Shown here in pieces: positions 1 through 64,000 of a stretch of DNA of 64,000 nt. This stretch comes from Fibrobacteria bacterium (GTDB lineage: Bacteria > Fibrobacterota > Fibrobacteria > UBA11236). The DNA lies in contig JANYDA010000029.1 of NCBI GenBank assembly GCA_025360005.1, positions 1 through 64,000 of the forward strand. The letters are read 5' to 3'. The position numbers and the translations under genes are program-made. The notes under the pieces are model-generated. The model saw nothing but the letters and a program-made list of their open reading frames with translations, searched no databases and was not told the DNA's origin. Each line of letters opens with the position of its first letter. Position 1 is the first letter of the stretch.

Positions 1-712
1 CGTCCTGCGTGTTGTACACCTGGTTGTCCAGATTGGAAATGGCGAACTCCAGCCGGTTCACGTACGCGCCCATGTCCGAACGCATCGTGTTCACGGACTT
101 GACGGCCGTATCGATCAGGGACAAGGCGGACAAAGCCGTCGTGGCCGTGCTCACCGCCGTGGTGGTGGCGTTCAGGCCCAAAGCGCCCAAGGTCATCGAG
201 TTCACGGTGATGCTCAAGCTGTCCGTGGTGACGCTGGAGCCGGCGCCGATATGCAGCACGGAAGCCGCGCCGCCGGAGATGCCGAACGAACCTGCCGCGC
301 CGTCCAGCAAGGTCATGCCGTTGTAGGAAGCGGAACCGGAGATACGGGTGATTTCCGACATCAACTGCCCGAACTCCTTGTTGGTATAGGAGCGTTCCGT
401 CGTCGTCATGGTATCCGTGGAGCTCTGGATGGCGAGTTCGCGCATGCGCTGCAGAATATCGTTGATTTGGCCGGTGGCGCCTTCCGCGATTTGCACCAAA
501 GCGATGCCGTCCTCGGCGTTGGATTTGGCGCGGTCCATGCCGCGGATGCGGGAGCGCATGGTTTCCGAGACGGAAAGGCCGGCGGCGTCGTCCGAAGCGC
601 GGTTGATGCGGAGGCCCGTGGAGAGCTTTTCCAGGGATTTGCCGAGCGATCCCTGCTGGGTGGCCAAGGCGCTTTGGCCGATCATCGAGGAAATGTTGTG
701 ATTGATACGCAT
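1..712 (-). CDS. fliC: Flagellin, 3' end cut by window edge
   Basis: Flagellar filament subunit, exported by the flagellar type III apparatus and polymerised outside the cell. The visible 237 codons begin MRINHNIS and carry the conserved N-terminal D0/D1 helix motif (LSTGLRINRASDDAAGLSVS). They run through a short central part to the start of the C-terminal D1 helix (YVNRLEFAISNLDNQV). By comparison with the complete paralogue next to it (284 aa), about 47 C-terminal residues lie outside the window. The ATG at 712 follows a GGAGG 9 nt upstream. A sigma-28 type promoter lies about 80 bp upstream. The protein is short, so it lacks the large variable D2/D3 domains of enteric flagellins. Confidence 0.95.
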   Translation of the reverse strand, partial: MRINHNISSMIGQSALATQQGSLGKSLEKLSTGLRINRASDDAAGLSVSETMRSRIRGMDRAKSNAEDGIALVQIAEGATGQINDILQRMRELAIQSSTDTMTTTERSYTNKEFGQLMSEITRISGSASYNGMTLLDGAAGSFGISGGAASVLHIGAGSSVTTDSLSITVNSMTLGALGLNATTTAVSTATTALSALSLIDTAVKSVNTMRSDMGAYVNRLEFAISNLDNQVYNTQD

Positions 713-791
713 GAGGAAAACCTCCGTGTTGGGCCGCGTTCAAGGTATCCTTACCTCGGCTTTTTGCCCCATATGGGCGCGCCCACCATAG

Positions 792-819
792 TTATCGGCA
801 TACTTCAGAGGTTACTTTA
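792..819 (-). promoter_or_regulatory. Sigma-28 (FliA-type) promoter of the first flagellin
   Basis: On the minus strand the sequence reads TAAA (819-816), 16 nt, then GCCGATAA (799-792). The -10 is an exact match to the FliA consensus, and the -35 core TAAA is one nt further away than the classical 15 nt spacing. It lies 80 nt upstream of the flagellin ATG at 712, as expected for a late flagellar gene. Confidence 0.8.
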
Positions 820-894
820 ATTTTTTCTTTAACTTTTTTTCGTCTGGAAAAGGAAGAGGCGTGCGGGAAGAAAAAGATGGCGAGGCCGGAAACG

Positions 895-927
895 AAAAAC
901 CCCGCGTCCATGGGACGCGGGGTTTTT
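895..927 (-). terminator. Rho-independent terminator between the two flagellins
   Basis: A perfect 10-bp stem CCCCGCGTCC (900-909) pairs with GGACGCGGGG (913-922) around the loop ATG. It is flanked by AAAAA (895-899) and TTTTT (923-927), so it can act on either strand. It sits 34 nt after the stop of the flagellin at 961-1815 and should end that transcript, leaving the next flagellin to its own promoter. Confidence 0.85.
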
Positions 928-960
928 ACCCGATCAGGGAGGATTAGGGATTTCACCCTA

Positions 961-1815
961 TCAATGCGCCAGGAGCCCCAGCACGCCCTGCGGCACTTGG
1001 TTGGCCTGCGCCAACATCGAGGTCGCGCTTTGCGAGAGGATTTGCGAGCGGGTGAACTCGGTGGTTTCCTTGGCGAAGTCCACGTCGCGGATGCGGCTCT
1101 CCGCGTCTTGCGTGTTGAACACCTGGTTGGACAGATTGGAGATGGCGAACTCCAACCGGTTGACGTATGCGCCCATATCCGAACGCATCGTGTTCACGGA
1201 CTTGACGGCCGCATCGATCAGGGACAAGGTCGACAACGCAGAGGAGGCCGTGCTCACCGCGGTGGTGGCGAAGTTCATGCCCAAAGCGCCCAGGGTCATG
1301 GAAGAGATGGTGATGCTGATGCGGTCGATGGTAGCGCTGGAACCGGCGCCGATATGCAGCACCGAGGCCGCGCCGCCGGAGACGCCGAACGAGCCGGGAC
1401 CCCCGTCCAGCAAGGTCATGCCGTTGTAGGAAGCCGACCCGGAGATGCGGGTGATTTCCGACATCAACTGGGTGAACTCCTTATTGGTGTACGAGCGTTC
1501 CGTGGTGGTCATGGTATCCGTGGCGCTCTGGATGGAGAGCTCGCGCATGCGCTGGAGGATGTTGTTGATTTCCCCCGTGGCGCCTTCCGCGATTTGCAGC
1601 AGGGCGATGCCGTCTTCCGCGTTCGACTTGGCGCGGTCCATGCCGCGGATCTTACCGCGCAGGGATTCCGAGACCGAGAGGCCGGCGGCGTCATCCGATG
1701 CGCGGTTGATGCGCAGGCCGGTGGAAAGCTTTTCGAGGGATTTGGAAAGGGCGCCTTGTTGGGTGTTAAGGGCAGCCGCTCCGATCATCGCTGAGATGTT
1801 GTGATTGATGCGCAT
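961..1815 (-). CDS. fliC: Flagellin
   Basis: Second flagellar filament subunit, 284 aa and complete. The N-terminal helix region (MRINHNISAMI, then LSTGLRINRASDDAAGLSVS) and the C-terminal D0 region (RIRDVDFAKETTEFTRSQIL ... ANQVPQGVLGLL) are canonical. The middle is only about 130 residues, so D2/D3 are absent. It is closely related in protein and DNA to the partial flagellin downstream, so this is a tandem duplication. GGAGG lies 9 nt before the ATG at 1815. Unlike its neighbour, I see no convincing sigma-28 or sigma-54 promoter upstream. A hairpin-forming leader lies in the 5' region. The two genes may therefore be expressed at different times or levels (inference). Confidence 0.97.
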   Translation of the reverse strand: MRINHNISAMIGAAALNTQQGALSKSLEKLSTGLRINRASDDAAGLSVSESLRGKIRGMDRAKSNAEDGIALLQIAEGATGEINNILQRMRELSIQSATDTMTTTERSYTNKEFTQLMSEITRISGSASYNGMTLLDGGPGSFGVSGGAASVLHIGAGSSATIDRISITISSMTLGALGMNFATTAVSTASSALSTLSLIDAAVKSVNTMRSDMGAYVNRLEFAISNLSNQVFNTQDAESRIRDVDFAKETTEFTRSQILSQSATSMLAQANQVPQGVLGLLAH

Positions 1816-1841
1816 GGGACGAACCTCCGTGTTGTTTATTT

Positions 1842-1869
1842 CGCTAAGCTGCGTCCTTGCAGCTTCGCG
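1842..1869 (-). other. Hairpin in the flagellin leader
   Basis: CGCTAAGCTGC (1842-1852) and GCAGCTTCGCG (1859-1869) form an 11-bp stem with one mismatch and a 6-nt loop, ending 26 nt upstream of the flagellin ATG. It could stabilise the mRNA or control translation. The downstream flagellin has only a weak 5-bp hairpin at a similar place. Confidence 0.5.
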
Positions 1870-2354
1870 ATAGAACCGAGACTCCCTCCCGGCATATACA
1901 ACTTCATCGGAATCTTTTTTGCCGGGGTTGAGGACTTTTTTTCCGGATTCCCGTTCCTAAGTCGAAGTGCCACCGGAAGTTAACACGAAACCTCTAGTGG
2001 ATTGCCATGGTTTTCCGCAAGATCGGCGAGCGGTTCCCGCAATTCAGTGCAGTAACGCGCATGCTACGTAAGGGCAAGTGCAGCGGAACTTGAAGCGGAT
2101 TCCAGAGTAAAAAAATCGCGCCCTGGAAAGAATTTCCGCGCCGCCCCGGCGTTCCCGGGCAATGGACGCGGATGTGAGGGCATTCTGAATCCATGCCGGG
2201 AACCGGTTCCCTATATATAATAGGGGCCGATCGGGGCGATCCCAGCGGAAATCCGCCCGCACGTCCGAGCCTGGTCGGAAAGCGATCGGCACGATCGGCT
2301 TACGCCGACCCATTGCGGCCCGCAAACGGCCGCGTCATCCCGGTGCGATGGGAC

Positions 2355-2414
2355 GGGTCCTCCGTGGTTCCGTCGCGCGCTGCCTGACGGCGCGCGAGGG
2401 CCACGGAGGGACCC
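2355..2414. repeat. Long imperfect inverted repeat
   Basis: The outer arms GGGTCCTCCGTGG (2355-2367) and CCACGGAGGGACCC (2401-2414) are complementary apart from one extra G. The inner arms TCGCGCGC (2373-2380) and GCGCGCGA (2390-2397) pair perfectly around a 9-nt loop. There is no T-tract on either side, so it is not a classical intrinsic terminator. It lies 125 bp past the lipoprotein stop and could be a processing or rho-linked structure. Confidence 0.6.
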
Positions 2415-2539
2415 AGGATCAAACTGGCGTCGGCTTCCGGCACCGGCTTTTGGGGCGCGCCGGCGGCACCCTTACCTTCAAGGCCCCCCTTTTGCCCCGC
2501 GGCCGCCGCCTGCCATATCCCGTCGAGATCAACATCGTC

Positions 2540-4243
2540 TTATGGCCCCGCTATCGCCGGGAACTGGGCCCCCGGCTTCTGGTTTTCATAACTCAGCTTG
2601 ATCCAATCCGGATCCCTGACCAGCGAGTGCACCTGGGGCTCATCCAGATCGCCCTCGAACTCGAATCCGGTCTTGCCGTTGCCATGCTTGCCGAGCGTCA
2701 CATTGAGGGGGAAGATGAAGCCCACGGGTTCCGTGGCGGCCGCGCTTCCCAGTTCATTCCCATCCATGTACAACCGCAGGTTCGCCCCGTCGAAGGTCCC
2801 GAACACCTGGTGCCAATTCCCGTCCACGAAGTTCCCGCTCTTGATGTTCCCGTTCTTGATGTTGACTTCGTTCCACAACATCTTGGTCACGGGATTGGGG
2901 ACCGCGGGGTAATACCAGAAATGGAGGATGCTGTCGTTGCGGACGCGCAAGCCGTAATTGTCCCCGATGCTGATGATTTCCCGGCCTGCGGGGGCGCTCG
3001 CGACCGTTGGGCTGCGAAACCAGCTGGAAAGAGTGAAATGGGTGGCCAGCCGGAATCCGGAATACACCTTGGGAGCCTGGATATAATCCCCGACGGTGAA
3101 GCCGTGGCCGGCGCCGACCACGCCCGCCTGCGTCTTGTTCTGCACCCGATCATTCCCGTCGCTGCCCGCGCCGGTGGCATCCTTGTAGAGTCCGTTGGCG
3201 GTGGTATCGGCGGCTTCCTCCTCCAGATGCCAGGCTCCCACGAACCCGGACAGGGTGTCGAATACAGGACGGCCGCCATGCGGGGTGGACGCATCGCTCT
3301 TCCCCCAATGCATGAGGATGGTTTGGGAGGCCTGGCCGGCATGCACCGTGTCCACGCGCACCCAGATATCCGCCTTGCCCGCTGTAGCATCCCAAGAGGT
3401 TATCTCGCGGTTGAGGGGAGTGCCGTCCGCCTTGGAAAAGCGCAGGTCCGCGCCGCCCGGGGCCGCGCCGGAAAAATCGAACGCGGGCGAAACCAGCCGC
3501 ACCAGCAGCGGGAAGTCGGTCTGATCGGAAGTGGTGGCCACCCCGGACTTGCTGGTGTTCAGCACCAGCTTGGCGGCATGGGACCAGGATGCGAACGCGT
3601 CCACATAAGCGACGGCCGCGGAGAGCACTCCCACTTCGGCAGCCAGGTTCACTATCTTGGAATCGATATCGCCCTTGGTGTACTGCACCAGAGGCATCAC
3701 GCCCCGGGGCAGGGAATCCAGCACCACCGAGCCAACGATGCGCAATTCCGAGTCCACGCGCTTGCGGAAAGTGGTGCCGGGGATGAATACGTATCCGACT
3801 CCGGAGTCCAGGGTCTCCGGCAGCGGGACCGACATGCGGCCCGGGGCATGCAAGGTATCCTTGGGCATGGAAACGGAATCCACGGCCATCAGCTTGATCC
3901 CGAAAAGGATGGATCGGGTATGCGTTCCGCGATGCAGAAACTGGAGATTGTAGTCCCCATCCCGCAGCCTGGTGAAGCGGTAGCGGCCGTCGCCGTCCGT
4001 AGTGGCTTTCTGCGAATCCGGCACCGCGCCGCCCCCGACCGGATTGAAATCGGAGGGCAGGATGGAGACTTCCGCGCCCGCGACGGGGGCGCCGTCCTCC
4101 CTCACCACCTGGCCCGTTACCCGCGCGTTACCGGTCTCGGTGACGTCGCCTCCGGATGACAACCGTTCCCCGCAGGCGGAAACCAGCCAAGCCGCCATGG
4201 CCATCGCGAAGGCACGGGACGGCGTGGATCGCATATCCCTCAT
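2540..4243 (-). CDS. Secreted lipoprotein with DUF2341 and LamG/ConA-like domains
   Basis: Predicted surface or periplasmic lipoprotein, 567 aa. The N-terminus carries a lipobox (LVSAC, Cys24). A carboxypeptidase-regulatory-like beta-sandwich follows (about residues 40-105). A DUF2341-type domain lies at about 240-330, and a LamG/concanavalin-like lectin domain (about 335-560) ends the protein. Such domains usually bind carbohydrate or cell-surface polymer; no catalytic motif is visible. The start ATG at 4243 overlaps the TGA of the TIGR02147 gene (ATGA), so the two are translationally coupled. A second ATG at 4234, preceded by AGGG, is an alternative start. The coupling suggests that the regulator-like partner controls this lipoprotein or acts with it (inference). 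Confidence 0.88.
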   Translation of the reverse strand: MRDMRSTPSRAFAMAMAAWLVSACGERLSSGGDVTETGNARVTGQVVREDGAPVAGAEVSILPSDFNPVGGGAVPDSQKATTDGDGRYRFTRLRDGDYNLQFLHRGTHTRSILFGIKLMAVDSVSMPKDTLHAPGRMSVPLPETLDSGVGYVFIPGTTFRKRVDSELRIVGSVVLDSLPRGVMPLVQYTKGDIDSKIVNLAAEVGVLSAAVAYVDAFASWSHAAKLVLNTSKSGVATTSDQTDFPLLVRLVSPAFDFSGAAPGGADLRFSKADGTPLNREITSWDATAGKADIWVRVDTVHAGQASQTILMHWGKSDASTPHGGRPVFDTLSGFVGAWHLEEEAADTTANGLYKDATGAGSDGNDRVQNKTQAGVVGAGHGFTVGDYIQAPKVYSGFRLATHFTLSSWFRSPTVASAPAGREIISIGDNYGLRVRNDSILHFWYYPAVPNPVTKMLWNEVNIKNGNIKSGNFVDGNWHQVFGTFDGANLRLYMDGNELGSAAATEPVGFIFPLNVTLGKHGNGKTGFEFEGDLDEPQVHSLVRDPDWIKLSYENQKPGAQFPAIAGP

Positions 4244-5079
4244 TTTCCCTCCGCCCTGCCCACAGGAAACATTTGGAAGTTGAGCTGGTAAACTCGATCC
4301 GGAACCTCGGACGCCGAAGCCATGTCCATGATCTCCTTGCGGAAAGCCTGGATGCGGGCCTTGATGCGGATGAAATCCTTTTCGTTGATTCCCAAGGTCA
4401 GCGCGGAAATATCCCGTTCCTCTTTGGTGGAAAGATCATGCGCGCTTTCGGCCAGGCGCGAGACCTGCTTGTGGTAATTGATCACGTTGAGGGAAGCCAC
4501 CTCGTCCCCGGAAGAGATGACCGCGCTGCTTTGCGCGTACCTACCGTCCTCGCCCCGCACAATCAGCCCCAGCCTCTCCAGCAGTTGCACGGACTTCCTG
4601 GCTTCCCGAGTGGGAATGGGCGGGATCAGGCAGCGGGCCAGCACGCCGAAATCGCTCCCGCCCCGGCCGTCGCTGAAATCCACTTTGGAGACCATGGAGC
4701 GGACCACGGGATGGTGCCACTTGGTGTAATACTCGTACTGTTCCTCGCTTATCTTGGCGATCTTCAGCTTGCGCTTCAATCCCAGCATACGCTGCAAATA
4801 ATGGTCCTTAACGCCGTTGGTCTTGGCCTGCGTGAAGGGCACCATCAACTCGAAATACGCGGTTTCCGCTTTGCCCAGCTTCATGGCCTTGGACACGCGG
4901 ATGATGGAATCGGGAGAAAGGCTTTTGGTCCCCTTGATGAGGTGGAGCAGCCATGAGGTGGAGTTCATCCCCGCCGCGTTCGCGAAATCCCTATACGTGA
5001 AACCGGACTCCGCCTTCTTGGACTCATAGTAGTCCTTGAGGTAAAGCCGGTAGTTCGTATAGTCGTAAATACTCTTCAT
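4240..5079 (-). CDS. TIGR02147/DUF4423 family protein
   Basis: A 279-aa protein that begins in the way characteristic of the family (MKSIYDYTNYRLYLKDYYE), followed by a helix-turn-helix-like segment (about residues 25-75: FTYRDFANAAGMNSTSWLLH). The C-terminal DUF4423-type region (about 105-270) contains RLGLIVRGEDGRY. I recall the family as a paralogous expansion in Fibrobacter, also found in Bdellovibrio, and usually treated as a putative transcriptional regulator; its mechanism is not established. It lies 10 bp downstream of the GSDH-like gene and overlaps the following lipoprotein by 4 nt, so the three probably form one operon. AAGG precedes the ATG. Confidence 0.9.
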   Translation of the reverse strand: MKSIYDYTNYRLYLKDYYESKKAESGFTYRDFANAAGMNSTSWLLHLIKGTKSLSPDSIIRVSKAMKLGKAETAYFELMVPFTQAKTNGVKDHYLQRMLGLKRKLKIAKISEEQYEYYTKWHHPVVRSMVSKVDFSDGRGGSDFGVLARCLIPPIPTREARKSVQLLERLGLIVRGEDGRYAQSSAVISSGDEVASLNVINYHKQVSRLAESAHDLSTKEERDISALTLGINEKDFIRIKARIQAFRKEIMDMASASEVPDRVYQLNFQMFPVGRAEGK

Positions 5080-5089
5080 GGAACCTTTT

Positions 5090-6913
5090 TCAGGGCATGA
5101 CCATCGCTTGCCAGATTCCGTGGGTCAGTTGCGACGGCAGGCGGACCGATTCGGCGCGGGCGGCATCGGCGCGATGATAGCTCCAGACCATGCGGCCGGA
5201 GAGATCATACAGGGACAGGTTCCGGTACCCGCCGGGCAGGGCGTAGAAACCGTTCACGGCTACCGGCGCCAGGCGCTGGCGCAGCACCGGTTTGGGCGCA
5301 TAGGCCGCGGTACCACCCACGCTGGCGACGAAAGGCTTGTAGCAGGAAACGTCCTGCGGGCCCGTGTATTCGACGCGGAACAATTGGGGACCGGCTCCGA
5401 TGGAATAGCCGCGTTCGCTGAACTTCAGCAGGTACATGGCCCCGTCCGGTCCGTATTGCATGTCGATATAGCTGCCGGCGGGCAAGCCGGGGACGGAGAA
5501 ATTCTCCACGCCGGCTTTGCCCGCAGGGAGAGTGCCGTCCGGGTTCAAGGTGATCCAGCGGAAGTTCTGGCGCGACCAATCGAAGAAAAGGATCTTTCCT
5601 TCGAAGTAGGGGGGGAACCTTACCGTAGAGGCGGACTGCGGATCGTAGCGGTACATGGGGCCCCCCACGGCGGTTTCGCCGCCATGGGCGATGGCGCTCC
5701 AATCGGTGCCGGAATTGAACCGCGGGTCATCGTCCGGGCTGTTGCCGCTGGTGTAGGCGACCAAGGCCGGTACGGCGGGAGGCATATGATGGACACCGGT
5801 ATTGTTGGGGGAGTTGTTCACGGTGGCGGCGCAGTTGTATTTGCCCCCATAGGTGGCGGGGCTGGCGTTCGTCATCATATTGTAAGGCACGTTGTAGCCG
5901 TTGCAATACGGATGCCCGAAGAATCCCGGCTTCACGGCCAGATTCCATTCGTCATGGCCGGAAGGGCCGCGGGCCGGGGTATCCGTCCCCGCATCCGGTC
6001 CCACTTCACCCCAGAAAATCCAGCCGGATTTCGAGTCCACGCGCACGTGGTAGGGATTGCGATTGCCGAAGGAAAAGATTTCCTTGCGTACTTTGGCGAT
6101 GTCGTCGCTGGCATCCCAGCCGGGATTGAAGTTTTTGTTGTTGATCGATTCCCAGAGGTTGCCGGCGGGGATATCGTAAGTGCCGCCGATGCCGGCGGCA
6201 GGCGTTTCCGAATCCGCGAAAGGCTTGGGCTTGATGCGGAGGATCTTGCCGCGCAAATCATTGGTATTGGCGGCGGTGCGCTGCGCGTCAGCGGCGGCGC
6301 GGCCCGTATTGAAGGGACCGAAGCCGGCATTGGTGCCGTCATGGGGATCGGTGTTGTCGCCGGTGCCGATCACGAGCACGCCGCTCGCGTCGAAAGCCAG
6401 GCCACCCGAGGCATGATGCGTATCGTCGGTGGCGCGCGGGAAGCGCAGGATCACCTTTTTATTGGTCAGGGCATTGTTGGTGATGGTAAAGCGGCCCAGC
6501 TCCATGCCCCGGGTACTGCAATTTTTGCCGTCACAGGGATCGGAATAGAAGGCATACAGCCAATTGTTGGCGGCGAAATTGGGATCCAGCGCGATACCCA
6601 GCAAGCCGTCTTCCGTATTGAAATAGGTCGGAATGGTGCCTACCAGATCCACCGTGGCCGGATTGCTGGCGGTAGGCTTGTAGACGCGGATCTCGCCCGT
6701 TTTCATCTTGCCTACGAAAACGCGCCCGTCCGGGGCGATGGCCATTTGCACGGGACCGAAAGCGCCCGAAGGGGTTTCATCCAGGCCCATATGCACGTCC
6801 GATAATTTGACCAGTTTGTATTCGGAAGCCGTAGGCTGATGGCAGGTCGACTGCGCCCAGGCGCCAAGTGGTAGCATTGCCGCGAGCACGGCTGCCGGTA
6901 AGCTTTTTCTCAT
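5090..6913 (-). CDS. Secreted glucose/sorbosone dehydrogenase-like beta-propeller protein
   Basis: Secreted six-bladed beta-propeller of the GSDH (PQQ sugar dehydrogenase/HHIP-like) family, 607 aa. The signal peptide starts MRKSLPAAVLAAM and ends AWAQ. Typical blade motifs are visible (MAIAPDGRVFVGKM, DGLLGIALDPNF, SGGLAFDASGVLVIGTGD, FGNRNPYHVRVDSKSGWIFW). The last ~70 residues (LSLYDLSGRMVWSYHR ... HGIWQAMVMP) resemble a type A sorting domain of the type IX secretion system. I chose the ATG at 6913, preceded by GGAGAAG, because it begins the signal peptide; a longer frame to 6958 lacks support. Whether it binds PQQ and oxidises sugars cannot be read from the sequence. Confidence 0.88.
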   Translation of the reverse strand: MRKSLPAAVLAAMLPLGAWAQSTCHQPTASEYKLVKLSDVHMGLDETPSGAFGPVQMAIAPDGRVFVGKMKTGEIRVYKPTASNPATVDLVGTIPTYFNTEDGLLGIALDPNFAANNWLYAFYSDPCDGKNCSTRGMELGRFTITNNALTNKKVILRFPRATDDTHHASGGLAFDASGVLVIGTGDNTDPHDGTNAGFGPFNTGRAAADAQRTAANTNDLRGKILRIKPKPFADSETPAAGIGGTYDIPAGNLWESINNKNFNPGWDASDDIAKVRKEIFSFGNRNPYHVRVDSKSGWIFWGEVGPDAGTDTPARGPSGHDEWNLAVKPGFFGHPYCNGYNVPYNMMTNASPATYGGKYNCAATVNNSPNNTGVHHMPPAVPALVAYTSGNSPDDDPRFNSGTDWSAIAHGGETAVGGPMYRYDPQSASTVRFPPYFEGKILFFDWSRQNFRWITLNPDGTLPAGKAGVENFSVPGLPAGSYIDMQYGPDGAMYLLKFSERGYSIGAGPQLFRVEYTGPQDVSCYKPFVASVGGTAAYAPKPVLRQRLAPVAVNGFYALPGGYRNLSLYDLSGRMVWSYHRADAARAESVRLPSQLTHGIWQAMVMP

Positions 6914-7145
6914 TTTCTTCTCCAAACGGGGTCCCCAAGAAAGTTTTTCACGAGCCAAGCGAGTAAACAGAATCTGCGTTCCCTAATGTAACGGAAATTG
7001 GGACCTTGTCAACCGAAATCCCAGCTTTAATGCCTGGGAATATCCTGATAAAGGCCTATTTCAGCGACTTCCATCCGCATTGCAAGATGATGTTCAATAG
7101 CTGATAGGAGGGGAAACTCTTTGGAAAGCGCGGGGAGCCCTTCCG

Positions 7146-7178
7146 TAAAAATTCGATTTTTCGTTTACTGTGGTAAAC
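7146..7178 (-). terminator. Probable terminator at the end of the 79-aa gene
   Basis: GTTTAC (7163-7168) and GTAAAC (7173-7178) form a perfect 6-bp stem with a 4-nt loop overlapping the stop codon. Downstream on the minus strand come two A/T-rich runs (GAAAAATCGAATTTTT). The weak stem makes this moderate evidence; a small operator is an alternative. Confidence 0.45.
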
Positions 7179-7404
7179 AAGAAAAGTCCCATTCCCGGAC
7201 CGGCAGACGTGACCAGGCCAAAAGGATTTCCCCTTCGGGATCTTCCTTTTCCCGGCTGCGGATGTTCTTGCCTTTGTTTTGGAAATAGACCTTGCGGCCC
7301 AAAGGGGTCATCTTCACCAAGTGCAGCCAATCCTCGGGACTCAATCTGATGCGCGCGCTGTGATGCTCGAGGAAGCGCTCTTCATCCACCGTCAGAATCT
7401 TCAT
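7165..7404 (-). CDS. Small hypothetical protein (79 aa)
   Basis: Short charged protein with no domain I recognise (MKILTVDEERFLEHHSARIR ... VREWDFSCLPQ). No signal peptide or membrane segment is seen. The start ATG at 7404 has only a weak GGGA upstream. The stop codon lies inside a hairpin that looks like a terminator, which supports a real transcription unit. It is isolated, downstream of the chemotaxis operon end and upstream of the GSDH gene. It could be a small regulator; no function is claimed. Confidence 0.45.
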   Translation of the reverse strand: MKILTVDEERFLEHHSARIRLSPEDWLHLVKMTPLGRKVYFQNKGKNIRSREKEDPEGEILLAWSRLPVREWDFSCLPQ

Positions 7405-7487
7405 CGCGATTTTCCCGTTACCCCAGACATACCCTTAATCAACGCTCTTAGAGGTTTATGGGACAATGGGGGTTGCATTTAAATATT

Positions 7488-7526
7488 CTCCCGGCAACGA
7501 GAGCAGGGTTGCGCGGCAACCGGGAG
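7488..7526 (-). terminator. Hairpin at the end of the cheR-cheB operon
   Basis: Outer arms CTCCCGG (7488-7494) and CCGGGAG (7520-7526) compete with an inner perfect hairpin GGTTGC/GCAACC (7507-7512, 7516-7521). The structure lies 11 bp past the cheB stop and is followed on the minus strand by AATATTTAAAT, a poor but usable U-rich tail. Confidence 0.45.
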
Positions 7527-7536
7527 GGAGTTGCCA

Positions 7537-9075
<1,539 letters not shown>

Positions 9076-9083
<8 letters not shown>

Positions 9084-9462
9084 GGGAACCCCCCAGAATG
9101 GCGTCCACGGTCTGCTTGAGCGATTCCGGCAGGAAGGGCTTGCGCAGAAAGGCGTTGATGCCTTTGTTTTTCAGTTCTTCGATGCGGCCGACATTGCCTT
9201 CCGTGGAGATGATGACGATAGGGATGGCGCGCAAGGCCCCGTCCGCTTTCATCCTATCCACCAGTTCCACCCCGCCCATTATGGGCATGTTGATGTCCGC
9301 TAAGACCAGATCCACTTTCTGCTTGGCGAGGATCTCCAGGCCTTCCTTGCCGTTGGAGGCCCGGAACAAGGCGCCCAGATCCACGCCGGACATGATCAGC
9401 GCCTTGGCGATCACCGCTTTGACCGTTTGGGAATCGTCCACCAGGAGGATGTTGTATGCCAT
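9076..9462 (-). CDS. cheY: Chemotaxis response regulator CheY
   Basis: Single-domain receiver, 128 aa. It has the acidic pair Asp9-Asp10, phospho-acceptor Asp56 (LVLADINMP), Thr87 (IISTEG) and Lys108 (FLRKPF), the full phosphorylation set. Phosphorylated by CheA it would bind the flagellar switch. Its place between cheD and the cheX-like phosphatase supports the chemotaxis role. The start at 9462 lies 1 bp past the cheD stop and the gene overlaps cheX by 8 nt. A PatA/TarA-type non-motility receiver is unlikely given the neighbours. Confidence 0.93.
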
Positions 9463-9463
9463 T

Positions 9464-9940
9464 TCAGATCTCCACTTCCTTGCCCGAAATCTTCAGGATG
9501 GTTTTCCCGGTCTCCATGCGCAGGCTCATGGTACGCGGGACCGAACCTCCCACATCCGCTCCGGACACCAGGATGTTGTTCTTCCAGAGCAGCTTGCGGA
9601 GCACGGTGTAGTTCCGCTCCCCGATGTTGAAGGTACCGTTGGGATCCATGATTTGCGAACCGCCCGCCACCGTGGCCACCAGGGTCTTCTTCTGGGCCCC
9701 CAGATCGAACATGGCCTGCAGCAAGGCGGGTACGCCGGTATCCACGAACATGCACGGCAAGCGCCTGGCCTTCTCCGGATCGATTTTCGAGAAAGGCAGC
9801 ATACTGTGGATAAGGCCGCCCACGCGCGCCGCGGTATCGTAAAGGGCCAGGCCCACGCAGGATCCCAGCGAATAGGTTATCAGGGTTTCCCCCGGTTGGG
9901 TGGAAATCCCCATCTCGGAAATCCCTACCGTAACGTTCAT
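9464..9940 (-). CDS. cheD: Chemoreceptor glutamine deamidase CheD
   Basis: CheD deamidates glutamines in MCP receptors and in some species works with CheC/CheX. The 158-aa protein has the family's catalytic Cys28 (YSLGSCVGLALYD) and His45 (GGLIHSMLP), and the C-terminal motif GERNYTVLRKLLWKNNI. I chose the ATG at 9940 because it overlaps the cheR TGA (ATGA) and matches the family's usual length; a longer frame to 10381 runs through cheR and is a shadow. Its presence beside a CheX-like protein suggests that deamidation may be tied to CheY-P levels (inference). Confidence 0.95.
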   Translation of the reverse strand: MNVTVGISEMGISTQPGETLITYSLGSCVGLALYDTAARVGGLIHSMLPFSKIDPEKARRLPCMFVDTGVPALLQAMFDLGAQKKTLVATVAGGSQIMDPNGTFNIGERNYTVLRKLLWKNNILVSGADVGGSVPRTMSLRMETGKTILKISGKEVEI

Positions 9941-10752
9941 GCTACGGGCTTCATGTAGATTGAGGGTCGGATGCACTTGAACTCCTTGACCAATCCGGTT
10001 AGGCTTTCCGCGTGGCCTACCAACAGGTAGCCCCCCGGCTTGAGCAGACGGTAGCAATCGCCGATCAGCTTCCTGCGTACGTCGTTGTCGAAATAGATCA
10101 TCACGTTGCGGACCAGGATGATATCCAGCGGCCCCTTCATGGGGAAGGGCGGAAACGCCAGGTTCATGCGCTGGAAGACGATCATATCCCTGAGGGAGCG
10201 TTTCACCTCGCTGGCGGCCGGCGAGGAGCCGCGCAAGGGGGAGAAATACTTCGCAGCGTAACCCGCCGGCAGCCCCGCCAGTTTGGATTGGGCGTAGACG
10301 CCCTCGCGGGCGGATGCCAGGATGCGCGTGGATAGATCGGTCGCGAGTATGCGCGTATCCGTTTCCGAGTTGAGCCCGCATTCGGAGAGGGTCATGGCCA
10401 GGGTATAAGGCTCCTCACCGCTGGATGAGGCCGCCGACCAGAACCGGAAGCGCTTCTGGCGTTTCCGCGTCCAGTCCATCACGGTCTCCCTGACAAAATC
10501 GAAATGCTCCGGTTCCCGGAAGAAGCTGGTCACATTGGTGGAGATGGCGTCCAGCATATGGACCATCTCGTCCCCGTTGGATCCGTCGCGGAGGCAATCC
10601 AGGTAACTGCGGAAATCGCCGACCCCCAAGGCCTGCATGCGCTTGCCGATGCGCGAGGTGACCAGGGACTCCTTGCCGTCCCCCAGGTTGATGCCGCTGG
10701 TCTGGTAAACCAAGGTGCGGAACTCTTCGAACTCTCCGGTTTTCAATTGCAT
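9937..10752 (-). CDS. cheR: Chemotaxis protein methyltransferase CheR
   Basis: S-adenosylmethionine-dependent methyltransferase acting on MCP glutamates. It has the CheR N-terminal helical domain (GEFEEFRTLVYQTSGINLGD), the central motif STNVTSFFREPEHF, the SAM-binding motif FWSAASSSGEEPYTLAM, and the C-terminal catalytic part (NVMIYFDNDVRRKLIG). I chose the ATG at 10752 (271 aa) because a sigma-54 promoter at 10781-10766 predicts transcription from about 10755, downstream of the other in-frame starts (ATG 10761, TTG 10770). None has a good RBS, so translation may be nearly leaderless. First gene of the minus-strand chemotaxis operon. Confidence 0.94.
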   Translation of the reverse strand: MQLKTGEFEEFRTLVYQTSGINLGDGKESLVTSRIGKRMQALGVGDFRSYLDCLRDGSNGDEMVHMLDAISTNVTSFFREPEHFDFVRETVMDWTRKRQKRFRFWSAASSSGEEPYTLAMTLSECGLNSETDTRILATDLSTRILASAREGVYAQSKLAGLPAGYAAKYFSPLRGSSPAASEVKRSLRDMIVFQRMNLAFPPFPMKGPLDIILVRNVMIYFDNDVRRKLIGDCYRLLKPGGYLLVGHAESLTGLVKEFKCIRPSIYMKPVA

Positions 10753-10765
10753 GGCAGCCATAGAA

Positions 10766-10781
10766 GGCAAGGTCCATGCCA
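10766..10781 (-). promoter_or_regulatory. Sigma-54 promoter of cheR operon
   Basis: The minus strand reads TGGCATGGACCTTGCC, with GG and GC elements at the correct -24/-12 spacing. It differs by only one base from the promoter of the cheA operon at 20616. Predicted +1 is about 10755. Confidence 0.75.
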
Positions 10782-10846
10782 GCCGGCCCGGAGCGGGCGC
10801 AGGGCCGCGCCAACGCGTTTCCGCTAAGGTTGCTTGGGAAGTGAAC

Positions 10847-10861
10847 GGGGAAAAGGGGTGG
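10847..10861 (-). promoter_or_regulatory. Shared box upstream of cheR sigma-54 promoter (candidate enhancer)
   Basis: The minus strand reads CCACCCCTTTTCCCC, 66 bp upstream of the -24 element. The same box occurs upstream of the two other sigma-54 promoters in the window (20525-20538 and 25776-25789). Confidence 0.45.
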
Positions 10862-10951
10862 CCAGAATCGGATGCTCCGGCGCCGTAGGCGGCGCAAGGC
10901 GATATGTTTCAGGCGGTTATCGGAAGGCCCGAAATTAGCCGGGGCCGGAAA

Positions 10952-11761
10952 TTAGGCGCGCATCTTATCGTTGGGATCCCGGGGAGCGCGTCCGTCCGCG
11001 CCGTCTCTGGCTGCGCTGGCCGCCCCAGCGGCCCCGTCGGGAGCGCCGGTACCATTCCCCTTTCCCATGATGCGATCGTCCTGAGGCAAAGTGGCGGCTT
11101 CGATTTGCTGGACCACGTAGGAGGAAAAGATGGAGAGGAGGAAGAAAAGGAAAAGCCCCAAAGCGATTTGTCCGTAGGTGCGGCTGGCTACGGCTACCGC
11201 GGCTCGGGACTCGTCTTCCAGGTTGCGCTTTTTGGCCAGTTCTACCACGGCATCGATGGCTTCCCGATGTTCCTGGTAGGCCGGTTGGATTTCGGTTTTG
11301 AGGATGACTTCCGCTTTCGCCTTATCGCCAGCCTGCATGGCAGGAATGAACTCCCGATCGATGGACTTCAGCATACGGCGCGCGGGTCCGTAAGAGGTCC
11401 GCACCAACCCTTGCTTCAGGGGTCCTTCCGGCAAGGCGCTTTCCCAGTACACGTGGCGGGCCAGGTATTCCCCCTGGAGCTTGGCGGCCTTGGCGGACAA
11501 CGACGCCAACTCCGCCTGGCTCTGGGAATGCAGCATCTGGAAGGAGGTTAGATAGGCTTCCACCAGGTATTCCGGGGGAGGCAGGATATCCGCTATTACG
11601 TCCTTACTTTGCGCGATGCGCTGGTAATAGGGCCCGTTGATTTTGACTTCCGTCACGGTATTGATGCAATAGAGCCCGTACAGGCAGAAGGAAAGCAGGA
11701 AAACCAGCGCCAGGGAGCCGAATTTCACGGCTGTCCGGGAGTTACGGAAGTAGGGGGACAT
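10952..11761 (-). CDS. Stand-alone MCP-type sensor protein without signalling domain
   Basis: Predicted membrane protein of 269 aa: TM1 near the N-terminus (VKFGSLALVFLLSFCLYGLY), a periplasmic helical sensor of about 150 residues, then TM2 (GQIALGLFLFFLLSIFSSYV) and a short charged tail. The sensor contains ADILPPPEYLVEAYL, a motif I recall from the ligand-binding region of many methyl-accepting proteins and kinases. There is no HAMP, methylation helix or signalling tip, so it cannot contact CheA/CheW in the usual way. I chose the ATG at 11761 (GAGG 8 nt upstream) over 11791. It lies between cheR and the histidine kinase gene and may sense for one of them (inference). Confidence 0.8.
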   Translation of the reverse strand: MSPYFRNSRTAVKFGSLALVFLLSFCLYGLYCINTVTEVKINGPYYQRIAQSKDVIADILPPPEYLVEAYLTSFQMLHSQSQAELASLSAKAAKLQGEYLARHVYWESALPEGPLKQGLVRTSYGPARRMLKSIDREFIPAMQAGDKAKAEVILKTEIQPAYQEHREAIDAVVELAKKRNLEDESRAAVAVASRTYGQIALGLFLFFLLSIFSSYVVQQIEAATLPQDDRIMGKGNGTGAPDGAAGAASAARDGADGRAPRDPNDKMRA

Positions 11762-11934
11762 CGGAAACCTCGATTCCTGACTTGCTGCCATAATGGTAAC
11801 ATAGGTTTTCCCGTGCGGGGAGGGCTATGGCATCGGAAAAACCCTATGTTTGCCGCGATTGTCGTTGCACCCGGCGGGACCGGTATACTACCATCCCCGG
11901 GTAACGCATCCGATAGGACGGATCGAAGGGACAT

Positions 11935-14880
11935 ATGGCCAACAAGCCCGCATTGCCTTGGTGGACCTGGGCGCTGCCGTTCCTGATCTTTCATTTCGGC
12001 ACCGGCCTTTCCCTGGGGTTCCGGATTTCCCCGGGCATGTCCCTGTGGTACCTTCCCGTCCCCTTGGGGATGATCCTCATTCATTGGTGGGGACCGAGGG
12101 TGTTGTTGGGCCTTTACCTCAACGCCATGCTATGCGCGGGCTATTGGGGCCTGTTCCGCTGGTGGCTATGGCCCTTGTACGCGGTGCCGGAGACCCTCAA
12201 GGTGGCCCTTTCCTGGTGGCTCTTCAACAAGCTTATCAAAGGCAGCCCCTGGCTGCCCAATCTCTCCAACACCTGGAAATTCCTGCTCTTGGGGTTGATC
12301 ATCCCCTGCGGGATCGCCACTTTTTATGGTCAAATGCAGATGTGGCTGCTGGGTGACATCGGCCGCGAGCACCTATTCCGCAATACCTACGTGGAATTCG
12401 TGCTGGACATCCTGAGCCCGTTCGCATTGACCGTTCCGGTGCTGGTTTTCGGCACCGCCTGGATGGAAAGGATGGGCCTTTCCAGGACCCGCGGATCCTA
12501 TCCCATGCGGGCCATGTTCCTGACGCAGCGATTCAAGCGCTCCATCATCTACGAATCGCTGGCCGTTTTCGCCGCCTTGCTGGTGTTGAGCCTGTACGTT
12601 CCCCTGGAGGAATTCTGGTTCATCTATGGCATTTTGCTGATCGGGTCCGCCCTCCGCTTCGGCTTCGCCATGGCCATCTTGGCTTCGGTGTGGACCATTT
12701 TCATCACCCTGCCCCTCCCCGCCATCCTCTCCAGCCGGTTCGCCGCCTCCATGATGAACCAGGCCGATCTCCTCAAGATCAATCTCGATCTGGCGACGCT
12801 CTGCTTCGCGGCGCTGGTGGTGGGACGCGCCTTGAGCGACATGTTCCAGGAAATCCAGGGCCGCGGCAGGGTAGAGGAGGAATTGCGCAAGAGCATTTCC
12901 GAATGGGAGTCCATGCAGAAAACCGTGCGGGAAGGCGAGGAAAAATACCGCACCCTGTTCGAATCGGCCAATGATCCGATTGTGGTGGGAGACAACGGGA
13001 TCTTGATCGAAGGCAACGACAAGGCGCTGGAGGTTTTCGGCTGCACGCGGGAGGAGTTCCTGGGCTCCCCTGCTTCGCGTTTTTTCCCGCCCGTCCTGGC
13101 GGACGGATCGGACGCATCCGAAGCGCTCGCCAAGCTGCACGGGGCGGCCATGGAGGGCAAGCCGCAGTTCTTCGAATGGAAGATGAACCGCCGGGACGGA
13201 AGCCTGTTCGATACGGAAACAACCTTCGTGGGCGTGACGCTGGAGGGCAAGCGCGTGGTCATGGCGGTGATCCGCGACATCACCACGCGCAAGGCGATGG
13301 AAAAGGCCATCCTGGAGAACGAAACCCGCTATCGCACCCTCTTCGAGTCCGCCAACGACGCCATCATCCTTTCGGCGGACGGGATCATCCTCGATTGCAA
13401 CCAACGCACGGCGGATATCTTCAGGTTTTCGCGCGATGAATTGATCGGTTCGCCGGTCACCCGCGGGTTCCCGGAATTCCAGCCCGACGGGATCCGGTCC
13501 ACGGAACGCATCCAGGAGATACGCGCCAGGGCCCTGGCGGGGACGCCGCAGAGCTTCGAATGGAACCAGATGCGATCGGACAATACCACCTTCGAATCGG
13601 AGACCACCTTGACGTTGGTCACCATCGGCGGCAGTCGCATGCTGCAAGTGGTGATCCGCGATGTCTCCGAGCGCAAGCGCATCGAACGCGCCCTCATCGA
13701 AAGCGAAGAACGCTTCCGGCAGATGGCCGAGAACATCCAGGAGGTTTTCTTCCTGCTGGACAAGCGCACGGAAAGGATGCTGTACCTGAGCCCCTTGGCC
13801 AAGACCATCTTGGGGATACCGGTCTCCAACGTCGCCAACCGCCCTTTCATGTTCGTCGACAGGGTCCATCCCGATGACCGCGATCGCATCGGCTTCCTCA
13901 CGGAAGGCGCCTGGCATCGGCAATCCTTCAACGAGGATTTCCGCTTCCAGCGCCCGGACGGGGAGATGCGCTGGCTGCGCATGCGTTCCTTCCTGATCCA
14001 CGACGACAAAGGCGATGTCTTCCGGGTGGCCGGCGTCATCGCCGACATCACCGAATACAAGATGGCGCAGGAAGAGGCGCGCGAACACCAACAGCGGCTG
14101 ATCCAGGCGGACAAGATGAACAGCCTGGGGCTGATGGTCTCCGGCGTGGCGCACGAGATCAACAACCCCAACAATCTCATCATGCTGAACAGCGACGTGA
14201 TGGAGACCTTTTGGAGGCATATGCGGCCGGTGATGCGCGATCATGCCTCGCAGAATCCCGACTGGAAACTGGCCGGCATCCCTTACGGCAACGCGGAAGG
14301 CAAATTCGAGACCCTGCTGGGCGGCGTTTCCGGGGGCGCCAAGCGCATCAAGCGCATCGTGGACAACCTCAAGGATTTCGCGCGCATGGACGGCGGGGAT
14401 CTGTCCGAATCCGTCTCTTTGGAAAAGGTGGTGGAGGCCTCGGTGGGCATCGTGGAGAACCTGATCAAGAAATCCACCGACCGCTTCAGCATCGCCCATG
14501 GCGATAACATTCCCCGCATCCGCGGCAATTTCCAGAAGCTGGAGCAGGTGCTCATCAACCTCATCACCAACGCCTGCCAATCGCTGGAGTCGCGCGACAA
14601 GTCGGTGCGTGTAGTGACCTGGCATGAGAAGGATTCCGGCCAGGTGGGCATCCTCGTGGAGGACGAGGGCAAGGGCATCCCATCCGGGCTGCTTAACAAG
14701 ATCGCCGATCCCTTCTTTACCACCAAGCGCGACAACGGCGGCACCGGCTTGGGACTCTCGGTCACCTACGGGATCATCCGCGAGCACCGCGGCGTCATTG
14801 AAATCAAATCCGAAGAGAACCTGGGGACCACGGTGGAAATCCGCATCCCCGCCCTCAAGGAAATGCGGCAAACCGCTTAA
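11935..14880 (+). CDS. MASE1-PAS-PAS-PAS sensor histidine kinase
   Basis: Membrane histidine kinase of 981 aa. Residues 1-290 form a MASE1-like multi-helix sensor (WTWALPFLIFHFGTGLSLGF and following segments). Three PAS domains follow: two sibling copies starting KYRTLFESANDPI and RYRTLFESANDAI, then ERFRQMAENIQEVFF with its PAC motif. The HisKA H-box is MVSGVAHEINNPNN. The ATPase domain has an N-box (LINLITNACQSLE) and G-boxes (VEDEGKGIP, GGTGLGLSV). AAGGG precedes the ATG at 11935. The gap to the NtrC-type regulator downstream is 11 bp, so they form a two-component pair resembling FlrB/FlrC or NtrB/NtrC arrangements. The near-identical PAS1/PAS2 suggest internal duplication. Confidence 0.93.
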   Translation: MANKPALPWWTWALPFLIFHFGTGLSLGFRISPGMSLWYLPVPLGMILIHWWGPRVLLGLYLNAMLCAGYWGLFRWWLWPLYAVPETLKVALSWWLFNKLIKGSPWLPNLSNTWKFLLLGLIIPCGIATFYGQMQMWLLGDIGREHLFRNTYVEFVLDILSPFALTVPVLVFGTAWMERMGLSRTRGSYPMRAMFLTQRFKRSIIYESLAVFAALLVLSLYVPLEEFWFIYGILLIGSALRFGFAMAILASVWTIFITLPLPAILSSRFAASMMNQADLLKINLDLATLCFAALVVGRALSDMFQEIQGRGRVEEELRKSISEWESMQKTVREGEEKYRTLFESANDPIVVGDNGILIEGNDKALEVFGCTREEFLGSPASRFFPPVLADGSDASEALAKLHGAAMEGKPQFFEWKMNRRDGSLFDTETTFVGVTLEGKRVVMAVIRDITTRKAMEKAILENETRYRTLFESANDAIILSADGIILDCNQRTADIFRFSRDELIGSPVTRGFPEFQPDGIRSTERIQEIRARALAGTPQSFEWNQMRSDNTTFESETTLTLVTIGGSRMLQVVIRDVSERKRIERALIESEERFRQMAENIQEVFFLLDKRTERMLYLSPLAKTILGIPVSNVANRPFMFVDRVHPDDRDRIGFLTEGAWHRQSFNEDFRFQRPDGEMRWLRMRSFLIHDDKGDVFRVAGVIADITEYKMAQEEAREHQQRLIQADKMNSLGLMVSGVAHEINNPNNLIMLNSDVMETFWRHMRPVMRDHASQNPDWKLAGIPYGNAEGKFETLLGGVSGGAKRIKRIVDNLKDFARMDGGDLSESVSLEKVVEASVGIVENLIKKSTDRFSIAHGDNIPRIRGNFQKLEQVLINLITNACQSLESRDKSVRVVTWHEKDSGQVGILVEDEGKGIPSGLLNKIADPFFTTKRDNGGTGLGLSVTYGIIREHRGVIEIKSEENLGTTVEIRIPALKEMRQTA

Positions 14881-14891
14881 GGAAGGCAGCC

Positions 14892-16352
14892 ATGCGAAAC
14901 GATATCCCCGTGCTGATCGTCGACGACGAAGAGGAAATCCTGGAATCGGAAGCGCTGGCGCTCCAGATTCACGGGCATGGAAACGTGATCACCTGTTCGG
15001 ATTCGCGCCGGGCGCTGGAAATCCTCAAGGAGAATCCCGTTTGCGTGGCGGTGCTGGACATCACCATGCCGCACGTGGACGGAATGGAGTTGTTGGCCTG
15101 CATCACCGAAAACCATCCCGACGTCACCGCCATTATGATGACCGGACTCAACGATGTGGACACGGCTGTGCGCTGCCTCCAGAACGGAGCCTTCGACTAC
15201 ATGCTCAAGCCGGTGGACCAGAACCGCTTCGTCACCAGCATCGGCCGGGCCCTGGATCACAAGACCGCCTACGCGGAAACCATGCGGCTGGCGCGCAGCG
15301 TACTGGACGACACCCTCTCTCGGCCGGAATGCTTCCGCGCCATCGCAACGCGGGAACGCCGGCTCCTGAACATCTTCAAGTACATCGAAGCCGTGGCCCC
15401 TACCGGCCTGCCCGTGCTCCTGACCGGCGAGACCGGAGTGGGCAAGGAACTGTTCGCCAATTCTGTGCACCTGGCCAGCGGCCGGAGCGGCGAGTTCGTC
15501 TGCGTCAACAGCGCCGGCATCGACGACGCCATGTTCAGCGATTCCCTTTTCGGCCACGCCTCGGGCGCCTATACGGGCGCCCAGAAGGACCGCAAGGGCC
15601 TCATCGACAGGGCCCGCAACGGCACCCTGTTCCTGGACGAAATAGGCGACATGAAACCTGAGTCCCAGGTGAAGCTGCTGCGGCTGCTGCAGGAAGGCAC
15701 TTACTACCGCCTGGGTCAGGAAACGGAAGAACGCACCAACGCGCGCATCGTGGCCGCCACCAACCGCTCCCTGGACGAGTTGCAAGCCGATCCGCGCTTC
15801 CGCAAGGATCTGTTCTACAGGTTGAAGGCCCATCACGTGCATATCCCTCCCCTGCGCGAACGCATGGAGGACGTGCCGCTGCTGACGGACCGATTCCTGG
15901 CCCAATGCGCGCAGGAACAAAACAAGGCCAAGCCCACGGCCCCGCCGGAACTGGAGATCCTCCTTTCCAATTACCCGTTCCCGGGTAATGTGCGGGAATT
16001 GCGCGGCATGGTCTACGACGCGGTGAGCCGGCACCAGGGCGGAGTGCTTTCCTGCGCTTCCTTCAAGACCGCCATCGGGGGGAAACACGTAAGTAACGTC
16101 TCCGCGCCCAAGCCCCACGCCAAGGAAACCGGCCTGACCTTCCCCTTCCCCCTGCCTACCATCCGCGACGCCGAATACGCCCTAATCCGGGAGGCATTGA
16201 AACGCACGGGCGGGAACAAGACCCTGGCCGCGGAGATGATCGGCATGGCCCGGCAAACCTTCCGGACCAAGGTGAAGGAAATGGATCCGCCCCGGGCCGG
16301 GAGTAACATCCAGGCTACCTCGGACGCGGCGGAGGCGGAAGCGGCCGCTTGA
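14892..16352 (+). CDS. Sigma-54-dependent response regulator (NtrC family)
   Basis: Transcriptional activator of 486 aa. The receiver domain has Asp11-Asp12 and phospho-acceptor Asp56 (VLDITMP). The AAA+ sigma-54 interaction domain has Walker A GETGVGKE, the sigma-54 contact loop GAYTGA (the usual GAFTGA with Tyr for Phe), Walker B GTLFLDEIG and the sensor motif NYPFPGNVREL. The Fis-type C-terminal HTH (GGNKTLAAEMIGMARQTF) follows. Partner of the kinase just upstream. Three sigma-54 promoters of chemotaxis operons lie in this window on either side of it, so it is the best local candidate for their activator. That link is inference from position and promoter type. Confidence 0.94.
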   Translation: MRNDIPVLIVDDEEEILESEALALQIHGHGNVITCSDSRRALEILKENPVCVAVLDITMPHVDGMELLACITENHPDVTAIMMTGLNDVDTAVRCLQNGAFDYMLKPVDQNRFVTSIGRALDHKTAYAETMRLARSVLDDTLSRPECFRAIATRERRLLNIFKYIEAVAPTGLPVLLTGETGVGKELFANSVHLASGRSGEFVCVNSAGIDDAMFSDSLFGHASGAYTGAQKDRKGLIDRARNGTLFLDEIGDMKPESQVKLLRLLQEGTYYRLGQETEERTNARIVAATNRSLDELQADPRFRKDLFYRLKAHHVHIPPLRERMEDVPLLTDRFLAQCAQEQNKAKPTAPPELEILLSNYPFPGNVRELRGMVYDAVSRHQGGVLSCASFKTAIGGKHVSNVSAPKPHAKETGLTFPFPLPTIRDAEYALIREALKRTGGNKTLAAEMIGMARQTFRTKVKEMDPPRAGSNIQATSDAAEAEAAA

Positions 16353-16368
16353 GAAAGCGGCGGCCGAT

Positions 16369-18201
16369 CTATTCCGGGACGGAAACCTTCACCAGCGGGC
16401 GGGATATACCCGCGGCATCGGTGACCCTGACAAAATACACTCCGGGGTGAAAGTTGCTTTTGCCGGCCAGGCTTAAGGGTTCCGGGCTGTCGCTTTGCAA
16501 GGATCCCGCCGCCTTTCCCTGTAGCGAGTAGAAGGCCAGGCGATAGGGCCCGGAGACGCCTGCGACGGGGCCCTGGGCCGTCCCGCCGCGGATACCCGGA
16601 TTCACATGGGTGGAGGAGCCATCGTCGATCCAAAGCAGGGAAGGGGCATTGCTCCACGGAGCCGTCAGGTTCGCCGAACCGGAAGGGAACGGACCGGCGG
16701 CTTGCTCGGCGCCCGTGTAAGCGTTCATCCAGGTACCCTTCAAAGTCCCCTTCGCCCCGGCGATGTTCAAAGTGGTGGAGCCGCCGTTGCTGAGGTACAC
16801 CAGGTATTCCGAACCCGCTTTGGCCAGGCAATGGTTCCCGCCCTTGGTTCCCAACAGGGTTTCGTCGGGAGCCAGATCATACCATCTGGTCTTGTTGAAG
16901 AAGCCGGACAGGAAGCCGTAGAACTTCAGCCCATTGGGCACCTCCGTGGTCTTCACCACGTCCCAGGCATGATAGGTGTAATAGTAAGCGGGATACGCGC
17001 CAGCCATCAGGACCTCATAAACGGTTTTCAGCACCTCCTCTTTGCTTTGCACCGACGAATAGGTTTTCCCGCCGTCGTTGCCGATCTCATAAGCAAGTTC
17101 GGCATTGTAGATGGGCCAGTTCTTCTGATTGCGCTGCCCGATGGCGGTGGCGTAAACGTTGGCTTGTTGTTGATCCGTGCGGAAATCCAGGTTGGTGTTC
17201 ATGGCGGGATCCGCCGCATAATCGGCCCCTCTTCCCAGATCATCATGCGTGGTGCGCAGCCTTTTATAGGCGTCCTTGGCGGTGATCAAATCCATCATCT
17301 TGTGGATATAGGCGTGATCGGGTTCGTTATAGGATTCCTTGGAAAAACTCCAGACGATGTTCGGGTAAGCCTGATACCGGGCGGCGAGGTTGGAAAAATA
17401 CAACTCGTCGTCCTTGGAACCTTTGGCCGGCCAATTCACGGACTTGTTGTAGACCTTGCAGAAGATGTAAGCCACCATGCCTTTTTGGAACATATAGTCG
17501 ATGACCTTATCGTAATGGTCCCAGTATGCCGCGTTCAGTTTGGAATGATCCGGGGTGCCGTTGCTTCCCGCCCAGGCGAACATATCGGGCGGGCCGTAGT
17601 CATCGGGACCGCTCTTGCCGGGCTTCCAAGCGGTATCCCAAGCATAGCCGTTCATCAGGATCTGGGTGAACCCGGCGGCGGCATACATATCGATGATCCG
17701 CTTGGCTTTCACCAGGGTGGCATCGCTGATGTCGATCAGAGCCAACCAGTCTATTTCGCCGCCCAGCAGGAAATAGGGCGTCCCATCCTCATACCGGAAG
17801 TGATGGGGATTGGCCGCATCCACGGAAATCCGTCCGTGCACGTTCGCCTGGGTATTCGCGATGCAGGTGACGCTGCCGGAAACATTGCCCAATTTTGCAT
17901 CCGGGGACGAGGTCACATAGGTCCAATTACCGACCTTGGTAGGGGCGAAGCGGACCTTCCATGTATTGCCGCCGTCGTAGAATCCGGGAACCTTCAGGAC
18001 GGTATTTCCCGGGCCGGTGAAAGTGGCATCCAGGGAAACGTCCTGAAAGGGGTTGGCGAAAGTGGCGGTGGTGGTAAAGGAAATATCGATGGGATGCCAC
18101 AACTCCACATCCGCCGCCAAGGGGGCGCATACCAAAGCCGCGAAAACCCGGATTGCATTTATGAAATGGATGTCGCCGCGTTCCCAAAATACGATTTTCA
18201 T
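16369..18201 (-). CDS. Secreted DUF5060/apiosidase-like glycoside hydrolase with sorting tail
   Basis: Secreted protein of 610 aa. After an unusual N-terminus (MKIVFWERGDIHFINAIRV, cleavage probably near CAPLAA) comes a DUF5060 beta-sandwich (ELWHPIDISFTTTATFANPF ... KVGNWTYVT). A TIM-barrel like those of DUF4038/apiosidase-type hydrolases follows, with carboxylate-bearing motifs (FLLGGEIDWLAL, NIVWSFSKESYNEPDH, PIYNAELAYE). A putative collagen-binding C-terminal domain and a tail resembling a type IX sorting domain (GVYFVRVTDAAGISRPLVKV) end the protein. Likely acts on plant or exopolysaccharide glycans; substrate unknown. GAGGG lies 8 nt before the ATG at 18201; the longer frame to 18342 has no supporting start. 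Confidence 0.85.
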   Translation of the reverse strand: MKIVFWERGDIHFINAIRVFAALVCAPLAADVELWHPIDISFTTTATFANPFQDVSLDATFTGPGNTVLKVPGFYDGGNTWKVRFAPTKVGNWTYVTSSPDAKLGNVSGSVTCIANTQANVHGRISVDAANPHHFRYEDGTPYFLLGGEIDWLALIDISDATLVKAKRIIDMYAAAGFTQILMNGYAWDTAWKPGKSGPDDYGPPDMFAWAGSNGTPDHSKLNAAYWDHYDKVIDYMFQKGMVAYIFCKVYNKSVNWPAKGSKDDELYFSNLAARYQAYPNIVWSFSKESYNEPDHAYIHKMMDLITAKDAYKRLRTTHDDLGRGADYAADPAMNTNLDFRTDQQQANVYATAIGQRNQKNWPIYNAELAYEIGNDGGKTYSSVQSKEEVLKTVYEVLMAGAYPAYYYTYHAWDVVKTTEVPNGLKFYGFLSGFFNKTRWYDLAPDETLLGTKGGNHCLAKAGSEYLVYLSNGGSTTLNIAGAKGTLKGTWMNAYTGAEQAAGPFPSGSANLTAPWSNAPSLLWIDDGSSTHVNPGIRGGTAQGPVAGVSGPYRLAFYSLQGKAAGSLQSDSPEPLSLAGKSNFHPGVYFVRVTDAAGISRPLVKVSVPE

Positions 18202-18519
18202 GAATAGCCCTCGGTTTCTAGTATAGTCCAGTCCCAACCTAAGCGCTGTATCCTTAATTAATCCCTGTAAGGCCCCAAAGGGAAAAGTTCCCGTACTCGC
18301 CTGAGTACGTGGAAATGACGCCTGAACCGGTATTAAATCCAACTTTCCCTAATTCCATTGAGGTCTAAAAAAGGCACTGTCTTCTTGAGAGTACAGATAA
18401 TCCGCACCTCCCCCGGGAAGGGGTTGCCTGCTCTCTCCCCGGCCTAAATTCCTTGTTGGACTGCACCCTTCCAATTTCTTTTCAATGCAGCATGCATTCA
18501 CATTCATAAAGGATCTTCG
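18202..18519. other. Divergent promoter interval (318 bp)
   Basis: Non-coding region between the hydrolase (minus) and the beta-propeller gene (plus), so it must hold both promoters. The one clear feature is a perfect 7-bp inverted repeat CGTACTC-GCCT-GAGTACG at 18292-18309, whose arms can be extended with one bulge (TTCC...GGAA). No ORF is credible. Confidence 0.55.
18292..18309. repeat. Inverted repeat, possible operator
   Basis: CGTACTC (18292-18298) and GAGTACG (18303-18309) around GCCT, lying 90 nt upstream of the hydrolase ATG and 210 nt upstream of the propeller gene. Either an operator for a dimeric regulator or a leader hairpin. Confidence 0.4.
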
Positions 18520-20346
18520 ATGCGATTTCCAGGCCGACATCCTATCCCTGCCGGAACCGGGCTGGCTTGGGGTTTATTGTTTTTCTTGGGTTTGGCTCCG
18601 GTTGCGCGGGCGCAACCCTTACCGAAGGTCCATCCCGGCTATGATCTGGTAGACCTCCGTCCCACCGACTTTCAACCCCAGGTGACAGGGATGCAATTCC
18701 TGCCTGACGGCCGACTCCTGGTCTTGACCCATGAGCCGGTTTTCAATAAACCGGTGATACCGGGAAACCTGTATGTGGTAAGCGGGGTAGGCGGGAACAG
18801 CTCTGCCGGCGTTACGGTAAAGAGGTTGGCGAGCAATATCTTTTGCGCCACCGGCCTGTTGGTGCACGACGGACGCATCTTCATGACCGAGAAAACCCGC
18901 TTGGTCGAGATCCTGGGCCTGGACAAGGGCGAGTTCGCCATGGATCCGGCCAAGGACTCGCTGGCCGGCAAATACCGCACGATATACACCTATGGATGGA
19001 GCAACAACTTCCACGAATTCGCCTTCGGGCCCTTGTACCGCAAGGAGGCGGATGGCAAAGGGTATTTTTACGTAGCCCTTTCCACCGCTTGGGATGCCAC
19101 CAAGAGCAGCGATGATCAAAACCTGGCGAACAAAAACAAGAACCGCGCCTCCCTGATCAAGATCTCCGAAGAGACCGGGACCGCGGAGGTGGTGCTCAGC
19201 GGCATCCGCACTCCCAACGGCCTGAACTTCGGTCCGGGCGGGGAAATTTTCCAGACGGACAATCAAGGGAATTGGGTACCGGCCGGCAAGTTGAATCACC
19301 TCCAGGCGGGCCGCTTCTACGGCTTTAAGAATACGGTAGGAGGGGCTTTCGACGATAAACCCGCTTCGCCTCCCGCCATCTGGATGCCGCATGGGGATAT
19401 CTCCGCTTCACCCACGGATCCCACCCTGCTCACCCAGGGAACGTACGCGGGACAACTCCTGATCGGGGACGTTCGCTTCGGCGGATTGCAAAGGTGTTTC
19501 CTGGAAAGGATCAATGGGGAATACCAGGGCGCGGTGTTCAAATTCTCGGGCGGATTCCAAACCGCGTTCAACCATATCGAGATCGGTCCGGACGGGGCCA
19601 TTTACCTGGGAGGGATAGGCGCCCAGAATGCCTCCTTCTGGACCTGGACGGGCGCGAACGGGCCGATGTACTGGGCCCTGAACAAGCTGAAGCCCAACAA
19701 TAACCCGGTCTTCGATTTCCTGGCCGTCCGATCGCTGGGGCCGGACAAGGTGGAACTGCAATTCACCGAGCCCGTGGACGCTTCGGCCGCCAACCCCGCC
19801 AATTACGATATCCGCACCTGGACTTATACGCCCACCTCAGTCTATAACAATCTGCCGCAGGGAACCCAGACCCGCGCCATTACCTCGGCGGCCCTCACGC
19901 CCTCGGGGGATAGGGTGGTCCTGGGCGTCAGCGGCCTCAAGGCGGGAGGCGTCGGATACGTGATGGACGTCAAGATCAAATCCATCGCTTCCAAGTCCGG
20001 ACGGCCGCTCTGGACCAATGAGGCCTGGTATACCTTGAACCAGTTCGGCCCGGGTGAGTCGTCGTCGGGCATAGACCGCTTGGAGAAGGGGAAGAATGCG
20101 GCTCCCCGCTCCGATCCTTTCCGGGTATTGGGGTGGGATGCCGGTGGACTCAGGTTCCAGACAGGCTCAAACGGCGATTGGAAGGCATCCTTAAAGGATG
20201 GTTTTGGAAGGACGTTGCGGGAATTCCAAGGCAAGGGAAACGACAGTCGTTTGGATCTGCCTCAGGCCGCCTTTCCCGCGGGAATTTATTGGCTTGTGCT
20301 GGCGAATGCCGCCGGGACTTATCCCCATAAGCTTTTGCGATACTGA
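18520..20346 (+). CDS. Secreted beta-propeller protein with sorting tail
   Basis: Secreted 608-aa protein with a signal peptide ending RAQ (LFFLGLAPVARAQ). The body is a beta-propeller of the glucose/sorbosone dehydrogenase-like or membrane-bound dehydrogenase type (GMQFLPDGRLLVLTHEP, CATGLLVHDGRIFMTEKTRL, TPNGLNFGPGGEIFQTDNQG, HIEIGPDGAIYLGGIG). A beta-sandwich with the motif VELQFTEPVDASAANPANYD (Ig-like/CHU-type) follows, and a tail resembling a type IX sorting domain ends it (GIYWLVLANAAGTYPHKLLRY, shown here in part). No cytochrome CxxCH is present. AAGGA precedes the ATG. Divergent from the glycoside hydrolase, possibly co-regulated with it. Catalytic activity is not established. Confidence 0.82.
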   Translation: MRFPGRHPIPAGTGLAWGLLFFLGLAPVARAQPLPKVHPGYDLVDLRPTDFQPQVTGMQFLPDGRLLVLTHEPVFNKPVIPGNLYVVSGVGGNSSAGVTVKRLASNIFCATGLLVHDGRIFMTEKTRLVEILGLDKGEFAMDPAKDSLAGKYRTIYTYGWSNNFHEFAFGPLYRKEADGKGYFYVALSTAWDATKSSDDQNLANKNKNRASLIKISEETGTAEVVLSGIRTPNGLNFGPGGEIFQTDNQGNWVPAGKLNHLQAGRFYGFKNTVGGAFDDKPASPPAIWMPHGDISASPTDPTLLTQGTYAGQLLIGDVRFGGLQRCFLERINGEYQGAVFKFSGGFQTAFNHIEIGPDGAIYLGGIGAQNASFWTWTGANGPMYWALNKLKPNNNPVFDFLAVRSLGPDKVELQFTEPVDASAANPANYDIRTWTYTPTSVYNNLPQGTQTRAITSAALTPSGDRVVLGVSGLKAGGVGYVMDVKIKSIASKSGRPLWTNEAWYTLNQFGPGESSSGIDRLEKGKNAAPRSDPFRVLGWDAGGLRFQTGSNGDWKASLKDGFGRTLREFQGKGNDSRLDLPQAAFPAGIYWLVLANAAGTYPHKLLRY

Positions 20347-20615
20347 AAAGCGGGCCTGAGGGCCTTTATGCCCGGAGCGTATGGCCTGGGCGTTTTAGGG
20401 GTCGGGGAAATCAACGGCCTTCACCTCCGCCCAAATTCGGATCCCGGCCAAATTCAGTACCCTGCCTAAGCCCAACTCCGGACCGGATTTGCGGGAATGC
20501 CCCGCCGCCCCGCTCCGAATTTGTCCACCCCTTTACTCTCCGGTAAACTCTCGGGCAAACCGCCGGATAAGGCTTTCCCCTCTTCCCATCGGGAATTCCG
20601 AACTCTCGTGACGAA
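20347..20615. other. Gene-free region upstream of the cheA operon
   Basis: No coding signal is seen. It holds the CCACCCCTTT box at 20525-20538 and, at its right end, leads into the sigma-54 promoter at 20616. The run CCCAAATTCGGATCC near 20431 is similar to CCAAATTCGGTTCC near 25699, upstream of the other plus-strand sigma-54 promoter, which may be a further shared element. Confidence 0.5.
20525..20538 (+). promoter_or_regulatory. Shared box upstream of cheA-operon sigma-54 promoter (candidate enhancer)
   Basis: CCACCCCTTTACTC, 77 bp upstream of the -24 element. It matches 12 of 14 positions with the box at 25776-25789 and with the minus-strand box at 10861-10848. Confidence 0.4.
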
Positions 20616-20631
20616 TGGCACGGACCTTGCC
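20616..20631 (+). promoter_or_regulatory. Sigma-54 promoter of the cheA-cheW-mcp operon
   Basis: TGGCACGGACCTTGCC is an almost perfect -24/-12 promoter (consensus TGGCACR-N4-TTGCW; only the last base differs). Predicted +1 is about 20642, giving a 45-nt leader with AGGAGG before the ATG at 20687. Confidence 0.88.
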
Positions 20632-20686
20632 ATATCCCCTTGCGCGGACCCGACGGCAACATCGCCGCGGCGACAGGAGGGCTAAC

Positions 20687-21019
20687 ATGGAAACTGCCGA
20701 ACTCATGCGGGGATTCAGGACGCCGGCGGAAGCGGATCTCTCGGAAAGGGCGCGCAGCCTGATGGCGCTCGCCACCTTGGCCATCGATTGCCCCAACATC
20801 GTCGAACAGGTTTCCAAAGGTTTTCTGGAATTGGCCGGCTTGGCACGGAGCTGCGGCAAGGCCCGCATCTGCATGGCCTCGCGCGCGCTGGCCACGGTCT
20901 TAACCCGGCTGGACAAGGCGCCGGAAGACGATGCTCCCCTTATCCTGGATACGGTGGTGAACTTCCTGGAAACCATCCATGCTGCGCATGATCTGCCTAT
21001 GCCCGTAGGCGCCGCATGA
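20687..21019 (+). CDS. Small conserved-looking chemotaxis operon protein of unknown function
   Basis: First gene of the sigma-54-driven chemotaxis operon, 110 aa, predicted all-helical and cytoplasmic (ERARSLMALATLAIDCPNIV ... LILDTVVNFLETIHAAHD). AGGAGG is correctly placed before the ATG at 20687. Its TGA overlaps the cheA ATG (ATGA), so translation is coupled to CheA. It has no receiver, HPt or CheW signature that I recognise. Length and helix content would fit a CheA- or receptor-binding adaptor or a CheZ-like factor, but no motif supports either. No function is assigned. Confidence 0.8.
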   Translation: METAELMRGFRTPAEADLSERARSLMALATLAIDCPNIVEQVSKGFLELAGLARSCGKARICMASRALATVLTRLDKAPEDDAPLILDTVVNFLETIHAAHDLPMPVGAA

Positions 21020-22857
21020 GCGCCGAAATGGCCGTGACCGGGCAGGCCGAAATGCAGACGGACGGCGAGTCGTTCCTGCTTCCCCCCGATGCGGATACCT
21101 CCATCCTGGGGGACTTTATCGTGGAGGCATGCGAGCATCTGGAAGCCTCCGACCTCAACCTTCTCAGTCTGGAAACGGATCCCGGCAACCGGGATCTGCT
21201 GGACGCGGTGTTCCGCGCCTTCCATAGCATCAAGGGCGTGGCCGGATTCCTGGGGCTGGATGGGATCAAGATCCTTTCCCATGAAGCCGAGAACATGCTG
21301 GATCAAATCCGCAATGGGCACTTAGCGTTGCAGGGCCAGGTGATGGATTGCGTATTCGACGCGGTGGCGTTCCTGAAACGGGCCATCGCCGATCTTAAGA
21401 AAGGCGTGAACGGAGAGGACGACCAGGCGGCCCGCGGGCAATCCGCCGCGCTGCGCGCCCGCATCCGCCAACTGCTGACGGGCAAGGCCCCGGAGCCCAA
21501 GCTGGGGGACATCCTGGTGGCCTCCGGCGCCATCGCCCCGGAGGCCCTGGAAGCGGCGCTGATCAAGCAGGCCGATCCGGCCAACACCCTTAAGCTGGGG
21601 GAGATGCTGGTGGAGTCCGGCCAGGCCGGGGCCAAGCAGGTAGCCCAGGCGTTACGTACCCAGAAAAGCGTCTCGTCCGCGCCGGTGGCCAACCTGAAGG
21701 AAACCGTCAAGGTGGACGCGGAACGCTTGGATCGGCTTTTGGATACCATAGGGGAATTGGTGATCGCCGAATCCATGATCCAGGGATCGCCCGAATTGAA
21801 GGGCCGCGTCTCGCCCAAGCTGGTGCAACAGATGGGGCAGCTCGACAAGATCACCCGCGAACTCCAGGAAATGGGCACCTCCCTGCGCATGGTGCCGGTG
21901 CGGCCCACCTTCCAGAAGATGGCGCGCCTGGTGCGCGACCTATCCAAGAACAGCGGCAAGGGCGTGAATTTCGTGACGGTAGGCGAAGAGACCGAATTGG
22001 ACAAAACCGTGGTGGAGAAAATAGGGGATCCCCTGGTGCATATGCTGCGCAACTCGCTCGACCACGGCATCGAGTCCGACCCGGAAGAACGCCTGCGCGC
22101 CGGCAAGCCCGCCGTAGCGACCGTGAAATTGAGCGCCTTCCAGAAGGGCGGCAACGTCTGCATCGAGATCTCCGACGACGGCAAAGGTCTAAACCGCGAA
22201 GCCATCCTGGCCAAAGCGCGCGACCGCGGGCTTTTGAAGGATGACCCGAATCCCCCGGACAAGGAAGTCTGGGGATTCATCTTCGAGGCAGGCTTCTCCA
22301 CCGCCAAGCAGGTGACGGAACTGTCCGGCCGGGGAGTGGGCATGGACGTGGTCAAGCGCAATATCGAAATCCTGCGCGGCCGCATCGACATCCACTCGGT
22401 ACCCGGGCAGGGCACCACCTTCAGCATCTGGCTGCCGCTGACGCTGGCCATCATCGACGGCATGGTGGTCCGCATCGGCGAGGAACGCTACGTCTTCCCC
22501 ACCCTCTCAATCGTGCGCATCGTGCCGTTCGACGAGAAGGATCGGCTTACCGTCAAGAGCAAGGGCGAAATGCTTTCCGTGCAAGGCGAGCTGGTCCCCT
22601 TTTTCCCCCTTAAGGATTATTTCCACGCTACCGGAATCCCGGGCGGCCAGATCTCCCGCCTCATCGTCATCGCCGAAAGCGAAGGCCGCAAGGCCGCCTT
22701 TCCGGTGGACGAATTGCTGGGGCAGCAGCAGATCGTGATCAAAAAACTGGAGACGGAATTCCAAAACATCCCCGGCCTCTCCGGTGGCGCCATCCTTTCG
22801 GACGGCTGCGTCGGCCTGATCCTGGATTTGGACGGTCTCATGAAACTCGGGTTCTAG
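21016..22857 (+). CDS. cheA: Chemotaxis histidine kinase CheA
   Basis: Cytoplasmic kinase of 613 aa that phosphorylates CheY and CheB in response to MCPs. The P1 HPt domain carries phospho-acceptor His70 (FHSIKGVAGFLG). Instead of a recognisable P2 domain there is a segment at about 155-220 with two similar units (PKLGDILVASGAIAPEALEA and LKLGEMLVESGQAGAKQVAQ), reminiscent of the N-terminal domain of GspE/MshE-type ATPases. P3 dimerisation (about 231-300), the ATPase domain (N-box HMLRNSLDHGIE, G-boxes SDDGKGL and GRGVGMDVV) and the CheW-like P5 domain follow. Coupled to the preceding small gene by ATGA. Confidence 0.97.
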   Translation: MSAEMAVTGQAEMQTDGESFLLPPDADTSILGDFIVEACEHLEASDLNLLSLETDPGNRDLLDAVFRAFHSIKGVAGFLGLDGIKILSHEAENMLDQIRNGHLALQGQVMDCVFDAVAFLKRAIADLKKGVNGEDDQAARGQSAALRARIRQLLTGKAPEPKLGDILVASGAIAPEALEAALIKQADPANTLKLGEMLVESGQAGAKQVAQALRTQKSVSSAPVANLKETVKVDAERLDRLLDTIGELVIAESMIQGSPELKGRVSPKLVQQMGQLDKITRELQEMGTSLRMVPVRPTFQKMARLVRDLSKNSGKGVNFVTVGEETELDKTVVEKIGDPLVHMLRNSLDHGIESDPEERLRAGKPAVATVKLSAFQKGGNVCIEISDDGKGLNREAILAKARDRGLLKDDPNPPDKEVWGFIFEAGFSTAKQVTELSGRGVGMDVVKRNIEILRGRIDIHSVPGQGTTFSIWLPLTLAIIDGMVVRIGEERYVFPTLSIVRIVPFDEKDRLTVKSKGEMLSVQGELVPFFPLKDYFHATGIPGGQISRLIVIAESEGRKAAFPVDELLGQQQIVIKKLETEFQNIPGLSGGAILSDGCVGLILDLDGLMKLGF

Positions 22858-22901
22858 CTTCTGAAGCCCGTTAAGACAAGGCAATGGAAAGGACAACCAA
22901 T

Positions 22902-23399
22902 ATGTCGGCAGGAAAATACCTCACGTTCAAACTGGGCCCCGAGGCCTACGGGATAGGGATCCTGAAGGTCCAGGAGATAATCGGAATGCTCGCCGTGACC
23001 CGCATGCCGCGCACGCCCGCCTATGTGCGCGGTGTGGTCAACCTCCGCGGCAAGGTTATCCCCGTTCTGGATCTCCGCCTCAAGTTCGGGATGGAAGGGC
23101 GCCAGGACACCGATCGCACCTGCATCATCGTAGTGCAACTGCAGTCCGCCGGTTCCATCGTCACCATGGGGATCATCGTCGATGAGGTTTCCGAAGTGTT
23201 GGACGTGACGGCGGAGCAAATCGAACCGCCTCCCAGCTTCGGCATGGCCGTGGACGTTTCCTTCATCTCCGGAATGGGCAAGGTGGGCCAGAAGGTGGTG
23301 CTGCTGCTGGACGCGGATCGCATCCTGATGAGGCAAGAGCTCGAGGCCATCGGTTCCGGCGAGAACGCCGGCGCCGAATCCGCGGTTTCCCGTCTCTGA
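22902..23399 (+). CDS. cheW: Chemotaxis coupling protein CheW
   Basis: Adaptor of 165 aa linking MCP tips to CheA. It has the CheW beta-barrel motifs YLTFKLGPEAYGIGILKVQE, MPRTPAYVRGVVNLRGKVIP and SFISGMGKVGQKVVLLLDAD. I chose the ATG at 22902 because AAGGA lies 8 nt upstream; an earlier ATG at 22884 has no RBS. It is 44 bp after cheA and 47 bp before the mcp gene, in one operon. Confidence 0.96.
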   Translation: MSAGKYLTFKLGPEAYGIGILKVQEIIGMLAVTRMPRTPAYVRGVVNLRGKVIPVLDLRLKFGMEGRQDTDRTCIIVVQLQSAGSIVTMGIIVDEVSEVLDVTAEQIEPPPSFGMAVDVSFISGMGKVGQKVVLLLDADRILMRQELEAIGSGENAGAESAVSRL

Positions 23400-23446
23400 A
23401 TCATGGCGTCCGGCCTCGGTAAACCGGCATTGGAAAAGGGATGGCA

Positions 23447-25156
23447 ATGAACTTCAAGAACTACAGCATCAAGTCGAAACTCCTGCTGGGATTTTCCGCG
23501 CTCGCCGCCATGATCGGATTCATGGGCGCGCGCGGCATCCTGGCGGCAAAATCCCTGAACGGACAGATCAGGAAAATCGGCGCAGTGGATTTCGTGCATG
23601 CGCAGAAGGTCCAGCAAATCAAGGAAATCGAAAACAACTGGCAGCGCGCGGTGGTGGAGCACATCCTCTTCGTCCTGCCGGATCAGATGTCCGATCAGGC
23701 CAGGAAAATGAAGATCCGCGGGGATTCCCTGGTGCTGGTGCTGGACGCCCTCAAGGACGATTTGGAAGAGGACGAATCCGCCCAACTCCTGGGCGACAAC
23801 CGGGATCTCTGGCTTTCCCTGCAAAAGGAAAAAGACGCGTCCGTCTACCTTTCCGAGAACGGCAAGAAGACCCAGGCCCGCGACTATTGGATCGAAAAGG
23901 GACGCCCCCTGGTCAAGAAGTTCGACGCCAACATCACGCAGATCAAAGCCCGGCAGCAAGCCCAGGTGGACGCCTCCCTGGCCCATGCCCAGGCCACCTA
24001 TGCCGCCATCCGCAACCTGCTCTCCGCGCTTGCGGTCGCGGCGGCCCTGGGCGGACTGTTGATGGGATTTTTCCTGGCCGGTTCCATCGGCAAAGGCCTT
24101 ACCCGCGTGATCGATTCCCTGACGGCGGGCAGCGAGCAGATCTCCTCCGCCTCCGGCCAGGTGAGCCAATCGAGCCAGCAATTGGCCGAAGGCGCCAGCG
24201 AGCAGGCCTCTTCTTTGCAGGAGACATCCGCCTCCCTGGAAAGGCTGGCCGCCATGACCAAGCAGAACAGCGACAACGCGCGCCAGGCCGACAAAATGGC
24301 GGGTGAGGCGCGGGGCGAAGCCGAGGGCAGCCGCACCGCCATGGATCGCATGGGCCGAGCCATCGGCAAGATAAAGGAGTCGGCGGATCAGACCGCCCGC
24401 ATCATCAAGACCATCGACGAGATAGCCTTCCAGACCAATCTGCTGGCCCTGAACGCGGCCGTAGAAGCGGCCCGCGCGGGCGATGCCGGCAAAGGCTTCG
24501 CGGTGGTGGCCGAGGAGGTGCGCAACCTGGCCCGCCGCAGCGCGGAAGCCGCCAAGTCCACGGCTTCCCTCATCGAAGACTCCCAACGCAATGCGGTGCA
24601 GGGTGTATCCGTCTCCAATGAAGTCGGCGATATCCTATCCCGCATCGTTGCCAAGGTGCAGAAGCTGGCGCAACTGATCGCGGACGTTTCCGCGGCCAGC
24701 GACGAGCAAGCGCGCGGCATCGATCAAATCGGCTCCGCCATGGGGCAGATGGACCAGGTGACGCAATCCAACGCGGCCAGCGCGGAAGAATCCGCATCTG
24801 CCAGCGAAGAGATGTTCGCGCAGTCCAAGGAATTGGCGGACATGGTCCGCGTCCTGGTGGGCATCGTGCGGGGCCGCGGAGAGGAGGGTTTCCAAACCTC
24901 CCCGCAAGAGGATTCCGGGTCCCGCGTCGCGATCGCAGGCGCGGCCCGCGGCCGGCACAAGCAGGGCGCCGCCGTAGCCGCTTCCCCCACCCGTATTCTG
25001 CGGCCGGCCGATGCCGGGAAAAAGGCCGCGCAAGCTATTCCGACCGGCGATTGGACACCGCAACCCACGCCCAAAGCAAAACGCAATGGGCATGGCCCAG
25101 TCGCCGGCTCGGAAACAATCCTGCCTTTGAGCGAGGAAGATCTCAAGGATTTTTAA
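23447..25156 (+). CDS. Methyl-accepting chemotaxis protein
   Basis: Membrane chemoreceptor of 569 aa. TM1 is near residues 10-30 ([16 protein letters not shown]), a periplasmic four-helix-bundle sensor covers about 30-185, and TM2 follows ([20 protein letters not shown]). The usual HAMP is short or absent: the coiled signalling helices start right after TM2. The highly conserved hairpin tip is [20 protein letters not shown] ... [17 protein letters not shown] low-complexity linker leads to the C-terminal tail [12 protein letters not shown], which resembles a CheR/CheB tether and recurs in the second MCP. AAGGG lies 6 nt before the chosen ATG at 23447. Last gene of the cheA operon. Confidence 0.95.
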
Positions 25157-25175
25157 AGAGGATATCCCATCCGCG

Positions 25176-25197
25176 GGGCAGCGGATCCCCGCTGCCC
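25176..25197. terminator. Strong hairpin between convergent genes
   Basis: GGGCAGCGG (25176-25184) pairs perfectly with CCGCTGCCC (25189-25197) around ATCC. It lies 20 bp after the MCP stop and 13 bp from the stop of the convergent STAS-like gene. There is no T-tract, so it would be a weak or rho-assisted terminator for both. Confidence 0.5.
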
Positions 25198-25209
25198 GTA
25201 TTCACGGTG

Positions 25210-25581
25210 TCAACAACACTCCAGGATCGCCTCTTCTTCCGCGTGCACCAGGACCTGCGCATAGCGGTTCACAGCCGTGTTTTCAAACAGCTTATTGATC
25301 CGATCCCGCGGGGAAAGGATGCCGGCCTTCAACCTGCCGCCCCATGTTTCGGCGAACAATACGCCCAGGTTGTAGCGCTCAAGGCCGGGAATATCCCCGG
25401 CTACCGAACGGATGTCCAACAAGGCCCTGGTCATGCCCGCCTTGACGCATTCATCGCGGCACCCTAGCACAAGCACTCTGAAATCCTCGAAATCATAGGC
25501 GCCGGTTATCAGGAAATGCAGGTAGCCGGGAGCGCGGGTCAAGGTGACCTGGATCAAGCGGGTGTTCAATTGCAAGTGCAT
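25210..25581 (-). CDS. STAS/SEC14-like domain protein
   Basis: Cytoplasmic protein of 123 aa resembling small stand-alone proteins annotated as STAS/SEC14-like (LITGAYDFEDFRVLVLGC, then ALLDIRSVAGDIPGLERYNLG, then NKLFENTAVNRYAQVLVHAE). That family has no established reaction; it is thought to adopt an alpha/beta STAS-type fold used for binding. It sits alone on the minus strand between the two mcp transcription units. With a receiver/phosphatase-like protein encoded nearby (27692-28813), a partner-switching role is conceivable but not shown. The RBS before the ATG at 25581 is weak. Confidence 0.7.
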   Translation of the reverse strand: MHLQLNTRLIQVTLTRAPGYLHFLITGAYDFEDFRVLVLGCRDECVKAGMTRALLDIRSVAGDIPGLERYNLGVLFAETWGGRLKAGILSPRDRINKLFENTAVNRYAQVLVHAEEEAILECC

Positions 25582-25887
25582 GGGAGCTTACCTATGGAAC
25601 CTAAATATAAACCCCGTCTCCGCATTTCTTGTAAAGCCCGTCACGGAAAAGCCTTAATCGCGGCGGGCCCGCATAGGCGACCAAAATCCAGCCCCGACCA
25701 AATTCGGTTCCGACGTTAAACCCAGATCTTACAGCGGGTTAGGGAATCGTCAACCGTAGCGGGCACCAGAATAAGCCACCCCTTTTCCCGCGCCCCTTCC
25801 GGTCCGCGACCGCCAGGGACGTTAGGGAATCCCCGATAGGCGCGCGCAACCGGAAGTTTTTTCCCGAACCCGCGTCCTTCAGCGCGC
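25582..25887. other. Gene-free regulatory region upstream of the second mcp
   Basis: No coding signal. It holds a direct repeat GTTAGGGAATC at 25738-25748 and 25821-25831 (83 bp apart), and the CCACCCCTTTTCCC box at 25776-25789 lying between the two copies. The sigma-54 promoter at 25888 follows. This arrangement fits an enhancer region for a bacterial enhancer-binding protein. Confidence 0.55.
25776..25789 (+). promoter_or_regulatory. Shared box upstream of second mcp sigma-54 promoter (candidate enhancer)
   Basis: CCACCCCTTTTCCC, 98 bp upstream of the -24 element. Identical over 14 nt to the minus-strand box upstream of cheR (10861-10848). Confidence 0.45.
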
Positions 25888-25903
25888 TGGCATGGGAGTT
25901 GCC
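25888..25903 (+). promoter_or_regulatory. Sigma-54 promoter of the second mcp operon
   Basis: TGGCATGGGAGTTGCC, with GG and GC elements correctly spaced and close in sequence to the two other chemotaxis promoters. Predicted +1 about 25914, leaving a 52-nt leader before the ATG at 25966. Confidence 0.82.
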
Positions 25904-25965
25904 TATGTACCCGGTGTCAGATGCTCTGGTTGGCGAGTTTCATCATCATTGGAAAAGGATTCAAA

Positions 25966-27675
25966 ATGTTCGCAAAAATGAGCCTAAGCGCAAAATTATA
26001 CCTGGGTTTCGGCGCGGTACTGGTAGTCCTGCTCAGCCTGGGCGGCTTCCTTTTCACGCGCCTGCAAGAAGTGGGCAAGCTGCAGAAGATCATCACCGGC
26101 GATTGCCTGCCCGGTGTCGCGGCCATTGGTTCCTTGGAAACCGCGGCTAACAACCACTTTGAATTCCTCTCCCAGCATCTGCTCAGCCAGGATGCCGCCA
26201 AAAAGGACGCCGTGGAAGGCTCTATGGCCAAAGAGCTGGAAACCATGAATAAGATCACGCAGGACTACCAGGGCACCATCACCCAGCCCGAAGATCGAGC
26301 GCTCTTTTCCTCTATCGCGCCGGCGCAGGAAGCCTACCTGAACGCGGTCAAGCAGATTTACCTGCCTTTGAGCCGCGCCCGCAAAACCGCCGAAGCCACC
26401 CTGGTGCTGGATAACCAGATACGGCCCGCGTTCGACAAGTACGATGCGACCGTCAACAAACTGGTGGTCTGGAACTCCGATCATGGAGACAAGGCCGGAG
26501 CGGAAATCAAATCCGCCATCTCCTCATCGGTGAACGGATTGCTCTGCGGCCTGGCCCTCTCGGTAGCGTTGTCCGCAGCCATCGGCATATTCCTCAGCCG
26601 CTCCATCGGCAACGCCCTCAAGCGCGTGATTGGATCCCTGGAAGCGGGCAGCACCCAGATCTCCTCCGCCTCCGGCCAGGTGAGCCAGACCAGCCAGCAA
26701 TTGGCGGAAGGCGCCAGCGAGCAAGCTTCTTCTCTGGAAGAAACCTCCGCGTCCCTGGAAGAGCTTTCTTCCATGACCCGCCAGAACAGCGAGAACGCGC
26801 GCCAGGCCACGGTGATGGCGGAAGAAGCGCGCGGCGCGGCCGAGAACGGCAAAGACGCCATGGGACGCATGGGCCAGGCCATCGGCAAGATCAAGGAATC
26901 CTCCGATCAAACCGCCAAGATCATCAAGACCATCGACGAGATAGCCTTCCAGACCAATCTGCTGGCTTTGAACGCCGCAGTGGAAGCGGCCCGCGCGGGG
27001 GATGCCGGCAAAGGCTTCGCGGTGGTGGCCGAGGAAGTGCGCAATCTGGCCCGCCGCAGCGCGGAAGCCGCCAAGACCACCTCTTCCCTGATCGAAGAAT
27101 CGCAACGCAACGCCGAGCAGGGCGTGAACGCCTCTACGGAAGTAGCCGGCATCCAGGAACGCATCCTGGAAAGCGTGCGCAAGCTGGCGCAATTGATCAG
27201 CGAAGTGTCCGCCGCCAGCGACGAGCAGTCCAAGGGCATCGGTCAGATCGGTACCGCGGTGGAACAGATGGACAAGGTGACCCAATCCAATGCCGCCAAT
27301 GCGGAAGAGTCCGCCTCCGCGAGCGAGGAACTCTACGCGCAGGCCAAGGAATTGGGCGACATGGTGTCCGCTTTGATAATGGTGGTGAAAGGCGGAACCG
27401 CCGGTTCGGCGCAGAGGGCGGAACCGGAAATGGCGCCGGCCAGGTCCAATGCCCGGGCCGCCCAGACCCATCGTCCCATGAGCCGTCCCGTGAGCCAGCC
27501 TGTGAATCGTCCCAAGGCGGCCGTCGCGGCTTCGCTCAAGGTCCGCTCCACGAACCGTCCCCACTCGGCCGCGCCGGAATCGGAATCGTCCGGCGAGTAC
27601 GCCATGGCCGGGAGCCGCGAGCAACGCGCCGAATCCGTGATCCCTTTGACGGACGATGAATTGAAAGACTTCTAA
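25966..27675 (+). CDS. Methyl-accepting chemotaxis protein
   Basis: Membrane chemoreceptor of 569 aa, the same length as the MCP at 23447. TM1 lies near residues 10-30 ([20 protein letters not shown]). The periplasmic helical sensor differs strongly from the other MCP. TM2 is [16 protein letters not shown], with little or no HAMP. The signalling helices and tip ([20 protein letters not shown]) are almost identical at DNA level to the paralogue (compare 24400-24540 with 26920-27060), suggesting recent duplication or gene conversion. The tail [12 protein letters not shown] matches the other MCP's end. I chose the ATG at 25966 (AAGGA 7 nt upstream) over 25921. Confidence 0.95.
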
Positions 27676-27691
27676 CCGCGCGGCTCCCACC

Positions 27692-28813
27692 ATGAAAACC
27701 ATCCACGCATTATTGGTAGACGATGACAAGGCGGCCTTGGAGACCATGGCAATGATCTTGGAAATGGACGACTACCTGGTATCCACCGCCTTCAGCGGCC
27801 AGTCCGCCCTGGAGCGGTTGGAGAATACGGAAGCCGCTCCCGCGGCCGTGGATTTCATGGTGGTGGATCTGGACATGACAAATCTCTCCGGCATCGAACT
27901 CCTCACGGAAATGCGCCGGCGCGGGCACAACATCCCCGTCATGGTGGTCACCGGCTTCGCCTCCAAGAATACCGTGGTGGAATTGCTCCGGCACGGCGTG
28001 GCGGATTTCCTGGATAAGCCCATCCACGTTGAAGAGTTCCGCATCCGGGTCCATCGCATCGCCAACGAAGCGCTCCGCCGCCGGAAGGAGAGCGCCCCGA
28101 CCGATGCCGTTCCGTTGGCCTCGCCTTTCCGAGCTTCCACCGTGCTGGATTTGGGGAACCTGGGGCTCCCTTACGCCCTGTGCCGCCTGCTGGACGAATC
28201 GCCCCAGAATAAGCTGGTCATGGCCTGCCGCAAACGCTTCGGCTATGACATCCTCATGGCGGACGTCAGCGGCGCGGATTCGGAAAGCTTCTACATATCC
28301 GTACTCGTCAAAACCTTTTTCGACAAAGCCCGCACGCGGGAATTGTCGGGCCGGGAGTTCATGCGGGATCTGAACCAGGTGGTTCTGGCGGGAGCCTTGA
28401 AACGGCACAATGTGGGAGCCTTGTTCATCCGCATCTACCAAGCGGGACGGCGCATCGAAATCCTGCCCGCAGGCTACCCGTCCCAATGCTTCGTCGGCCT
28501 GGGCGAGGCCCGCCCGCAATTGCTCACCTTCTCCGGATCCCCTTTGGGAACGGAGAGTGAGCCCGGCTGCACCTTGTGCGAAATGCCTTTCAACAGGGGG
28601 GACAGGTTGTTCCTCTATTCGCAACAGGAACCGCCCGGGTCCGAAGTCGGCATCCTCAACGGCCAGGAGGCTACCCGTCTCCAGGAATGCATCCTCTCCC
28701 ATGGCCTTGCGTCCGTCGATCAAATGGCGGAAAGCATTTGGCGCGATCTCAAACCGGAAGCCGGACACGGCCGCGATCAGAATGCGGTCCTCCTGGGCCT
28801 CGAACTCCCTTAG
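27692..28813 (+). CDS. Receiver domain fused to a degenerate SpoIIE/PP2C-like phosphatase domain
   Basis: Cytoplasmic protein of 373 aa. The N-terminal receiver (residues 1-125) has the acidic triad VDDD, phospho-acceptor Asp in MVVDLDMTNLSGIE, and the Lys of FLDKPI. The C-terminal half resembles SpoIIE/RsbU-type PPM phosphatases (YDILMADVSGADSESFYISV ... NRGDRLFLYSQ ... NAVLLGLEL). The metal-site motif DVSGHG reads DVSGAD and the final DD pair is DQN, so catalysis is doubtful. It lies 16 bp after the second mcp and 8 bp before a histidine kinase, suggesting a side output of the receptor pathway. Confidence 0.8.
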   Translation: MKTIHALLVDDDKAALETMAMILEMDDYLVSTAFSGQSALERLENTEAAPAAVDFMVVDLDMTNLSGIELLTEMRRRGHNIPVMVVTGFASKNTVVELLRHGVADFLDKPIHVEEFRIRVHRIANEALRRRKESAPTDAVPLASPFRASTVLDLGNLGLPYALCRLLDESPQNKLVMACRKRFGYDILMADVSGADSESFYISVLVKTFFDKARTRELSGREFMRDLNQVVLAGALKRHNVGALFIRIYQAGRRIEILPAGYPSQCFVGLGEARPQLLTFSGSPLGTESEPGCTLCEMPFNRGDRLFLYSQQEPPGSEVGILNGQEATRLQECILSHGLASVDQMAESIWRDLKPEAGHGRDQNAVLLGLELP

Positions 28814-28821
28814 GCGAAACC

Positions 28822-29649
28822 ATGATCAAGCTCACCCGTAAAGATGGCGAATGCATGCACCCCGGCCCGGCGGGACTCCGTTCCCAGGAACTCCGCCCGG
28901 AGTCTCTCCGTCCGGAGCCGCTCCGTCCGGATAACAGCGACTGCATGTGGCGGTTGGAAACCTTGGGCTTGGTGACGGAAGGCGTCGTGCACGATTTCAA
29001 CAACGTCCTGGCTACCATAACCGGTTTTGCTGAATTGATCCTGGACACGCAGACGGCGCCGGAAGGCAAGCGGAGCAGGGTGGACGACTTCGCGCGGAAC
29101 ATACTCCTGGCCGCCGCCACCGGCCAGGCTACCGTACGCGAATTGCGGAGCTTCACGCGCCCATCCGCGAATGCCAAGGAGCCCCTGGATCTGCATGAAG
29201 TCCTGAGGCAATCCCTTTCCATGACGCGGGGCGCGTTGGGCGGCGCCGTCACCTTCATCACCGATTTCCAGCCCGGCGCCGCAGGGATGGAAGGCTGCCG
29301 GTGGCAGCTCCACAATGTCTTCATCAATCTGTTCTTCAACGCCCGGGACGCCATGCCTCGCGGCGGCGAGATCACCGTCAAGACCTCCCGCTTGGAAGGC
29401 GTTTCCGGATTACCCGATTTCGCGGTGGTTTCCGTGCGCGACCGGGGCTTGGGCATGACGGAGGAAACCCGTTCGCGCCTGTTCGAGGCGAAGTATTCCA
29501 CCAAGGGCGGGACCGGAACCGGAATGGGCCTAGCCAATGTGGCCGCGACCGTCAAAGATCACGGAGGCATGATCATGGTGGATTCGGCCCCGGGGCAGGG
29601 CAGCGAATTCCGCCTCCATTTTCCGCTCCTGAATAGCCGCCGGGGGTAA
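28822..29649 (+). CDS. Soluble NtrB-like histidine kinase
   Basis: Cytoplasmic kinase of 275 aa without any sensor domain. The H-box is GVVHDFNNVLATITGFAELI (His57). The ATPase domain shows an N-box (FINLFFNARDAMPRGG) and G-boxes (VRDRGLGM, GTGTGMGLANV). The N-terminus has a short tandem motif (ELRPESLRPEPLRPDN) encoded by a repeated CTCCGTCCGGA unit. The start ATG at 28822 has a weak AGGCG upstream. Third gene of the second mcp operon, probably paired with the receiver protein encoded just upstream. Confidence 0.88.
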   Translation: MIKLTRKDGECMHPGPAGLRSQELRPESLRPEPLRPDNSDCMWRLETLGLVTEGVVHDFNNVLATITGFAELILDTQTAPEGKRSRVDDFARNILLAAATGQATVRELRSFTRPSANAKEPLDLHEVLRQSLSMTRGALGGAVTFITDFQPGAAGMEGCRWQLHNVFINLFFNARDAMPRGGEITVKTSRLEGVSGLPDFAVVSVRDRGLGMTEETRSRLFEAKYSTKGGTGTGMGLANVAATVKDHGGMIMVDSAPGQGSEFRLHFPLLNSRRG

Positions 29650-29658
29650 CCGGACTTT

Positions 29659-31554
29659 TCAGGCCGGGCCCGCCTTCTCCCTGGCCTTGGCTAGGATGGC
29701 TTCCGCGGCCAGCCCGTACTCCCCCAACAAGGCGTCGGCGTTCGCCAGTTCACTCTCCCCCACCACCTCGTAATAGTAACGGAACTTGGGCTCGGTTCCG
29801 GAAGGGCGCAACAGGATCCAGCTGCGATCGGTGAAGACTATTTTGAGGCCGTCGGAAATATCCGTGCGGGCCACGGCTTTTTCCCGGCCGCCCACCGTGA
29901 GCTTGTCGCCTTCCTTGACCAAGCCGCCTTCCAGCACCTTCATCACCGCATCCTTATAACGCTGCCAGGCTTCCACGCTTACGCCTTTGACATCGGCTCC
30001 GCCCTTGCCCGGATAAAACCAACCGTATTCGCGGCGCAGATCCAGATAGAGATCGGAAAGGTTGCGGCCGGAGGACGCCATGGAATCCAGCGCGGAGAGG
30101 AAGCCCGCCAAGGCGCATTTCTCCAAAGTATGCCCGGTGAAGGAAATGCCGTCGCTCTCCTCGTAGGCCATCATGGCCTCGCCGCTGCTTAAAGGCCTGC
30201 GGAAGTTCTTGAAACCCACCGCGGTCTCGAAAACCCTGGCCCTGCGCTTCCGGGCGATTTCCGGGGCGAACCCGGAAGACGGCACTGTGGTGGCCAGCCC
30301 GCCCTTAAGGCCGCGCCGCAGCAGGTTGGCGAATCCGATGGCGCCGAAGCGGTTCATGTCCAGGTCCAGGCGCGCGTCCGCGAAGCGGATCCGATCGGCA
30401 TCGGGATCGAGCGCCACCGCCAGGTTCAGCTTGCGGCCGGCCTTGCGCAGCTCTTCGATGAGGATGGCCTGGTTCTTGGCGTTGGGTTCCGGCTTCACGC
30501 CGTGGAAGGAATAATCGTCCTCGGTGTTGTAGAAGCGGATGGCCTCGGCGGCTTCCAATGCGCCCAAGGTCTCCGCCCCCAGCAGATTCTGGATATACCC
30601 GCGCGAGGAGCCATGCATATTGTCAACCGCGATGAAAAGCTCGCCGGCATTGGCGCGCAACCAGGCGCGCAAAACGTCCAGTTGGAATACCTTGCTCTTT
30701 TTCTCCACGAAGGCGGTGAACATTCCGGCCGCGTCCACCACGTTGCGCAAGGGCCGGAAATCGGTCGCGGCCCTTTCGAAGGGCGCCGCGGAGCGCATCA
30801 GGGCGTTGGCATGGTCCTCGATCAAGGAGGTGAGATCCACGTCCGCGGGACCGCCGTCCGCGGGATTGAACTTGATCCCTGCGTACTCCATGGGATTGTG
30901 GGAAGGCGTGAAGTTGATGGACCCGGCGGCCTTGAGCTCGGTGAGGATGGCGGAGCCCACGCCGGTGGGGCATTCGCCGGCGTCGTGGATGCGGATGCCC
31001 TCGGCCGCCAATTCGCGCATGGCGCAGGCCATGAACTCGTCGCCCATGAAACGGTTGTCGCGCTGCACCGAGATGCCCGCCGCTTTCACTTGGCGGAAAT
31101 CCGAATACCCGTTCGCGCGCAGGAACGCATCCGTCTTCATCATGGCGATGATGCCGCGCACCACTTTATGGACGTTGAGAATGGTGAATCCCTCGCCGAT
31201 GGCTTCGCGCCATCCGGAGGTTCCGAACACCACGGTGGTGGGTACGGAGGATTCGCGCGCCAGCTTCCCCTGGAACTCGCGGATGCGCGTTATGCATTGC
31301 ACGCATTCCGCGCGCGCATGCTCGGAAAGCGGATTGGCATTGAAGCACCCGCCCAGCAGGTTGGCTATTTCCCAGAGGTTGGGGCCGCTGGGACCGCGCG
31401 GCTCGAAATTGGCCTTGATCCGGCCTGCCCAGTCGCCGGGCAGCATGGCGAGCAAAGCGACCATGTCTTCGTTCAGGGCCCGGGCGAAATCCCGCTTCGC
31501 CTTGACGATGGCCTCCAAAGCCTTTCCCGCTTCGCCGCTTTTCCCCGTGTCCAT
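29659..31554 (-). CDS. Phosphohexomutase (phosphoglucomutase/phosphomannomutase family)
   Basis: Cytoplasmic enzyme of 631 aa interconverting hexose-1- and hexose-6-phosphates. The first 100 residues are an extra helical region. The alpha-D-phosphohexomutase core then begins (VVFGTSGWREAIGEG), with the phosphoserine loop NFTPSHNPMEYAGIKFN, the metal-binding loop ALDPDADRIRF, the sugar loop YEESDGISFTGH and the C-terminal phosphate-binding loop RPSGTEPKFRYY. All catalytic loops are present. AAGGA lies 6 nt before the ATG at 31554. It is longer than typical (450-550 aa) because of the N-terminal part. Whether glucose or mannose phosphate is preferred cannot be told. Confidence 0.92.
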   Translation of the reverse strand: MDTGKSGEAGKALEAIVKAKRDFARALNEDMVALLAMLPGDWAGRIKANFEPRGPSGPNLWEIANLLGGCFNANPLSEHARAECVQCITRIREFQGKLARESSVPTTVVFGTSGWREAIGEGFTILNVHKVVRGIIAMMKTDAFLRANGYSDFRQVKAAGISVQRDNRFMGDEFMACAMRELAAEGIRIHDAGECPTGVGSAILTELKAAGSINFTPSHNPMEYAGIKFNPADGGPADVDLTSLIEDHANALMRSAAPFERAATDFRPLRNVVDAAGMFTAFVEKKSKVFQLDVLRAWLRANAGELFIAVDNMHGSSRGYIQNLLGAETLGALEAAEAIRFYNTEDDYSFHGVKPEPNAKNQAILIEELRKAGRKLNLAVALDPDADRIRFADARLDLDMNRFGAIGFANLLRRGLKGGLATTVPSSGFAPEIARKRRARVFETAVGFKNFRRPLSSGEAMMAYEESDGISFTGHTLEKCALAGFLSALDSMASSGRNLSDLYLDLRREYGWFYPGKGGADVKGVSVEAWQRYKDAVMKVLEGGLVKEGDKLTVGGREKAVARTDISDGLKIVFTDRSWILLRPSGTEPKFRYYYEVVGESELANADALLGEYGLAAEAILAKAREKAGPA

Positions 31555-31672
31555 TGCGCATCCTTCCTACCGTACCGGCCCTACCGTTCCGTAAAACACA
31601 AAATTAGGTATTTAGCCACGCTTCCGGCGCGGGAACTAGCCCCGGGCCCGGCGCAAAATTAACTTGAGGTGC

Positions 31673-33028
31673 ATGAAACCACACGTCATCATAATAGGCG
31701 GAGGCTTCGGCGGGCTTAAGGCCGCCAAGCTCCTTGGCAAATCGGGCCGGGTGAAGGTCACCGTGCTCGATCGCAAGAACCATCATCTTTTCCAACCCTT
31801 GCTATACCAGGTGGCCACCGCCTCGCTCAATCCTTCGGACATCGCCATGCCCATCCGCCAGATCCTGGGCGCGCAAACGGATACCAACGTGCTCATGGAA
31901 AACGTCCTTTCCGTGGACCTGGCCGGCAAAACCGTCATCACCGAATCCGATCGCCACCCGTACGATTACCTGGTGATGGCATGCGGTTCCAGCCACAGCT
32001 ATTTCGGACACACCGATTGGGAACCCTTGGCTCCCGGATTGAAGACCATCGAGCAGGCGTTGGAGATCCGCCGGCGCGTCCTCACCGCGCTGGAGTTGTC
32101 GGAAAAGGAAAAGGACCCCAAGGTGCAGACGCGCTTGCTCACCTTCATCGTCATCGGCGGCGGTCCCACGGGCGTTGAATTGGCGGGAGCCTTGGCGGAG
32201 CTGGCGCATTCCATCGTATCCACGGAATTCGACAATATCGAATCCGCGCGGATCCGGGTCGTCCTGGTGCAGGGCGATGCGCGTTTGCTGTTGGCCTTCT
32301 CGCCCGCGCTTTCGGAGAAAGCCAAGCTCGCCTTGGAGAAAAAAGGCGTAGAAGTATTAATGGGCCGCCACGCTACCGAAATCACGGCGCTGGGCGTGCG
32401 CCTGGGCGATGAATTCATCGAGAGCGCCACCGTGCTGTGGGCAGCCGGCGTAAAGCCTTCGCCGCTGAACGGCATGCTCGGGGTTCCGCTTGATCGCCAG
32501 GGCCGGGTGCTGGTGGCGGAGGATTTGAGCGTGCCCGGCCATCCGGAAGCGTTCGTCATCGGGGATCAGGCGCATTTCGAGACGCCGAAAGGACCCTTGC
32601 CTGGCTTGGCGCCCGTGGCCATGCAGCAAGGCTTGGCCGTCGGAACCAATATCCTCCGCGATCTGGACAAGAAATCCAGAAAACCTTTCCGCTACCTGGA
32701 TAAGGGAATCATGGCCGTGATCGGGCGCTCCTTCGCCGTGACGGAATTCCACGGCCTGGAGCTGTCCGGCTTCCCGGCATGGGCCATGTGGCTTTTCGTG
32801 CATATCATGTACCTGGTGGGGCACCGCAACCGCATCATCGTCCTCATCAATTGGGCCTGGTCCTACCTCACCTTCCAGCGGGGCGCGCGCTTGATCACCT
32901 TGGCGTCGTGGCGGGATGCGGACCTGGGCCAAGCGGGCAGGGTTACGGTTGCGGCCGCGACTCCTGCCGAGGTATCCGCCGTGTTACCTGGGGCGGCGGT
33001 TCCGGCGGCCGGAAAAGTTCCGGGGTGA
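31673..33028 (+). CDS. ndh: Type II NADH dehydrogenase (NDH-2)
   Basis: Single-subunit, non-proton-pumping NADH:quinone oxidoreductase at the inner face of the membrane, 451 aa. The FAD-binding Rossmann motif is VIIIGGGFGGLKAAKLLG and the NAD-binding motif FIVIGGGPTGVELAG. The FAD/quinone-region motif VIGDQAH and a C-terminal membrane-anchoring amphipathic region (WAMWLFVHIMYLVGHRNRII) are also present. The ATG at 31673 has GAGG close upstream; the frame also opens at TTG 31664. The last ~35 residues are an Ala/Val/Pro-rich extension. Divergent from the phosphohexomutase. Confidence 0.93.
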   Translation: MKPHVIIIGGGFGGLKAAKLLGKSGRVKVTVLDRKNHHLFQPLLYQVATASLNPSDIAMPIRQILGAQTDTNVLMENVLSVDLAGKTVITESDRHPYDYLVMACGSSHSYFGHTDWEPLAPGLKTIEQALEIRRRVLTALELSEKEKDPKVQTRLLTFIVIGGGPTGVELAGALAELAHSIVSTEFDNIESARIRVVLVQGDARLLLAFSPALSEKAKLALEKKGVEVLMGRHATEITALGVRLGDEFIESATVLWAAGVKPSPLNGMLGVPLDRQGRVLVAEDLSVPGHPEAFVIGDQAHFETPKGPLPGLAPVAMQQGLAVGTNILRDLDKKSRKPFRYLDKGIMAVIGRSFAVTEFHGLELSGFPAWAMWLFVHIMYLVGHRNRIIVLINWAWSYLTFQRGARLITLASWRDADLGQAGRVTVAAATPAEVSAVLPGAAVPAAGKVPG

Positions 33029-33050
33029 TGCCATCTGCGGCATTGGCCCG

Positions 33051-33521
33051 TCAAGCCGGCGCGGAAATGTCCTTCACCAAAATGCCCAGTTCCTTGCCGC
33101 CGTATCGCAAGGTCTGCAGCACGGACCAGCCCAGCTTCTCGAACACGCCTTGGGTGATGGGGTTGAAAACGTACAGCTTGCCATGGCCCTGCCGGCGCGC
33201 GATCTTCTCGATCTCGGAGACCAAGGCCTGGGCCACGCCTTCCCCGCGATGATCGGGATGGACGTACACGGACGACAGCCACGGAGTCAGCTCGGTCAGG
33301 GTTTCCATGTCCGAAGCCTTGAGGGACGCGGTGCCCAGCACGCCGCGTTCGTCATGGGCCACCAGGGTGATGGGCATTTCATTCTCATTCATGCGGCCGA
33401 AAAGGTTTTTTTGGATGTCCTGCAATGTCCGCAAGGGAAAGGCATAGGACCATTCCTCGTACATCCACTTCCCGATGATGGGGATCCAATTCTGGAAATA
33501 CTTGATATGGCTGATTTGCAT
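33051..33521 (-). CDS. GNAT family N-acetyltransferase
   Basis: Cytoplasmic acetyltransferase of 156 aa. It has the GNAT acetyl-CoA motif A (LSSVYVHPDHRGEGVAQALV), preceded by a beta-strand region (PITLVAHDERGVLGTASL). A C-terminal strand (KLYVFNPITQGVFEKLGW) is typical of small-molecule or protein N-acetyltransferases. Substrate unknown. GGGGGA lies before the ATG at 33521. Convergent with the ndh gene (22 bp apart). Confidence 0.9.
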   Translation of the reverse strand: MQISHIKYFQNWIPIIGKWMYEEWSYAFPLRTLQDIQKNLFGRMNENEMPITLVAHDERGVLGTASLKASDMETLTELTPWLSSVYVHPDHRGEGVAQALVSEIEKIARRQGHGKLYVFNPITQGVFEKLGWSVLQTLRYGGKELGILVKDISAPA

Positions 33522-34191
33522 GCTGCGGTTCCCCCGGACCTGCGGTCCGCTTGGCGCTTGCCGTATCTCTACCGGATGCCTTAAACCTAGCTATCCGGGC
33601 GGGGTTGCCGGAAACGAACATGGCGACGCAACAATTAAATAACCGGATTCGCGATCCTGGCCGCCCTTTCCGCTTGTCTTGGGCTCCGGCCGGCGCAGGG
33701 ATTGGGTCATTTCCCGGCCATTCCCCGTGATTCCCTCCGGTCCCATATAAATACAGGGACAAAGCGCCGGCCGAGCGGCCGGGAAGCCATGCCCCCGGGG
33801 TATTTTTTCGCTCCCATCCCGCCCGTTCCAGGCATCCCCCCGCCCGCCACACTAGTAGCGTACGCGTTACAGTAGCATACTTCCGGGATTTTCCCGCGAG
33901 GCGCATCGCATAGGCCCCAAAAGCGGATCCACCCATGCAAGTAATTTCTGAAATGGCCTGAAAACGTCCCGGGGTGGAAAGCGGAAAGGCCTTTTCCATA
34001 CCATTATTACTGGGCGAAAACAAATAATTGTTTTTATTTCCGCCACCCCCCATAATTGGGTATGGAGCTTGAGCATGGTTGCACGCTAAAGGTCCTTCGG
34101 GAAAATAAAGGGAAAGGATTCCCTAAAGTTCCGAAAAAAAGAGTCCGATAGATTTAGTAATGCTCAGTCTCACATTTACAAGGAGGTCGAG
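33522..34191. other. Gene-free interval (670 bp) before the fibre locus
   Basis: Minus-strand ORFs here (for example 33385-34053) show no recognisable protein and are taken as chance. Visible structures are hairpins CGGACC-TGC-GGTCCG (33535-33549) and CCGGCC-GAGC-GGCCGG (about 33764-33779). From about 33990 the sequence becomes AT-rich, marking the border of the chaperone-usher locus. Just before the first fibre gene lies GGGAA-AGGA-TTCCC (about 34109-34122), perhaps a leader hairpin. A possible promoter TTGCAC...AAAATA starts near 34080 but is not convincing. Confidence 0.5.
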
Positions 34192-34773
34192 ATGAATAGC
34201 ATGAATGAAGTCAAGAAGAGTTGGAGGAAAAGTCTGGCAGCCGTTCTTTTGGTCGCCACTGTGAGCGCTGTGCCCGTAAAGGCCGCTATCACGGCTGGGG
34301 GCGCCGTACCCCTGGAAAACTACTTCCAAGCTACCGGTAACGATGGCGTGGATGTAAAATCCGCCAACGCCGCGTTCACGACGAATATCTTAGGTACGGT
34401 TGTGATCCAGAATAATGCGCCGAATTCCTTTATATTCACCGTGACCCAGAGAAACGGCGGCTTCTTGCGGCTGGGTTTGGCAGCTGCCTTACCCGTGATC
34501 GCAACCGGCACCGGCAATCCCTTCACCGGATCGCAATTCATCCATTCCGCCACCCCCATGGGTACGGAAGTGGAGAATCTGACCACGGATGCGACAGTGG
34601 CAGTGGCCATTACCGCAGGCGCGGCCGGAGCGGGTACCCTTACCGGCGGCGCCCAGACGACTGCTCTGGTGGACTACAAAATCGACATCGGCGGCACCTG
34701 GATCGCCGCCCCGACTTTGTTGGCCGGGTATTATTCCGAAACCTTCACCATCACCCTCGTAGCAGTGATGTAA
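34192..34773 (+). CDS. Secreted pilin-like subunit 1
   Basis: Secreted protein of 193 aa with a signal peptide ending VKA (LAAVLLVATVSAVPVKA). The mature part is small, Gly/Ala/Thr-rich and predicted all-beta. It ends LLAGYYSETFTITLVAVM, reminiscent of the closing strand of chaperone-usher/spore-coat-U type subunits. A segment FTVTQRNGGFLRLGL matches in pattern FTFQNKGFFKVGS of the next gene's product. AAGGAGG lies 6 nt before the ATG, a strong RBS. A terminator follows directly, so this is likely the most abundant (major) fibre subunit. Identification as a pilin rests on fold-like patterns and on the chaperone and usher neighbours. Confidence 0.7.
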   Translation: MNSMNEVKKSWRKSLAAVLLVATVSAVPVKAAITAGGAVPLENYFQATGNDGVDVKSANAAFTTNILGTVVIQNNAPNSFIFTVTQRNGGFLRLGLAAALPVIATGTGNPFTGSQFIHSATPMGTEVENLTTDATVAVAITAGAAGAGTLTGGAQTTALVDYKIDIGGTWIAAPTLLAGYYSETFTITLVAVM

Positions 34774-34807
34774 TTCGGTTCCAGTTTCGGATTTATCAGC
34801 GATTAAA

Positions 34808-34836
34808 AGAAGGGACTACACAGTCCCTTCTTTTTT
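34808..34836 (+). terminator. Rho-independent terminator after subunit 1
   Basis: AGAAGGGACT (34808-34817) and AGTCCCTTCT (34822-34831) form a perfect 10-bp stem with a 4-nt loop, followed by six T residues (34831-34836). It separates the first subunit gene from the rest of the fibre locus. Confidence 0.9.
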
Positions 34837-34957
34837 ATGGTACTCTAAAATTACAACGAATGAGGAGGCGGTTGGTCGTGATTTCAACCCCTTGAAAAGC
34901 AATGAATGAGCCGCGGGGGGGTCGGCCTTCCGGATTGGAAAACCTAGAGAAGCAACC

Positions 34958-35455
34958 ATGCGTATAACCGCATTCATACTAGTAGCATTTTCCGCGCTCG
35001 CGGCTCCGATTGAAACCTCCGCGGACCTGGGTGACACCCCCCTGATCAACACCTACCAGGGGACGAGCAATATCAATCTCAATTTCACAAGCTCGGGCAC
35101 TCATCAGCAAATCGCCCTTTTCCTGATCAGCAGCAATGATCCCGCCGGCTTTCATGTTACGTTCACTTTCCAAAACAAGGGCTTTTTCAAAGTAGGCAGC
35201 CGGCAGTTCGCGATGACGAGCATCGTGCTCAATAAGGTGAGCGGAACTTTGGGGACCGGCCTAACGGAACCCGCGAATATGCCGATAACATTGGATGGGG
35301 CGGGGGCCTGGACATGGCATCCCACTCCGCCCGCGCCGACAACGGAAACCGATGGATACCTGGTTGAAATCGCCGTCGACTGGGCCAACCCTGCCACGGG
35401 TCTCGCGGGTTTTTACCAGGAGCGGATCACCTGTTCCGTTGCTTCAGGACCATAG
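34958..35455 (+). CDS. Secreted pilin-like subunit 2
   Basis: Secreted protein of 165 aa with a signal peptide (FILVAFSALAAPIETSA). The predicted all-beta mature domain has FHVTFTFQNKGFFKVGS and ends GLAGFYQERITCSV, parallel to the end of subunit 1 (LLAGYYSETFTI), which suggests the same fold and assembly route. RBS weak. It starts 122 nt past the terminator and lies 41 nt before the chaperone gene. Possibly a minor or adaptor subunit. Confidence 0.65.
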   Translation: MRITAFILVAFSALAAPIETSADLGDTPLINTYQGTSNINLNFTSSGTHQQIALFLISSNDPAGFHVTFTFQNKGFFKVGSRQFAMTSIVLNKVSGTLGTGLTEPANMPITLDGAGAWTWHPTPPAPTTETDGYLVEIAVDWANPATGLAGFYQERITCSVASGP

Positions 35456-35496
35456 AAACGGTACAATTACGCCGATCCAGAGTTGAAGGAGTGGAA

Positions 35497-36333
35497 ATGT
35501 ATTTCAGGATTTCTTTATGGGCCCTCACCTTGCTATCGATTGATCCTGCCATGGGAAGTTCCAGCTTCAATCTGACTCCATGGGTCCTGATTTTCGAGCC
35601 GCAAAACAAAATCATCAGCCAAACGGTTACCTTCAAATACCAATCCGACAAGGACTCGCATGACTCCAAAGTGCAAAGGCCTAGTCCTAAGGATGATCAA
35701 AATGCCCCCGTTCCGGTGGAAGTCACCTTAACCGCCAGGGAACTGGACCTTGATGGCAAAGTAATCTACCCCTCGTCCCAAGGCGCCGATGATTTCGTGG
35801 TCTATCCATCCCAGTTCATCCTATATCCAGGCGACGTTAAAAAGGTCCAGGTGCAATGGGTGGGTGCTAAGCTGCCCGATAGGGAGATCAGCATGGGATT
35901 CATCTCCACCCAATTGCCCTTGAAGTTCGACGGGAACCTGGAAGAGCCGAAGACAGCCATTACGATGGTGGAAATGATGACCCGATACGAAGGGATCATC
36001 GTCGTCCGTCCCCCGAATATCAAGCCCGGGGTGGTAGTGGACACCGCCTATTCGCGCCAGGACAGCGCCGGTACGCACATGGTCGTGATCCTAAACAACA
36101 AGGGCACGGGCATGCAGTCCCTTAAAAATATTGATTTCACAGTTGCTCCATTGGACAAAAACGGGAAAATCAAGTTCAATGAACGGATCGAGTTCAAGAA
36201 CAAAACCGTTTCCAACGCCACTAACCAAAGCCTCCTGGCAGGCTTCCGCCGAAAAGTGGAAGTGCCGTGGCCGGGTGGGTTCCCCGTAGGCCCTATCAAT
36301 GTGAGCGCGACCTTCATTGATACCCCGAAATAA
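35497..36333 (+). CDS. PapD-like periplasmic fimbrial chaperone
   Basis: Secreted protein of 278 aa with a signal peptide (FRISLWALTLLSIDPAMG). Domain 1 ends in the edge-strand pattern VVYPSQFILYPGDVKKVQVQ. It is followed by KLPDREISMGFISTQLPL, which matches the chaperone signature around the Arg of LP-x-DRE. Domain 2 is a second Ig-like fold (THMVVILNNKGTGMQSLKNI). In the chaperone-usher pathway it would hold subunits by donor-strand complementation in the periplasm and deliver them to the usher encoded next. ATG 35497 is chosen because AAGGAG lies 6 nt upstream; GTG 35491 is the alternative. Confidence 0.8.
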   Translation: MYFRISLWALTLLSIDPAMGSSSFNLTPWVLIFEPQNKIISQTVTFKYQSDKDSHDSKVQRPSPKDDQNAPVPVEVTLTARELDLDGKVIYPSSQGADDFVVYPSQFILYPGDVKKVQVQWVGAKLPDREISMGFISTQLPLKFDGNLEEPKTAITMVEMMTRYEGIIVVRPPNIKPGVVVDTAYSRQDSAGTHMVVILNNKGTGMQSLKNIDFTVAPLDKNGKIKFNERIEFKNKTVSNATNQSLLAGFRRKVEVPWPGGFPVGPINVSATFIDTPK

Positions 36334-36425
36334 ATATCAAGCCCGAATCCGCACGGGCGCGGCAAAAATTTCTGGGAGGCTGAAAAGACAGTAACGCAAA
36401 GGATACCCCCTTTCCGCTAAGCAAA

Positions 36426-39400
36426 ATGGCAGTCAAAACCATTTTTACCCTATTCTCGCTTGCACTGGCAATGGGAATTCCCCGGATTGCTTCCGCCGCG
36501 GGGGAACGGGAAGAAGCTATAACCAATATCGAAGTTTCCATTGTGATTGACGGAAAACCGATTTCTGAAACTTGGATCAACCTTTCTGCGGGAGGAACCG
36601 GCATCGAGATTCCCGCGGCCCCCGTCCTTTCCGCCTTAAAGAATATGGTTTCCCAGGAAACCATCCGGAGCTTAGAAAGCCAGATCACCGTCAACGGGAC
36701 TTTCACAAACAAAATCCTGGCCCGCTTCGGGGTTACCCTGGGAATCAACGTGCCCATGCGCCAGGTTTATCTGGCAACCCGCAAATCAGCCCTGAAGATG
36801 AAAACGGAAACCGCCCGGTCCTCCTCTCCCGTAGCGGCCCCCGATTCCGGCCATGCCGACACTTTGCGCGCCGCGGCTAAACCCGGAAAAGCCAAGGATT
36901 CCGCCGGACCATGGACCTCACCGCCTGTTCCTCCGCTGCCGGGCCGCATCGTGGATACGCCGCCCACCCCAAAACCGGTGGACCAGGTTCATGCACAGGC
37001 ATCCAACGGCGGGGGGGGAGAGACGTATCCCTTGACGGATACTAGCTGGGAGCCCATGCGCGAAGATACCTCCCGTGCCGGGGCGCCCCAATCCACCGGC
37101 AGTCCCGGAAATCCCAGTGTACAGTTGAAGACCTATCGGCTGGATCGGACCAGAGAAGAATTGTTCGAGGATGTCTTCAAGCGTAAGGCGCCTCCCCTCC
37201 CAGCCAGCGTGGAGGTAACCTTGCTCGTCGATGGTAAATCGTACGGAACGCTTTGGATCCTATACAACGAAGCGCAAAAGCGCTACACCTTTCCGGTAGA
37301 TCCGGTGCTGAACGCCTTACAGGGCCTGGTCCGCCCCGACCTCTGGGAGAAATTGGCGGCGCGCGCAAAGGCCCAAAGCCGCTTCACGGTGGAAGACCTT
37401 ATCGCATGCGGGTTTCCCACAGTTTTGAATACCACCGTCTTTGAATTGTCTACGGGGGTTCCCGCCCAATTGTTGGGTTCAAAAATGCATCCCGTGGCCG
37501 GCCAGGTGATCGATCCGTACACTGTGCCCGCCTATGAACCGGGTTGGCTCAGCGCTTTCATAAATACCCGCATCCGAGAAAGGTTACCATACTACCAATA
37601 CAATCCCAGCCCTTTTGATACCAATGGATTTGGGAAACTCCAAGTGGAGGCTAGAAACCAGGAGCCGCGCGAACCCGTCAATGTGGATCTCGATGGCGCC
37701 ATCAACCTCAAAACCTGGGTGGTTGAAGGCAGGGCCAGCCTTTTGGAGAAGCCAGTGGAAAACCGCGTAGACGTTCACCGTCAGGATATACGTTTGGTTC
37801 ATGATTGGCCCAAGCAGTCTTTGCGCCTCAATGTCGGCGACTTGATCTTCCCCACTACCGGATTCCAGAGTTTTTGGAACCTGGGAGGCGTTGGACTCTC
37901 CCGCGACTTTTCCCTGCAACCGCACCTGGTGGCCTACCCCGTCAAGGATTTTGAATTCTTCCTCACCAATCCTTCGGAAGTAAGGGTCTTCATCAATGGC
38001 GTGCTCCGGGGAACATTTCAATTGGAGCAAGGAACCCATGATCTGCAGGGATTTCCCTTTACGGCGGGGGAAAGCGAGGTGGAAATAAAAATAACCGACA
38101 ATACCGGCCAGACGCAAACGCTCAATTTCGATTTCATCCACGAACCGAGTCTTCTGGCCAAGGGCATCTCCGCATTCTCCTTCAATGTGGGTTTCCCCAG
38201 CCGTGATATTTACAATCCGACTCAGAATTCATCTTATCCCGATAAATCGGTGTTATGGAACTATGAGTATGATCAGGGCAATCCGGCTCTCTTTTTGGAT
38301 TACAAACTCGGAATGTCCAACAGCCTAACCATGGAAGCCTATTCCCAGGCGATGGATACCGTGGGAATGATAGGCTTGGATCTGCTGCAAGCGATAAAAA
38401 TCGGCAAGATTAAAACCGACCTCGCCGGAAGCTATCACCATCGTGACGAATTCGCCTGGGCTGGGAACCTGGAATACACCTACATTCCCAAGATCACCAG
38501 TGACGTCTCCCCTACAAGCTGGAGGATCAAAAGCGAATATATTGAAAAGGGGTTTTACCGGCTGGGACAGGATTCCGCTTACCTTGGAGCGCTGAGTTTA
38601 GCGGGATCATTCCAAAAGTATACGCAAATCCTCAATCTGAACTTGGGCGCATCCTATGTTTTGAGGCTGCACAATCCCGACTTCTACAACTTGTACGCGG
38701 GCTTAAGCCGTAGCTGGCCCAAAGGCTGGTCTTCCTCACTCACCTTTAAGAACACCTTCGATCGTGCCAAGTCCACCAACACCTCGGTGGCAGCGACCCT
38801 TAACTATTTCTTCAATTTCGATGTGCAGTCCTTCAACGCATCGGAACGGGTGGAAAACCACCAAGTGGACGGATCCGAAAAAGGTACGCCCCCGAATTGG
38901 GACTACTCGACCGATCTGCTATGGGACTATAACGGCGCGGCGCCATTTCCGCATAACCCCTCATTGAATATGACGACCAATTTCGGCCCTAACAGCAACG
39001 ACTATTCGGCCCGGGCGCAATGGAATGGAAACCAAGGGACCGCGGAGATCATGGGTCGACGCTATGAGCCGAAAACGCAATCCATAATCACCAACTATGC
39101 GGACCTGACCTTGCAATCTTCGCTCATTTTTGTCGACGGGAATTTCGCCCTTTCCCGGCCTGTCCGGAACAGTTTTGTGATGGTCAAAGGGATTGAGAAT
39201 GAGGAAGCCTGCGATATCCTGGTGAATCCAAATGAAATGGGTTACGATGCGAAGAGTTCAAATTGGTTTCCCGGAGTCGTCCCCACTGTAAGCCCGTACT
39301 ATCTCAAGAAAATCCATTTGGAAGTGCAAGATCCACCGCTGGGATCCAACGATGACCGCACCGATTTCACCATTTACCCGGGGTATAAGAGCGGCTACGC

Positions 39401-39692
39401 GATTTATATGGGAACCAAGTCCACCATTATCGCGCTGGGAACCCTAATGTTGGGCCAGGAAAAACCCGCCGAGTACCAGACTTTCCAGGCTATACCTTTG
39501 GGCGGAGAAACAAGGGACCCGGTTGTAGGCTTTACCAATAAAGTTGGGAAATTCCAATTGACCAGAATGCAACCCGGCAAGTACAGGATTGAAATGTATG
39601 TCGACGGAAAGGCTTACGCCACCACGATGTCACTGCCGAAGAAATCTGAAGGCATAACTACGCTTGGCACTTTGCTGCTGGCTCCCAGATAA
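36426..39692 (+). CDS. Fimbrial usher-like outer membrane protein with duplicated N-terminal domain
   Basis: Outer membrane assembly platform of 1088 aa with a signal peptide (FSLALAMGIPRIASA). Residues 35-122 and 261-349 are two related copies of a domain (EVSIVIDGKPISETW and EVTLLVDGKSYGTLW), joined by a Pro/Ser-rich linker of about 130 residues. The beta-barrel part begins near 370 and shows usher-like motifs (SLRLNVGDLIFPTTGFQSFW, LSRDFSLQPHLVAYP, VRVFINGVLRGTFQLEQGTH). The C-terminus is an Ig-like carboxypeptidase-regulatory type domain (VGFTNKVGKFQLTRMQPGKY). Larger than typical ushers (800-870 aa) mainly because of the doubled N-terminus. Lower GC than the flanks. No good RBS is visible at 36426. 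Confidence 0.8.
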   Translation: MAVKTIFTLFSLALAMGIPRIASAAGEREEAITNIEVSIVIDGKPISETWINLSAGGTGIEIPAAPVLSALKNMVSQETIRSLESQITVNGTFTNKILARFGVTLGINVPMRQVYLATRKSALKMKTETARSSSPVAAPDSGHADTLRAAAKPGKAKDSAGPWTSPPVPPLPGRIVDTPPTPKPVDQVHAQASNGGGGETYPLTDTSWEPMREDTSRAGAPQSTGSPGNPSVQLKTYRLDRTREELFEDVFKRKAPPLPASVEVTLLVDGKSYGTLWILYNEAQKRYTFPVDPVLNALQGLVRPDLWEKLAARAKAQSRFTVEDLIACGFPTVLNTTVFELSTGVPAQLLGSKMHPVAGQVIDPYTVPAYEPGWLSAFINTRIRERLPYYQYNPSPFDTNGFGKLQVEARNQEPREPVNVDLDGAINLKTWVVEGRASLLEKPVENRVDVHRQDIRLVHDWPKQSLRLNVGDLIFPTTGFQSFWNLGGVGLSRDFSLQPHLVAYPVKDFEFFLTNPSEVRVFINGVLRGTFQLEQGTHDLQGFPFTAGESEVEIKITDNTGQTQTLNFDFIHEPSLLAKGISAFSFNVGFPSRDIYNPTQNSSYPDKSVLWNYEYDQGNPALFLDYKLGMSNSLTMEAYSQAMDTVGMIGLDLLQAIKIGKIKTDLAGSYHHRDEFAWAGNLEYTYIPKITSDVSPTSWRIKSEYIEKGFYRLGQDSAYLGALSLAGSFQKYTQILNLNLGASYVLRLHNPDFYNLYAGLSRSWPKGWSSSLTFKNTFDRAKSTNTSVAATLNYFFNFDVQSFNASERVENHQVDGSEKGTPPNWDYSTDLLWDYNGAAPFPHNPSLNMTTNFGPNSNDYSARAQWNGNQGTAEIMGRRYEPKTQSIITNYADLTLQSSLIFVDGNFALSRPVRNSFVMVKGIENEEACDILVNPNEMGYDAKSSNWFPGVVPTVSPYYLKKIHLEVQDPPLGSNDDRTDFTIYPGYKSGYAIYMGTKSTIIALGTLMLGQEKPAEYQTFQAIPLGGETRDPVVGFTNKVGKFQLTRMQPGKYRIEMYVDGKAYATTMSLPKKSEGITTLGTLLLAPR

Positions 39693-39716
39693 GACTGCCT
39701 TGACCGTGCCGGTCTT

Positions 39717-40232
39717 TCAATAGGCCGAGGGCATGCTGACAATGAGCCGTGGCGCATCCGCCTCCGGTCCGGTCGGCTTCGCAAAGGATCTTTTATAGGT
39801 GACGATCACTTTCATCCTGTATCCGATGGTCGCGGTCTCCTGCGGCCCGGGCTTCCATAGAAATCGCCCGCTTGATCTTCCAGGCTCCAAAGCAGATTCA
39901 TCCGGCGCCCGCAAGCCGTGTCCCAATATCCCGTCAATGCCTTCCAGCCTCACTTCGGAAACCTCATGACCGCCGCCATTCGCCTCCGAAAACTCGAACT
40001 CGAGCTCGTACTCGGGGAGATTGTTGTCGATTTCGATGACGGCAACCTCGGTGGCCTGCTCGTTCCCGGTCCGATCCGCCGCCTGCTTGGGGGTCACGAT
40101 CAGGCTGCGTTGCTCCGGCACATAGGCGCAGGCGACTAGTGAATTTGCGAATGTGTGGGGATGCGCGGCAAGGAGGATCCATAGCGCCGCCGGGATCGTT
40201 TTCAAGCGTTGAAAGCCGCGGTAAAACTTCAT
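39717..40232 (-). CDS. Secreted subunit-like protein 3, convergent with usher
   Basis: Secreted protein of 171 aa with a signal peptide ending TFA (IPAALWILLAAHPHTFA). The mature part is all-beta-like with YELEFEFSEANGGGHEVSE, parallel to the FTFQNKG and FTVTQRNGG segments of subunits 1 and 2. It ends TIGYRMKVIVTYKR followed by a Pro-rich tail. AAGGAG lies 10 nt before the ATG. It faces the usher gene with 24 bp between stops, so it is expressed separately. Probably a third fibre component such as a tip adhesin or alternative subunit; this is inference from pattern and position only. Confidence 0.6.
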   Translation of the reverse strand: MKFYRGFQRLKTIPAALWILLAAHPHTFANSLVACAYVPEQRSLIVTPKQAADRTGNEQATEVAVIEIDNNLPEYELEFEFSEANGGGHEVSEVRLEGIDGILGHGLRAPDESALEPGRSSGRFLWKPGPQETATIGYRMKVIVTYKRSFAKPTGPEADAPRLIVSMPSAY

Positions 40233-40462
40233 ATTTGGCTGCTCCTTGCCGGGGATTTTTGAAGTTAGTTATTTTGAATTCCGCCCTCATTTCCTGAAAA
40301 AGTACAACCTCAAAAATTCCCAATGCCGAAAATTCCGGCCGGGAAACCTAAACTCCGCAACCCAAATAAGCCCGAACCAACGGCTTAATCTTTGGTATTC
40401 GTTTCCGACGCCGGGATTATAATGGAAACGGTTTATCGGCCCGATATGGCCGGGAGAAACTC

Positions 40463-41284
40463 TTGATCACTATCCGCCAATATGCCCCCGGAGAAGCCAT
40501 CATCAAGGAGCACGAGTCCGGAGAGACGGCATTCCTGATTGAACGCGGCAAAGTGGAGGTGACCATGGAGTCGGGCGGGAAGCCCATCCATATCGCCTTC
40601 CTGGAAGCGGGGGCGACCTTCGGGGAAATGAGCATGGTGGACGATTCCCCCCGTAGCGCCACGGTTACGGCCGTGGAGGATACCCTGGTACGGGAAATCC
40701 ATCGCGACAACATCTTCGGGACCCTGAAGGAAAATCCGGACGCCGTAGTCAAGCTCCTGCAGAACATCTTCGAGCGGCTGCGGGAAGCCAATATCCGCCT
40801 GGCCCAGCTGGAATGCGCGGGGCCGACCCATGCGCTCCGGCCGGGTATCGCCGCTCCGCAGCCGGCGATAGACGCTGAGGCCGCGCCGGAGCGCTTCAAC
40901 CCGGCCGGGGAAAAACGACAGCTCTATTCCATCGAAGGCCTCACTCCCCAGGCCGTAGAGGCCATGTCCGACAATCCCTTCAACTTCTCGACCTTCCCGA
41001 TCAAGATAGGCCGTAAGAGCAACGACCCGCTGGTGAGCAACCACCTGGAGATTTCCGATCGGGACCCTTTGCAGATTTCCCGGCATCATGTCAGCATAGT
41101 CTGCGAGCATGGAAAAATAGGCGTGGTGGACAGGGGCAGTAAATTGGGAGCGCTGGTGGACGGAACACGCGTGGGAGGCAAAAAGCACGGCCCGGGACCC
41201 GTTTTCTTCAGTGGGGCGGAAGGCATCCTGGTGCTGGGCACCGACGCCTCGCCGTATCGCTACAAGGTGATGAAAGCTTCCTAG
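40463..41284 (+). CDS. Cyclic-nucleotide-binding domain fused to an FHA-like domain
   Basis: Cytoplasmic protein of 273 aa. Residues 1-115 form a cNMP-binding beta-roll (AFLIERGKVEVTMESGGKPI, GATFGEMSMVDDSPRSATVT with the phosphate-binding cassette). The C-terminal ~110 residues are an FHA-type phosphothreonine-binding fold (FPIKIGRKSNDP, ISRHHVSIVCEHGKIGVVDR, SKLGALVDGTRVG). No DNA-binding domain is seen, so it is not a CRP-type regulator. It would link cyclic nucleotide or other ligand binding to phospho-protein recognition. It starts with TTG at 40463, preceded by GGGAGA 8 nt upstream; no earlier start is in frame. Confidence 0.85.
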   Translation: MITIRQYAPGEAIIKEHESGETAFLIERGKVEVTMESGGKPIHIAFLEAGATFGEMSMVDDSPRSATVTAVEDTLVREIHRDNIFGTLKENPDAVVKLLQNIFERLREANIRLAQLECAGPTHALRPGIAAPQPAIDAEAAPERFNPAGEKRQLYSIEGLTPQAVEAMSDNPFNFSTFPIKIGRKSNDPLVSNHLEISDRDPLQISRHHVSIVCEHGKIGVVDRGSKLGALVDGTRVGGKKHGPGPVFFSGAEGILVLGTDASPYRYKVMKAS

Positions 41285-41292
41285 GAATCCGC

Positions 41293-43599
41293 TCAACAAC
41301 AGCGCGGCTGCCGGAAGCGCGCCTCTTCCTTCTCCGCCCAGGCCCGGCCTGGGGAATCCGGCGGGTTACCCAGGCTAATCAGTATCGAACCGTTATCCTG
41401 ATCGCAACCCGTATGCGCCGCCTGGGCGGGTTTGCTGATCGGACTTTCCCCGGCCAGATGCCGCAGCAGGGCCAGGAGCAACAGGCACAGCGCCCATAGC
41501 CATCCCAGCAGGCCGGAGGCCTTTTCCAGCGCCACGATTTCCGCCTCCAGCCAAACGGGCGGGGATTCCCGCAACAAGCGGCCTTCGCCGCTTTCCGCGC
41601 CCGAGAGCAGGCGCGCCCAGCGCCACAGGGATAAGGCCAGGATGGCTCCGACCATGGCCAGGAAGGCCGCCGCCACGGCCGCGTCCAGGCGCATATTGAA
41701 GATGATGCGCCCGGTTGAGGCCATCTTGTCCGCCGGTACCAGGCCCGCGGCCAAATCCCCGGACAGCTTCCGGGCCGCGGAAAGGAAACCGATTTTGGGG
41801 CTGGCATGGAACAGCTTCTGCCATCCGGCCGTGAAGGTGACGGCGGACAGCCAGGTCAGCGGCAATAGGGTAACTCCCAGGTAACGGGCGCGATCGAGCT
41901 TGATGATGACCGTGGTGGCCAGGCACAGGGCCACCACCGCCAGCAATTGGTTGGCGATGCCGAACAGCGGCCACAGGCTGTTGATGCCGCCCATGGGATC
42001 GAGCACGCCTTGGTAGAGGAAATATCCCCAGGCGGAAACCAAAAGCAGGCTGGCGATCACGTTGGCCGCATACGAGCGGGTGTCCGCCATGGGCTTGATG
42101 AATTGGCCCAGGAAGGCCTGGATCAGGAACCGCCCCACGCGCGTGCCCGCATCCACCGTGGTCAGGATGAACAAAGCCTCGAACATGATGGCGAAATGGT
42201 ACCAAAGACCCATCAGCGCGTCGCCGCCCAGCGCGGTGGAAAAGATCTTCGCCATTCCCAAAGCCAAGGTGGGCGCGCCCCCGGCGCGTCCGAACAAGGT
42301 GGGTTCGCCGATGGTATGCGCCAGCGACGCCATGGCCTCGGCCGTGATGGGAAAGCCCCAGGCGGTGATGGTCTTGACCGCCAGCTCCGGCGTGGCGCCC
42401 ACCGCCAACGCGGGGGAGTTGATGGCGAAGTAAGCCCCCGGATCCAAGGTGGCCGCGGCGATCATGGCCATGATGGCCACGCAGGATTCCAGCAGCATGC
42501 TCCCGTAGCCTACCGGCCGCGCATACGATTCACGCGTGATCAGCTTGGGGGTGGTGCCGGAGGCGATGAGCGAGTGGAAGCCGCTGATGGCTCCGCAGGC
42601 GATGGTGATGAAGCAGAAGGGGAAGATCTTCCCGGCGAATACCGGGCCCGTGCCGTCGATGAAATGCGTCAGCGGCGGGAGCCGCAAAGGCGGGAGCACG
42701 ATGAGGATGCCCAGCGCCAAAGCGGCGATGGTGCCCAGCTTCATGAAGGTGCTGAGATAATCGCGCGGCGCCAGCAAGAGCCATACGGGCAGGACGGACG
42801 CGGCCAGGCCGTAGCCGATGATGCACCAGGCCAATGCGGGGCCGGAGAGATTGAGCAAGGGCGCCAAGGCCGGGGATTCGTAAAACCATTTGCCGCCCCA
42901 CACCGCCAGCAGCAATAGCGCGATGCCGAAGACGGAAACTTCCAGCACGCGTCCGGGCCGGAAGAAGCGCAGGTACAGGCCCATGCACAAGGCGATGGGG
43001 ATGGTGGCCGCGATGGTGAAGGTGCCCCAGGGACTGCCCACCAGGGCCTTGACCACTACCAATCCCAGCACGGCGATGAGGATGATCATGATGGAGAGGA
43101 TGGCCAACAGCGCCACAGCCCCGGCCGGCTTGCCGATCTCCTCTTGCACCATTTCCCCCAGGGATTTCCCGCCGCGGCGGACCGAACAGAAGAGGATGAA
43201 GAAATCCTGCACCGCGCCTCCCAGCACCGCGCCGATGAGCAACCATAAGGTGCCGGGCAAATAGCCGAACTGCGCCGCCAGTACCGGACCCACCAAGGGG
43301 CCGGGCCCGCTGATGGCGGCGAAGTGGTGGCCGAAGACGATCCATTTGTCGGTGCGGACGAAATCCTTGCCGTCCTCGTGGATATGAGCCGGGGTCGCGC
43401 GCCTGTCGTCCAGGGTCATGATGCGGGCCGCGATCCATTTGGAATAGAAGCGATAGGCGATGGAATAGGTGCAGGCGGCCGCGGCCATTAGCCAGACCGC
43501 GTTCAGGGGTTCGCCGCGATGTAGGGCGAGGGTGGCGTAGGCGATGGCGCCGAGCAAGGCGACCAGGGTCCAAACCAATAGGGAGATGGTTTTTTTCAT
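41293..43599 (-). CDS. cstA: Carbon starvation protein CstA-like transporter with YbdD-like tail
   Basis: Inner-membrane transporter of the CstA/BtsT family (peptide or pyruvate uptake), 768 aa with about 16 membrane segments. Family motifs are FGHHFAAISGPGPLVGPVLA, GAVQDFFILFCSVRRGGKSL and FEALFILTTVDAGTRVGRF. The cytoplasmic C-terminus ends GNPPDSPGRAWAEKEEARFR then QPRCC. This resembles the end of the small YbdD/YjiX partner (HP-D-x-P ... E-F-x-R-E-x-x-A-R-Y ... RCC), which is normally a separate gene after cstA. It looks like a fused, shortened partner. Only 8 bp separates its stop from the convergent cNMP/FHA gene. Confidence 0.95.
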   Translation of the reverse strand: MKKTISLLVWTLVALLGAIAYATLALHRGEPLNAVWLMAAAACTYSIAYRFYSKWIAARIMTLDDRRATPAHIHEDGKDFVRTDKWIVFGHHFAAISGPGPLVGPVLAAQFGYLPGTLWLLIGAVLGGAVQDFFILFCSVRRGGKSLGEMVQEEIGKPAGAVALLAILSIMIILIAVLGLVVVKALVGSPWGTFTIAATIPIALCMGLYLRFFRPGRVLEVSVFGIALLLLAVWGGKWFYESPALAPLLNLSGPALAWCIIGYGLAASVLPVWLLLAPRDYLSTFMKLGTIAALALGILIVLPPLRLPPLTHFIDGTGPVFAGKIFPFCFITIACGAISGFHSLIASGTTPKLITRESYARPVGYGSMLLESCVAIMAMIAAATLDPGAYFAINSPALAVGATPELAVKTITAWGFPITAEAMASLAHTIGEPTLFGRAGGAPTLALGMAKIFSTALGGDALMGLWYHFAIMFEALFILTTVDAGTRVGRFLIQAFLGQFIKPMADTRSYAANVIASLLLVSAWGYFLYQGVLDPMGGINSLWPLFGIANQLLAVVALCLATTVIIKLDRARYLGVTLLPLTWLSAVTFTAGWQKLFHASPKIGFLSAARKLSGDLAAGLVPADKMASTGRIIFNMRLDAAVAAAFLAMVGAILALSLWRWARLLSGAESGEGRLLRESPPVWLEAEIVALEKASGLLGWLWALCLLLLALLRHLAGESPISKPAQAAHTGCDQDNGSILISLGNPPDSPGRAWAEKEEARFRQPRCC

Positions 43600-43671
43600 T
43601 CCGCTCCGGTCCGTTTTCCGCCACGGAATGCCGCTCCCGCGCAGCGGAAAAAGATACTAAGGGGGAAGGGG

Positions 43672-43703
43672 AAAAAAAGCGGGGGGATTGGATCCCCCCG
43701 CTT
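43672..43703 (-). terminator. Rho-independent terminator of the sigma factor gene
   Basis: AAGCGGGGGGAT (43677-43688) pairs perfectly over 12 bp with ATCCCCCCGCTT (43692-43703) around TGG. On the minus strand the stem runs into seven U residues (AAAAAAA at 43672-43678). It lies 48 bp past the sigma factor stop and upstream of cstA. Confidence 0.88.
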
Positions 43704-43750
43704 CATCGGAAAATAAACCGAGCCTTAAGCGCCCGTCGCGGCGATGGCCG

Positions 43751-44563
43751 TTACGCGCCCATCGCTTGCAAATACCCCTGGTACTTGCGTTGCAGCTTAT
43801 CGAAGGTGCCGCTGGTGCGCATCCGGCGCAAAGCCTGATCGCGCAATTGGCGCACGCGTTCATGGGAGATGTTGAGTCCCAATCCCACTTCGCGCAAGGT
43901 CTGCGGCGCGTTCTGATCCATGCCGAACAGGCCGGTGATGACCTGGGCTTCCCGCTCGGGAAGTTCGGAAAGGATCTCGCGCACCAGCTCGCCGGTGTCG
44001 GATTTCTCCAGTTCGTCTTCCGGGTTGGCCGCGCGATCGTCGCGCAGGATTTCCTGGAAGGACGTCTTGGAGTCCGGTCCCATGGGAGCTTCGAAAGACA
44101 TGCCCTTGCCGGCCGTCTGCAGCAGGCTGCGCACGTCTTCGTCCAGATCCTTGCCGTGGCCTTGTTCCTTCAGGGCCTTGCGCACGCGCAGGCACTGGTT
44201 GGCGGGCAGGCGGATCATGGAGCCGGTCTCGTTGATCGATTTGGTGATGAAGGCTTTCATCCACCAGACCGCGTAGGAGATGAACTTGATGCCGCGCGAG
44301 GAGTCGAAGCTTTCTACGGCGCGGATCAGGCCCATGCAACCTTCGTTGACCAGATCGGGGAGAGGGATGGGGCAGCCGCGATATTGCAGCGCGACCTTGA
44401 GGACAAAGCGCATGTTGGCCTTGATGAGGCGGTTGCGGGCATCCATATCGCCGCGACGGCAGCGTTCGAACAGTCTCAATTCCTCTTCGCGCGAGATGGG
44501 ACTGGTCTTGCGGATATCCTCCATATAGCGCTTGAGCGAAACGTCATGGGTGGGGTAAGACAT
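43751..44563 (-). CDS. RNA polymerase sigma-70 family factor (RpoD/SigA type)
   Basis: Sigma factor of 270 aa. Region 1.2 is RYMEDIRKTSPISREEELRL. Regions 2.1-2.4 follow (LIKANMRFVLKVALQYRG, DLVNEGCMGLIRAVESFD, ISYAVWWMKAFITKSINE). Region 3 comes next, then region 4 with its HTH (LREVGLGLNISHERVRQLRD). It lacks region 1.1 and the non-conserved insert, like the short primary or group 2 sigma factors of the Bacteroidota/Fibrobacterota. Whether it is the housekeeping or an alternative factor cannot be decided here. Start ATG 44563. Monocistronic, with its own terminator. Confidence 0.93.
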   Translation of the reverse strand: MSYPTHDVSLKRYMEDIRKTSPISREEELRLFERCRRGDMDARNRLIKANMRFVLKVALQYRGCPIPLPDLVNEGCMGLIRAVESFDSSRGIKFISYAVWWMKAFITKSINETGSMIRLPANQCLRVRKALKEQGHGKDLDEDVRSLLQTAGKGMSFEAPMGPDSKTSFQEILRDDRAANPEDELEKSDTGELVREILSELPEREAQVITGLFGMDQNAPQTLREVGLGLNISHERVRQLRDQALRRMRTSGTFDKLQRKYQGYLQAMGA

Positions 44564-44706
44564 TGGGGGTGCTTTCCTTGGAGCGGGCGGTATTTGTGTT
44601 AACGTCGCCCGACGGCGTTTTCAGTGATTAGAGAAGCAACTTACAAAAACATACGGGTTTGGACCGCAACTACGTTGGATATCCTGAGGGCCGGAAGGGC
44701 CGATTC

Positions 44707-44928
44707 TCAAAAAGCGGTTTTTTCGGAGACCATGGGCTGCAAGTCCTCGGCTTCCAGGTATTGGTAAACCTCGAGAATGCGGGTCTTAGACCAACCCGTG
44801 GCCAGCAACCCCTGCAAAAACTCGATAGACAGGCGGGTGTCGCGGATAAAAGGTTTGCCCCCTAGCACGGTGGGGTGAGCGTCGACGCGGGGGGAGTGGA
44901 GAAGGCGGATCTCGGATAATGGACTCAT
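44707..44928 (-). CDS. DUF433 protein (antitoxin-like)
   Basis: Small DNA-binding-like protein of 73 aa with the DUF433 signature (HPTVLGGKPFIRDTRLSIEF, then LQGLLATGWSKTRILEVYQY). DUF433 proteins are often antitoxins next to a DUF5615 PIN-like toxin, but no such gene is adjacent, so this is an orphan. I chose the ATG at 44928; a longer frame to 45084 adds unrelated residues. RBS weak. Confidence 0.75.
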   Translation of the reverse strand: MSPLSEIRLLHSPRVDAHPTVLGGKPFIRDTRLSIEFLQGLLATGWSKTRILEVYQYLEAEDLQPMVSEKTAF

Positions 44929-45070
44929 ATGCCAGGGATTATAGCCCAGAATCGGGAACACGGGAAGGTGGCGACGCAGGGAAGGCAAGGTAAGCGAGCC
45001 GTAAAAGGAGGCAACAATCCCATTCGGGCGGATTCCGTGTAACAAAGCGGTGAGACCCCTACCCGTAGCC

Positions 45071-45267
45071 ATGAAAGCCGGCAAAATTTTTTACGGTTCT
45101 TTGACAATGGGGATGGCATTCGCCGTCCTGTTCGCCATCCTAATTGCCATGAAACCGGCGGGGAGCGACGCGGCGCCGGGGGCGTCACCTCGCTTACGCC
45201 CGACATGGGATTGTCGCTAAGCGCGCTCTTGTTCTACAACACCTTTGCACCGTATATCCCGGCATAA
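45071..45267 (+). pseudogene. Possible frameshifted small membrane protein
   Basis: An ORF from ATG 45071 encodes one hydrophobic segment (GSLTMGMAFAVLFAILIAM) and then runs out of frame at 45218-45220. Reading one frame over from the GGGGG run near 45178 gives VTSLTPDMGLSLSALLFYNT followed by FAPYIPA and a stop at 45265-45267. Joined, they would form a plausible ~65-aa two-segment membrane protein, with one G missing in the run. No RBS is seen. It could equally be chance. Confidence 0.3.
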
Positions 45268-45387
45268 GCGGCGGCGGACATGCGCGCAACCATCGCAGCG
45301 GCATCGGCGATTTCAAGTGGACGCAGGCGGGGATTCAGCCTTTCATTCCGATTGCAAACGGCAGGGCGGATTAATTAGGTTGGATGG

Positions 45388-47481
45388 ATGCATCAGCTAT
45401 CCTTCCTCCAGGATCTGGCCATCGTCATGATCGTGGCGGGAGGGGTTACCATCCTCTGCCATCGTTTCAAGCAACCGGTGGTGCTGGGCTACATCCTGGC
45501 GGGCGTCATCATCGGCCCGCACACGCCGCCTTTCCCGCTGATCAAGGATGCCGGCACCATCGAGACGCTTTCGGAATTGGGCGTCATCTTCCTCATGTTC
45601 AGCCTGGGGTTGGAGTTCAGCTTGCGCAAACTCAGGCAGGTGGGCGCCACCGCCTTCATCGCGGCCACCCTGGAAATCATCGTCATGATGGCGGTGGGCT
45701 ACGGCCTTGGCCGCCTGTTCCATTGGAGCAGCATGGACAGCCTGTTCCTGGGCGCCATCATTTCCATCTCCTCCACCACCATCATCATGAAGGCCCTGGA
45801 CGAATTGGGATTGCGCGGGGAGAAATTCGCGGCGCTGGTATTCGGCATCCTCATCGTGGAGGATATCCTGGGCATCGTCCTCATCGCCTTGCTCTCCGGC
45901 ATCGCCAGGACCGGAACCTTGCAATCCTGGGACGCCGTGCTCACCATCGGGCAGCTGGCGGTGTTCCTGGTGGTATCGTTGGTGCTGGGCCTCATCGCCG
46001 TGCCGCGCCTGGTCTCCTTCGTGGCCCGCTTCCGCAGCCAGGAGATGCTCCTCATCACCGTGCTGGGGCTGTGCTTCGGCTTCTGCCTGCTCACCGTGAA
46101 CCTGGGTTTCAGCCTGGCCCTGGGGGCTTTCCTCATCGGCGCCATCCTGGCGGAGGCCAAGGAGATCGGCAAGATCGAGGATCTGATGATCCCCATCCGG
46201 GATATGTTCAGCGCGGTGTTCTTCGTCTCCGTGGGCCTGCTCATCGATCCGCGCCTCCTGGTGACTTACGCCGGCCCCATCGCAGTCATCACCCTGGCCG
46301 TGGTGGTGGGACAGGTATTCACCGTCTTCGCGGGCACCTACCTGGCCGGCCATGATCTCCGCACCTCCACGCGCGTGGGCATGAGCCTCAGCCAAATCGG
46401 CGAGTTCTCTTTCATCATCGCCGCGCTGGGCCTCTCCCTGAAAGTCACCAGCGGCTTCCTCTATCCCATCGCCGTGTGCGTCTCCGCGGTCACCACCTTG
46501 ATCACCCCTTATCTCATCCGCGGTTCCGATCCGTTCACGGCCTGGATGCAGCGCCGCCTGCCCCACACCGTGCTCTCCTACATCCATCTTTACAGCCGTT
46601 GGCTGGGGCAATTCTCGCTGGGGCGCCGCAACAGCCAGGTGCGCGCCATCCTTCGCCGCATCTTCGGGCAGCTCGCCATCTTCCTGGGGCTGATCGGAGG
46701 ATCGCTTTTGACCGCGGTGCTGCTCTCGCGCCTCATCCTGCGCTATTTCCCTTCCGTCCGCCCATGGAAGGGGACGCTCAACTCCGTGCTATGGCTGGCG
46801 GCGCTGGTGTTGGCCATGCCCGTTTACCTATCCGCCTACCGCAAGCTGAAGGCGCTGGGCATGATCCTGGCGGAGCTGGGCATCACGGACGCCATGGGCG
46901 GCGAACGGAAAAACGAAGTGCGCGCGGTGGTGGCCAATACCATCCTGGCCTTTGGGCTGCTGGCCCTGGCGGGATTCACCTTCGGCATGAGCTACGCGGT
47001 GCTGCCGCCCGGGCAGGTGCGTTACCTCCTCATCGCCCTATCCGCCTTGCTGCTCTTTTGGCTGCGCGGGCCGTTCGACAAGATTTATTTCCAGGGCAAG
47101 GCCGCGCTGGCGGAAACCTTCAGCAAAACCGAACCCGTGCCGGAGCCGGACGGCAAGGCCAAGACCGTTACCGTAACCCATCAGTTACGGGAAGCGCTCC
47201 TGGAAACCTTGATCCTGGAGGAAGGCATGCCCGCCGCCGGGCGCACGCCCCGCAGCCTGGAATTGAAAAGGCGCACGGGCGCCTTCCTGGTGGGATTGGA
47301 TAGGGAGGGCCTGCAAATCGTAAATCCGGAAGCGGACGAGCTGCTGTTGGCCAAGGATCACCTTTTGCTCCTGGGCAGCCGCGAGCAATTGGATGCCGCC
47401 AAGGCCCTGCTGACGGGAAATCCGCTGCGGCCGGAACCGATTTCCGACCCCGCGGCCGGTTCCGCCGGAGAGCCGGCTTGA
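45388..47481 (+). CDS. CPA2-family cation:proton antiporter (Kef-type)
   Basis: Inner-membrane Na+/K+:H+ antiporter of 697 aa. The CPA2 membrane domain has about 12 segments with characteristic motifs (QPVVLGYILAGVIIGPHTPP, FLMFSLGLEFSLRKLRQ, LVFGILIVEDILGIVLIAL, SLSQIGEFSFIIAALGLSL). Three more hydrophobic segments at about 430-570 and a cytoplasmic RCK_C/TrkA-C-like domain (LKRRTGAFLVGLDREGLQIV ... AKDHLLLLGSREQL) follow. There is no NAD-binding TrkA-N domain, so gating is presumably through TrkA-C alone. ATG 45388 begins the family N-terminus. Confidence 0.92.
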   Translation: MHQLSFLQDLAIVMIVAGGVTILCHRFKQPVVLGYILAGVIIGPHTPPFPLIKDAGTIETLSELGVIFLMFSLGLEFSLRKLRQVGATAFIAATLEIIVMMAVGYGLGRLFHWSSMDSLFLGAIISISSTTIIMKALDELGLRGEKFAALVFGILIVEDILGIVLIALLSGIARTGTLQSWDAVLTIGQLAVFLVVSLVLGLIAVPRLVSFVARFRSQEMLLITVLGLCFGFCLLTVNLGFSLALGAFLIGAILAEAKEIGKIEDLMIPIRDMFSAVFFVSVGLLIDPRLLVTYAGPIAVITLAVVVGQVFTVFAGTYLAGHDLRTSTRVGMSLSQIGEFSFIIAALGLSLKVTSGFLYPIAVCVSAVTTLITPYLIRGSDPFTAWMQRRLPHTVLSYIHLYSRWLGQFSLGRRNSQVRAILRRIFGQLAIFLGLIGGSLLTAVLLSRLILRYFPSVRPWKGTLNSVLWLAALVLAMPVYLSAYRKLKALGMILAELGITDAMGGERKNEVRAVVANTILAFGLLALAGFTFGMSYAVLPPGQVRYLLIALSALLLFWLRGPFDKIYFQGKAALAETFSKTEPVPEPDGKAKTVTVTHQLREALLETLILEEGMPAAGRTPRSLELKRRTGAFLVGLDREGLQIVNPEADELLLAKDHLLLLGSREQLDAAKALLTGNPLRPEPISDPAAGSAGEPA

Positions 47482-47551
47482 GCGCGCTCTTGCTACCTTT
47501 TCCGCATTCCATGCAGCCAGTAACAAATCCCATCCAAGCCGGACTCACGGA

Positions 47552-48238
47552 ATGAGCGGCAACGGGCCATCGCGGGCGATTGCGAATTTCGAGGAGATCA
47601 ACTCTCCGGAATTCCTGGCGCAATTGCTGGCCAAAGGCCCTTCCGGGCAGCGGGCCTTTGCGCGCATGGTCCAGGGCACGCACGATCGTTTCCTGGGATT
47701 TATCCGCCGGCAATTGGCTTCGCCGGATGAATGCATGGAGGTGCTGCAGGAAGTCTATCTGGCCGTGCATAAGGGCCTGCCCGGTTTCGCGGGCAAATCC
47801 AAGTTCACCACCTGGGTTTTCAGCCTGGCGCACCATAAGATTTGCGATCGCATTTCGGACCGGGATCGGCGCCATCAGGAGCTGACCGAAAGCGGCGAGG
47901 CGGCCTTGAGCACAGAAGCGTCCGGCACGGAACGCTGGGACGGGATCACCGCCTGGGATGCGCCTCCGGACCGCGTGTCCGCGCGCAACGCGGTGGAAGG
48001 ATTGATCGGCAAGGCCATCGAGGCCCTGCCGGCGCAGGCCCGCCAGGTCTACCAGCTCCGGGATGTGGAAGGCATGTCCGGGGAGGAAAGCGCCGAAGTG
48101 ATGGGGATAACCCCCGATAATGTGCGCGTGCAACTGCATCGGGCGCGGAAGCAGATAGTGGAATGGGTGCAGGAGAAAATGAACGGTGTGGGGAATGCCG
48201 ATGAGCCGCGGGCGGGCCGACAGGGGAATGGGAAATGA
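47552..48238 (+). CDS. ECF-type RNA polymerase sigma factor
   Basis: Extracytoplasmic-function sigma factor of 228 aa. Region 2 is FARMVQGTHDRFLGFIRRQL through CMEVLQEVYLAVHKGLPGF and KFTTWVFSLAHHKICDRI. A linker of about 50 residues leads to region 4 (IEALPAQARQVYQLRDVEGM, then EESAEVMGITPDNVRVQLHR). It overlaps the next gene, a zinc-finger anti-sigma factor, by 4 nt (ATGA), the classic ECF/anti-sigma pair. The linker is longer than in small ECFs. Regulon unknown; the DUF547 gene downstream may belong to it. Confidence 0.92.
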   Translation: MSGNGPSRAIANFEEINSPEFLAQLLAKGPSGQRAFARMVQGTHDRFLGFIRRQLASPDECMEVLQEVYLAVHKGLPGFAGKSKFTTWVFSLAHHKICDRISDRDRRHQELTESGEAALSTEASGTERWDGITAWDAPPDRVSARNAVEGLIGKAIEALPAQARQVYQLRDVEGMSGEESAEVMGITPDNVRVQLHRARKQIVEWVQEKMNGVGNADEPRAGRQGNGK

Positions 48239-48531
48239 GCGGCTGGTTCTATAAAGTGCTGTACCCTTGCGACAAGGTCCGGGACTTCATGTACGATTAC
48301 CTGGAAGAGAAGCTGCCCACCGCCACGTCCATCCGTTTCCACCTGCATTTGAACGGCTGCCCGGAATGCCGCGCCTACCTTTTCCTGTACAAGAAAGCCG
48401 CGGACGCGAAAGCGTTCCGCAAGGAATATCCCGCGCCGGACGCCTTCCTAGCCAGCACGCTGGATTTCCTGGAGAAGGAAGGCATAGTCGAAACCGGAGA
48501 CGATCCGCAAGCCGATCAGGAAAGTTGGTAG
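48235..48531 (+). CDS. Zinc-finger (ZAS) anti-sigma factor
   Basis: Soluble protein of 98 aa with the ZAS zinc motif H-x3-C-x2-C (FHLHLNGCPECRAYLF, where the last His and two Cys fit). An N-terminal helix (YPCDKVRDFMYDYLEEKL) matches anti-sigma domains that clamp ECF sigma factors. No membrane segment, so it is a cytoplasmic anti-sigma, perhaps redox- or metal-responsive. Translationally coupled to the sigma gene by ATGA. Confidence 0.88.
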   Translation: MSGWFYKVLYPCDKVRDFMYDYLEEKLPTATSIRFHLHLNGCPECRAYLFLYKKAADAKAFRKEYPAPDAFLASTLDFLEKEGIVETGDDPQADQESW

Positions 48532-48646
48532 CCGAAGCCGCAAAGCCGGGATCCGATCTAGCCAGCCGTACCATGGCCGGACGTCGTTCGGCCGAATATA
48601 GCCGTTATTTCTTAGCGGACCCCTCAAGCTTGAAAGGATCGATAAG

Positions 48647-49498
48647 ATGCGATTTCCCGCCGCCGCCCTGCTCCTGGTAGCGTCCATCACCCTGCCGCCG
48701 CCCTGGGCGAACGCGGCGGAGGCGGCCGCGGTTTCCCCTGCCTCGCGCCATGAGCCGGATTATTCCGCCTGGCAAAAGCTGCTCTCCCGCTACCTGGATA
48801 CCGCCGCCGCCGACGGCGTGCATCGCTTCCGTTACGGCGCGGTTACCCCTGGGGACAAAGAGGCCCTGGCCGCCTGTCTCGCCGCCCTTCAGACGACAAT
48901 GGTTTCCGCCCTGCCTTCCGATGCGCAACGGGCCTTCTGGATCAACCTTTACAACGCGCAAACCGTGTCCTCCGTCCTCAGGGCTTATCCCATAAAGAGC
49001 ATCCGCGATATCAAAACGCCCGGCTCCAATGCGCAAGGACCCTGGGACGCAAAGGCCATGAAAGTGGAAGGCCGGGATCTATCCTTGAATGATATTGAAA
49101 ATGGGATACTCCGCAAGCAATGGCATGACAACCGCATCCATTTCGCCTTGAACTGCGCCAGCCTGGGCTGTCCAGATCTTTCCCCGCGGGCGTTCACGGC
49201 CGCCAATCTGGAGGCGCAGTTGCGGAAGGGGGCCCGCGAGTTCCTGCGATCCAAGCGGGGGGCGGAGTTCATGGAGGCCCAAGGTAACGTAAGCGTTACG
49301 GGGCCGGGCTTGGCGGTCTTGCGGCTGTCCAGCATCTTTGAATGGTATAAGGAGGATTTCGGGAAGGACGACGCGGAGGTGTTGCAGACGCTGGGCCGAT
49401 TGGTGGAGGCAGGGGCGGGGCCGGGGGCGGGGAAAAGATTCAGGGAATATAAGGGGAAGATAGAGTATCAGTACGATTGGAGTTTGAACGGGGGGTGA
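48647..49498 (+). CDS. DUF547 secreted protein
   Basis: Exported protein of 283 aa with a signal peptide ending ANA (LLLVASITLPPPWANA). The DUF547 domain has AFWINLYNAQTVSSVL, then IENGILRKQWHDNRIHFALN and CASLGCPDLSPRAF, the conserved Asn/His/Cys cluster of the family. Biochemical function unknown; DUF547 proteins often lie beside ECF sigma factors. AAAGGA lies 8 nt before the ATG. It begins 115 bp after the anti-sigma gene, so may be co-regulated. Confidence 0.9.
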   Translation: MRFPAAALLLVASITLPPPWANAAEAAAVSPASRHEPDYSAWQKLLSRYLDTAAADGVHRFRYGAVTPGDKEALAACLAALQTTMVSALPSDAQRAFWINLYNAQTVSSVLRAYPIKSIRDIKTPGSNAQGPWDAKAMKVEGRDLSLNDIENGILRKQWHDNRIHFALNCASLGCPDLSPRAFTAANLEAQLRKGAREFLRSKRGAEFMEAQGNVSVTGPGLAVLRLSSIFEWYKEDFGKDDAEVLQTLGRLVEAGAGPGAGKRFREYKGKIEYQYDWSLNGG

Positions 49499-49510
49499 GG
49501 CGGTCCGGCC

Positions 49511-49545
49511 AAATAAAAAACCGGCTGGTTGCGGCTTATTTGATG
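49511..49545 (-). terminator. Probable terminator of the secretion operon
   Basis: On the minus strand AACC-AGCC-GGTT is nested inside AAATAA/TTATTT complementarity and is followed by TTTTTTATTT (plus-strand A-run at 49514-49520). It overlaps the stop of the last gene. The stem is short, so moderate evidence. Confidence 0.5.
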
Positions 49546-49994
49546 CAAGACCCCACGAGCGTATCCGCAGCCCCATGGGACTTCAAAACCACCTGATACT
49601 CCACCAGCTTGGGCTGGAACCGCCCTTTCCACTCCACCAGGGACGCGGAATCCGGGGCCGGTTCCAAGCAAAGGAACGTCGCTACCGAATACTCCGGAAA
49701 CCGGACGCGCAGCAATCCGTCCATCTCTTTCTCCGGGCCCGTTCCCCGCAACCAAAGTTTTCCTCCCGTGCAGCGCGCCACTTCCTCCTTGAGCGCTCCC
49801 TGGAGCATTCCCTTGAGGCGGTAGCGCGTCTCCAATCTCTCGGCTTCCCATATCCGCCGCAGGAATTGGAAATGGCCCCCCAGGTAAATCCGGGAAGCCA
49901 TCACCACGATGAAAGCGGATATGACCAGGGCGGCCAGCAGTTCCACCAAGGTTACCCCCCGTTCCGCCCGCCTGCCCGGATACCGGCGTTTCAC
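49536..49994 (-). CDS. GspJ/PulJ-like minor pseudopilin
   Basis: Type IV pilin-like protein of 152 aa. The prepilin cleavage site and hydrophobic helix (RGVTLVELLAALVISAFIVV, with cleavage after Gly and Glu at +5) mark it as a substrate of a prepilin peptidase. The globular part fits GspJ-like minor pseudopilins (about 150-200 aa). It starts with GTG at 49994, which overlaps the preceding TGA (GTGA) and has GGGGA upstream. Last gene of the operon. Confidence 0.82.
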   Translation of the reverse strand: MKRRYPGRRAERGVTLVELLAALVISAFIVVMASRIYLGGHFQFLRRIWEAERLETRYRLKGMLQGALKEEVARCTGGKLWLRGTGPEKEMDGLLRVRFPEYSVATFLCLEPAPDSASLVEWKGRFQPKLVEYQVVLKSHGAADTLVGSCIK

Positions 49995-50371
49995 GGCTTC
50001 CCCGCGAAATAACCGGCCTGCAATTGCGCTTGCACGTGGCCCTTGCGATCCAGCGCCGTCCCCATCAGGCGCACTTCCGCGCCGTCGCGGACCACGCGGA
50101 TCACCAGCCGCAAATAGTCCGGTCCGGGTATCTCTTCGCCGCCATCCTTCGCTTGCCGCAGGAGCAGCGCCCGGTTCATCCGCATTTCCAGCAATTGGGA
50201 GGCCCGGAAGCGCTCCGTCGCGGCCCCGCCGGCGCGGGATTGGTATAGCCAAAAGCTGGACGGCAGGAGTATGGCGCAAACCAGGGACATCGCGACCAGG
50301 GTTTCCACCAAGGTAAAACCGCCGTCGCCTCCGGATGCGCGGGTGGCCCCGGAATCGCTACCAGTATTCAT
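49991..50371 (-). CDS. GspI/PilV-like minor pseudopilin
   Basis: Pilin-like protein of 126 aa: a leader of 18 residues, then the prepilin motif GGFTLVETLVAMSLVCAILL with Glu at +5, followed by a small globular domain. Size and order (K-I-J here) fit a GspI/PilV-type minor pseudopilin. It overlaps both neighbours by 4 nt (ATGA upstream, GTGA downstream). Confidence 0.8.
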   Translation of the reverse strand: MNTGSDSGATRASGGDGGFTLVETLVAMSLVCAILLPSSFWLYQSRAGGAATERFRASQLLEMRMNRALLLRQAKDGGEEIPGPDYLRLVIRVVRDGAEVRLMGTALDRKGHVQAQLQAGYFAGKP

Positions 50372-51732
50372 GGTCCTCTCCCGGCGAAGGCTTCCGGCGG
50401 AAAACCGGGGAACAAAAGCGGCGCGGGAACCACCGCTCCCTTTAACGCGGCCCGCAAGCGCGCATCCTTCAAGTGGCCCAGCCAGATGGTGCCCTTGTAC
50501 GCGAACTTAAGGTTGTGGCAGATGAGACTGCCATCCAGGGATCCTTCCATGCCGGCATAGCAAGGAGTGAAGAGCAAGCCGGTGAGATGCGCATCCGGGC
50601 CGATGGCAAGGCGGACTTCCTGATCATACTGGGGATGGTCCTTGCAGGCGGAGAGGAACAGGCCTTCTCCCGAGACCTTTTCCACCTCCAGCGATCCCAC
50701 CATGGCCGAGTCCGGTTTGCCGCGATTCGACATCCGGCCCTGCGCGTAGAACAGCGGGTACCCTTGCAGCGATTGCACGGATTCGATGTGAACAGTGTCC
50801 CCGGCCAGGAATTGGCCGCCTTGGATGCGACCGCCATCGATGCGGAGCGTGCGGCCCGCGAAAACCAAACTCCGTTCCAACTGCGCATCCCCTTCTATCA
50901 GAATGCGATCCGCCATGAGCTTACAGCCGCTCAGCCTGGTTCCCGCCCCTATCCGCAGGACCCGGCGGGCCAGGATACGGGTGTCGATCAACACGCTGTC
51001 GCGGATGAGAGCGGAATCCGGCAGGAACAGGTCCCGCACCATCCCGCTGTCATAATCCCCATCCTTTGAGAAATCGCGCGCAGCCGACATTTCCGCTTGC
51101 GCCTTCATCCATGCGTCCGCGCGCCGGAAATCCACCGGCACCGATTTCCAGGCCGCGGCGGTGCTGTCCCAGAGAGGCCCGGTATGGGCGGTCTTGCCGG
51201 TCCAACGCACGTTATAGTCCGTGGCCTTGCGTACGTCCCCGCGCCAGAGGAGCACCGGACCCGTAACTTGCGCGGTACCCGCCAACACCAGATTGCCTTC
51301 ATGATTGAGCAGGGCCAAGACCGGCAACTTGCCCAGATCCAGCGATTGGCCGATCAGGGCCGCATAGCTACGGGATCGCCCCGGACGCGGAAGCGCGGTT
51401 TTCCCCACGGACCTGGCCCGGGCGAACAAGCCATGGGTCCGCACGGAAAGGGCGAAAGTATGGGTGGAATCATCCAGGCGGTATTCCAGGTCCTCGCTGG
51501 CATAGCCCAAGTCCTGCTCCGGGCCCGGGGGGCCTATCTTGGCCAGCGCGTATTCCAAGCCGGACAAGGCCAGCAAACGGGCCTGGGCATCGCCTTGATT
51601 CATGGCCGCTATCGCATTATTGGAATGGATCCGCCGCCAGGTCAGCCCCACCAGGATCCCGACGATGACGATGAGGCCGAGCACGAAGGCCAGCGCCGCG
51701 CCCCGTTGCCGATGCCCGGGATGGGGACGCAT
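50368..51732 (-). CDS. GspK/PilX-like membrane protein with beta-helix-like region
   Basis: Protein of 454 aa. The N-terminus is pilin-like (RGAALAFVLGLIVIVGILVG) but with Ala rather than Glu at +5, as in GspK and PilX types. The early part (ALSGLEYALAKIG) fits GspK/PilX. Residues 250-400 carry repetitive strands (LRIGAGTRLSGCKLMADRIL, EGDAQLERSLVFAGRTLRID) that look like a bactofilin- or beta-helix-like domain, unusual for a pseudopilin. ATG 51732 overlaps the upstream TGA by one base (TGATG). It may cap or measure the pilus; unproven. Confidence 0.72.
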   Translation of the reverse strand: MRPHPGHRQRGAALAFVLGLIVIVGILVGLTWRRIHSNNAIAAMNQGDAQARLLALSGLEYALAKIGPPGPEQDLGYASEDLEYRLDDSTHTFALSVRTHGLFARARSVGKTALPRPGRSRSYAALIGQSLDLGKLPVLALLNHEGNLVLAGTAQVTGPVLLWRGDVRKATDYNVRWTGKTAHTGPLWDSTAAAWKSVPVDFRRADAWMKAQAEMSAARDFSKDGDYDSGMVRDLFLPDSALIRDSVLIDTRILARRVLRIGAGTRLSGCKLMADRILIEGDAQLERSLVFAGRTLRIDGGRIQGGQFLAGDTVHIESVQSLQGYPLFYAQGRMSNRGKPDSAMVGSLEVEKVSGEGLFLSACKDHPQYDQEVRLAIGPDAHLTGLLFTPCYAGMEGSLDGSLICHNLKFAYKGTIWLGHLKDARLRAALKGAVVPAPLLFPGFPPEAFAGRGP

Positions 51733-52187
51733 CAATATTCCAGGGTGAAACGGCGGCCTTGTTTCTCGACCACCACTTTATTGCGATCGATGCTCAGCAC
51801 CTTCAGATCCCAAACCACCGCGCCCTTCTTCACCAATTCCGTTTGCCCGTCCTGCTTGAGGATGGCCACGGGCTCATCGCCCCAAAGGACGCCGCTCAAC
51901 ACGGCTTTGGGAGGATCGATGAGCTTCAATACGGGCTTGGCTTTTGCGCCGGGAGCGGCTACGGGAGCGGGCTTTTGCGCATAGAGGTAGGATTGGAAAG
52001 GATCCCGGAAGGACGTATCCAAGGCTGCGCGCGCGCGGGAAAGCATGGCCAGCGCGGGCTGGGAAGCTTGCGTGGTACGCGCGGATATCGCCTCCGATTT
52101 TCCCAGCAGGGCCACTACGATCTGGACTACCACATAGCCCCAAACGGCAATGGCGGAGACGAGCAAGGTGACGAAGGTTTTTTTCAC
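51732..52187 (-). CDS. PilP/GspC-like inner membrane protein
   Basis: Bitopic protein of 151 aa with an N-terminal membrane helix (FVTLLVSAIAVWGYVVVQIV) and a C-terminal small beta domain of the PilP/GspC HR type (AVLSGVLWGDEPVAILKQDG ... VLSIDRNKVVVEKQGRRFTL). Such domains contact the secretin's N-domains and link inner and outer membrane parts. It starts with GTG at 52187, overlapping the preceding TGA (GTGA). Confidence 0.78.
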   Translation of the reverse strand: MKKTFVTLLVSAIAVWGYVVVQIVVALLGKSEAISARTTQASQPALAMLSRARAALDTSFRDPFQSYLYAQKPAPVAAPGAKAKPVLKLIDPPKAVLSGVLWGDEPVAILKQDGQTELVKKGAVVWDLKVLSIDRNKVVVEKQGRRFTLEY

Positions 52188-52777
52188 GGCGTCCCGGCTT
52201 CCGCGCCCGCGGTTTCCTTGGCCGGAGCGGACACGCCCGCCGCGCCGGGAGCGAACACGCTCAACTCCACTTTGGCCGTGACCCTGGATTTGTTGATGGC
52301 TTCCGCATGCGCGGACAATTTCCGGATTTGCAATACCATGCCCCGCGTCTCCAGGGCATGCAGGTAGCGCACCACATCCGTGAATCCGCCCGTGAGATTG
52401 ATCTCGAAAGGAAGCTCCCGATACCCCGGAAAAGGGATTTCATCCAAGGCATTGATCCCGGAGAGCGCCAGGTTCGCATGGCGTGCCTCTTCGCCCAGCA
52501 TATTGAGCACCAGGGATCCTTGGTTCTGGGCGGGCAAGGCTTCGCGGATGCGGCGGATTTCCCCGAGCACGGAAAGGTAAACCGCGGACAGGCTGTCGGC
52601 TTTGCCCGCTTCCCTTTGCAGCGCCTGGTAGGATTGCAAGCGTTGTGCTTGGCCGTAAACCTCCTGGTAGGCGCGCCACCCTATCGCCCCCAACAACGCC
52701 GCGATGGCCAATAACGAAGCCGCCACTCCCAGGAAAGCGATCTGCCCCGCGTACCTTCCCAGCGTCGCGCCCTTCAT
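52184..52777 (-). CDS. PilO-like inner membrane protein
   Basis: Protein of 197 aa: one N-terminal membrane segment, a coiled-coil stretch (EVYGQAQRLQSYQALQREAG) and a ferredoxin-like PilO domain (LPFEINLTGGFTDVVRYLHA, then LETRGMVLQIRKLSAHAEAI). In type IV pili PilO pairs with PilN in the alignment subcomplex. It overlaps its neighbours by 4 nt on both sides. Confidence 0.85.
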   Translation of the reverse strand: MKGATLGRYAGQIAFLGVAASLLAIAALLGAIGWRAYQEVYGQAQRLQSYQALQREAGKADSLSAVYLSVLGEIRRIREALPAQNQGSLVLNMLGEEARHANLALSGINALDEIPFPGYRELPFEINLTGGFTDVVRYLHALETRGMVLQIRKLSAHAEAINKSRVTAKVELSVFAPGAAGVSAPAKETAGAEAGTP

Positions 52778-54204
52778 TCCCCGGCTCCGATCTGGAACCG
52801 GATCAAGTCCTTCTTGTTGGCCTGGATATGCGTCTTCTCTTCCACGGACTCGCCCGCGACACGTTCGGTGGATTTCAATTTCACCGAGCCCAGCCGCCCA
52901 GACTTCTCCAGGTTGGCCAGGAACTGAGGCACGCGCGCTTCCGCCAGGCTATAGCCTTCCAGCTTATGCGTGAACGTCCGCCCCGTTCCGCTTTCCATTT
53001 CCCAGTTCTCCAGCCAAAGCTCCGGCGGCAGCAGACCCGCGATGCGCTGCATGGCGGCATAGGCGCTGGTCCTGCGGGCCAACAGCTCCTTCATCCCTTC
53101 CAGTTGCGCATCCACTTCCGCCTTACGCTGCTGGAAAGCGTCCCAACGCCTCAGCTCCCCGGACCAGGTTCGCGCTTTGGCCGACGCCGTCCATCGCAAA
53201 GCGAACGCGGACAAAACCAACAACGCCACTCCTATCGCGGCTCCCGCCAATGCCAGCGAACCGGCCCGCGCGCATTTTCCCGCCCGCCTGCGCCATACCC
53301 TACGTGACACGGCCGTTACGGGGGCCGGCACGGTGAAGGACGCGAGGGATTCCAGGCCCTGCGATCCTTGCCAGGCCAGGGCCCCGGCCACGCGGAAGGC
53401 TTCCGGCACGGTGGCCAATGGGCCCCAATCCGGTTGGAACTGCGGGATCCCCAGGCCTTTAAGAGCCGCGGCGATCTCGCCCTGGGGCCCGTCCCGCCAG
53501 ATCTGGATGGACTCCAAAGCCAGGCCCGGGAAGCGGCTGCCGAAATGGTAGACCAGCGCTTTCTTCATTTCCGTCCGGAAGGCATTCGCATCCCGGCCGG
53601 CCGCGTCCCAACCCGCGAACGGCTTGGCATAGGCGATGAGGGACGTTCCCCGGAAATAAATCAGATGGGAATACTCGGCCTCGCATAACAGTGCGGCCCA
53701 ATGCCCCAGCGCCCGCGCCCGATCCAGGAAAGGCAGCAAGGCGACCGGGGCCGCGGTCAGTTCCCAGAGGGCCCCCAAGGAAGGGGGTTGCTTTTCCAGA
53801 AAGGCGCGCAAGGCCTCCTCGCGGCTAAGCATCAGGAGCCGATCCTCGCCTGAATCGAATGCATGCGCGTCCAACGCGTCCACGGACAGCCCCTGCGGCT
53901 TCACGCGTTCAAGCTGGGGCAAAAGATCTTCCTCGCCGCCTTCGGGGATGGGCTCCACGGGCTCGATCTTGAAAGGAAGATGGGAAACGCCGGCCTGCAA
54001 ACCCTCGTAGGCAAGGCCATGCCGGACCGCGAACGCATCCGCTTCCGCGTAGGTCCCGGCGAACGTATGCATGAGGGACGGCTTGCCGTCCTTTTCCCCG
54101 AAGGCGCATAGGCGCACGCTTTCCGCCAGGAATTCGGCGCCCCAATACAGGCCGGGCCGGAAGCGCGCCTCCAGCCCCGCCCCCCATCCCTGGCCCCGGT
54201 TCAC
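52774..54204 (-). CDS. PilM/PilN-like (GspL-type) fusion protein
   Basis: Protein of 476 aa. The N-terminal ~300 residues look like a degenerate actin-fold PilM/GspL cytoplasmic domain (WGAEFLAESVRLCAFGEKDG ... SHLIYFRGTSLIAYAKPFAG). A membrane helix (AGAAIGVALLVLSAFALRWT) and a PilN-like coiled coil and ferredoxin-like domain (IAGLLPPELWLENWEMES) follow. The fusion of PilM- and PilN-type parts is the GspL arrangement, yet it is paired here with PilO/PilP-like partners. It starts with GTG at 54204, overlapping the secretin TGA. Confidence 0.8.
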   Translation of the reverse strand: MNRGQGWGAGLEARFRPGLYWGAEFLAESVRLCAFGEKDGKPSLMHTFAGTYAEADAFAVRHGLAYEGLQAGVSHLPFKIEPVEPIPEGGEEDLLPQLERVKPQGLSVDALDAHAFDSGEDRLLMLSREEALRAFLEKQPPSLGALWELTAAPVALLPFLDRARALGHWAALLCEAEYSHLIYFRGTSLIAYAKPFAGWDAAGRDANAFRTEMKKALVYHFGSRFPGLALESIQIWRDGPQGEIAAALKGLGIPQFQPDWGPLATVPEAFRVAGALAWQGSQGLESLASFTVPAPVTAVSRRVWRRRAGKCARAGSLALAGAAIGVALLVLSAFALRWTASAKARTWSGELRRWDAFQQRKAEVDAQLEGMKELLARRTSAYAAMQRIAGLLPPELWLENWEMESGTGRTFTHKLEGYSLAEARVPQFLANLEKSGRLGSVKLKSTERVAGESVEEKTHIQANKKDLIRFQIGAGE

Positions 54205-56477
54205 GGATCCAGGTCCGATTGCTTTTTCAGGTACTTGGTAGGATCCACATTGGCATCCTTGCCGTAATAGACATGCGGCGTGACGAAGATCATGAGTTGG
54301 CTGCGCGATTTGGTGTCGCTGACGTTCTTGAACAGCCAGCCGATAACGGGAATCGATCCCAGGAACGGGAATTGGCGCGTGGTCCGGTTCACGGATTCCT
54401 TGACCAGCCCGCCCAGCACGATGGTCTCGCCGTCCCGCAGGCGCACCTTGGATTTGAGCACGCGCCGGTTCAAGGTGGGCGGGGTGCGGGAATCGAAGGA
54501 GCCTTCCGGCTCGGAGAAATCCGGCACGATATCGCAGGTGATCTCGCCTTGGCCGGTAACGAAAGGCGTCACGGTCAAGGTGACGTTGGCCTCGATCTTC
54601 TCGAAACGCTCGCTGGTCTTGGCGGAAACCCCCACCGCCTGCTGGTAGTCCGTTTCCGTCTTGAGCAGGAAGTATTGCGTCTGGCCAACCGTGATGGTGG
54701 CCTCGGAACCGTTCAGGGTGGCGATTTGCGGCCGCGAACGGATCTTGAGCACCTTCTCCTGTTCCAGCGCCTGGATCTGGGCCACGAAATTCTTGGGCAG
54801 TGAAACGATATCGCGCACGCCGGGAATGGCATCCACGATGTCCTGTGCCCGGCCTTTGTTCAGCACCTGATCGACATTGGGATAGATATGCTCCGTGCTG
54901 GGCACGCGCTTGGCGTCGCCCATGAACAAGTCCACTCCGTATTGGCGGATGCGATCCATGTCCACGTCCACTACCAGCGCCTCGATCAGGATTTGCGGCA
55001 CCGGCAAATCGATCTGGGATATGTACTGGTTGAGTCCGTCGATGATCTCATAGGTTCCCACCACCATGATGGCGTTCTGGCTCTTGACCGCTTTAAGCTG
55101 CGCGTCCTTGGTCAGGCTAGGGGGCAGCAAATCCATGACATCGTCCACTTTCAGGTGCTTAAGCACGATGAGTTTGGAATTGTTGAGCACCTGCATGGTT
55201 TGCGGGCCGATGAAGTAGATCCCGTTATGCATCCAGAAGGTGAAATCCGTGCCCCGGAAAAGGATTTGGAAGGCCTCCTCGATGGGCAAATCCGTCACGC
55301 GCATTGTCACCGTGCCCTTGAGGTCCCCGTAGACCACGGTGCTGATTCCCGTTTGTCCGCTGATGGAAGAGATGATTTCCGCCAGCGGCGCTCCGGTAAC
55401 CTCCAGGCTCACCAGCTTGTCCTTGACGGTAATGTGCATGCGCCCCGGCACGGTAACGCTCGATCCTTCCTTGCCCGCCGCAGTGGACCAGGCTTCCCGG
55501 TACAAGGTATAGACCCCGTCCTTTTCCCGCACGGACATACCGTTGGTTTCCGCCAACAGGTTCAGGCCTTTGCGCAAATCCATGTCCTTGAAAAATGCGC
55601 TCATGTCCTGCAGCGAACCCTGATCGGAAACGATGTTCCTGCCCGTTACTTCCACCAGCCTGCGAATCACCTGATCGGAAGAGATTTTCTGAACGTCCAC
55701 GGAAAGCTTGTTGCCCTCAAAGGTGATCTTGAAGCGCGGCGGCGGAGGCGTCAGGGGTTTTGGCGCTGGGCGCTTTTCCACCTTGATGGCGCCATGGACC
55801 ACGGAGAGCACGTACCCGTTCTCTTCCGCTATGAGGCGGATAGCCTCCTTCAATTTGATCTTGCTGAAGTTCACGGTGATGGGACCGGACACTTCCGGCG
55901 CCATCAGGATGTTTACGGAATATTGGATGCCCAGGCCCTGCAGCACGTCCCGGATTTCCGTATTGCGGACGTTCAGGGATTTGACCATCAGGGAATCGGA
56001 GATGGGGAGTTCGATGGGTTTGGCCGCTTCCGGCGCAGGACCGGCGGCGGCGTCCGAAGCGGATGCGGTTGGGTTGGGCACGGATTCCGACCCCACGGCG
56101 GATGGGGTACCAGAAGCGGTACCTGTAGCCGAAGTGCTACCCTGATCCTGAGCGGCGGCGGACTGGCTTCCCGGCACGGCCTGTTGGCCCCCGGAAGCGG
56201 GAGGATTCGCGCCTTGGGGAGCGACTTCGCCGGCAGAGGCATTCTTCTGGGGCTGGGACTGGCTGGATGAGAGCGACGACGCGGTTTGCGCGGCATTGGC
56301 GCGCGCCTTGAGCCGCTCCTGCCGCAATGAGTCCCGCACGAAACCCCGCCGCGCGGCCGGCGACATGCCGCCCGCTGGCGGACCGCCCTGGGCATACACG
56401 GGAATCCCCGGGACCAGAAAGAACAGCAAAACCACCGCGGACACGGCGGAGCAAATAAAGCCATGCAGGCGATTCAT
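54201..56477 (-). CDS. gspD: Secretin (GspD/PilQ family)
   Basis: Outer membrane secretin of 758 aa with a signal peptide (FFLVPGIPVYAQ). A Ser/Gln/Ala-rich linker of about 120 residues precedes N-domain repeats (MVKSLNVRNTEIRDVLQGLG, VSLEVTGAPLAEIISSISGQ, LKHLKVDDVMDLLPPSL). The secretin barrel domain follows, with VLKIRSRPQIATLNGSEATI, VRLRDGETIVLGGLVKES and PFLGSIPVIGWLFKNVSDTK. It forms the gated exit pore for pseudopilus, substrates or pilus. Overlaps the GspE-like gene by ATGA and the PilM/N-like gene by GTGA. The mix of T2SS- and T4P-like features leaves the machine type open. Confidence 0.93.
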   Translation of the reverse strand: MNRLHGFICSAVSAVVLLFFLVPGIPVYAQGGPPAGGMSPAARRGFVRDSLRQERLKARANAAQTASSLSSSQSQPQKNASAGEVAPQGANPPASGGQQAVPGSQSAAAQDQGSTSATGTASGTPSAVGSESVPNPTASASDAAAGPAPEAAKPIELPISDSLMVKSLNVRNTEIRDVLQGLGIQYSVNILMAPEVSGPITVNFSKIKLKEAIRLIAEENGYVLSVVHGAIKVEKRPAPKPLTPPPPRFKITFEGNKLSVDVQKISSDQVIRRLVEVTGRNIVSDQGSLQDMSAFFKDMDLRKGLNLLAETNGMSVREKDGVYTLYREAWSTAAGKEGSSVTVPGRMHITVKDKLVSLEVTGAPLAEIISSISGQTGISTVVYGDLKGTVTMRVTDLPIEEAFQILFRGTDFTFWMHNGIYFIGPQTMQVLNNSKLIVLKHLKVDDVMDLLPPSLTKDAQLKAVKSQNAIMVVGTYEIIDGLNQYISQIDLPVPQILIEALVVDVDMDRIRQYGVDLFMGDAKRVPSTEHIYPNVDQVLNKGRAQDIVDAIPGVRDIVSLPKNFVAQIQALEQEKVLKIRSRPQIATLNGSEATITVGQTQYFLLKTETDYQQAVGVSAKTSERFEKIEANVTLTVTPFVTGQGEITCDIVPDFSEPEGSFDSRTPPTLNRRVLKSKVRLRDGETIVLGGLVKESVNRTTRQFPFLGSIPVIGWLFKNVSDTKSRSQLMIFVTPHVYYGKDANVDPTKYLKKQSDLDP

Positions 56478-58216
56478 GCCGTCTCCCGGATCACTTCTTC
56501 CAGGGAGGTCAACCCCGCCCCTGCCTTGGCCATACCATCTTCGCGCAAACCCAACATCCCTTCCTTGACGGCCAACTCCCTGATTCGGGCCGTGTCCTTC
56601 TTCGCCGTGATCAGCGAACGTATCCCCTCGGTTACCGGCATGATCTCATAGAGCCCGATGCGGCCCATATAGCCGGTACGGTTGCACAGATGGCATCCCC
56701 TGCCGCGTCCAGCGCCGATGCTTCCCACGCCTACGTTCCCTGCGCCCACGTTTCCCGCGCCGGTGCTTCCCCCGCCGCCGACAATCGGCGCTTCCGCGCA
56801 ATGCGGGCAAACCTTCCGCACCAACCGTTGCGCCCCTATCAAGGTCAAAGCCGAAGCCAGCAGGAAAGGCTCGATGCCCATGTCCAGCAGGCGCGCCACC
56901 GCTCCCGGCGCATCGTTGGTATGCAAGGTGGAAATCACCAGATGCCCGGTCAAAGCCGCGCGCACGGCGATCTCGGCGGTTTCCCTATCGCGGATCTCCC
57001 CCACCATGATCACATTCGGGTCCTGCCGCAAAATGGTCCGCAATGCATTCGCAAAGGTATAGTCCACCTCCGCCTTCACCGCCGTTTGCGTGATGCCGTC
57101 CAACTTGTATTCGATGGGATCCTCTACGGTAACGATATTGGTTTCCGGGGACTTGATCCTGTTCAGGCAGCTATACAAAGTGGTAGTCTTCCCCGCGCCG
57201 GTGGGCCCCGTCATCAGGATCATCCCGTACGGCAGCTTCAAGGCCCGTTCCAAATGCCCCAAGCTATTCTCGTCCAGGCCCAGCTTCGCCAAATCCAAAG
57301 CCACCGCGCCCTTGTCGAGAATGCGCAGCACCACCTTCTCGCCATGTTCCGTCGGCAAGGTGGACACGCGCACGTCGATGCCCTGCCCGGATCCTTCCAT
57401 GCGGATGCGCCCATCCTGGGGCCGGCGCCGCTCCGCGATATCCATGTTGGCCATGATTTTGAGGCGGGAAACCACTTCCGCCTTGGAACGCGCATTGATG
57501 GTCCGATGCACCCGCAGCACGCCGTCCTGGCGCAAGCGCACCTTCAGCTCCCGCTCGAAGGGCTCGAAATGGATGTCCGAGGATCCCGCATGGATGGCCT
57601 CGGAAATGATCTCGTTGACCAACCGCACGATGGGGCTGTCCGCTTCGCCGGATTTGGAGGCCGGCCGCACCGGACCGCGCAGCCTGCCCGCGGACCCTTC
57701 CGCGTTCCCCGCGCCTTCGGCTCCGGAAGCGCCCGTAACTCCGCCGTTACCCGGGCCGCCTTTGCCCGTGGCCGCGCTGAAGTCCACGTAGGCTCCGCCC
57801 TGATTGCCGTTCCCGGCCTTGGAATGCTTGGCGATCAGCTTCTCGATCGATTCCCTGTCCGCCGCCACCGGGATTATCGGCGCGCCGGAAAGCAAATGCA
57901 AATCCAGCAGCACGTCCAGATCGGTGGGATCGATCAGGGCCACTTTCAATTTATCGCCCACCCACTCCAGCGGCATCACCGTATAGGTGCGGATGGCCTC
58001 GGAGGGAAACGCGCGCAGCACGTCCCCGCTGGGATTGTAAGCGAGGATGTCTTCCGCAACGACATTCAACTCCTCGCGCAAGAGCCGCGTGACCGCTTCT
58101 GCCTGCGTATTCCCGAAAGACCGCTCCAGGTTTTCCGCCAGGCTGTCCCCGCTTACGCGCAAGTCCGCCAAAGCGGCCTTGATGCCGGATTCCAAATCCA
58201 CGCTTCCGCCCTTCAT
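56474..58216 (-). CDS. gspE: Secretion/pilus assembly ATPase (GspE/PilB family)
   Basis: Cytoplasmic hexameric ATPase of 580 aa that powers pseudopilin assembly. An N-terminal GspE/PilB helper domain leads to a Gly/Ala-rich linker, then the T2SSE core with Walker A (MTGPTGAGKTTTLYSCLN), the Asp box (NIVTVEDPIEYKLDG), Walker B (NVIMVGEIRDRETAEIAVRA) and the His box. The zinc-binding CxxC pairs (CPHC and CHLC) are split by a Gly-rich insert of about 30 residues with GAGNVGAGNVG repeats, which is unusual. I chose ATG 58216 because it overlaps the preceding TGA (ATGA); the longer frame opens at 58252. Confidence 0.94.
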   Translation of the reverse strand: MKGGSVDLESGIKAALADLRVSGDSLAENLERSFGNTQAEAVTRLLREELNVVAEDILAYNPSGDVLRAFPSEAIRTYTVMPLEWVGDKLKVALIDPTDLDVLLDLHLLSGAPIIPVAADRESIEKLIAKHSKAGNGNQGGAYVDFSAATGKGGPGNGGVTGASGAEGAGNAEGSAGRLRGPVRPASKSGEADSPIVRLVNEIISEAIHAGSSDIHFEPFERELKVRLRQDGVLRVHRTINARSKAEVVSRLKIMANMDIAERRRPQDGRIRMEGSGQGIDVRVSTLPTEHGEKVVLRILDKGAVALDLAKLGLDENSLGHLERALKLPYGMILMTGPTGAGKTTTLYSCLNRIKSPETNIVTVEDPIEYKLDGITQTAVKAEVDYTFANALRTILRQDPNVIMVGEIRDRETAEIAVRAALTGHLVISTLHTNDAPGAVARLLDMGIEPFLLASALTLIGAQRLVRKVCPHCAEAPIVGGGGSTGAGNVGAGNVGVGSIGAGRGRGCHLCNRTGYMGRIGLYEIMPVTEGIRSLITAKKDTARIRELAVKEGMLGLREDGMAKAGAGLTSLEEVIRETA

Positions 58217-60270
58217 CGCAGTACGAACTGGTTCTTGGGATTGCGCTGCCAAACCGGTTTGCCATGGTATAAGACGCCGTTCATGTCCACGCGGATGGCC
58301 GTGGCGGTGAGAATGGTGGGCAGTTTATAATCCACGCGGCCGATCTTGGAATCACTCCAACTCCAAACCAGCACGCTGGAGTTTTTTTCGGCATTGAAAT
58401 AAAGAGCAGGGACGGGGGGATTCGCCCCCCAATCGAACCTGGGCGCGGCCGGATCCGTAAGGTTGGGGTAAAAAGACACCGACAAGGAATCCCTGCCGCT
58501 CGATTCCACGTTCAATGAATCAGTGGGATTGAACTTGGTGATCTTCGCGTAAACCTGGGGGCCCATGGCTTGTTCCAGCGCATCCAGGCTGGTGTCCGGA
58601 TAGGTCTTGCCCGCATGCTTGGGAACGATGCGGAAATAAATCCTGCCCCCGGAGGTTTTGAACGGCAGCGCCGGCTTCCCATTCGCATCGCGCGAAGTGG
58701 AATACATATCCGAGAAATTAAGGGTAACGGAATCGGCAAAGCCGGGTGCGGTGCCCCACAAGGACCAACTGGGCACGGTAACTCCGCCATCCTGGTAATA
58801 GATCTGCAAACTATCCGCCTTGTGGCTGCTATCCGCTCCCCAGCCCCATTTCAGGCGGGCGAATTGACTGGAGGAATCCGCCTTGGGACTGGTGTTGCTG
58901 TCCGTCTCCGCGAATCCGGAATAAGTCCCGGAATTAAAATATGCGAAGCCGATGTTCCGGGGCAATGACACCGCCGAGTCCACGCCCACGCTGTCCGGCA
59001 CGGAAAAAATCCCCCGCAAAACCTTCACGCTATCGCCGGGCCGCGTAAAATATTGGCCCGCCCCATTGCGCAAGCTCAATGCATACTCGTACTTTTTTCC
59101 GCGCGTCCACTTGGCATCCTTGAGCCACAGCTTCAATTGGGTATGTTCGCCGTTCCAAGCCGTATCCGCCAGCAATTGCGTTTGGTTGATCAACCTCACC
59201 TGATAGACGTCCACCACTTCCACTTTCTGGCTGAAGCGGAAAAACAACGAGTCCCGCACGCCCAAGGTGTCCTTGGGACCGTCCACCAAGGTGGGCTGGG
59301 TGGAATCGGAACCCATCACCAAAGTCACGGAAGGCAAAGGCCCATCCTGCATCACCTCTTCCTTCAATATCGGAACGGCTTTCAATGCCTCCACCGAAAC
59401 TCGATCTTTATAGTACAGGATTTGCCCATCCAAAGCGGGCACGCTGTCCAATACGAACCGGCCCTGGCCATCCGGGTTCCCGGACGTGAACGTAATGAAG
59501 GTATCCGGCACGGCGAGCGAGTCTTTCAACATGAAGATCACCTTTGCGCCCAGCAAGGGCTTGGCGACGGTGGCGGTGGCATAGGAAACCTGACCCGTAA
59601 TCTGGTTGCCTAAAGGAATCAAGGTGACCACATTCACGGGAACCCGCGACGTATCAGAAACCCGATCCACGCTCACCTCCATCTTACGCCCCAGATAACC
59701 GGGATGCCTCACTATCACGATGCTCTTTCCGATCGGCAACCCGAACAGCCCGATGGATCCCGTTTCACCGGTATCCGAAACTATCCTCGATTCTCCCGTG
59801 CTGTCCTCGTATTGGACGGTGGCTTTTTTCAATTTGGCCAGGCCCGCATCTCGGAAAATCAAAATGGTTTGGGCGCGCCCCACCGCAGCCGTTCCCAACC
59901 TGGTCATTTTGATCCGCAGCAAGCGGGCCAGGGAGCGATGGAAGACGGAATCGATCGGCGAATTGACGGTGTCGATCGAGTCCCGGGTATTATAGCCCTT
60001 GCGGCTCAATTCAAATAAGGTGCGCGAACTCGCCAAAGTGGGCAATTGCGCGCGGCCCTGGTCGGAACTGGTGGTGACGGTCAGGGTATCGCCGGTGATG
60101 GTGGTGACGTGGATGACAACGGAATCCAACGGAGCGGCGGTGGAGCTATCGGTGACCAGGAAGACGTAGTCTACGGAGGGCTGATCCTTGGCGGAGTTTA
60201 AATCCTGGTCGCAGGAAAGCCAGATTAGGGCAAGGGGCAACAGGATGAGCTTGGGCAGGGATAACCGCAT
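58213..60270 (-). CDS. Large lipoprotein heading the secretion operon
   Basis: Lipoprotein of 685 aa with a lipobox (LALIWLSC, Cys20). The N-terminal part contains carboxypeptidase-regulatory-like/Ig-like repeats (STAAPLDSVVIHVTTITGDT, GNQITGQVSYATATVAKPLL). A middle Big-like domain (VRDSLFFRFSQKVEVVDVYQ) and a C-terminal region without recognised domain follow. I chose ATG 60270 with AGGT 7 nt upstream. It is the first gene of the nine-gene operon and overlaps the ATPase gene by 4 nt, so it is probably a component or main substrate of the machine (inference). Such a leader is not part of standard T2SS or T4P operons. Confidence 0.83.
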   Translation of the reverse strand: MRLSLPKLILLPLALIWLSCDQDLNSAKDQPSVDYVFLVTDSSTAAPLDSVVIHVTTITGDTLTVTTSSDQGRAQLPTLASSRTLFELSRKGYNTRDSIDTVNSPIDSVFHRSLARLLRIKMTRLGTAAVGRAQTILIFRDAGLAKLKKATVQYEDSTGESRIVSDTGETGSIGLFGLPIGKSIVIVRHPGYLGRKMEVSVDRVSDTSRVPVNVVTLIPLGNQITGQVSYATATVAKPLLGAKVIFMLKDSLAVPDTFITFTSGNPDGQGRFVLDSVPALDGQILYYKDRVSVEALKAVPILKEEVMQDGPLPSVTLVMGSDSTQPTLVDGPKDTLGVRDSLFFRFSQKVEVVDVYQVRLINQTQLLADTAWNGEHTQLKLWLKDAKWTRGKKYEYALSLRNGAGQYFTRPGDSVKVLRGIFSVPDSVGVDSAVSLPRNIGFAYFNSGTYSGFAETDSNTSPKADSSSQFARLKWGWGADSSHKADSLQIYYQDGGVTVPSWSLWGTAPGFADSVTLNFSDMYSTSRDANGKPALPFKTSGGRIYFRIVPKHAGKTYPDTSLDALEQAMGPQVYAKITKFNPTDSLNVESSGRDSLSVSFYPNLTDPAAPRFDWGANPPVPALYFNAEKNSSVLVWSWSDSKIGRVDYKLPTILTATAIRVDMNGVLYHGKPVWQRNPKNQFVLR

Positions 60271-60378
60271 GATAGTACCTGGGTTGGAAAGATAGCTAAG
60301 GGAAAGGTACAAAGGGGGGCGGGGGTGTCAAGCGGATGGGGGGTGGGAGAAACCTGTACCACGCGAGACCCCAACTTT

Positions 60379-60398
60379 CTACTCTAAATTTAGAGTAG
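60379..60398. promoter_or_regulatory. Perfect 20-bp palindrome, likely operator
   Basis: CTACTCTAAA followed by its exact reverse complement. It lies 108 bp upstream of the secretion-operon lipoprotein ATG and 10 bp upstream of a short plus-strand ORF (60409-60540, 43 aa, beginning MSPWHIPALDVPLEALYGIS). That ORF overlaps the RHS gene antisense and may be the broken start of a regulator gene that once used this operator. Confidence 0.5.
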
Positions 60399-60463
60399 GA
60401 TGCGTCTCATGTCTCCTTGGCATATACCGGCCCTAGACGTGCCGCTGGAAGCACTTTACGGAA

Positions 60464-61108
60464 TCAGTGAGAAGAAGGGGAAAGTGATTCTCCAACACTC
60501 AATGACAAACCAGCCTTTTCGCCATTACCCCACGTATTAAAGCCAAGCTTCCCCGCAGCTCCAATTTCAATTTTTCCCCCCGCAACCAATCCATATGATT
60601 GGGTACCAGAACTCCCAAAAGTTATTCCAGCCCCGTAAGATTGCTCTAATCCCCAGTATGGTCCGCTGACTTGACCGGCTGAAACAGAAGGGCTCCACGA
60701 GAAGTAAGGCTCACCTGTTTTTGAAATTTCATGCAATCCACCAAATGCATATTCATCTACGGCATAAAGTACATCGGCAGCAAGGCCCCATAGCTCAGAA
60801 GCGCCTGCATCATGCGATGATTCAGATTGGGCCCTTAACCAGCGATTAACATTAAAATCCCATGATTCAGAAACAACACTTTGACCAACCGTAGTTGTTC
60901 GAACTTCAGATATGTCGAGCCGTCCATCCGGATCCACCGAGTTCACCGGATTTGATCCATAAGAGTAAGGACTTGCAAACTGCCTAGCTGGATCGGGTGA
61001 TATCCATACTTCGACAGATCTCCCGCCATCTATAGGTAACTTTGGAGTTACTGGGCTGGGCTTTGCAGCGAAGCAGGTGGCGAGGAGGAAGAGGGAATTG
61101 GTGAACAT
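60464..61108 (-). CDS. RHS-repeat-type C-terminal fragment with possible signal peptide
   Basis: The reading frame carries the RHS core end motif (WISPDPARQFASPYSYGSNP, then VNSVDPDG), followed by a unique ~130-residue C-terminus rich in Gly/Ser. The upstream YD-repeat body of an RHS protein is missing. From ATG 61108 the N-terminus (MFTNSLFLLATCFAAKP) looks like a signal peptide, so it may be a short secreted protein; GGAG lies very close to the ATG. The open frame continues to 61303. Either a displaced RHS C-terminal (toxin-like) module or a remnant. AT-richer than the neighbours. Confidence 0.55.
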   Translation of the reverse strand: MFTNSLFLLATCFAAKPSPVTPKLPIDGGRSVEVWISPDPARQFASPYSYGSNPVNSVDPDGRLDISEVRTTTVGQSVVSESWDFNVNRWLRAQSESSHDAGASELWGLAADVLYAVDEYAFGGLHEISKTGEPYFSWSPSVSAGQVSGPYWGLEQSYGAGITFGSSGTQSYGLVAGGKIEIGAAGKLGFNTWGNGEKAGLSLSVGESLSPSSH

Positions 61109-61467
61109 CTCTCCGGTGGGAGAGGTCAGGTAGAGGCTTTGGGTCTGGTCCTGGATCACGGTCTCAAAGGTAGATACTGGAGTCCATTTCCACCTCCCGC
61201 CCCCCCACGCGGGCCGCTGACGCGGCGGGGTGTTCCTCGCTCCGGCCTCCCCGCTCGTCACACCCCAGAGCCCGGCCGGGCAGTCCGTCCCGATGCTACG
61301 CATCGGTCCTTGCCATAATGCCTTTTACGCGAACCCGCCGAGCGGGTCCGGCTCTTTCCAGACCTTCGCGTAAAAGGCATTATGCCAACTGGCCGGCTCC
61401 GGATACGCAGCGGCCCCTGGCCGCCGCTATCCCGGGCTCTCCGCGCGCCACCCCACCCGGGAGGAAC
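61109..61467. other. Gene-free interval holding a long inverted repeat
   Basis: No credible gene lies between the RHS fragment and the PIN toxin gene. The clear feature is the 71-bp inverted repeat at 61314-61384. Runs of GC-rich sequence around 61195-61300 include further short palindromes. The frame of the RHS fragment extends into the left part without a start. Confidence 0.55.
61314..61384. repeat. Perfect 20-bp inverted repeat, 71 bp element
   Basis: Left arm 61314-61333 (cataatgccttttacgcgaa) is exactly complementary to the right arm 61365-61384. The 31-nt interior contains its own hairpin CCCGC-CGA-GCGGG. No coding capacity. It could be a miniature inverted-repeat element, a recombination site that folds as single-stranded DNA, or a strong transcript hairpin downstream of the PIN gene. 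Confidence 0.75.
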
Positions 61468-61878
61468 TCACTCAAACAGCTTGGGATACTTGGCGTGAAA
61501 GGCTGCTGCCTTGAGGACCGGGATCCCCACCACGCTCTTTAGAACCAGCAGGTCATCGTCGCCGGACACGATGCATTCCGCATGCGCCGCCACTGCACAG
61601 GTCAGGAACATGTCATCATCTGGATCGCGGCAGAGCTTGACCTGGTTCTGCGGCTGGATGAGCTCGATGCGGTCTTGAAAAAAGGTGAGCCAGTGGGCGA
61701 GATCGGGGGTCACTTTTCGTTTGGCCACCTCGATTAGGACTCGCTCGTATTCCCATAGGATTTCCGGGGAACCCACGACCGACAGGCGTCCCTGGGCCCA
61801 GGCGCGGAGGATGGCAAGAGGTTTCCCGCCCCAGAACACGGCAGACACCACGATATTGGTATCAAGTACGACGCGCAC
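61468..61878 (-). CDS. PIN-domain toxin
   Basis: Ribonuclease toxin of the PIN family, 136 aa. Acidic metal-binding residues are visible: Asp6 (VVLDTNIVVSAVFW), Glu in SPEILWEYERVL, Asp in CRDPDDDMFLTCAV and the DDD of SGDDDLLVL. It matches the 'putative toxin component, PIN family' group. GTG at 61878 gives the usual family N-terminus and has AGAAGG upstream. It overlaps the antitoxin gene by 17 nt, so the pair is co-translated. Confidence 0.88.
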   Translation of the reverse strand: MRVVLDTNIVVSAVFWGGKPLAILRAWAQGRLSVVGSPEILWEYERVLIEVAKRKVTPDLAHWLTFFQDRIELIQPQNQVKLCRDPDDDMFLTCAVAAHAECIVSGDDDLLVLKSVVGIPVLKAAAFHAKYPKLFE

Positions 61879-62134
61879 GCCGCCGGACCTTCTGGATCGC
61901 GTCTTCCACGTCGCTCTTCTTAAGACCGGCTTTCTTGGCATACTGCCGTGTAGCCTTCGCCAGCTTCTCGAACTCCTCCATGCTGGGCGTTTCAATGGGC
62001 TTGAGCATGACATTGGCTCCGTCCGTGAAGACCATCATTTTGGCCCCTTCCTTGAGCCCGATGAGCTTGCGAATATCTTCGGGGATGACCACTTGCCCCT
62101 TCGTGGATAGACTGGTGATTGCGCTATTGTACAT
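61862..62134 (-). CDS. AbrB/SpoVT-type antitoxin
   Basis: DNA-binding antitoxin of 90 aa. The N-terminal swapped-hairpin AbrB fold is clear (AITSLSTKGQVVIPEDIRKL, then IGLKEGAKMMVF). The C-terminal half (SMEEFEKLAKATRQYAKKAG) is the toxin-binding part. AGGAGG lies 7 nt before the ATG at 62134. It represses its own operon in related systems; the short inverted repeat GTAAGACTGTCTTAC at 62148-62162 just upstream is a plausible operator. Confidence 0.9.
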   Translation of the reverse strand: MYNSAITSLSTKGQVVIPEDIRKLIGLKEGAKMMVFTDGANVMLKPIETPSMEEFEKLAKATRQYAKKAGLKKSDVEDAIQKVRRRARRT

Positions 62135-62147
62135 GTCCGGCCTCCTG

Positions 62148-62162
62148 GTAAGACTGTCTTAC
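62148..62162. promoter_or_regulatory. Palindrome upstream of the antitoxin, likely operator
   Basis: GTAAGAC-T-GTCTTAC, a perfect 7-bp inverted repeat 14 bp upstream of the antitoxin ATG, well placed for AbrB-type autorepression. Confidence 0.6.
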
Positions 62163-62362
62163 CAGTATACACCCTTCCGGCTTCTTCTACAAGCCTGTAT
62201 TTACCCCTCCTCGCGGTCCGCCTTGCGGATCGCGAGGCCACGCTCGGGCGAAGCGGCGGGTGCGGGCGCGTCTGTGCCTCCGCGTGTGCCCCGCACTGGC
62301 TTCTGTGCGGGCCCGGCCATGCTTTTGTATTCCCTCGCTCAGGCTGTATTGGTTGGCCGGGG

Positions 62363-62391
62363 CCTGGCCGGTTCGAGGCGAACCGGCCAGG
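62363..62391. repeat. Perfect 13-bp stem hairpin
   Basis: CCTGGCCGGTTCG (62363-62375) and CGAACCGGCCAGG (62379-62391) around AGG. No T-tract on either strand, so not a typical terminator. Confidence 0.8.
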
Positions 62392-62395
62392 GGTG

Positions 62396-62415
62396 GCGGC
62401 TAAGAGGAAGAAGCT
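62396..62415. repeat. Direct repeat copy 1 (GCGGCTAA...GAAGAAGCT)
   Basis: Matches 18 of 20 positions with 62761-62780, which overlaps the 3' end of the recombinase gene. A 12-nt partial copy (GCGGCTAAGGGG) lies at 63788-63799, immediately before the recombinase start. Copies thus bracket both the gene and the non-coding tract. Confidence 0.65.
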
Positions 62416-62512
62416 TTTCACATTAGCCGCTTGCATTCTCTTCCCTCCTCTGGGTGGGTGGGGCCGCGGGAAGGCCGTGGTGCGCCGCCTTGCGGCGCTC
62501 TGGAACCGGCAC

Positions 62513-62612
62513 GTTTGCATAAACACACTTTATACGAAGGCGGCGGAGCAGCCGGACCCGATAACTCGCAAGGCGAGTTATTAAGGGTTTGGATAAAGTG
62601 GGTTATGTAAAG
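62513..62612. repeat. attC-like or dif-like folded site
   Basis: The arm 62513-62533 pairs with 62593-62612 at 17 of 20 aligned positions (one gap), enclosing the 9-bp hairpin ATAACTCGC-AAG-GCGAGTTAT at 62561-62581. Within the left arm, cgtttgcataa (62512-62522), a 7-nt spacer and ttatacgaagg (62530-62540) form an imperfect Xer/lox-type core site (8 of 11 arm positions complementary). GGATAA-N6-TTATG at 62591-62607 is a second, weaker one. Confidence 0.45.
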
Positions 62613-62760
62613 GCGGATGAGCGACACCAGCGCTGTCCGCCGGACGTGCCGGCAGGCCTTCGGGTGCGACGAGCGGGGCGTACGGAGCGAGGAGCACCCA
62701 GCGCCGTCAGGCGCACCGCGGCGGGGGCGGAGGTGGATTCCCACGCAGTGGGACAGGGAA

Positions 62761-62780
62761 GCGGCTAAAGGGAAGAAGCT
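62761..62780. repeat. Direct repeat copy 2
   Basis: Second copy of the 20-nt repeat at 62396-62415, ending over the stop codon of the tyrosine recombinase. The two lie 365 bp apart and delimit the hairpin-rich tract. Confidence 0.65.
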
Positions 62781-63786
62781 ATTTCTCTTCATCATGAGGC
62801 AGTGGAACGGTGCGGTGATTTTTGGCGGGATGGGTTCGGTCGTGAACTTCCTTGAGCTTACGGATCGAGACATGGGTATAGATCTCCGTCGTGCTTAACT
62901 GGCTGTGTCCCAGCATCGCCTGCACATAGCGCACGTCGGCACCGCCTTCAAGCATCAAGGTCGCCATGGTGTGCCGGAACAAGTGACAGGATCCCGGCTT
63001 GCCGATGCCGGATTTCCCCACATACTTCTGCACCAGCTCGGTTAGGTAGTTCGCCGCCAGGAACTCCCCCACGTTGGTCAGGAACACGAAGCCTTCATCC
63101 GGCTCCCGCGCCAGGCGAGGCCGGGCCTCGGCCAGGTATTTCCGCACCCACAGGACCGCGCGCTCCCCGATGGGGATCATGCGGTCTTTTTTCCCCTTGC
63201 CCTCGAAGATGAACACCGTGCGACCGTCCAGGTCCACGTCGATGAGCTTGAGCTTCACCACTTCCAGACGGCGGATGCCGGTCGAGTACAGGACTTCCAA
63301 GATGGCGCGATCCCGAAGGCCAATGGGATCGGTGACATCCATTTGGCAAAGCACCTGCTCAGCCTCTTCCGAGGTCAACACATGCCGCGGCAGCCGCTTC
63401 CCCACCCGTGGCAGATCCAGGTCAGCGGCGGGATTGAAGGGCAGGATCCGCTCCTTGGAGAGGAAGCGGAAGAAGCCTCTAACGGAGAGGATATAGGAGA
63501 GCTGCGCGCGAACGCTCAGCTCCTTTCCCATCGAGGTGGTTTGGCGGCTTAGAACCTTTTGATAGCGCTCCAGGAAGGCCCGCGTGACCTCCTGCGGGCT
63601 ATTGACGCCGCGTTCCTCGCAGAAGCGGATGAACCGCACCAAGGTCGAGGTGTCCCGTTTCAGCGTGTGCTCGCTCTGGGCCTTCATCTTCCGCCAGGCG
63701 TTGTACGGGTCCACGTAGAACAGCAAGGTGCCGGGATTGGCGTACAGGGACGGCGTGACGCCGGGGCGGGGTTTCTTCCGGGCCAT
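62779..63786 (-). CDS. Tyrosine recombinase/integrase (XerC/D-like)
   Basis: Site-specific recombinase of 335 aa. The SAM-like N-terminal DNA-binding domain covers about residues 25-120. The catalytic domain carries Arg172 (STGIRRLEVV), a Lys in the beta-hairpin GKGKKDRMIPIG, His268 and Arg271 (CHLFRHTMATLMLEGGA), His294 (MLGHSQLSTT) and nucleophile Tyr303 (EIYTHV). No additional integron-integrase helix is seen between the HxxR and final His motifs, so it is Xer- or phage-like rather than a standard IntI. Its 3' end faces the hairpin tract and toxin-antitoxin genes. The ATG at 63786 is directly preceded by a copy of the GCGGCTAA repeat. Confidence 0.93.
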   Translation of the reverse strand: MARKKPRPGVTPSLYANPGTLLFYVDPYNAWRKMKAQSEHTLKRDTSTLVRFIRFCEERGVNSPQEVTRAFLERYQKVLSRQTTSMGKELSVRAQLSYILSVRGFFRFLSKERILPFNPAADLDLPRVGKRLPRHVLTSEEAEQVLCQMDVTDPIGLRDRAILEVLYSTGIRRLEVVKLKLIDVDLDGRTVFIFEGKGKKDRMIPIGERAVLWVRKYLAEARPRLAREPDEGFVFLTNVGEFLAANYLTELVQKYVGKSGIGKPGSCHLFRHTMATLMLEGGADVRYVQAMLGHSQLSTTEIYTHVSIRKLKEVHDRTHPAKNHRTVPLPHDEEK

Positions 63787-63911
63787 GGCGGCTAAGGGGC
63801 GTCGAAGACAGCGGCGGAGTGAAGAGTTTTACTTGGATTCAAAGTTCGATTTAGAAGATCTTTTTCCTCTATAGACCTTTTTCCGCCTTCATGCACTCCG
63901 TTTACCTTGGA

Positions 63912-63931
63912 AGCCCCGTCGTTATGGGGCT
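63912..63931. other. Short hairpin upstream of the recombinase
   Basis: AGCCCC (63912-63917) and GGGGCT (63926-63931) around an 8-nt loop. The 63787-63950 stretch is otherwise AT-rich (TTTTTCCTCTATAGACC) and probably holds the recombinase promoter. No gene is seen. Confidence 0.4.
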
Positions 63932-63950
63932 CGGAGGCATTTACATGACC

Positions 63951-64000
63951 CCGACCACCCCCCGACCGGGGGCCGACCAGGGGCCGACCGACCCCCGACC
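63951..64000. repeat. 11-bp period tandem repeat, cut by window end
   Basis: CCGACC occurs at 63951, 63962, 63973, 63984 and 63995, an exact 11-bp period. The five intervening bases vary (ACCCC, GGGGG, AGGGG, GACCC). The array runs off the right edge. It lies about 165 bp upstream of the recombinase start. Confidence 0.85.

Follow-up and report, generated by a model that had tools for sequence, protein, structure and literature searches.

A putative chemotaxis regulon with sigma-54 promoters and helically phased upstream elements around a kinase/NtrC-type pair in Fibrobacteria

Three chemotaxis transcription units in the window (the whole stretch of 64,000 nucleotides that was analysed) carry -24/-12 promoters of the sigma-54 type, and a shared sequence element lies upstream of each, at distances that keep it close to one face of the DNA helix. 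The genes for a membrane/PAS sensor kinase and an NtrC-type activator lie among these units. We consider it probable that this dedicated pair acts through RpoN and phased enhancers to switch on the che regulon. The promoters, the elements with their phasing and conservation, the co-occurrence of elements and regulator, and the presence of RpoN can all be read from the DNA itself.

Results

Three exact sigma-54 promoters precede the chemotaxis units

The sequence-only reading had located TGGCAYGG-N3-TTGCC ahead of three chemotaxis units, and all three sites are confirmed as exact (Table 1); they precede cheR-D-Y-X-B, orf110-cheA-cheW-mcp and mcp-RR/SpoIIE-HK, respectively. These are the only exact matches in the window, compared with a mean of 0.00 in 100 dinucleotide shuffles, and the whole 4.98 Mb genome contains four, that is, one outside the window. 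Each site presents GG at -24 and GC at -12 with the fixed spacing of a sigma-54 promoter, and RpoN (PF04552) is encoded in all six genomes of the genus that were examined, the window genome included. The fourth genomic copy (C44:25005) lies upstream of an HxlR-like regulator gene, named by eye, where scoring with the element matrix described below matched no che-type upstream element. The exact motif (TGGCACGGGGGTTGCC) precedes an HxlR-like gene in two genomes (L042 at ~9020, which is G000:C44:25005, and L040 at ~2105). A genome-wide search for the canonical form TGGCAYG-N4-TTGC gave 10 matches, versus 6 with reversed-pattern controls; the genes that these matches precede, again assigned by eye, are the three che units, flgJ-like and flgB-like genes, an ECF-like sigma factor, an Hsp20-like gene, the HxlR-like regulator and others.

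Transcription starts predicted from the sigma-54 consensus fall at ~10755 for the cheR unit, ~20642 for the cheA unit and ~25914 for the second mcp unit. The cheR mRNA is thus predicted to be nearly leaderless, with ~3 nt between the start and the ATG at 10752 (window 10750-10781, minus). A short leader is also predicted for cheR of G004 and in G002:C121 (L037, L106), and longer ones for cheR of G002 and G003. The sigma-28 flagellin promoter that had been reported nearby is indeed present, as TAAAGT-N14-GCCGATA at 793-819 (minus) preceding a flagellin gene, and another sigma-28-type site (TAAA-N-CCGATA) occurs at 34124-34150 (plus). The flagellin genes lie ~6 kb from the che locus and flgK/flgL-like genes are found elsewhere.

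Table 1. Positions of the promoters, upstream elements and genes of the locus in the window.
Feature	Position	Strand	Basis
-24/-12 sigma-54 promoter, cheR-D-Y-X-B unit	10766..10781	-	exact motif; kept in G002, G003, G004
-24/-12 promoter, orf110-cheA-cheW-mcp unit	20616..20631	+	exact motif; kept in relatives
-24/-12 promoter, second mcp unit	25888..25903	+	exact motif; kept in relatives
Candidate upstream activating element, cheR unit	10851..10870	-	motif search; 26.0 bits; 89 bp from -24
Candidate upstream activating element, cheA unit	20516..20535	+	motif search and matrix; 100 bp from -24
Candidate upstream activating element, second mcp unit	25767..25786	+	motif search and matrix; 121 bp from -24
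cheB	7537..8631	-	Pfam CheB_methylest and Response_reg
cheX	8604..9083	-	Pfam CheX
cheY-like, single receiver	9076..9462	-	by eye from translation
cheD	9464..9940	-	Pfam CheD (on longer ORF); translation
cheR	9937..10752	-	Pfam CheR and CheR_N
orf279, membrane protein resembling MCP sensor part, without signalling domain	10952..11791	-	53% identity to N-terminal part of a G003 MCP
Sensor kinase: membrane part (weak MASE1), PAS domains, ATPase domain	11935..14880	+	family scans; conserved in G002-G004
NtrC-type activator: receiver, AAA+, HTH_8	14892..16352	+	family scan
orf110, small uncharacterised protein before cheA	20687..21019	+	conserved in G002-G004
cheA with MshEN-like stretch (residues 162-216)	21016..22857	+	family scan
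cheW	22884..23399	+	family scan
mcp, four-helix-bundle receptor	23441..25156	+	family scan
Second mcp	25966..27675	+	family scan
Receiver-SpoIIE phosphatase protein	27692..28813	+	family scan
Second histidine kinase, start codon uncertain	28822..29649	+	family scan

Organisation of the locus and its kinase/regulator pair

The locus encodes CheA, CheW, MCP, CheR and CheB, recognised by family scan, and a CheY recognised by eye. The layout first proposed holds in that the kinase/NtrC pair lies between the two chemotaxis blocks, the cheR promoter is where it had been sited and the regulator comes before the cheA block, but it had overlooked orf110 in front of cheA, the membrane-protein gene orf279 that separates the cheR promoter from the kinase, and two unrelated genes (16369-20346) ahead of the cheA block. 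One of these last two genes is apiosidase-like (DUF5060) and the other has a product of 608 aa; both follow the regulator and precede the cheA promoter, and no counterpart was found between regulator and cheA in G002, G003 or G004. The Pfam scan returned no match for orf110 or orf279. The latter is kept in four genomes; a similar gene occurs at G002:C121, and the sensor part of an MCP at G003:C36 resembles it too. It is possible that orf279 is a ligand-binding partner of the kinase. An inverted repeat, AACATAGGTTTTC / AAAACCCTATGTT, at 11791-11935 between orf279 and the kinase gene is partly recognisable in G002 and is a possible operator. Intergenic pieces such as CCAAATTCGG are common to 20420-20500, 25690-25715 and 10900-10960, and also to L034 and L038; they are perhaps a dispersed repeat. 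The MshEN-like c-di-GMP motif of CheA scores 38.7 bits against a cut-off of 38 (42.7 in G002), and in G003, two paralogues and G094 the match is below the cut-off or absent. MshEN-CheA fusions have been described before (PMC5013675).

The kinase and regulator genes are 11 nt apart and divergent from orf279. The description of the sensor as a MASE1/PAS kinase stands for its PAS domains, whereas the MASE1 match, at 20.2 bits, is below the Pfam cut-off of 29.8. The regulator has the receiver, AAA+ and Fis-type HTH domains of an NtrC-type enhancer-binding protein, and the GAFTGA loop that contacts sigma-54 is present as a GAYTGA variant in all four genomes that carry it. The best NCBIfam models for the two proteins are AtoS and AtoC, with scores far under the curated cut-offs (205.5 versus 646 and 338.9 versus 714). 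For the regulator, NtrC is the other close curated model, and the protein scores too low to be assigned to either the AtoC or the NtrC equivalog.

The promoters are conserved in the genus wherever the locus is complete

The locus is complete in four of the six genus genomes (G000, which is the window genome, G002, G003 and G004), and exactly these four have an orthologue of the regulator at E<=1e-120; none was found at this threshold in G001 or G005. A -24/-12 promoter precedes every one of their units (12/12, three in each of four genomes, which share ancestry and are hence not independent). The exact pattern first described is found in 10 of the 12, with a one-base difference in G004 mcp2 and G003 RR; the third promoter of G003 directly precedes RR-SpoIIE. 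The scan of relatives suggested by the sequence-only reading thus found the motif upstream of che genes in all four locus-bearing genomes, and the opposite outcome, loss of the motif with retention of the genes, was not encountered in relatives with the locus. This conservation supports the sigma-54 reading.

A shared upstream element is helically phased with the promoters

A Gibbs search recovered one shared element, CGRWTTNNKCCACCCCTTT, upstream of 12 promoters; it is present at each of the window promoters and had been missed at first. Leave-one-out scores of the 12 matrix sites range from 17.3 to 29.8 bits, where the best match in random 250-nt stretches reaches 15.2 bits at the 99.9th percentile. 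The element exceeds 15 bits in 10 of the 12 locus units and in front of two unlinked genes, and is weak at G003 cheR (13.4 bits) and G003 RR (8.8 bits, though at the modal distance of 89). A composite search for element plus promoter in the six genus genomes, with gap ranges set after the promoters had been viewed, gave 11 matches (three each in G000, G002 and G004, two in G003, none in G001 or G005) and one with a reversed-pattern control. Nine of the 11 lie in the locus, and the other two precede the orf279-like gene of G002:C121 and the MCP with the orf279-type sensor in G003:C36. All 11 stand before che/mcp or receptor-like genes, and only in genomes that own the NtrC-type gene. The bare motif KCCACCCCTTT was also tried and set aside: with 9 matches in the genome versus 17 for the reversed control, so short a sequence is by itself not enriched. 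Three of these nine matches are the che elements; the other six are without a canonical downstream -24/-12 and mostly intragenic by eye.

Counted in the 20-base register, the distances from element to -24 at 12 strong sites are 89 (six sites), 100 (three sites), 121, 132 and 134 bp, and between orthologous promoters the distance shifts by 11, 32 or 43 bp, which are near-whole helical turns. At a period of 10.5 bp the resultant length for the 12 strong sites is 0.90. This test, likewise set up after the promoters had been viewed, returns p = 5e-6 if the 12 sites are counted as independent and p = 0.008 if only the six distinct distances enter; because the sites share ancestry, the fairest figure is p ~1.5e-4, obtained when each orthologous promoter contributes every distinct distance once. 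Such phasing fits an activator that is required to face the polymerase.

The association recurs in another family of the phylum

The regulator has matches in 23 genomes, and wide contexts were viewed for 11 non-genus loci in nine genomes. Chemotaxis genes are close to the match in G094 (C128), G080 and G096 (C159); in the remaining non-genus contexts no che/mcp was matched within the stretch, save for lone receiver or kinase matches. In G094, which belongs to another family of the phylum and has 40% GC, the kinase and a regulator of 62% identity adjoin RR-HK-mcp-mcp and a che cluster (L098, L140). An element of 29.4 bits is found there at 115 bases beyond the regulator gene; it is followed, at a distance of 91 bp, by TGGCACGACCTTTGA, with an imperfect -12 (TTGA instead of TTGC), and both precede RR-HK-mcp-mcp. 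Apart from this place, which the scanned loci cover twice, nothing reached 21 bits in the 1.84 Mb of non-genus loci. That scan included the matches from a search of genome contigs, which were only remote NtrC relatives (<=51%). In G080 no strong element was found, the best scoring 13.3 bits, and the -24/-12 is weak.

Paralogous che clusters have a different promoter type

A second cluster of the cheA-W-mcp-R-D-Y-X-B type is found in G001, G002, G003 and G004, with cheA 58-61% identical (the gene list for G001 ends where the stretch ends). In all four of these clusters TTGAC-N17/18-TANNNT lies 482-490 bases upstream of the cheA match, and a search at one mismatch found no -24/-12 before cheA. 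The same sigma-70-type expression, chosen after the promoters had been viewed, matched none of the 11 sigma-54 units tested. G000 has no close cheA paralogue, its second match (C57) being 39% identical.

Discussion

We propose a model in which the membrane/PAS kinase senses a signal and phosphorylates the NtrC-type regulator, which would then bind the upstream elements 89-134 bp from the promoters on one helix face; CCACCCCTTT is the sequence expected to be protected. The bound regulator would loop to the RpoN-polymerase at TGGCAYGG-N3-TTGCC, and its AAA+ domain would open the three promoters together. Three groups of genes would then be expressed: cheR, D, Y, X and B for adaptation, cheA, W and mcp for the core array, and another receptor gene together with those for RR-SpoIIE and a kinase. 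Phosphorylation, binding, activation and the signal, as well as the start sites given above, are what we infer from the genes and sites. The assignment to the adjacent regulator, which had been proposed from position, gains support from the phased element, from co-occurrence (four genomes with both, two with neither) and from the copy in G094.

It is unlikely that the sigma-54 promoters answer instead to a flagellar enhancer-binding protein or some other activator, the kinase/NtrC pair standing there by chance with another target. The genome has 17 strong and 6 weak Sigma54_activat matches; there are further flagellar sigma-54 promoters (flgJ-like and flgB-like, by eye), the genome's own flgJ promoter scores 15.9 bits for the che element, and the known Rhodobacter case runs on the flagellar sigma-54 system. 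Against this, the composite elements track the NtrC-type gene across the six genomes, a flgJ-type sigma-54 promoter also occurs in G001, which is without that gene, and the element of G094 adjoins the NtrC orthologue. The flgJ promoters of relatives (G002, G004, G001) score low for the element and have a different upstream region. Upstream of flgJ-type promoters (L243-L245, L248) in three genomes we observed a GGAAAAWTCCACC...GGCAAGTTTTTCCC-like sequence, which may be where a separate activator of flagellar genes binds. Given the score of the window genome's own flgJ promoter, the dedicated regulator may serve more than chemotaxis and may also touch late flagellar genes.

Slightly less plausible again is that the element is the site of a different protein, such as a repressor or an architectural factor, with sigma-54 activation proceeding from sites yet to be seen. 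Fis-type HTH activators usually bind dyads, and a dyad test of the element gave no convincing symmetry; it is not palindromic, and this is the main oddity of the dedicated-activator reading. The helical phasing to -24 and the co-occurrence with the NtrC-type gene nevertheless fit an activator. That the -24/-12 sites are vestigial or fortuitous and the units depend on a sigma-70 or sigma-28 promoter is very improbable: matches with up to three mismatches are common (81 versus a mean of 56) and, being near chance, uninformative, whereas the sites proper persist in every unit despite flanks that have diverged across genomes, and the coding strand around the window sites showed no sigma-70-type promoter.

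If the dedicated pair does control these units, chemotaxis capacity would be induced as a unit by its own sensor and would not come solely as a late step in assembling the flagellum, and the steering genes of these little-known bacteria would be neither always on nor merely following the flagellum genes. The paralogous clusters suggest, tentatively, that a duplicated che operon switched promoter class: one copy would have kept a sigma-70-type promoter, and the other would have been split in three and captured by a two-component system with phased enhancers, making steering inducible and separate from flagellum assembly. Of the pair, G000 retains only the copy that would be inducible, and in this genome the main chemotaxis would then depend entirely on induction. 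A genus in which one gene set exists with both sigma-70-type and sigma-54 promoters offers a natural comparison of a change in promoter class, and the element with its one-turn spacing steps provides both a search tool and a face-of-helix test for sigma-54 enhancers.

Martin reportedly placed chemotaxis genes of Rhodobacter sphaeroides under sigma-54-2 in 2006. The idea that the present locus is a distinct regulatory design survives for its dedicated pair but not for sigma-54 control of che genes as such, which has already been reported in Rhodobacter (PMC7277832), predicted in Geobacter (PMC2577667) and counted in Desulfovibrio (PMC4641369). In R. sphaeroides, sigma-54-dependent che operons have been reported and, as predicted for the genus studied here, sigma-54 transcribes chemotaxis genes while another che operon is sigma-70/28 dependent; there the arrangement belongs to the fla1 flagellar system, with FleQ/FleT and a specialised RpoN2 (PMC7277832), whereas here there is only one RpoN, the che locus itself contains a kinase/NtrC pair, and the system has an element of its own. 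Geobacter likewise has -24/-12 promoters predicted before some major che clusters, and the pertinent passages of that paper assign no activator, enhancer or multi-unit regulon (PMC2577667). Two chemotaxis operons of Desulfovibrio vulgaris are similarly listed under sigma-54; the corresponding passages name no regulator for chemotaxis and place chemotaxis-linked promoters among those without a predicted UAS (PMC4641369). The adjacent genes for a kinase and a receiver-AAA+-HTH regulator recall AtoS-AtoC and NtrB-NtrC, from which the pair differs in having che genes as its predicted targets and in its low equivalog scores. Searches of the openly licensed literature returned no account of a che regulon with an enhancer-binding protein dedicated to it, and no paper on this bacterial group. 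Relative to the literature found, the new features are the dedicated regulator, the phased element and the pairing of sigma-70 and sigma-54 paralogues.

What the first reader, a model, noticed from the sequence alone, without database searches (positions are those of the whole stretch)
34192..40232. An atypical chaperone-usher fibre system in a probable Fibrobacterota genome
A compact AT-richer locus encodes three signal-peptide, all-beta, subunit-like proteins (34192, 34958, 39717), a PapD-like chaperone with the LP-x-DRE motif, and a 1088-aa usher-like protein. The subunits share patterns such as F-x-F/V-x3-N-G/K-G and end strands LAG(Y/F)YxE but do not match pilin families I can name. Lower GC than the flanks and the gene-free border suggest horizontal acquisition. 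This is the strongest candidate for an undescribed surface system here.
Basis: partly seen in the sequence, partly recalled or inferred. Interest (0 to 1): 0.75.

Follow-up and report, generated by a model that had tools for sequence, protein, structure and literature searches.

The report
Divergent Fibrobacterota chaperone-usher fibre operon
Five neighbouring genes in this Fibrobacterota bacterium most likely build a hair-like surface fibre by the known chaperone-usher route, in a far-diverged version whose chaperone lacks the residues that known chaperones use to hold fibre subunits and whose outer-membrane pore protein carries its docking domain twice.

Summary
All five genes are where stated, and relatives show a conserved four-gene order (subunit, subunit, chaperone, usher) in several Fibrobacterota families and on a cyanobacterial plasmid. 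Usher: profile-profile match to six E. coli K-12 ushers (99.6%, 728 columns); the top 18 Foldseek hits are FimD/PapC. Chaperone: carries the proline invariant in all such chaperones; its only chaperone hits in the PDB profile search are non-classical (CfaA, CsuC; weak). Subunits match no Pfam model but share the C-terminal AG-x-Y-x-(D/E) strand with spore-coat-U pilins. The system is a new variant of the non-classical chaperone-usher kind, not a new category. Two departures stand out. (1) Fibrobacterota chaperones lack Arg89 (0 of 20) and mostly have Ser where Tyr196 sits; in known archaic/alternative chaperones these residues hold the subunit C-terminus. The classical Arg/Lys pair is not evident either. 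(2) The window genus has two tandem usher N-terminal domains; a second lineage has the same duplication. A terminator-like hairpin follows subunit gene 1 in five of seven loci, with a weaker hairpin in the other two, marking it as the likely major pilin. Horizontal acquisition is plausible, not proven. Fibre formation is inferred.

The parts
34192..34773 (+). sub1: signal-peptide, all-beta subunit, 193 aa; probable major pilin
   Evidence: homologous to sub2 (phmmer E about 1e-8); orthologs first in the operon in the related loci; C-terminal LAGYYSE strand shared with SCPU-type pilins
34805..34834 (+). terminator-like hairpin (13-bp stem, 4-nt loop, then U run) between sub1 and sub2; probable partial terminator setting a high pilin:chaperone/usher ratio
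   Evidence: z -4.8; hairpin at the same place in all six relatives, long and U-tailed in four of them, weaker in L031 and L033
34958..35455 (+). sub2: second subunit, 165 aa, better conserved than sub1; probable minor or tip/base pilin
   Evidence: AlphaFold2 model pLDDT 76, eight strands; Foldseek not significant, DraE/DaaE pilins among top 50
35491..36333 (+). periplasmic chaperone (ATG start probably 35497); invariant Pro106, Tyr166; Gly136 at the CsuC Arg89 position, Ser at the CsuC Tyr196 position (residue numbers from the GTG at 35491)
36426..39692 (+). outer-membrane usher, 1088 aa
36519..36770 (+). usher residues 32-115: extra, first copy of the N-terminal docking domain
   Evidence: hhalign 97.4%, E 1.2e-11 against the second copy; hmmsearch 3e-8 against best shuffle 0.19
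37188..37460 (+). usher residues 255-345: the N-terminal domain common to the whole family
37548..39134 (+). usher residues 375-903: beta-barrel region with inserted plug (about 510-570); roughly 24 strand segments in a low-confidence model
39216..39689 (+). usher residues 931-1088: C-terminal beta domains (carboxypeptidase-regulatory-like matches in homologues)
39717..40232 (-). sub3: convergent, divergent subunit paralog, 171 aa, without the LAGxYxE end; present in all three locus-bearing genomes of the genus, not found in the loci of other families

Best explanation
A non-classical chaperone-usher fibre system. Sub1, sub2 and sub3 cross the inner membrane by Sec. The periplasmic chaperone lends its G1 strand to each incomplete Ig-like subunit, with the donor motif starting at an invariant Tyr as in archaic chaperones. 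The complexes dock on the usher's N-terminal domain(s). Donor-strand exchange links subunits and the fibre leaves through the usher's plugged barrel. Sub1 is the main subunit: it comes first, has the strongest ribosome-binding site and is followed by a terminator-like hairpin. Sub2 is a minor subunit; sub3 is an accessory one of this genus. The fibre probably serves attachment. Shown by sequence: homology of usher and chaperone, gene order, subunit family, hairpin, duplicated docking domain, loss of the known anchor residues. Inferred: fibre formation, strand exchange, subunit roles, adhesion, and that another invariant residue pair (for example Arg83 and/or Arg254) now holds the subunit end.
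For: Usher: hhalign 99.6%, E 3e-24, 728 columns against six K-12 ushers; Foldseek top 18 all FimD/PapC, best E 2.5e-26; 8 of 20 homologues hit PF00577 and congeneric G158 passes its cut-off. Chaperone: PapD_N in 13 of 20; its only chaperone hits in the PDB profile search are CfaA and CsuC; superfamily-invariant Pro in 20/20, G1 Tyr in 20/20. Operon order conserved within the phylum and on a Leptolyngbya plasmid whose chaperone and usher NCBI already names. Subunits: homologous to one another; family profile hits the Leptolyngbya subunit at 5e-9; the neighbouring Leptolyngbya subunit and the Indioceanicola one hit SCPU at 3e-4 and 5e-4; C-terminal A-G-x-Y-x-(D/E) shared. Hairpin after sub1 in seven of seven loci, long and U-tailed in five.
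Against: The window's own chaperone and subunits reach no curated family cut-off. The chaperone's profile hits are weak (PDB E 0.02-0.25; hhalign about 80%). The subunit model has no significant fold match. The usher model is low confidence (pLDDT 56). No two-domain tip adhesin is present. No expression, microscopy or binding data exist.
Confidence: 0.87

Rival explanations
1. A plain archaic-type (spore-coat-U-like) chaperone-usher system that has only drifted in sequence; the missing anchor residues are misalignment or silently compensated, and the second usher N-terminal domain has no role.
For: Closest solved chaperones include archaic CsuC; relatives with the same operon carry SCPU-like subunits; drift is large everywhere in the family.
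Against: The Arg89 column is clean in most relatives outside the phylum (Leptolyngbya, Indioceanicola, Niveispirillum, one Vibrio chaperone, Acinetobacter, Sphingobium, EcpB, EcpE; not the second Vibrio chaperone or Novosphingobium) but 0 of 20 in Fibrobacterota, and the Tyr196 column there is Ser in most rows, never Tyr. The usher tree puts SCPU-type ushers with classical ones, apart from this clade. The extra N-terminal domain is kept in all three congeners and appears again in another lineage.
Confidence: 0.4
2. A secretion or coat system: the usher exports subunits that form a shapeless coat or capsule-like layer, not a fibre, as spore coat protein U of Myxococcus or the F1 capsule do.
For: All subunits are small single-domain proteins and there is no two-domain adhesin; an F1 capsule-anchoring usher domain is the best PDB profile hit of the usher alignment (E 0.004).
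Against: Capsule-like layers such as F1 are themselves donor-strand polymers (own knowledge), so the mechanism would be the same; nothing here separates them.
Confidence: 0.25
3. A decayed or silent locus.
For: Patchy presence: 3 of 6 genomes of the genus and 22 of 168 of the phylum.
Against: All five frames are intact in the window and in both congeners, with conserved invariant residues after about 40% divergence.
Confidence: 0.03

Closest known systems
Chaperone-usher locus of Leptolyngbya sp. BL0902 plasmid (NZ_CP046158.1, 803-5577)
   Same: Same order: two small secreted proteins, chaperone, usher; usher 28.6% identical over 842 aa; its chaperone carries the G1 Tyr, the D2 Arg and the invariant Pro
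   Different: Usher has one N-terminal domain (860 aa); chaperone keeps the F1 Arg; no sub3; NCBI names the chaperone and usher but leaves both subunits 'hypothetical'
Archaic (sigma) chaperone-usher pili, e.g. Csu of Acinetobacter (CsuC/CsuD, PMC4654587, PMC9452303)
   Same: Chaperone profile hits CsuC; G1 donor motif begins with Tyr; pilins end in a G-x-Y-x-D/E strand
   Different: Anchor Arg89 and Tyr196 replaced; subunits below SCPU detection; no CsuE-like two-domain tip; usher falls in a separate clade
Alternative (alpha) chaperone-usher pili: ECP of E. coli K-12, CFA/I-type (CfaA, PMC4133393)
   Same: Chaperone profile hits CfaA; D2 motif (L/M)xxGxxRRF-like as in EcpB; 2 of 20 usher homologues hit TcfC (PF16967)
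   Different: One chaperone gene, not two as in ECP; no EcpD-like adhesin; non-classical Arg missing; EcpC aligns only over 170 columns (39.7%)
Classical pili (type 1, P): FimC/FimD, PapD/PapC
   Same: Whole-length usher architecture; gene layout pilin, gap, second pilin, chaperone, usher as in fimA-fimI-fimC-fimD
   Different: Neither residue of the classical R8/K112 pair is evident in the family; subunits unrelated to FimA by profile (6.2%)

Membership tests
Chaperone-usher pathway (superfamily) | Outer-membrane usher with N-terminal domain, plugged barrel and C-terminal domains | tested here: met
   24 strands only consistent
Chaperone-usher pathway (superfamily) | Two-domain periplasmic chaperone with the one proline invariant in the superfamily (Pro59 of CsuC, PMC4654587) | tested here: met
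   Pro in 20/20 and 16/16 rows; PapD_N in 13/20
Chaperone-usher pathway (superfamily) | Secreted subunits with incomplete Ig fold and N-terminal donor strand | tested here: inconclusive
   all-beta model, Foldseek not significant; motif and operon evidence only
Chaperone-usher pathway (superfamily) | Surface fibre built by donor-strand exchange | not testable with these tools
   needs expression and microscopy
Archaic/alternative (non-classical) chaperones | Conserved F1-strand Arg (Arg89 of CsuC/EcpB), called the most characteristic feature (PMC4654587) | tested here: not met
   0 of 20: G x8, then T, T, I, S, L, L, L, S, F, S, F, V
Archaic/alternative (non-classical) chaperones | D2 Tyr (Tyr196 of CsuC, Tyr169 of EcpB) holding the subunit carboxylate | tested here: not met
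   Mostly Ser, otherwise Ala or Lys, in the 20 Fibrobacterota rows; Asn in the cyanobacterial and two alphaproteobacterial relatives; Tyr in archaic-type and Ecp chaperones
Archaic chaperones | Donor motif starting at Tyr116 of CsuC | tested here: met
   Tyr in 20/20 at the aligned position
Archaic (sigma) pili | SCPU-domain (PF05229) subunits | tested here: not met
   no SCPU match in 17 subunits or in the genome (whose controls also stayed silent); relatives' subunits do match weakly
Classical chaperones | Arg8/Lys112 (PapD numbering) carboxylate anchor | tested here: not met
   neither position aligns to a conserved basic residue in A2 against K-12 chaperones (weak alignment)
Classical pili | FimA-like subunits | tested here: not met
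   hhalign 6.2%

The most novel reading that the evidence does not exclude
Fibrobacterota chaperone-usher systems form a distinct class in which the chaperone holds subunits by a new anchor, neither the classical Arg/Lys pair nor the non-classical Arg/Tyr pair, and in the window's genus the usher has two tandem docking domains that could hold two chaperone-subunit complexes at once and so change the order or speed of assembly.
Probability: 0.4. Interest if true: 0.65.

Novelty: new variant of a known kind. Interest (0 to 1): 0.5.

Why it matters
Chaperone-usher ushers had been tabulated for Proteobacteria, Spirochaetes, Cyanobacteria and Deinococcus-Thermus (PMC4827864; PMC4654587 for the archaic type); my searches of open papers found none reported for Fibrobacterota, a phylum known for attachment to plant fibre (own knowledge). 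The system is nearly invisible to curated models: Pfam Usher passes its cut-off in 3 of 168 genomes while a search with this usher finds 22. If the loss of both known carboxylate-anchor residues is functional, it makes directly testable whether that anchor is needed to hold unfolded pilins. If the doubled docking domain works, it gives a natural experiment on how ushers order subunits.

Tried and rejected
Pfam/NCBIfam on the five window proteins: nothing over cut-off. Single-protein PDB searches: nothing. Structure prediction was fed only with the window and loci fetched by the search for related loci, as its stated rule asks. Idea that the family is limited to Fibrobacterota: rejected after the plasmid search. 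Idea that low GC alone proves transfer: rejected, GC3 only about 0.6-1.7 sd low and less so in congeners. Idea that LPDRE is a chaperone signature: rejected, not conserved. Rfam: no RNA family over its gathering score in the window; a sub-threshold STnc50 match (E 0.004) covers only the hairpin region. The consensus terminator scan missed the hairpin; folding found it. Sub3 as a tip adhesin: considered, no receptor domain, unsupported. Literature searches for Fibrobacter chaperone-usher systems and for duplicated usher N-terminal domains found nothing relevant.

Full report
What is there. The locus is at 51.5-55% GC against about 61%; GC3 of its genes is 0.63-0.71 against a mean of 0.75. The window covers nearly all of one contig of a 4.98-Mb assembly that holds this usher once.

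Relatives. A protein search of 168 genomes of the phylum finds the usher in 22, in 10 of 41 genera, including 3 of 6 members of the window's own genus. Named records of the same loci are MAGs of Fibrobacteres (RYN_348, RYN_349, fen_1185), Fibrobacter sp. (AS06), Chitinivibrionales and Candidatus Raymondbacteria, so the phylum call is right. In the loci closest to the window's (three of the genus, four from three other families) the order is subunit, subunit, chaperone, usher; an eighth is cut by a contig end. Sub3 is present, convergent, in all three locus-bearing genomes of the genus and was not found in the loci of other families. All subunits belong to one family: sub1 against sub2 in the window E about 1e-8, sub3 against a sub2 relative 7e-8.

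The usher. Pfam finds nothing in the window's copy, but 8 of 20 homologues hit PF00577, and the 59%-identical copy of G158 passes its curated cut-off. Profile against profile, the family matches six E. coli K-12 ushers at 99.6%, E 3e-24, over 728 columns. An AlphaFold2 model from eight sequences is poor (pLDDT 56), yet its first 18 Foldseek hits are all FimD or PapC, best E 2.5e-26. About six strand segments before and eighteen after the plug region fit a 24-strand barrel, but that model cannot settle the count. The usher carries its N-terminal domain twice, residues 32-115 and 255-345: 97.4%, E 1.2e-11; a profile built without the genus finds the extra copy at 3e-8 where 1,000 shuffled sequences give at best 0.19. 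All three congeners have it, and a distant lineage (L046) has the same arrangement at 7e-13.

The chaperone. 13 of 20 homologues hit PapD_N, best 6e-5. The only chaperones of this kind that the family profile finds in the PDB are non-classical, CfaA and CsuC, weakly (E 0.02-0.25). The one proline said to be invariant in the whole superfamily (PMC4654587) is present in 20 of 20. The donor strand starts with a Tyr in 20 of 20, aligned to CsuC Tyr116, which marks the shifted register of archaic chaperones. But the F1 Arg (Arg89 in CsuC and EcpB), called the most characteristic feature of non-classical chaperones, is absent in 20 of 20 (Gly in the eight closest), and the D2 Tyr that shares its work is mostly Ser and never Tyr. 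The cyanobacterial and two alphaproteobacterial relatives keep the Arg but have Asn for the Tyr; archaic-type and Ecp chaperones have both. The classical pair (PapD R8/K112) is not evident either. Arg83 and Arg254 are invariant and are candidates for a replacement; this is inference from alignments at 15-35% identity.

The subunits. No Pfam model covers them. The sub2 model is all beta (pLDDT 76); Foldseek gives nothing significant, with the chaperone-usher pilins DraE and DaaE among other beta folds in the top 50. The link to pilins rests on operon position, on homology to the Leptolyngbya subunit (E 5e-9 in a small database), on weak SCPU matches of the neighbouring Leptolyngbya subunit and of the Indioceanicola one (3e-4, 5e-4), and on the shared C-terminal A-G-x-Y-x-(D/E) strand. 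A hairpin lies between sub1 and sub2: 13-bp stem with U run in the window, z -4.8, and at the same place in all six relatives examined; those of L034, L035, L036 and L052 are long with U-rich tails, those of L031 and L033 weaker. It fits a partial terminator after the major pilin.

Wider kin and classification. The usher finds matches on 85 plasmids. The best, on a Leptolyngbya plasmid, has the same four-gene order, with chaperone and usher already named by NCBI's pipeline. So the family is wider than Fibrobacterota. In the usher tree the window's clade (89/98), a second Fibrobacterota clade, a cyanobacterial/alphaproteobacterial/Vibrio group and a group of SCPU-type plus classical ushers stand apart; the deep forks are unresolved and EcpC is a very long branch. 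I therefore call it a non-classical chaperone-usher system that is not a proven member of either the archaic or the alternative family. CFA/I-type ushers were not fetched as a yardstick because they lie on a pathogen's virulence plasmid.

Mobility. In G159 the locus sits beside the same cyclic-nucleotide-binding/FHA gene and CstA gene as in the window. In G158 the NADH dehydrogenase - GNAT - cNMP/FHA - CstA block is intact but holds a 466-aa gene instead, and the five-gene cassette lies on another contig among other genes. In G156 the block lacks both the locus and the cNMP/FHA gene. Three congeners have no copy. The cassette has thus moved or been lost and regained as a unit; no mobile element or donor was identified.

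Noticed in passing
60467-61303 (-): 278-aa ORF with the lowest GC3 of the window (0.466) and a PYSYGSNPVNSVDPDG stretch typical of the end of RHS-repeat cores; no Pfam match. Looks like an RHS remnant with a foreign C-terminal tail.
   Followed up: partly
40463-41284 (+): Cyclic-nucleotide-binding plus FHA domain protein directly beside the locus; kept beside it in G159, but in G158 it stays with CstA while the locus lies elsewhere. Could be a regulator or only a neighbour.
   Followed up: partly
L038, L039-L043, L046-L050 (families f4 and f7 of the phylum): A second, distant clade of Fibrobacterota chaperone-usher loci with unnamed subunits; L042 carries two chaperone genes and several subunit-like genes.
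   Followed up: partly
L046 (G044:C146), residues about 141-225 of its usher: Duplicated usher N-terminal domain in a lineage far from the window's genus, so the duplication arose more than once or is old.
   Followed up: yes
L033, L035, L037 ushers, C-terminus: Extra C-terminal carboxypeptidase-regulatory-like domain repeats lengthen these ushers to 1165-1280 aa.
   Followed up: no
L101 (NZ_CP046158.1) 803-1942: Two 'hypothetical' proteins before a cyanobacterial chaperone-usher pair are probable pilins (the second hits SCPU at 3e-4, just under its cut-off) and could be renamed.
   Followed up: partly
58216-60312 (-): Large secreted protein with a sub-threshold carboxypeptidase-regulatory-like match, in a second low-GC stretch of the window.
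   Followed up: no
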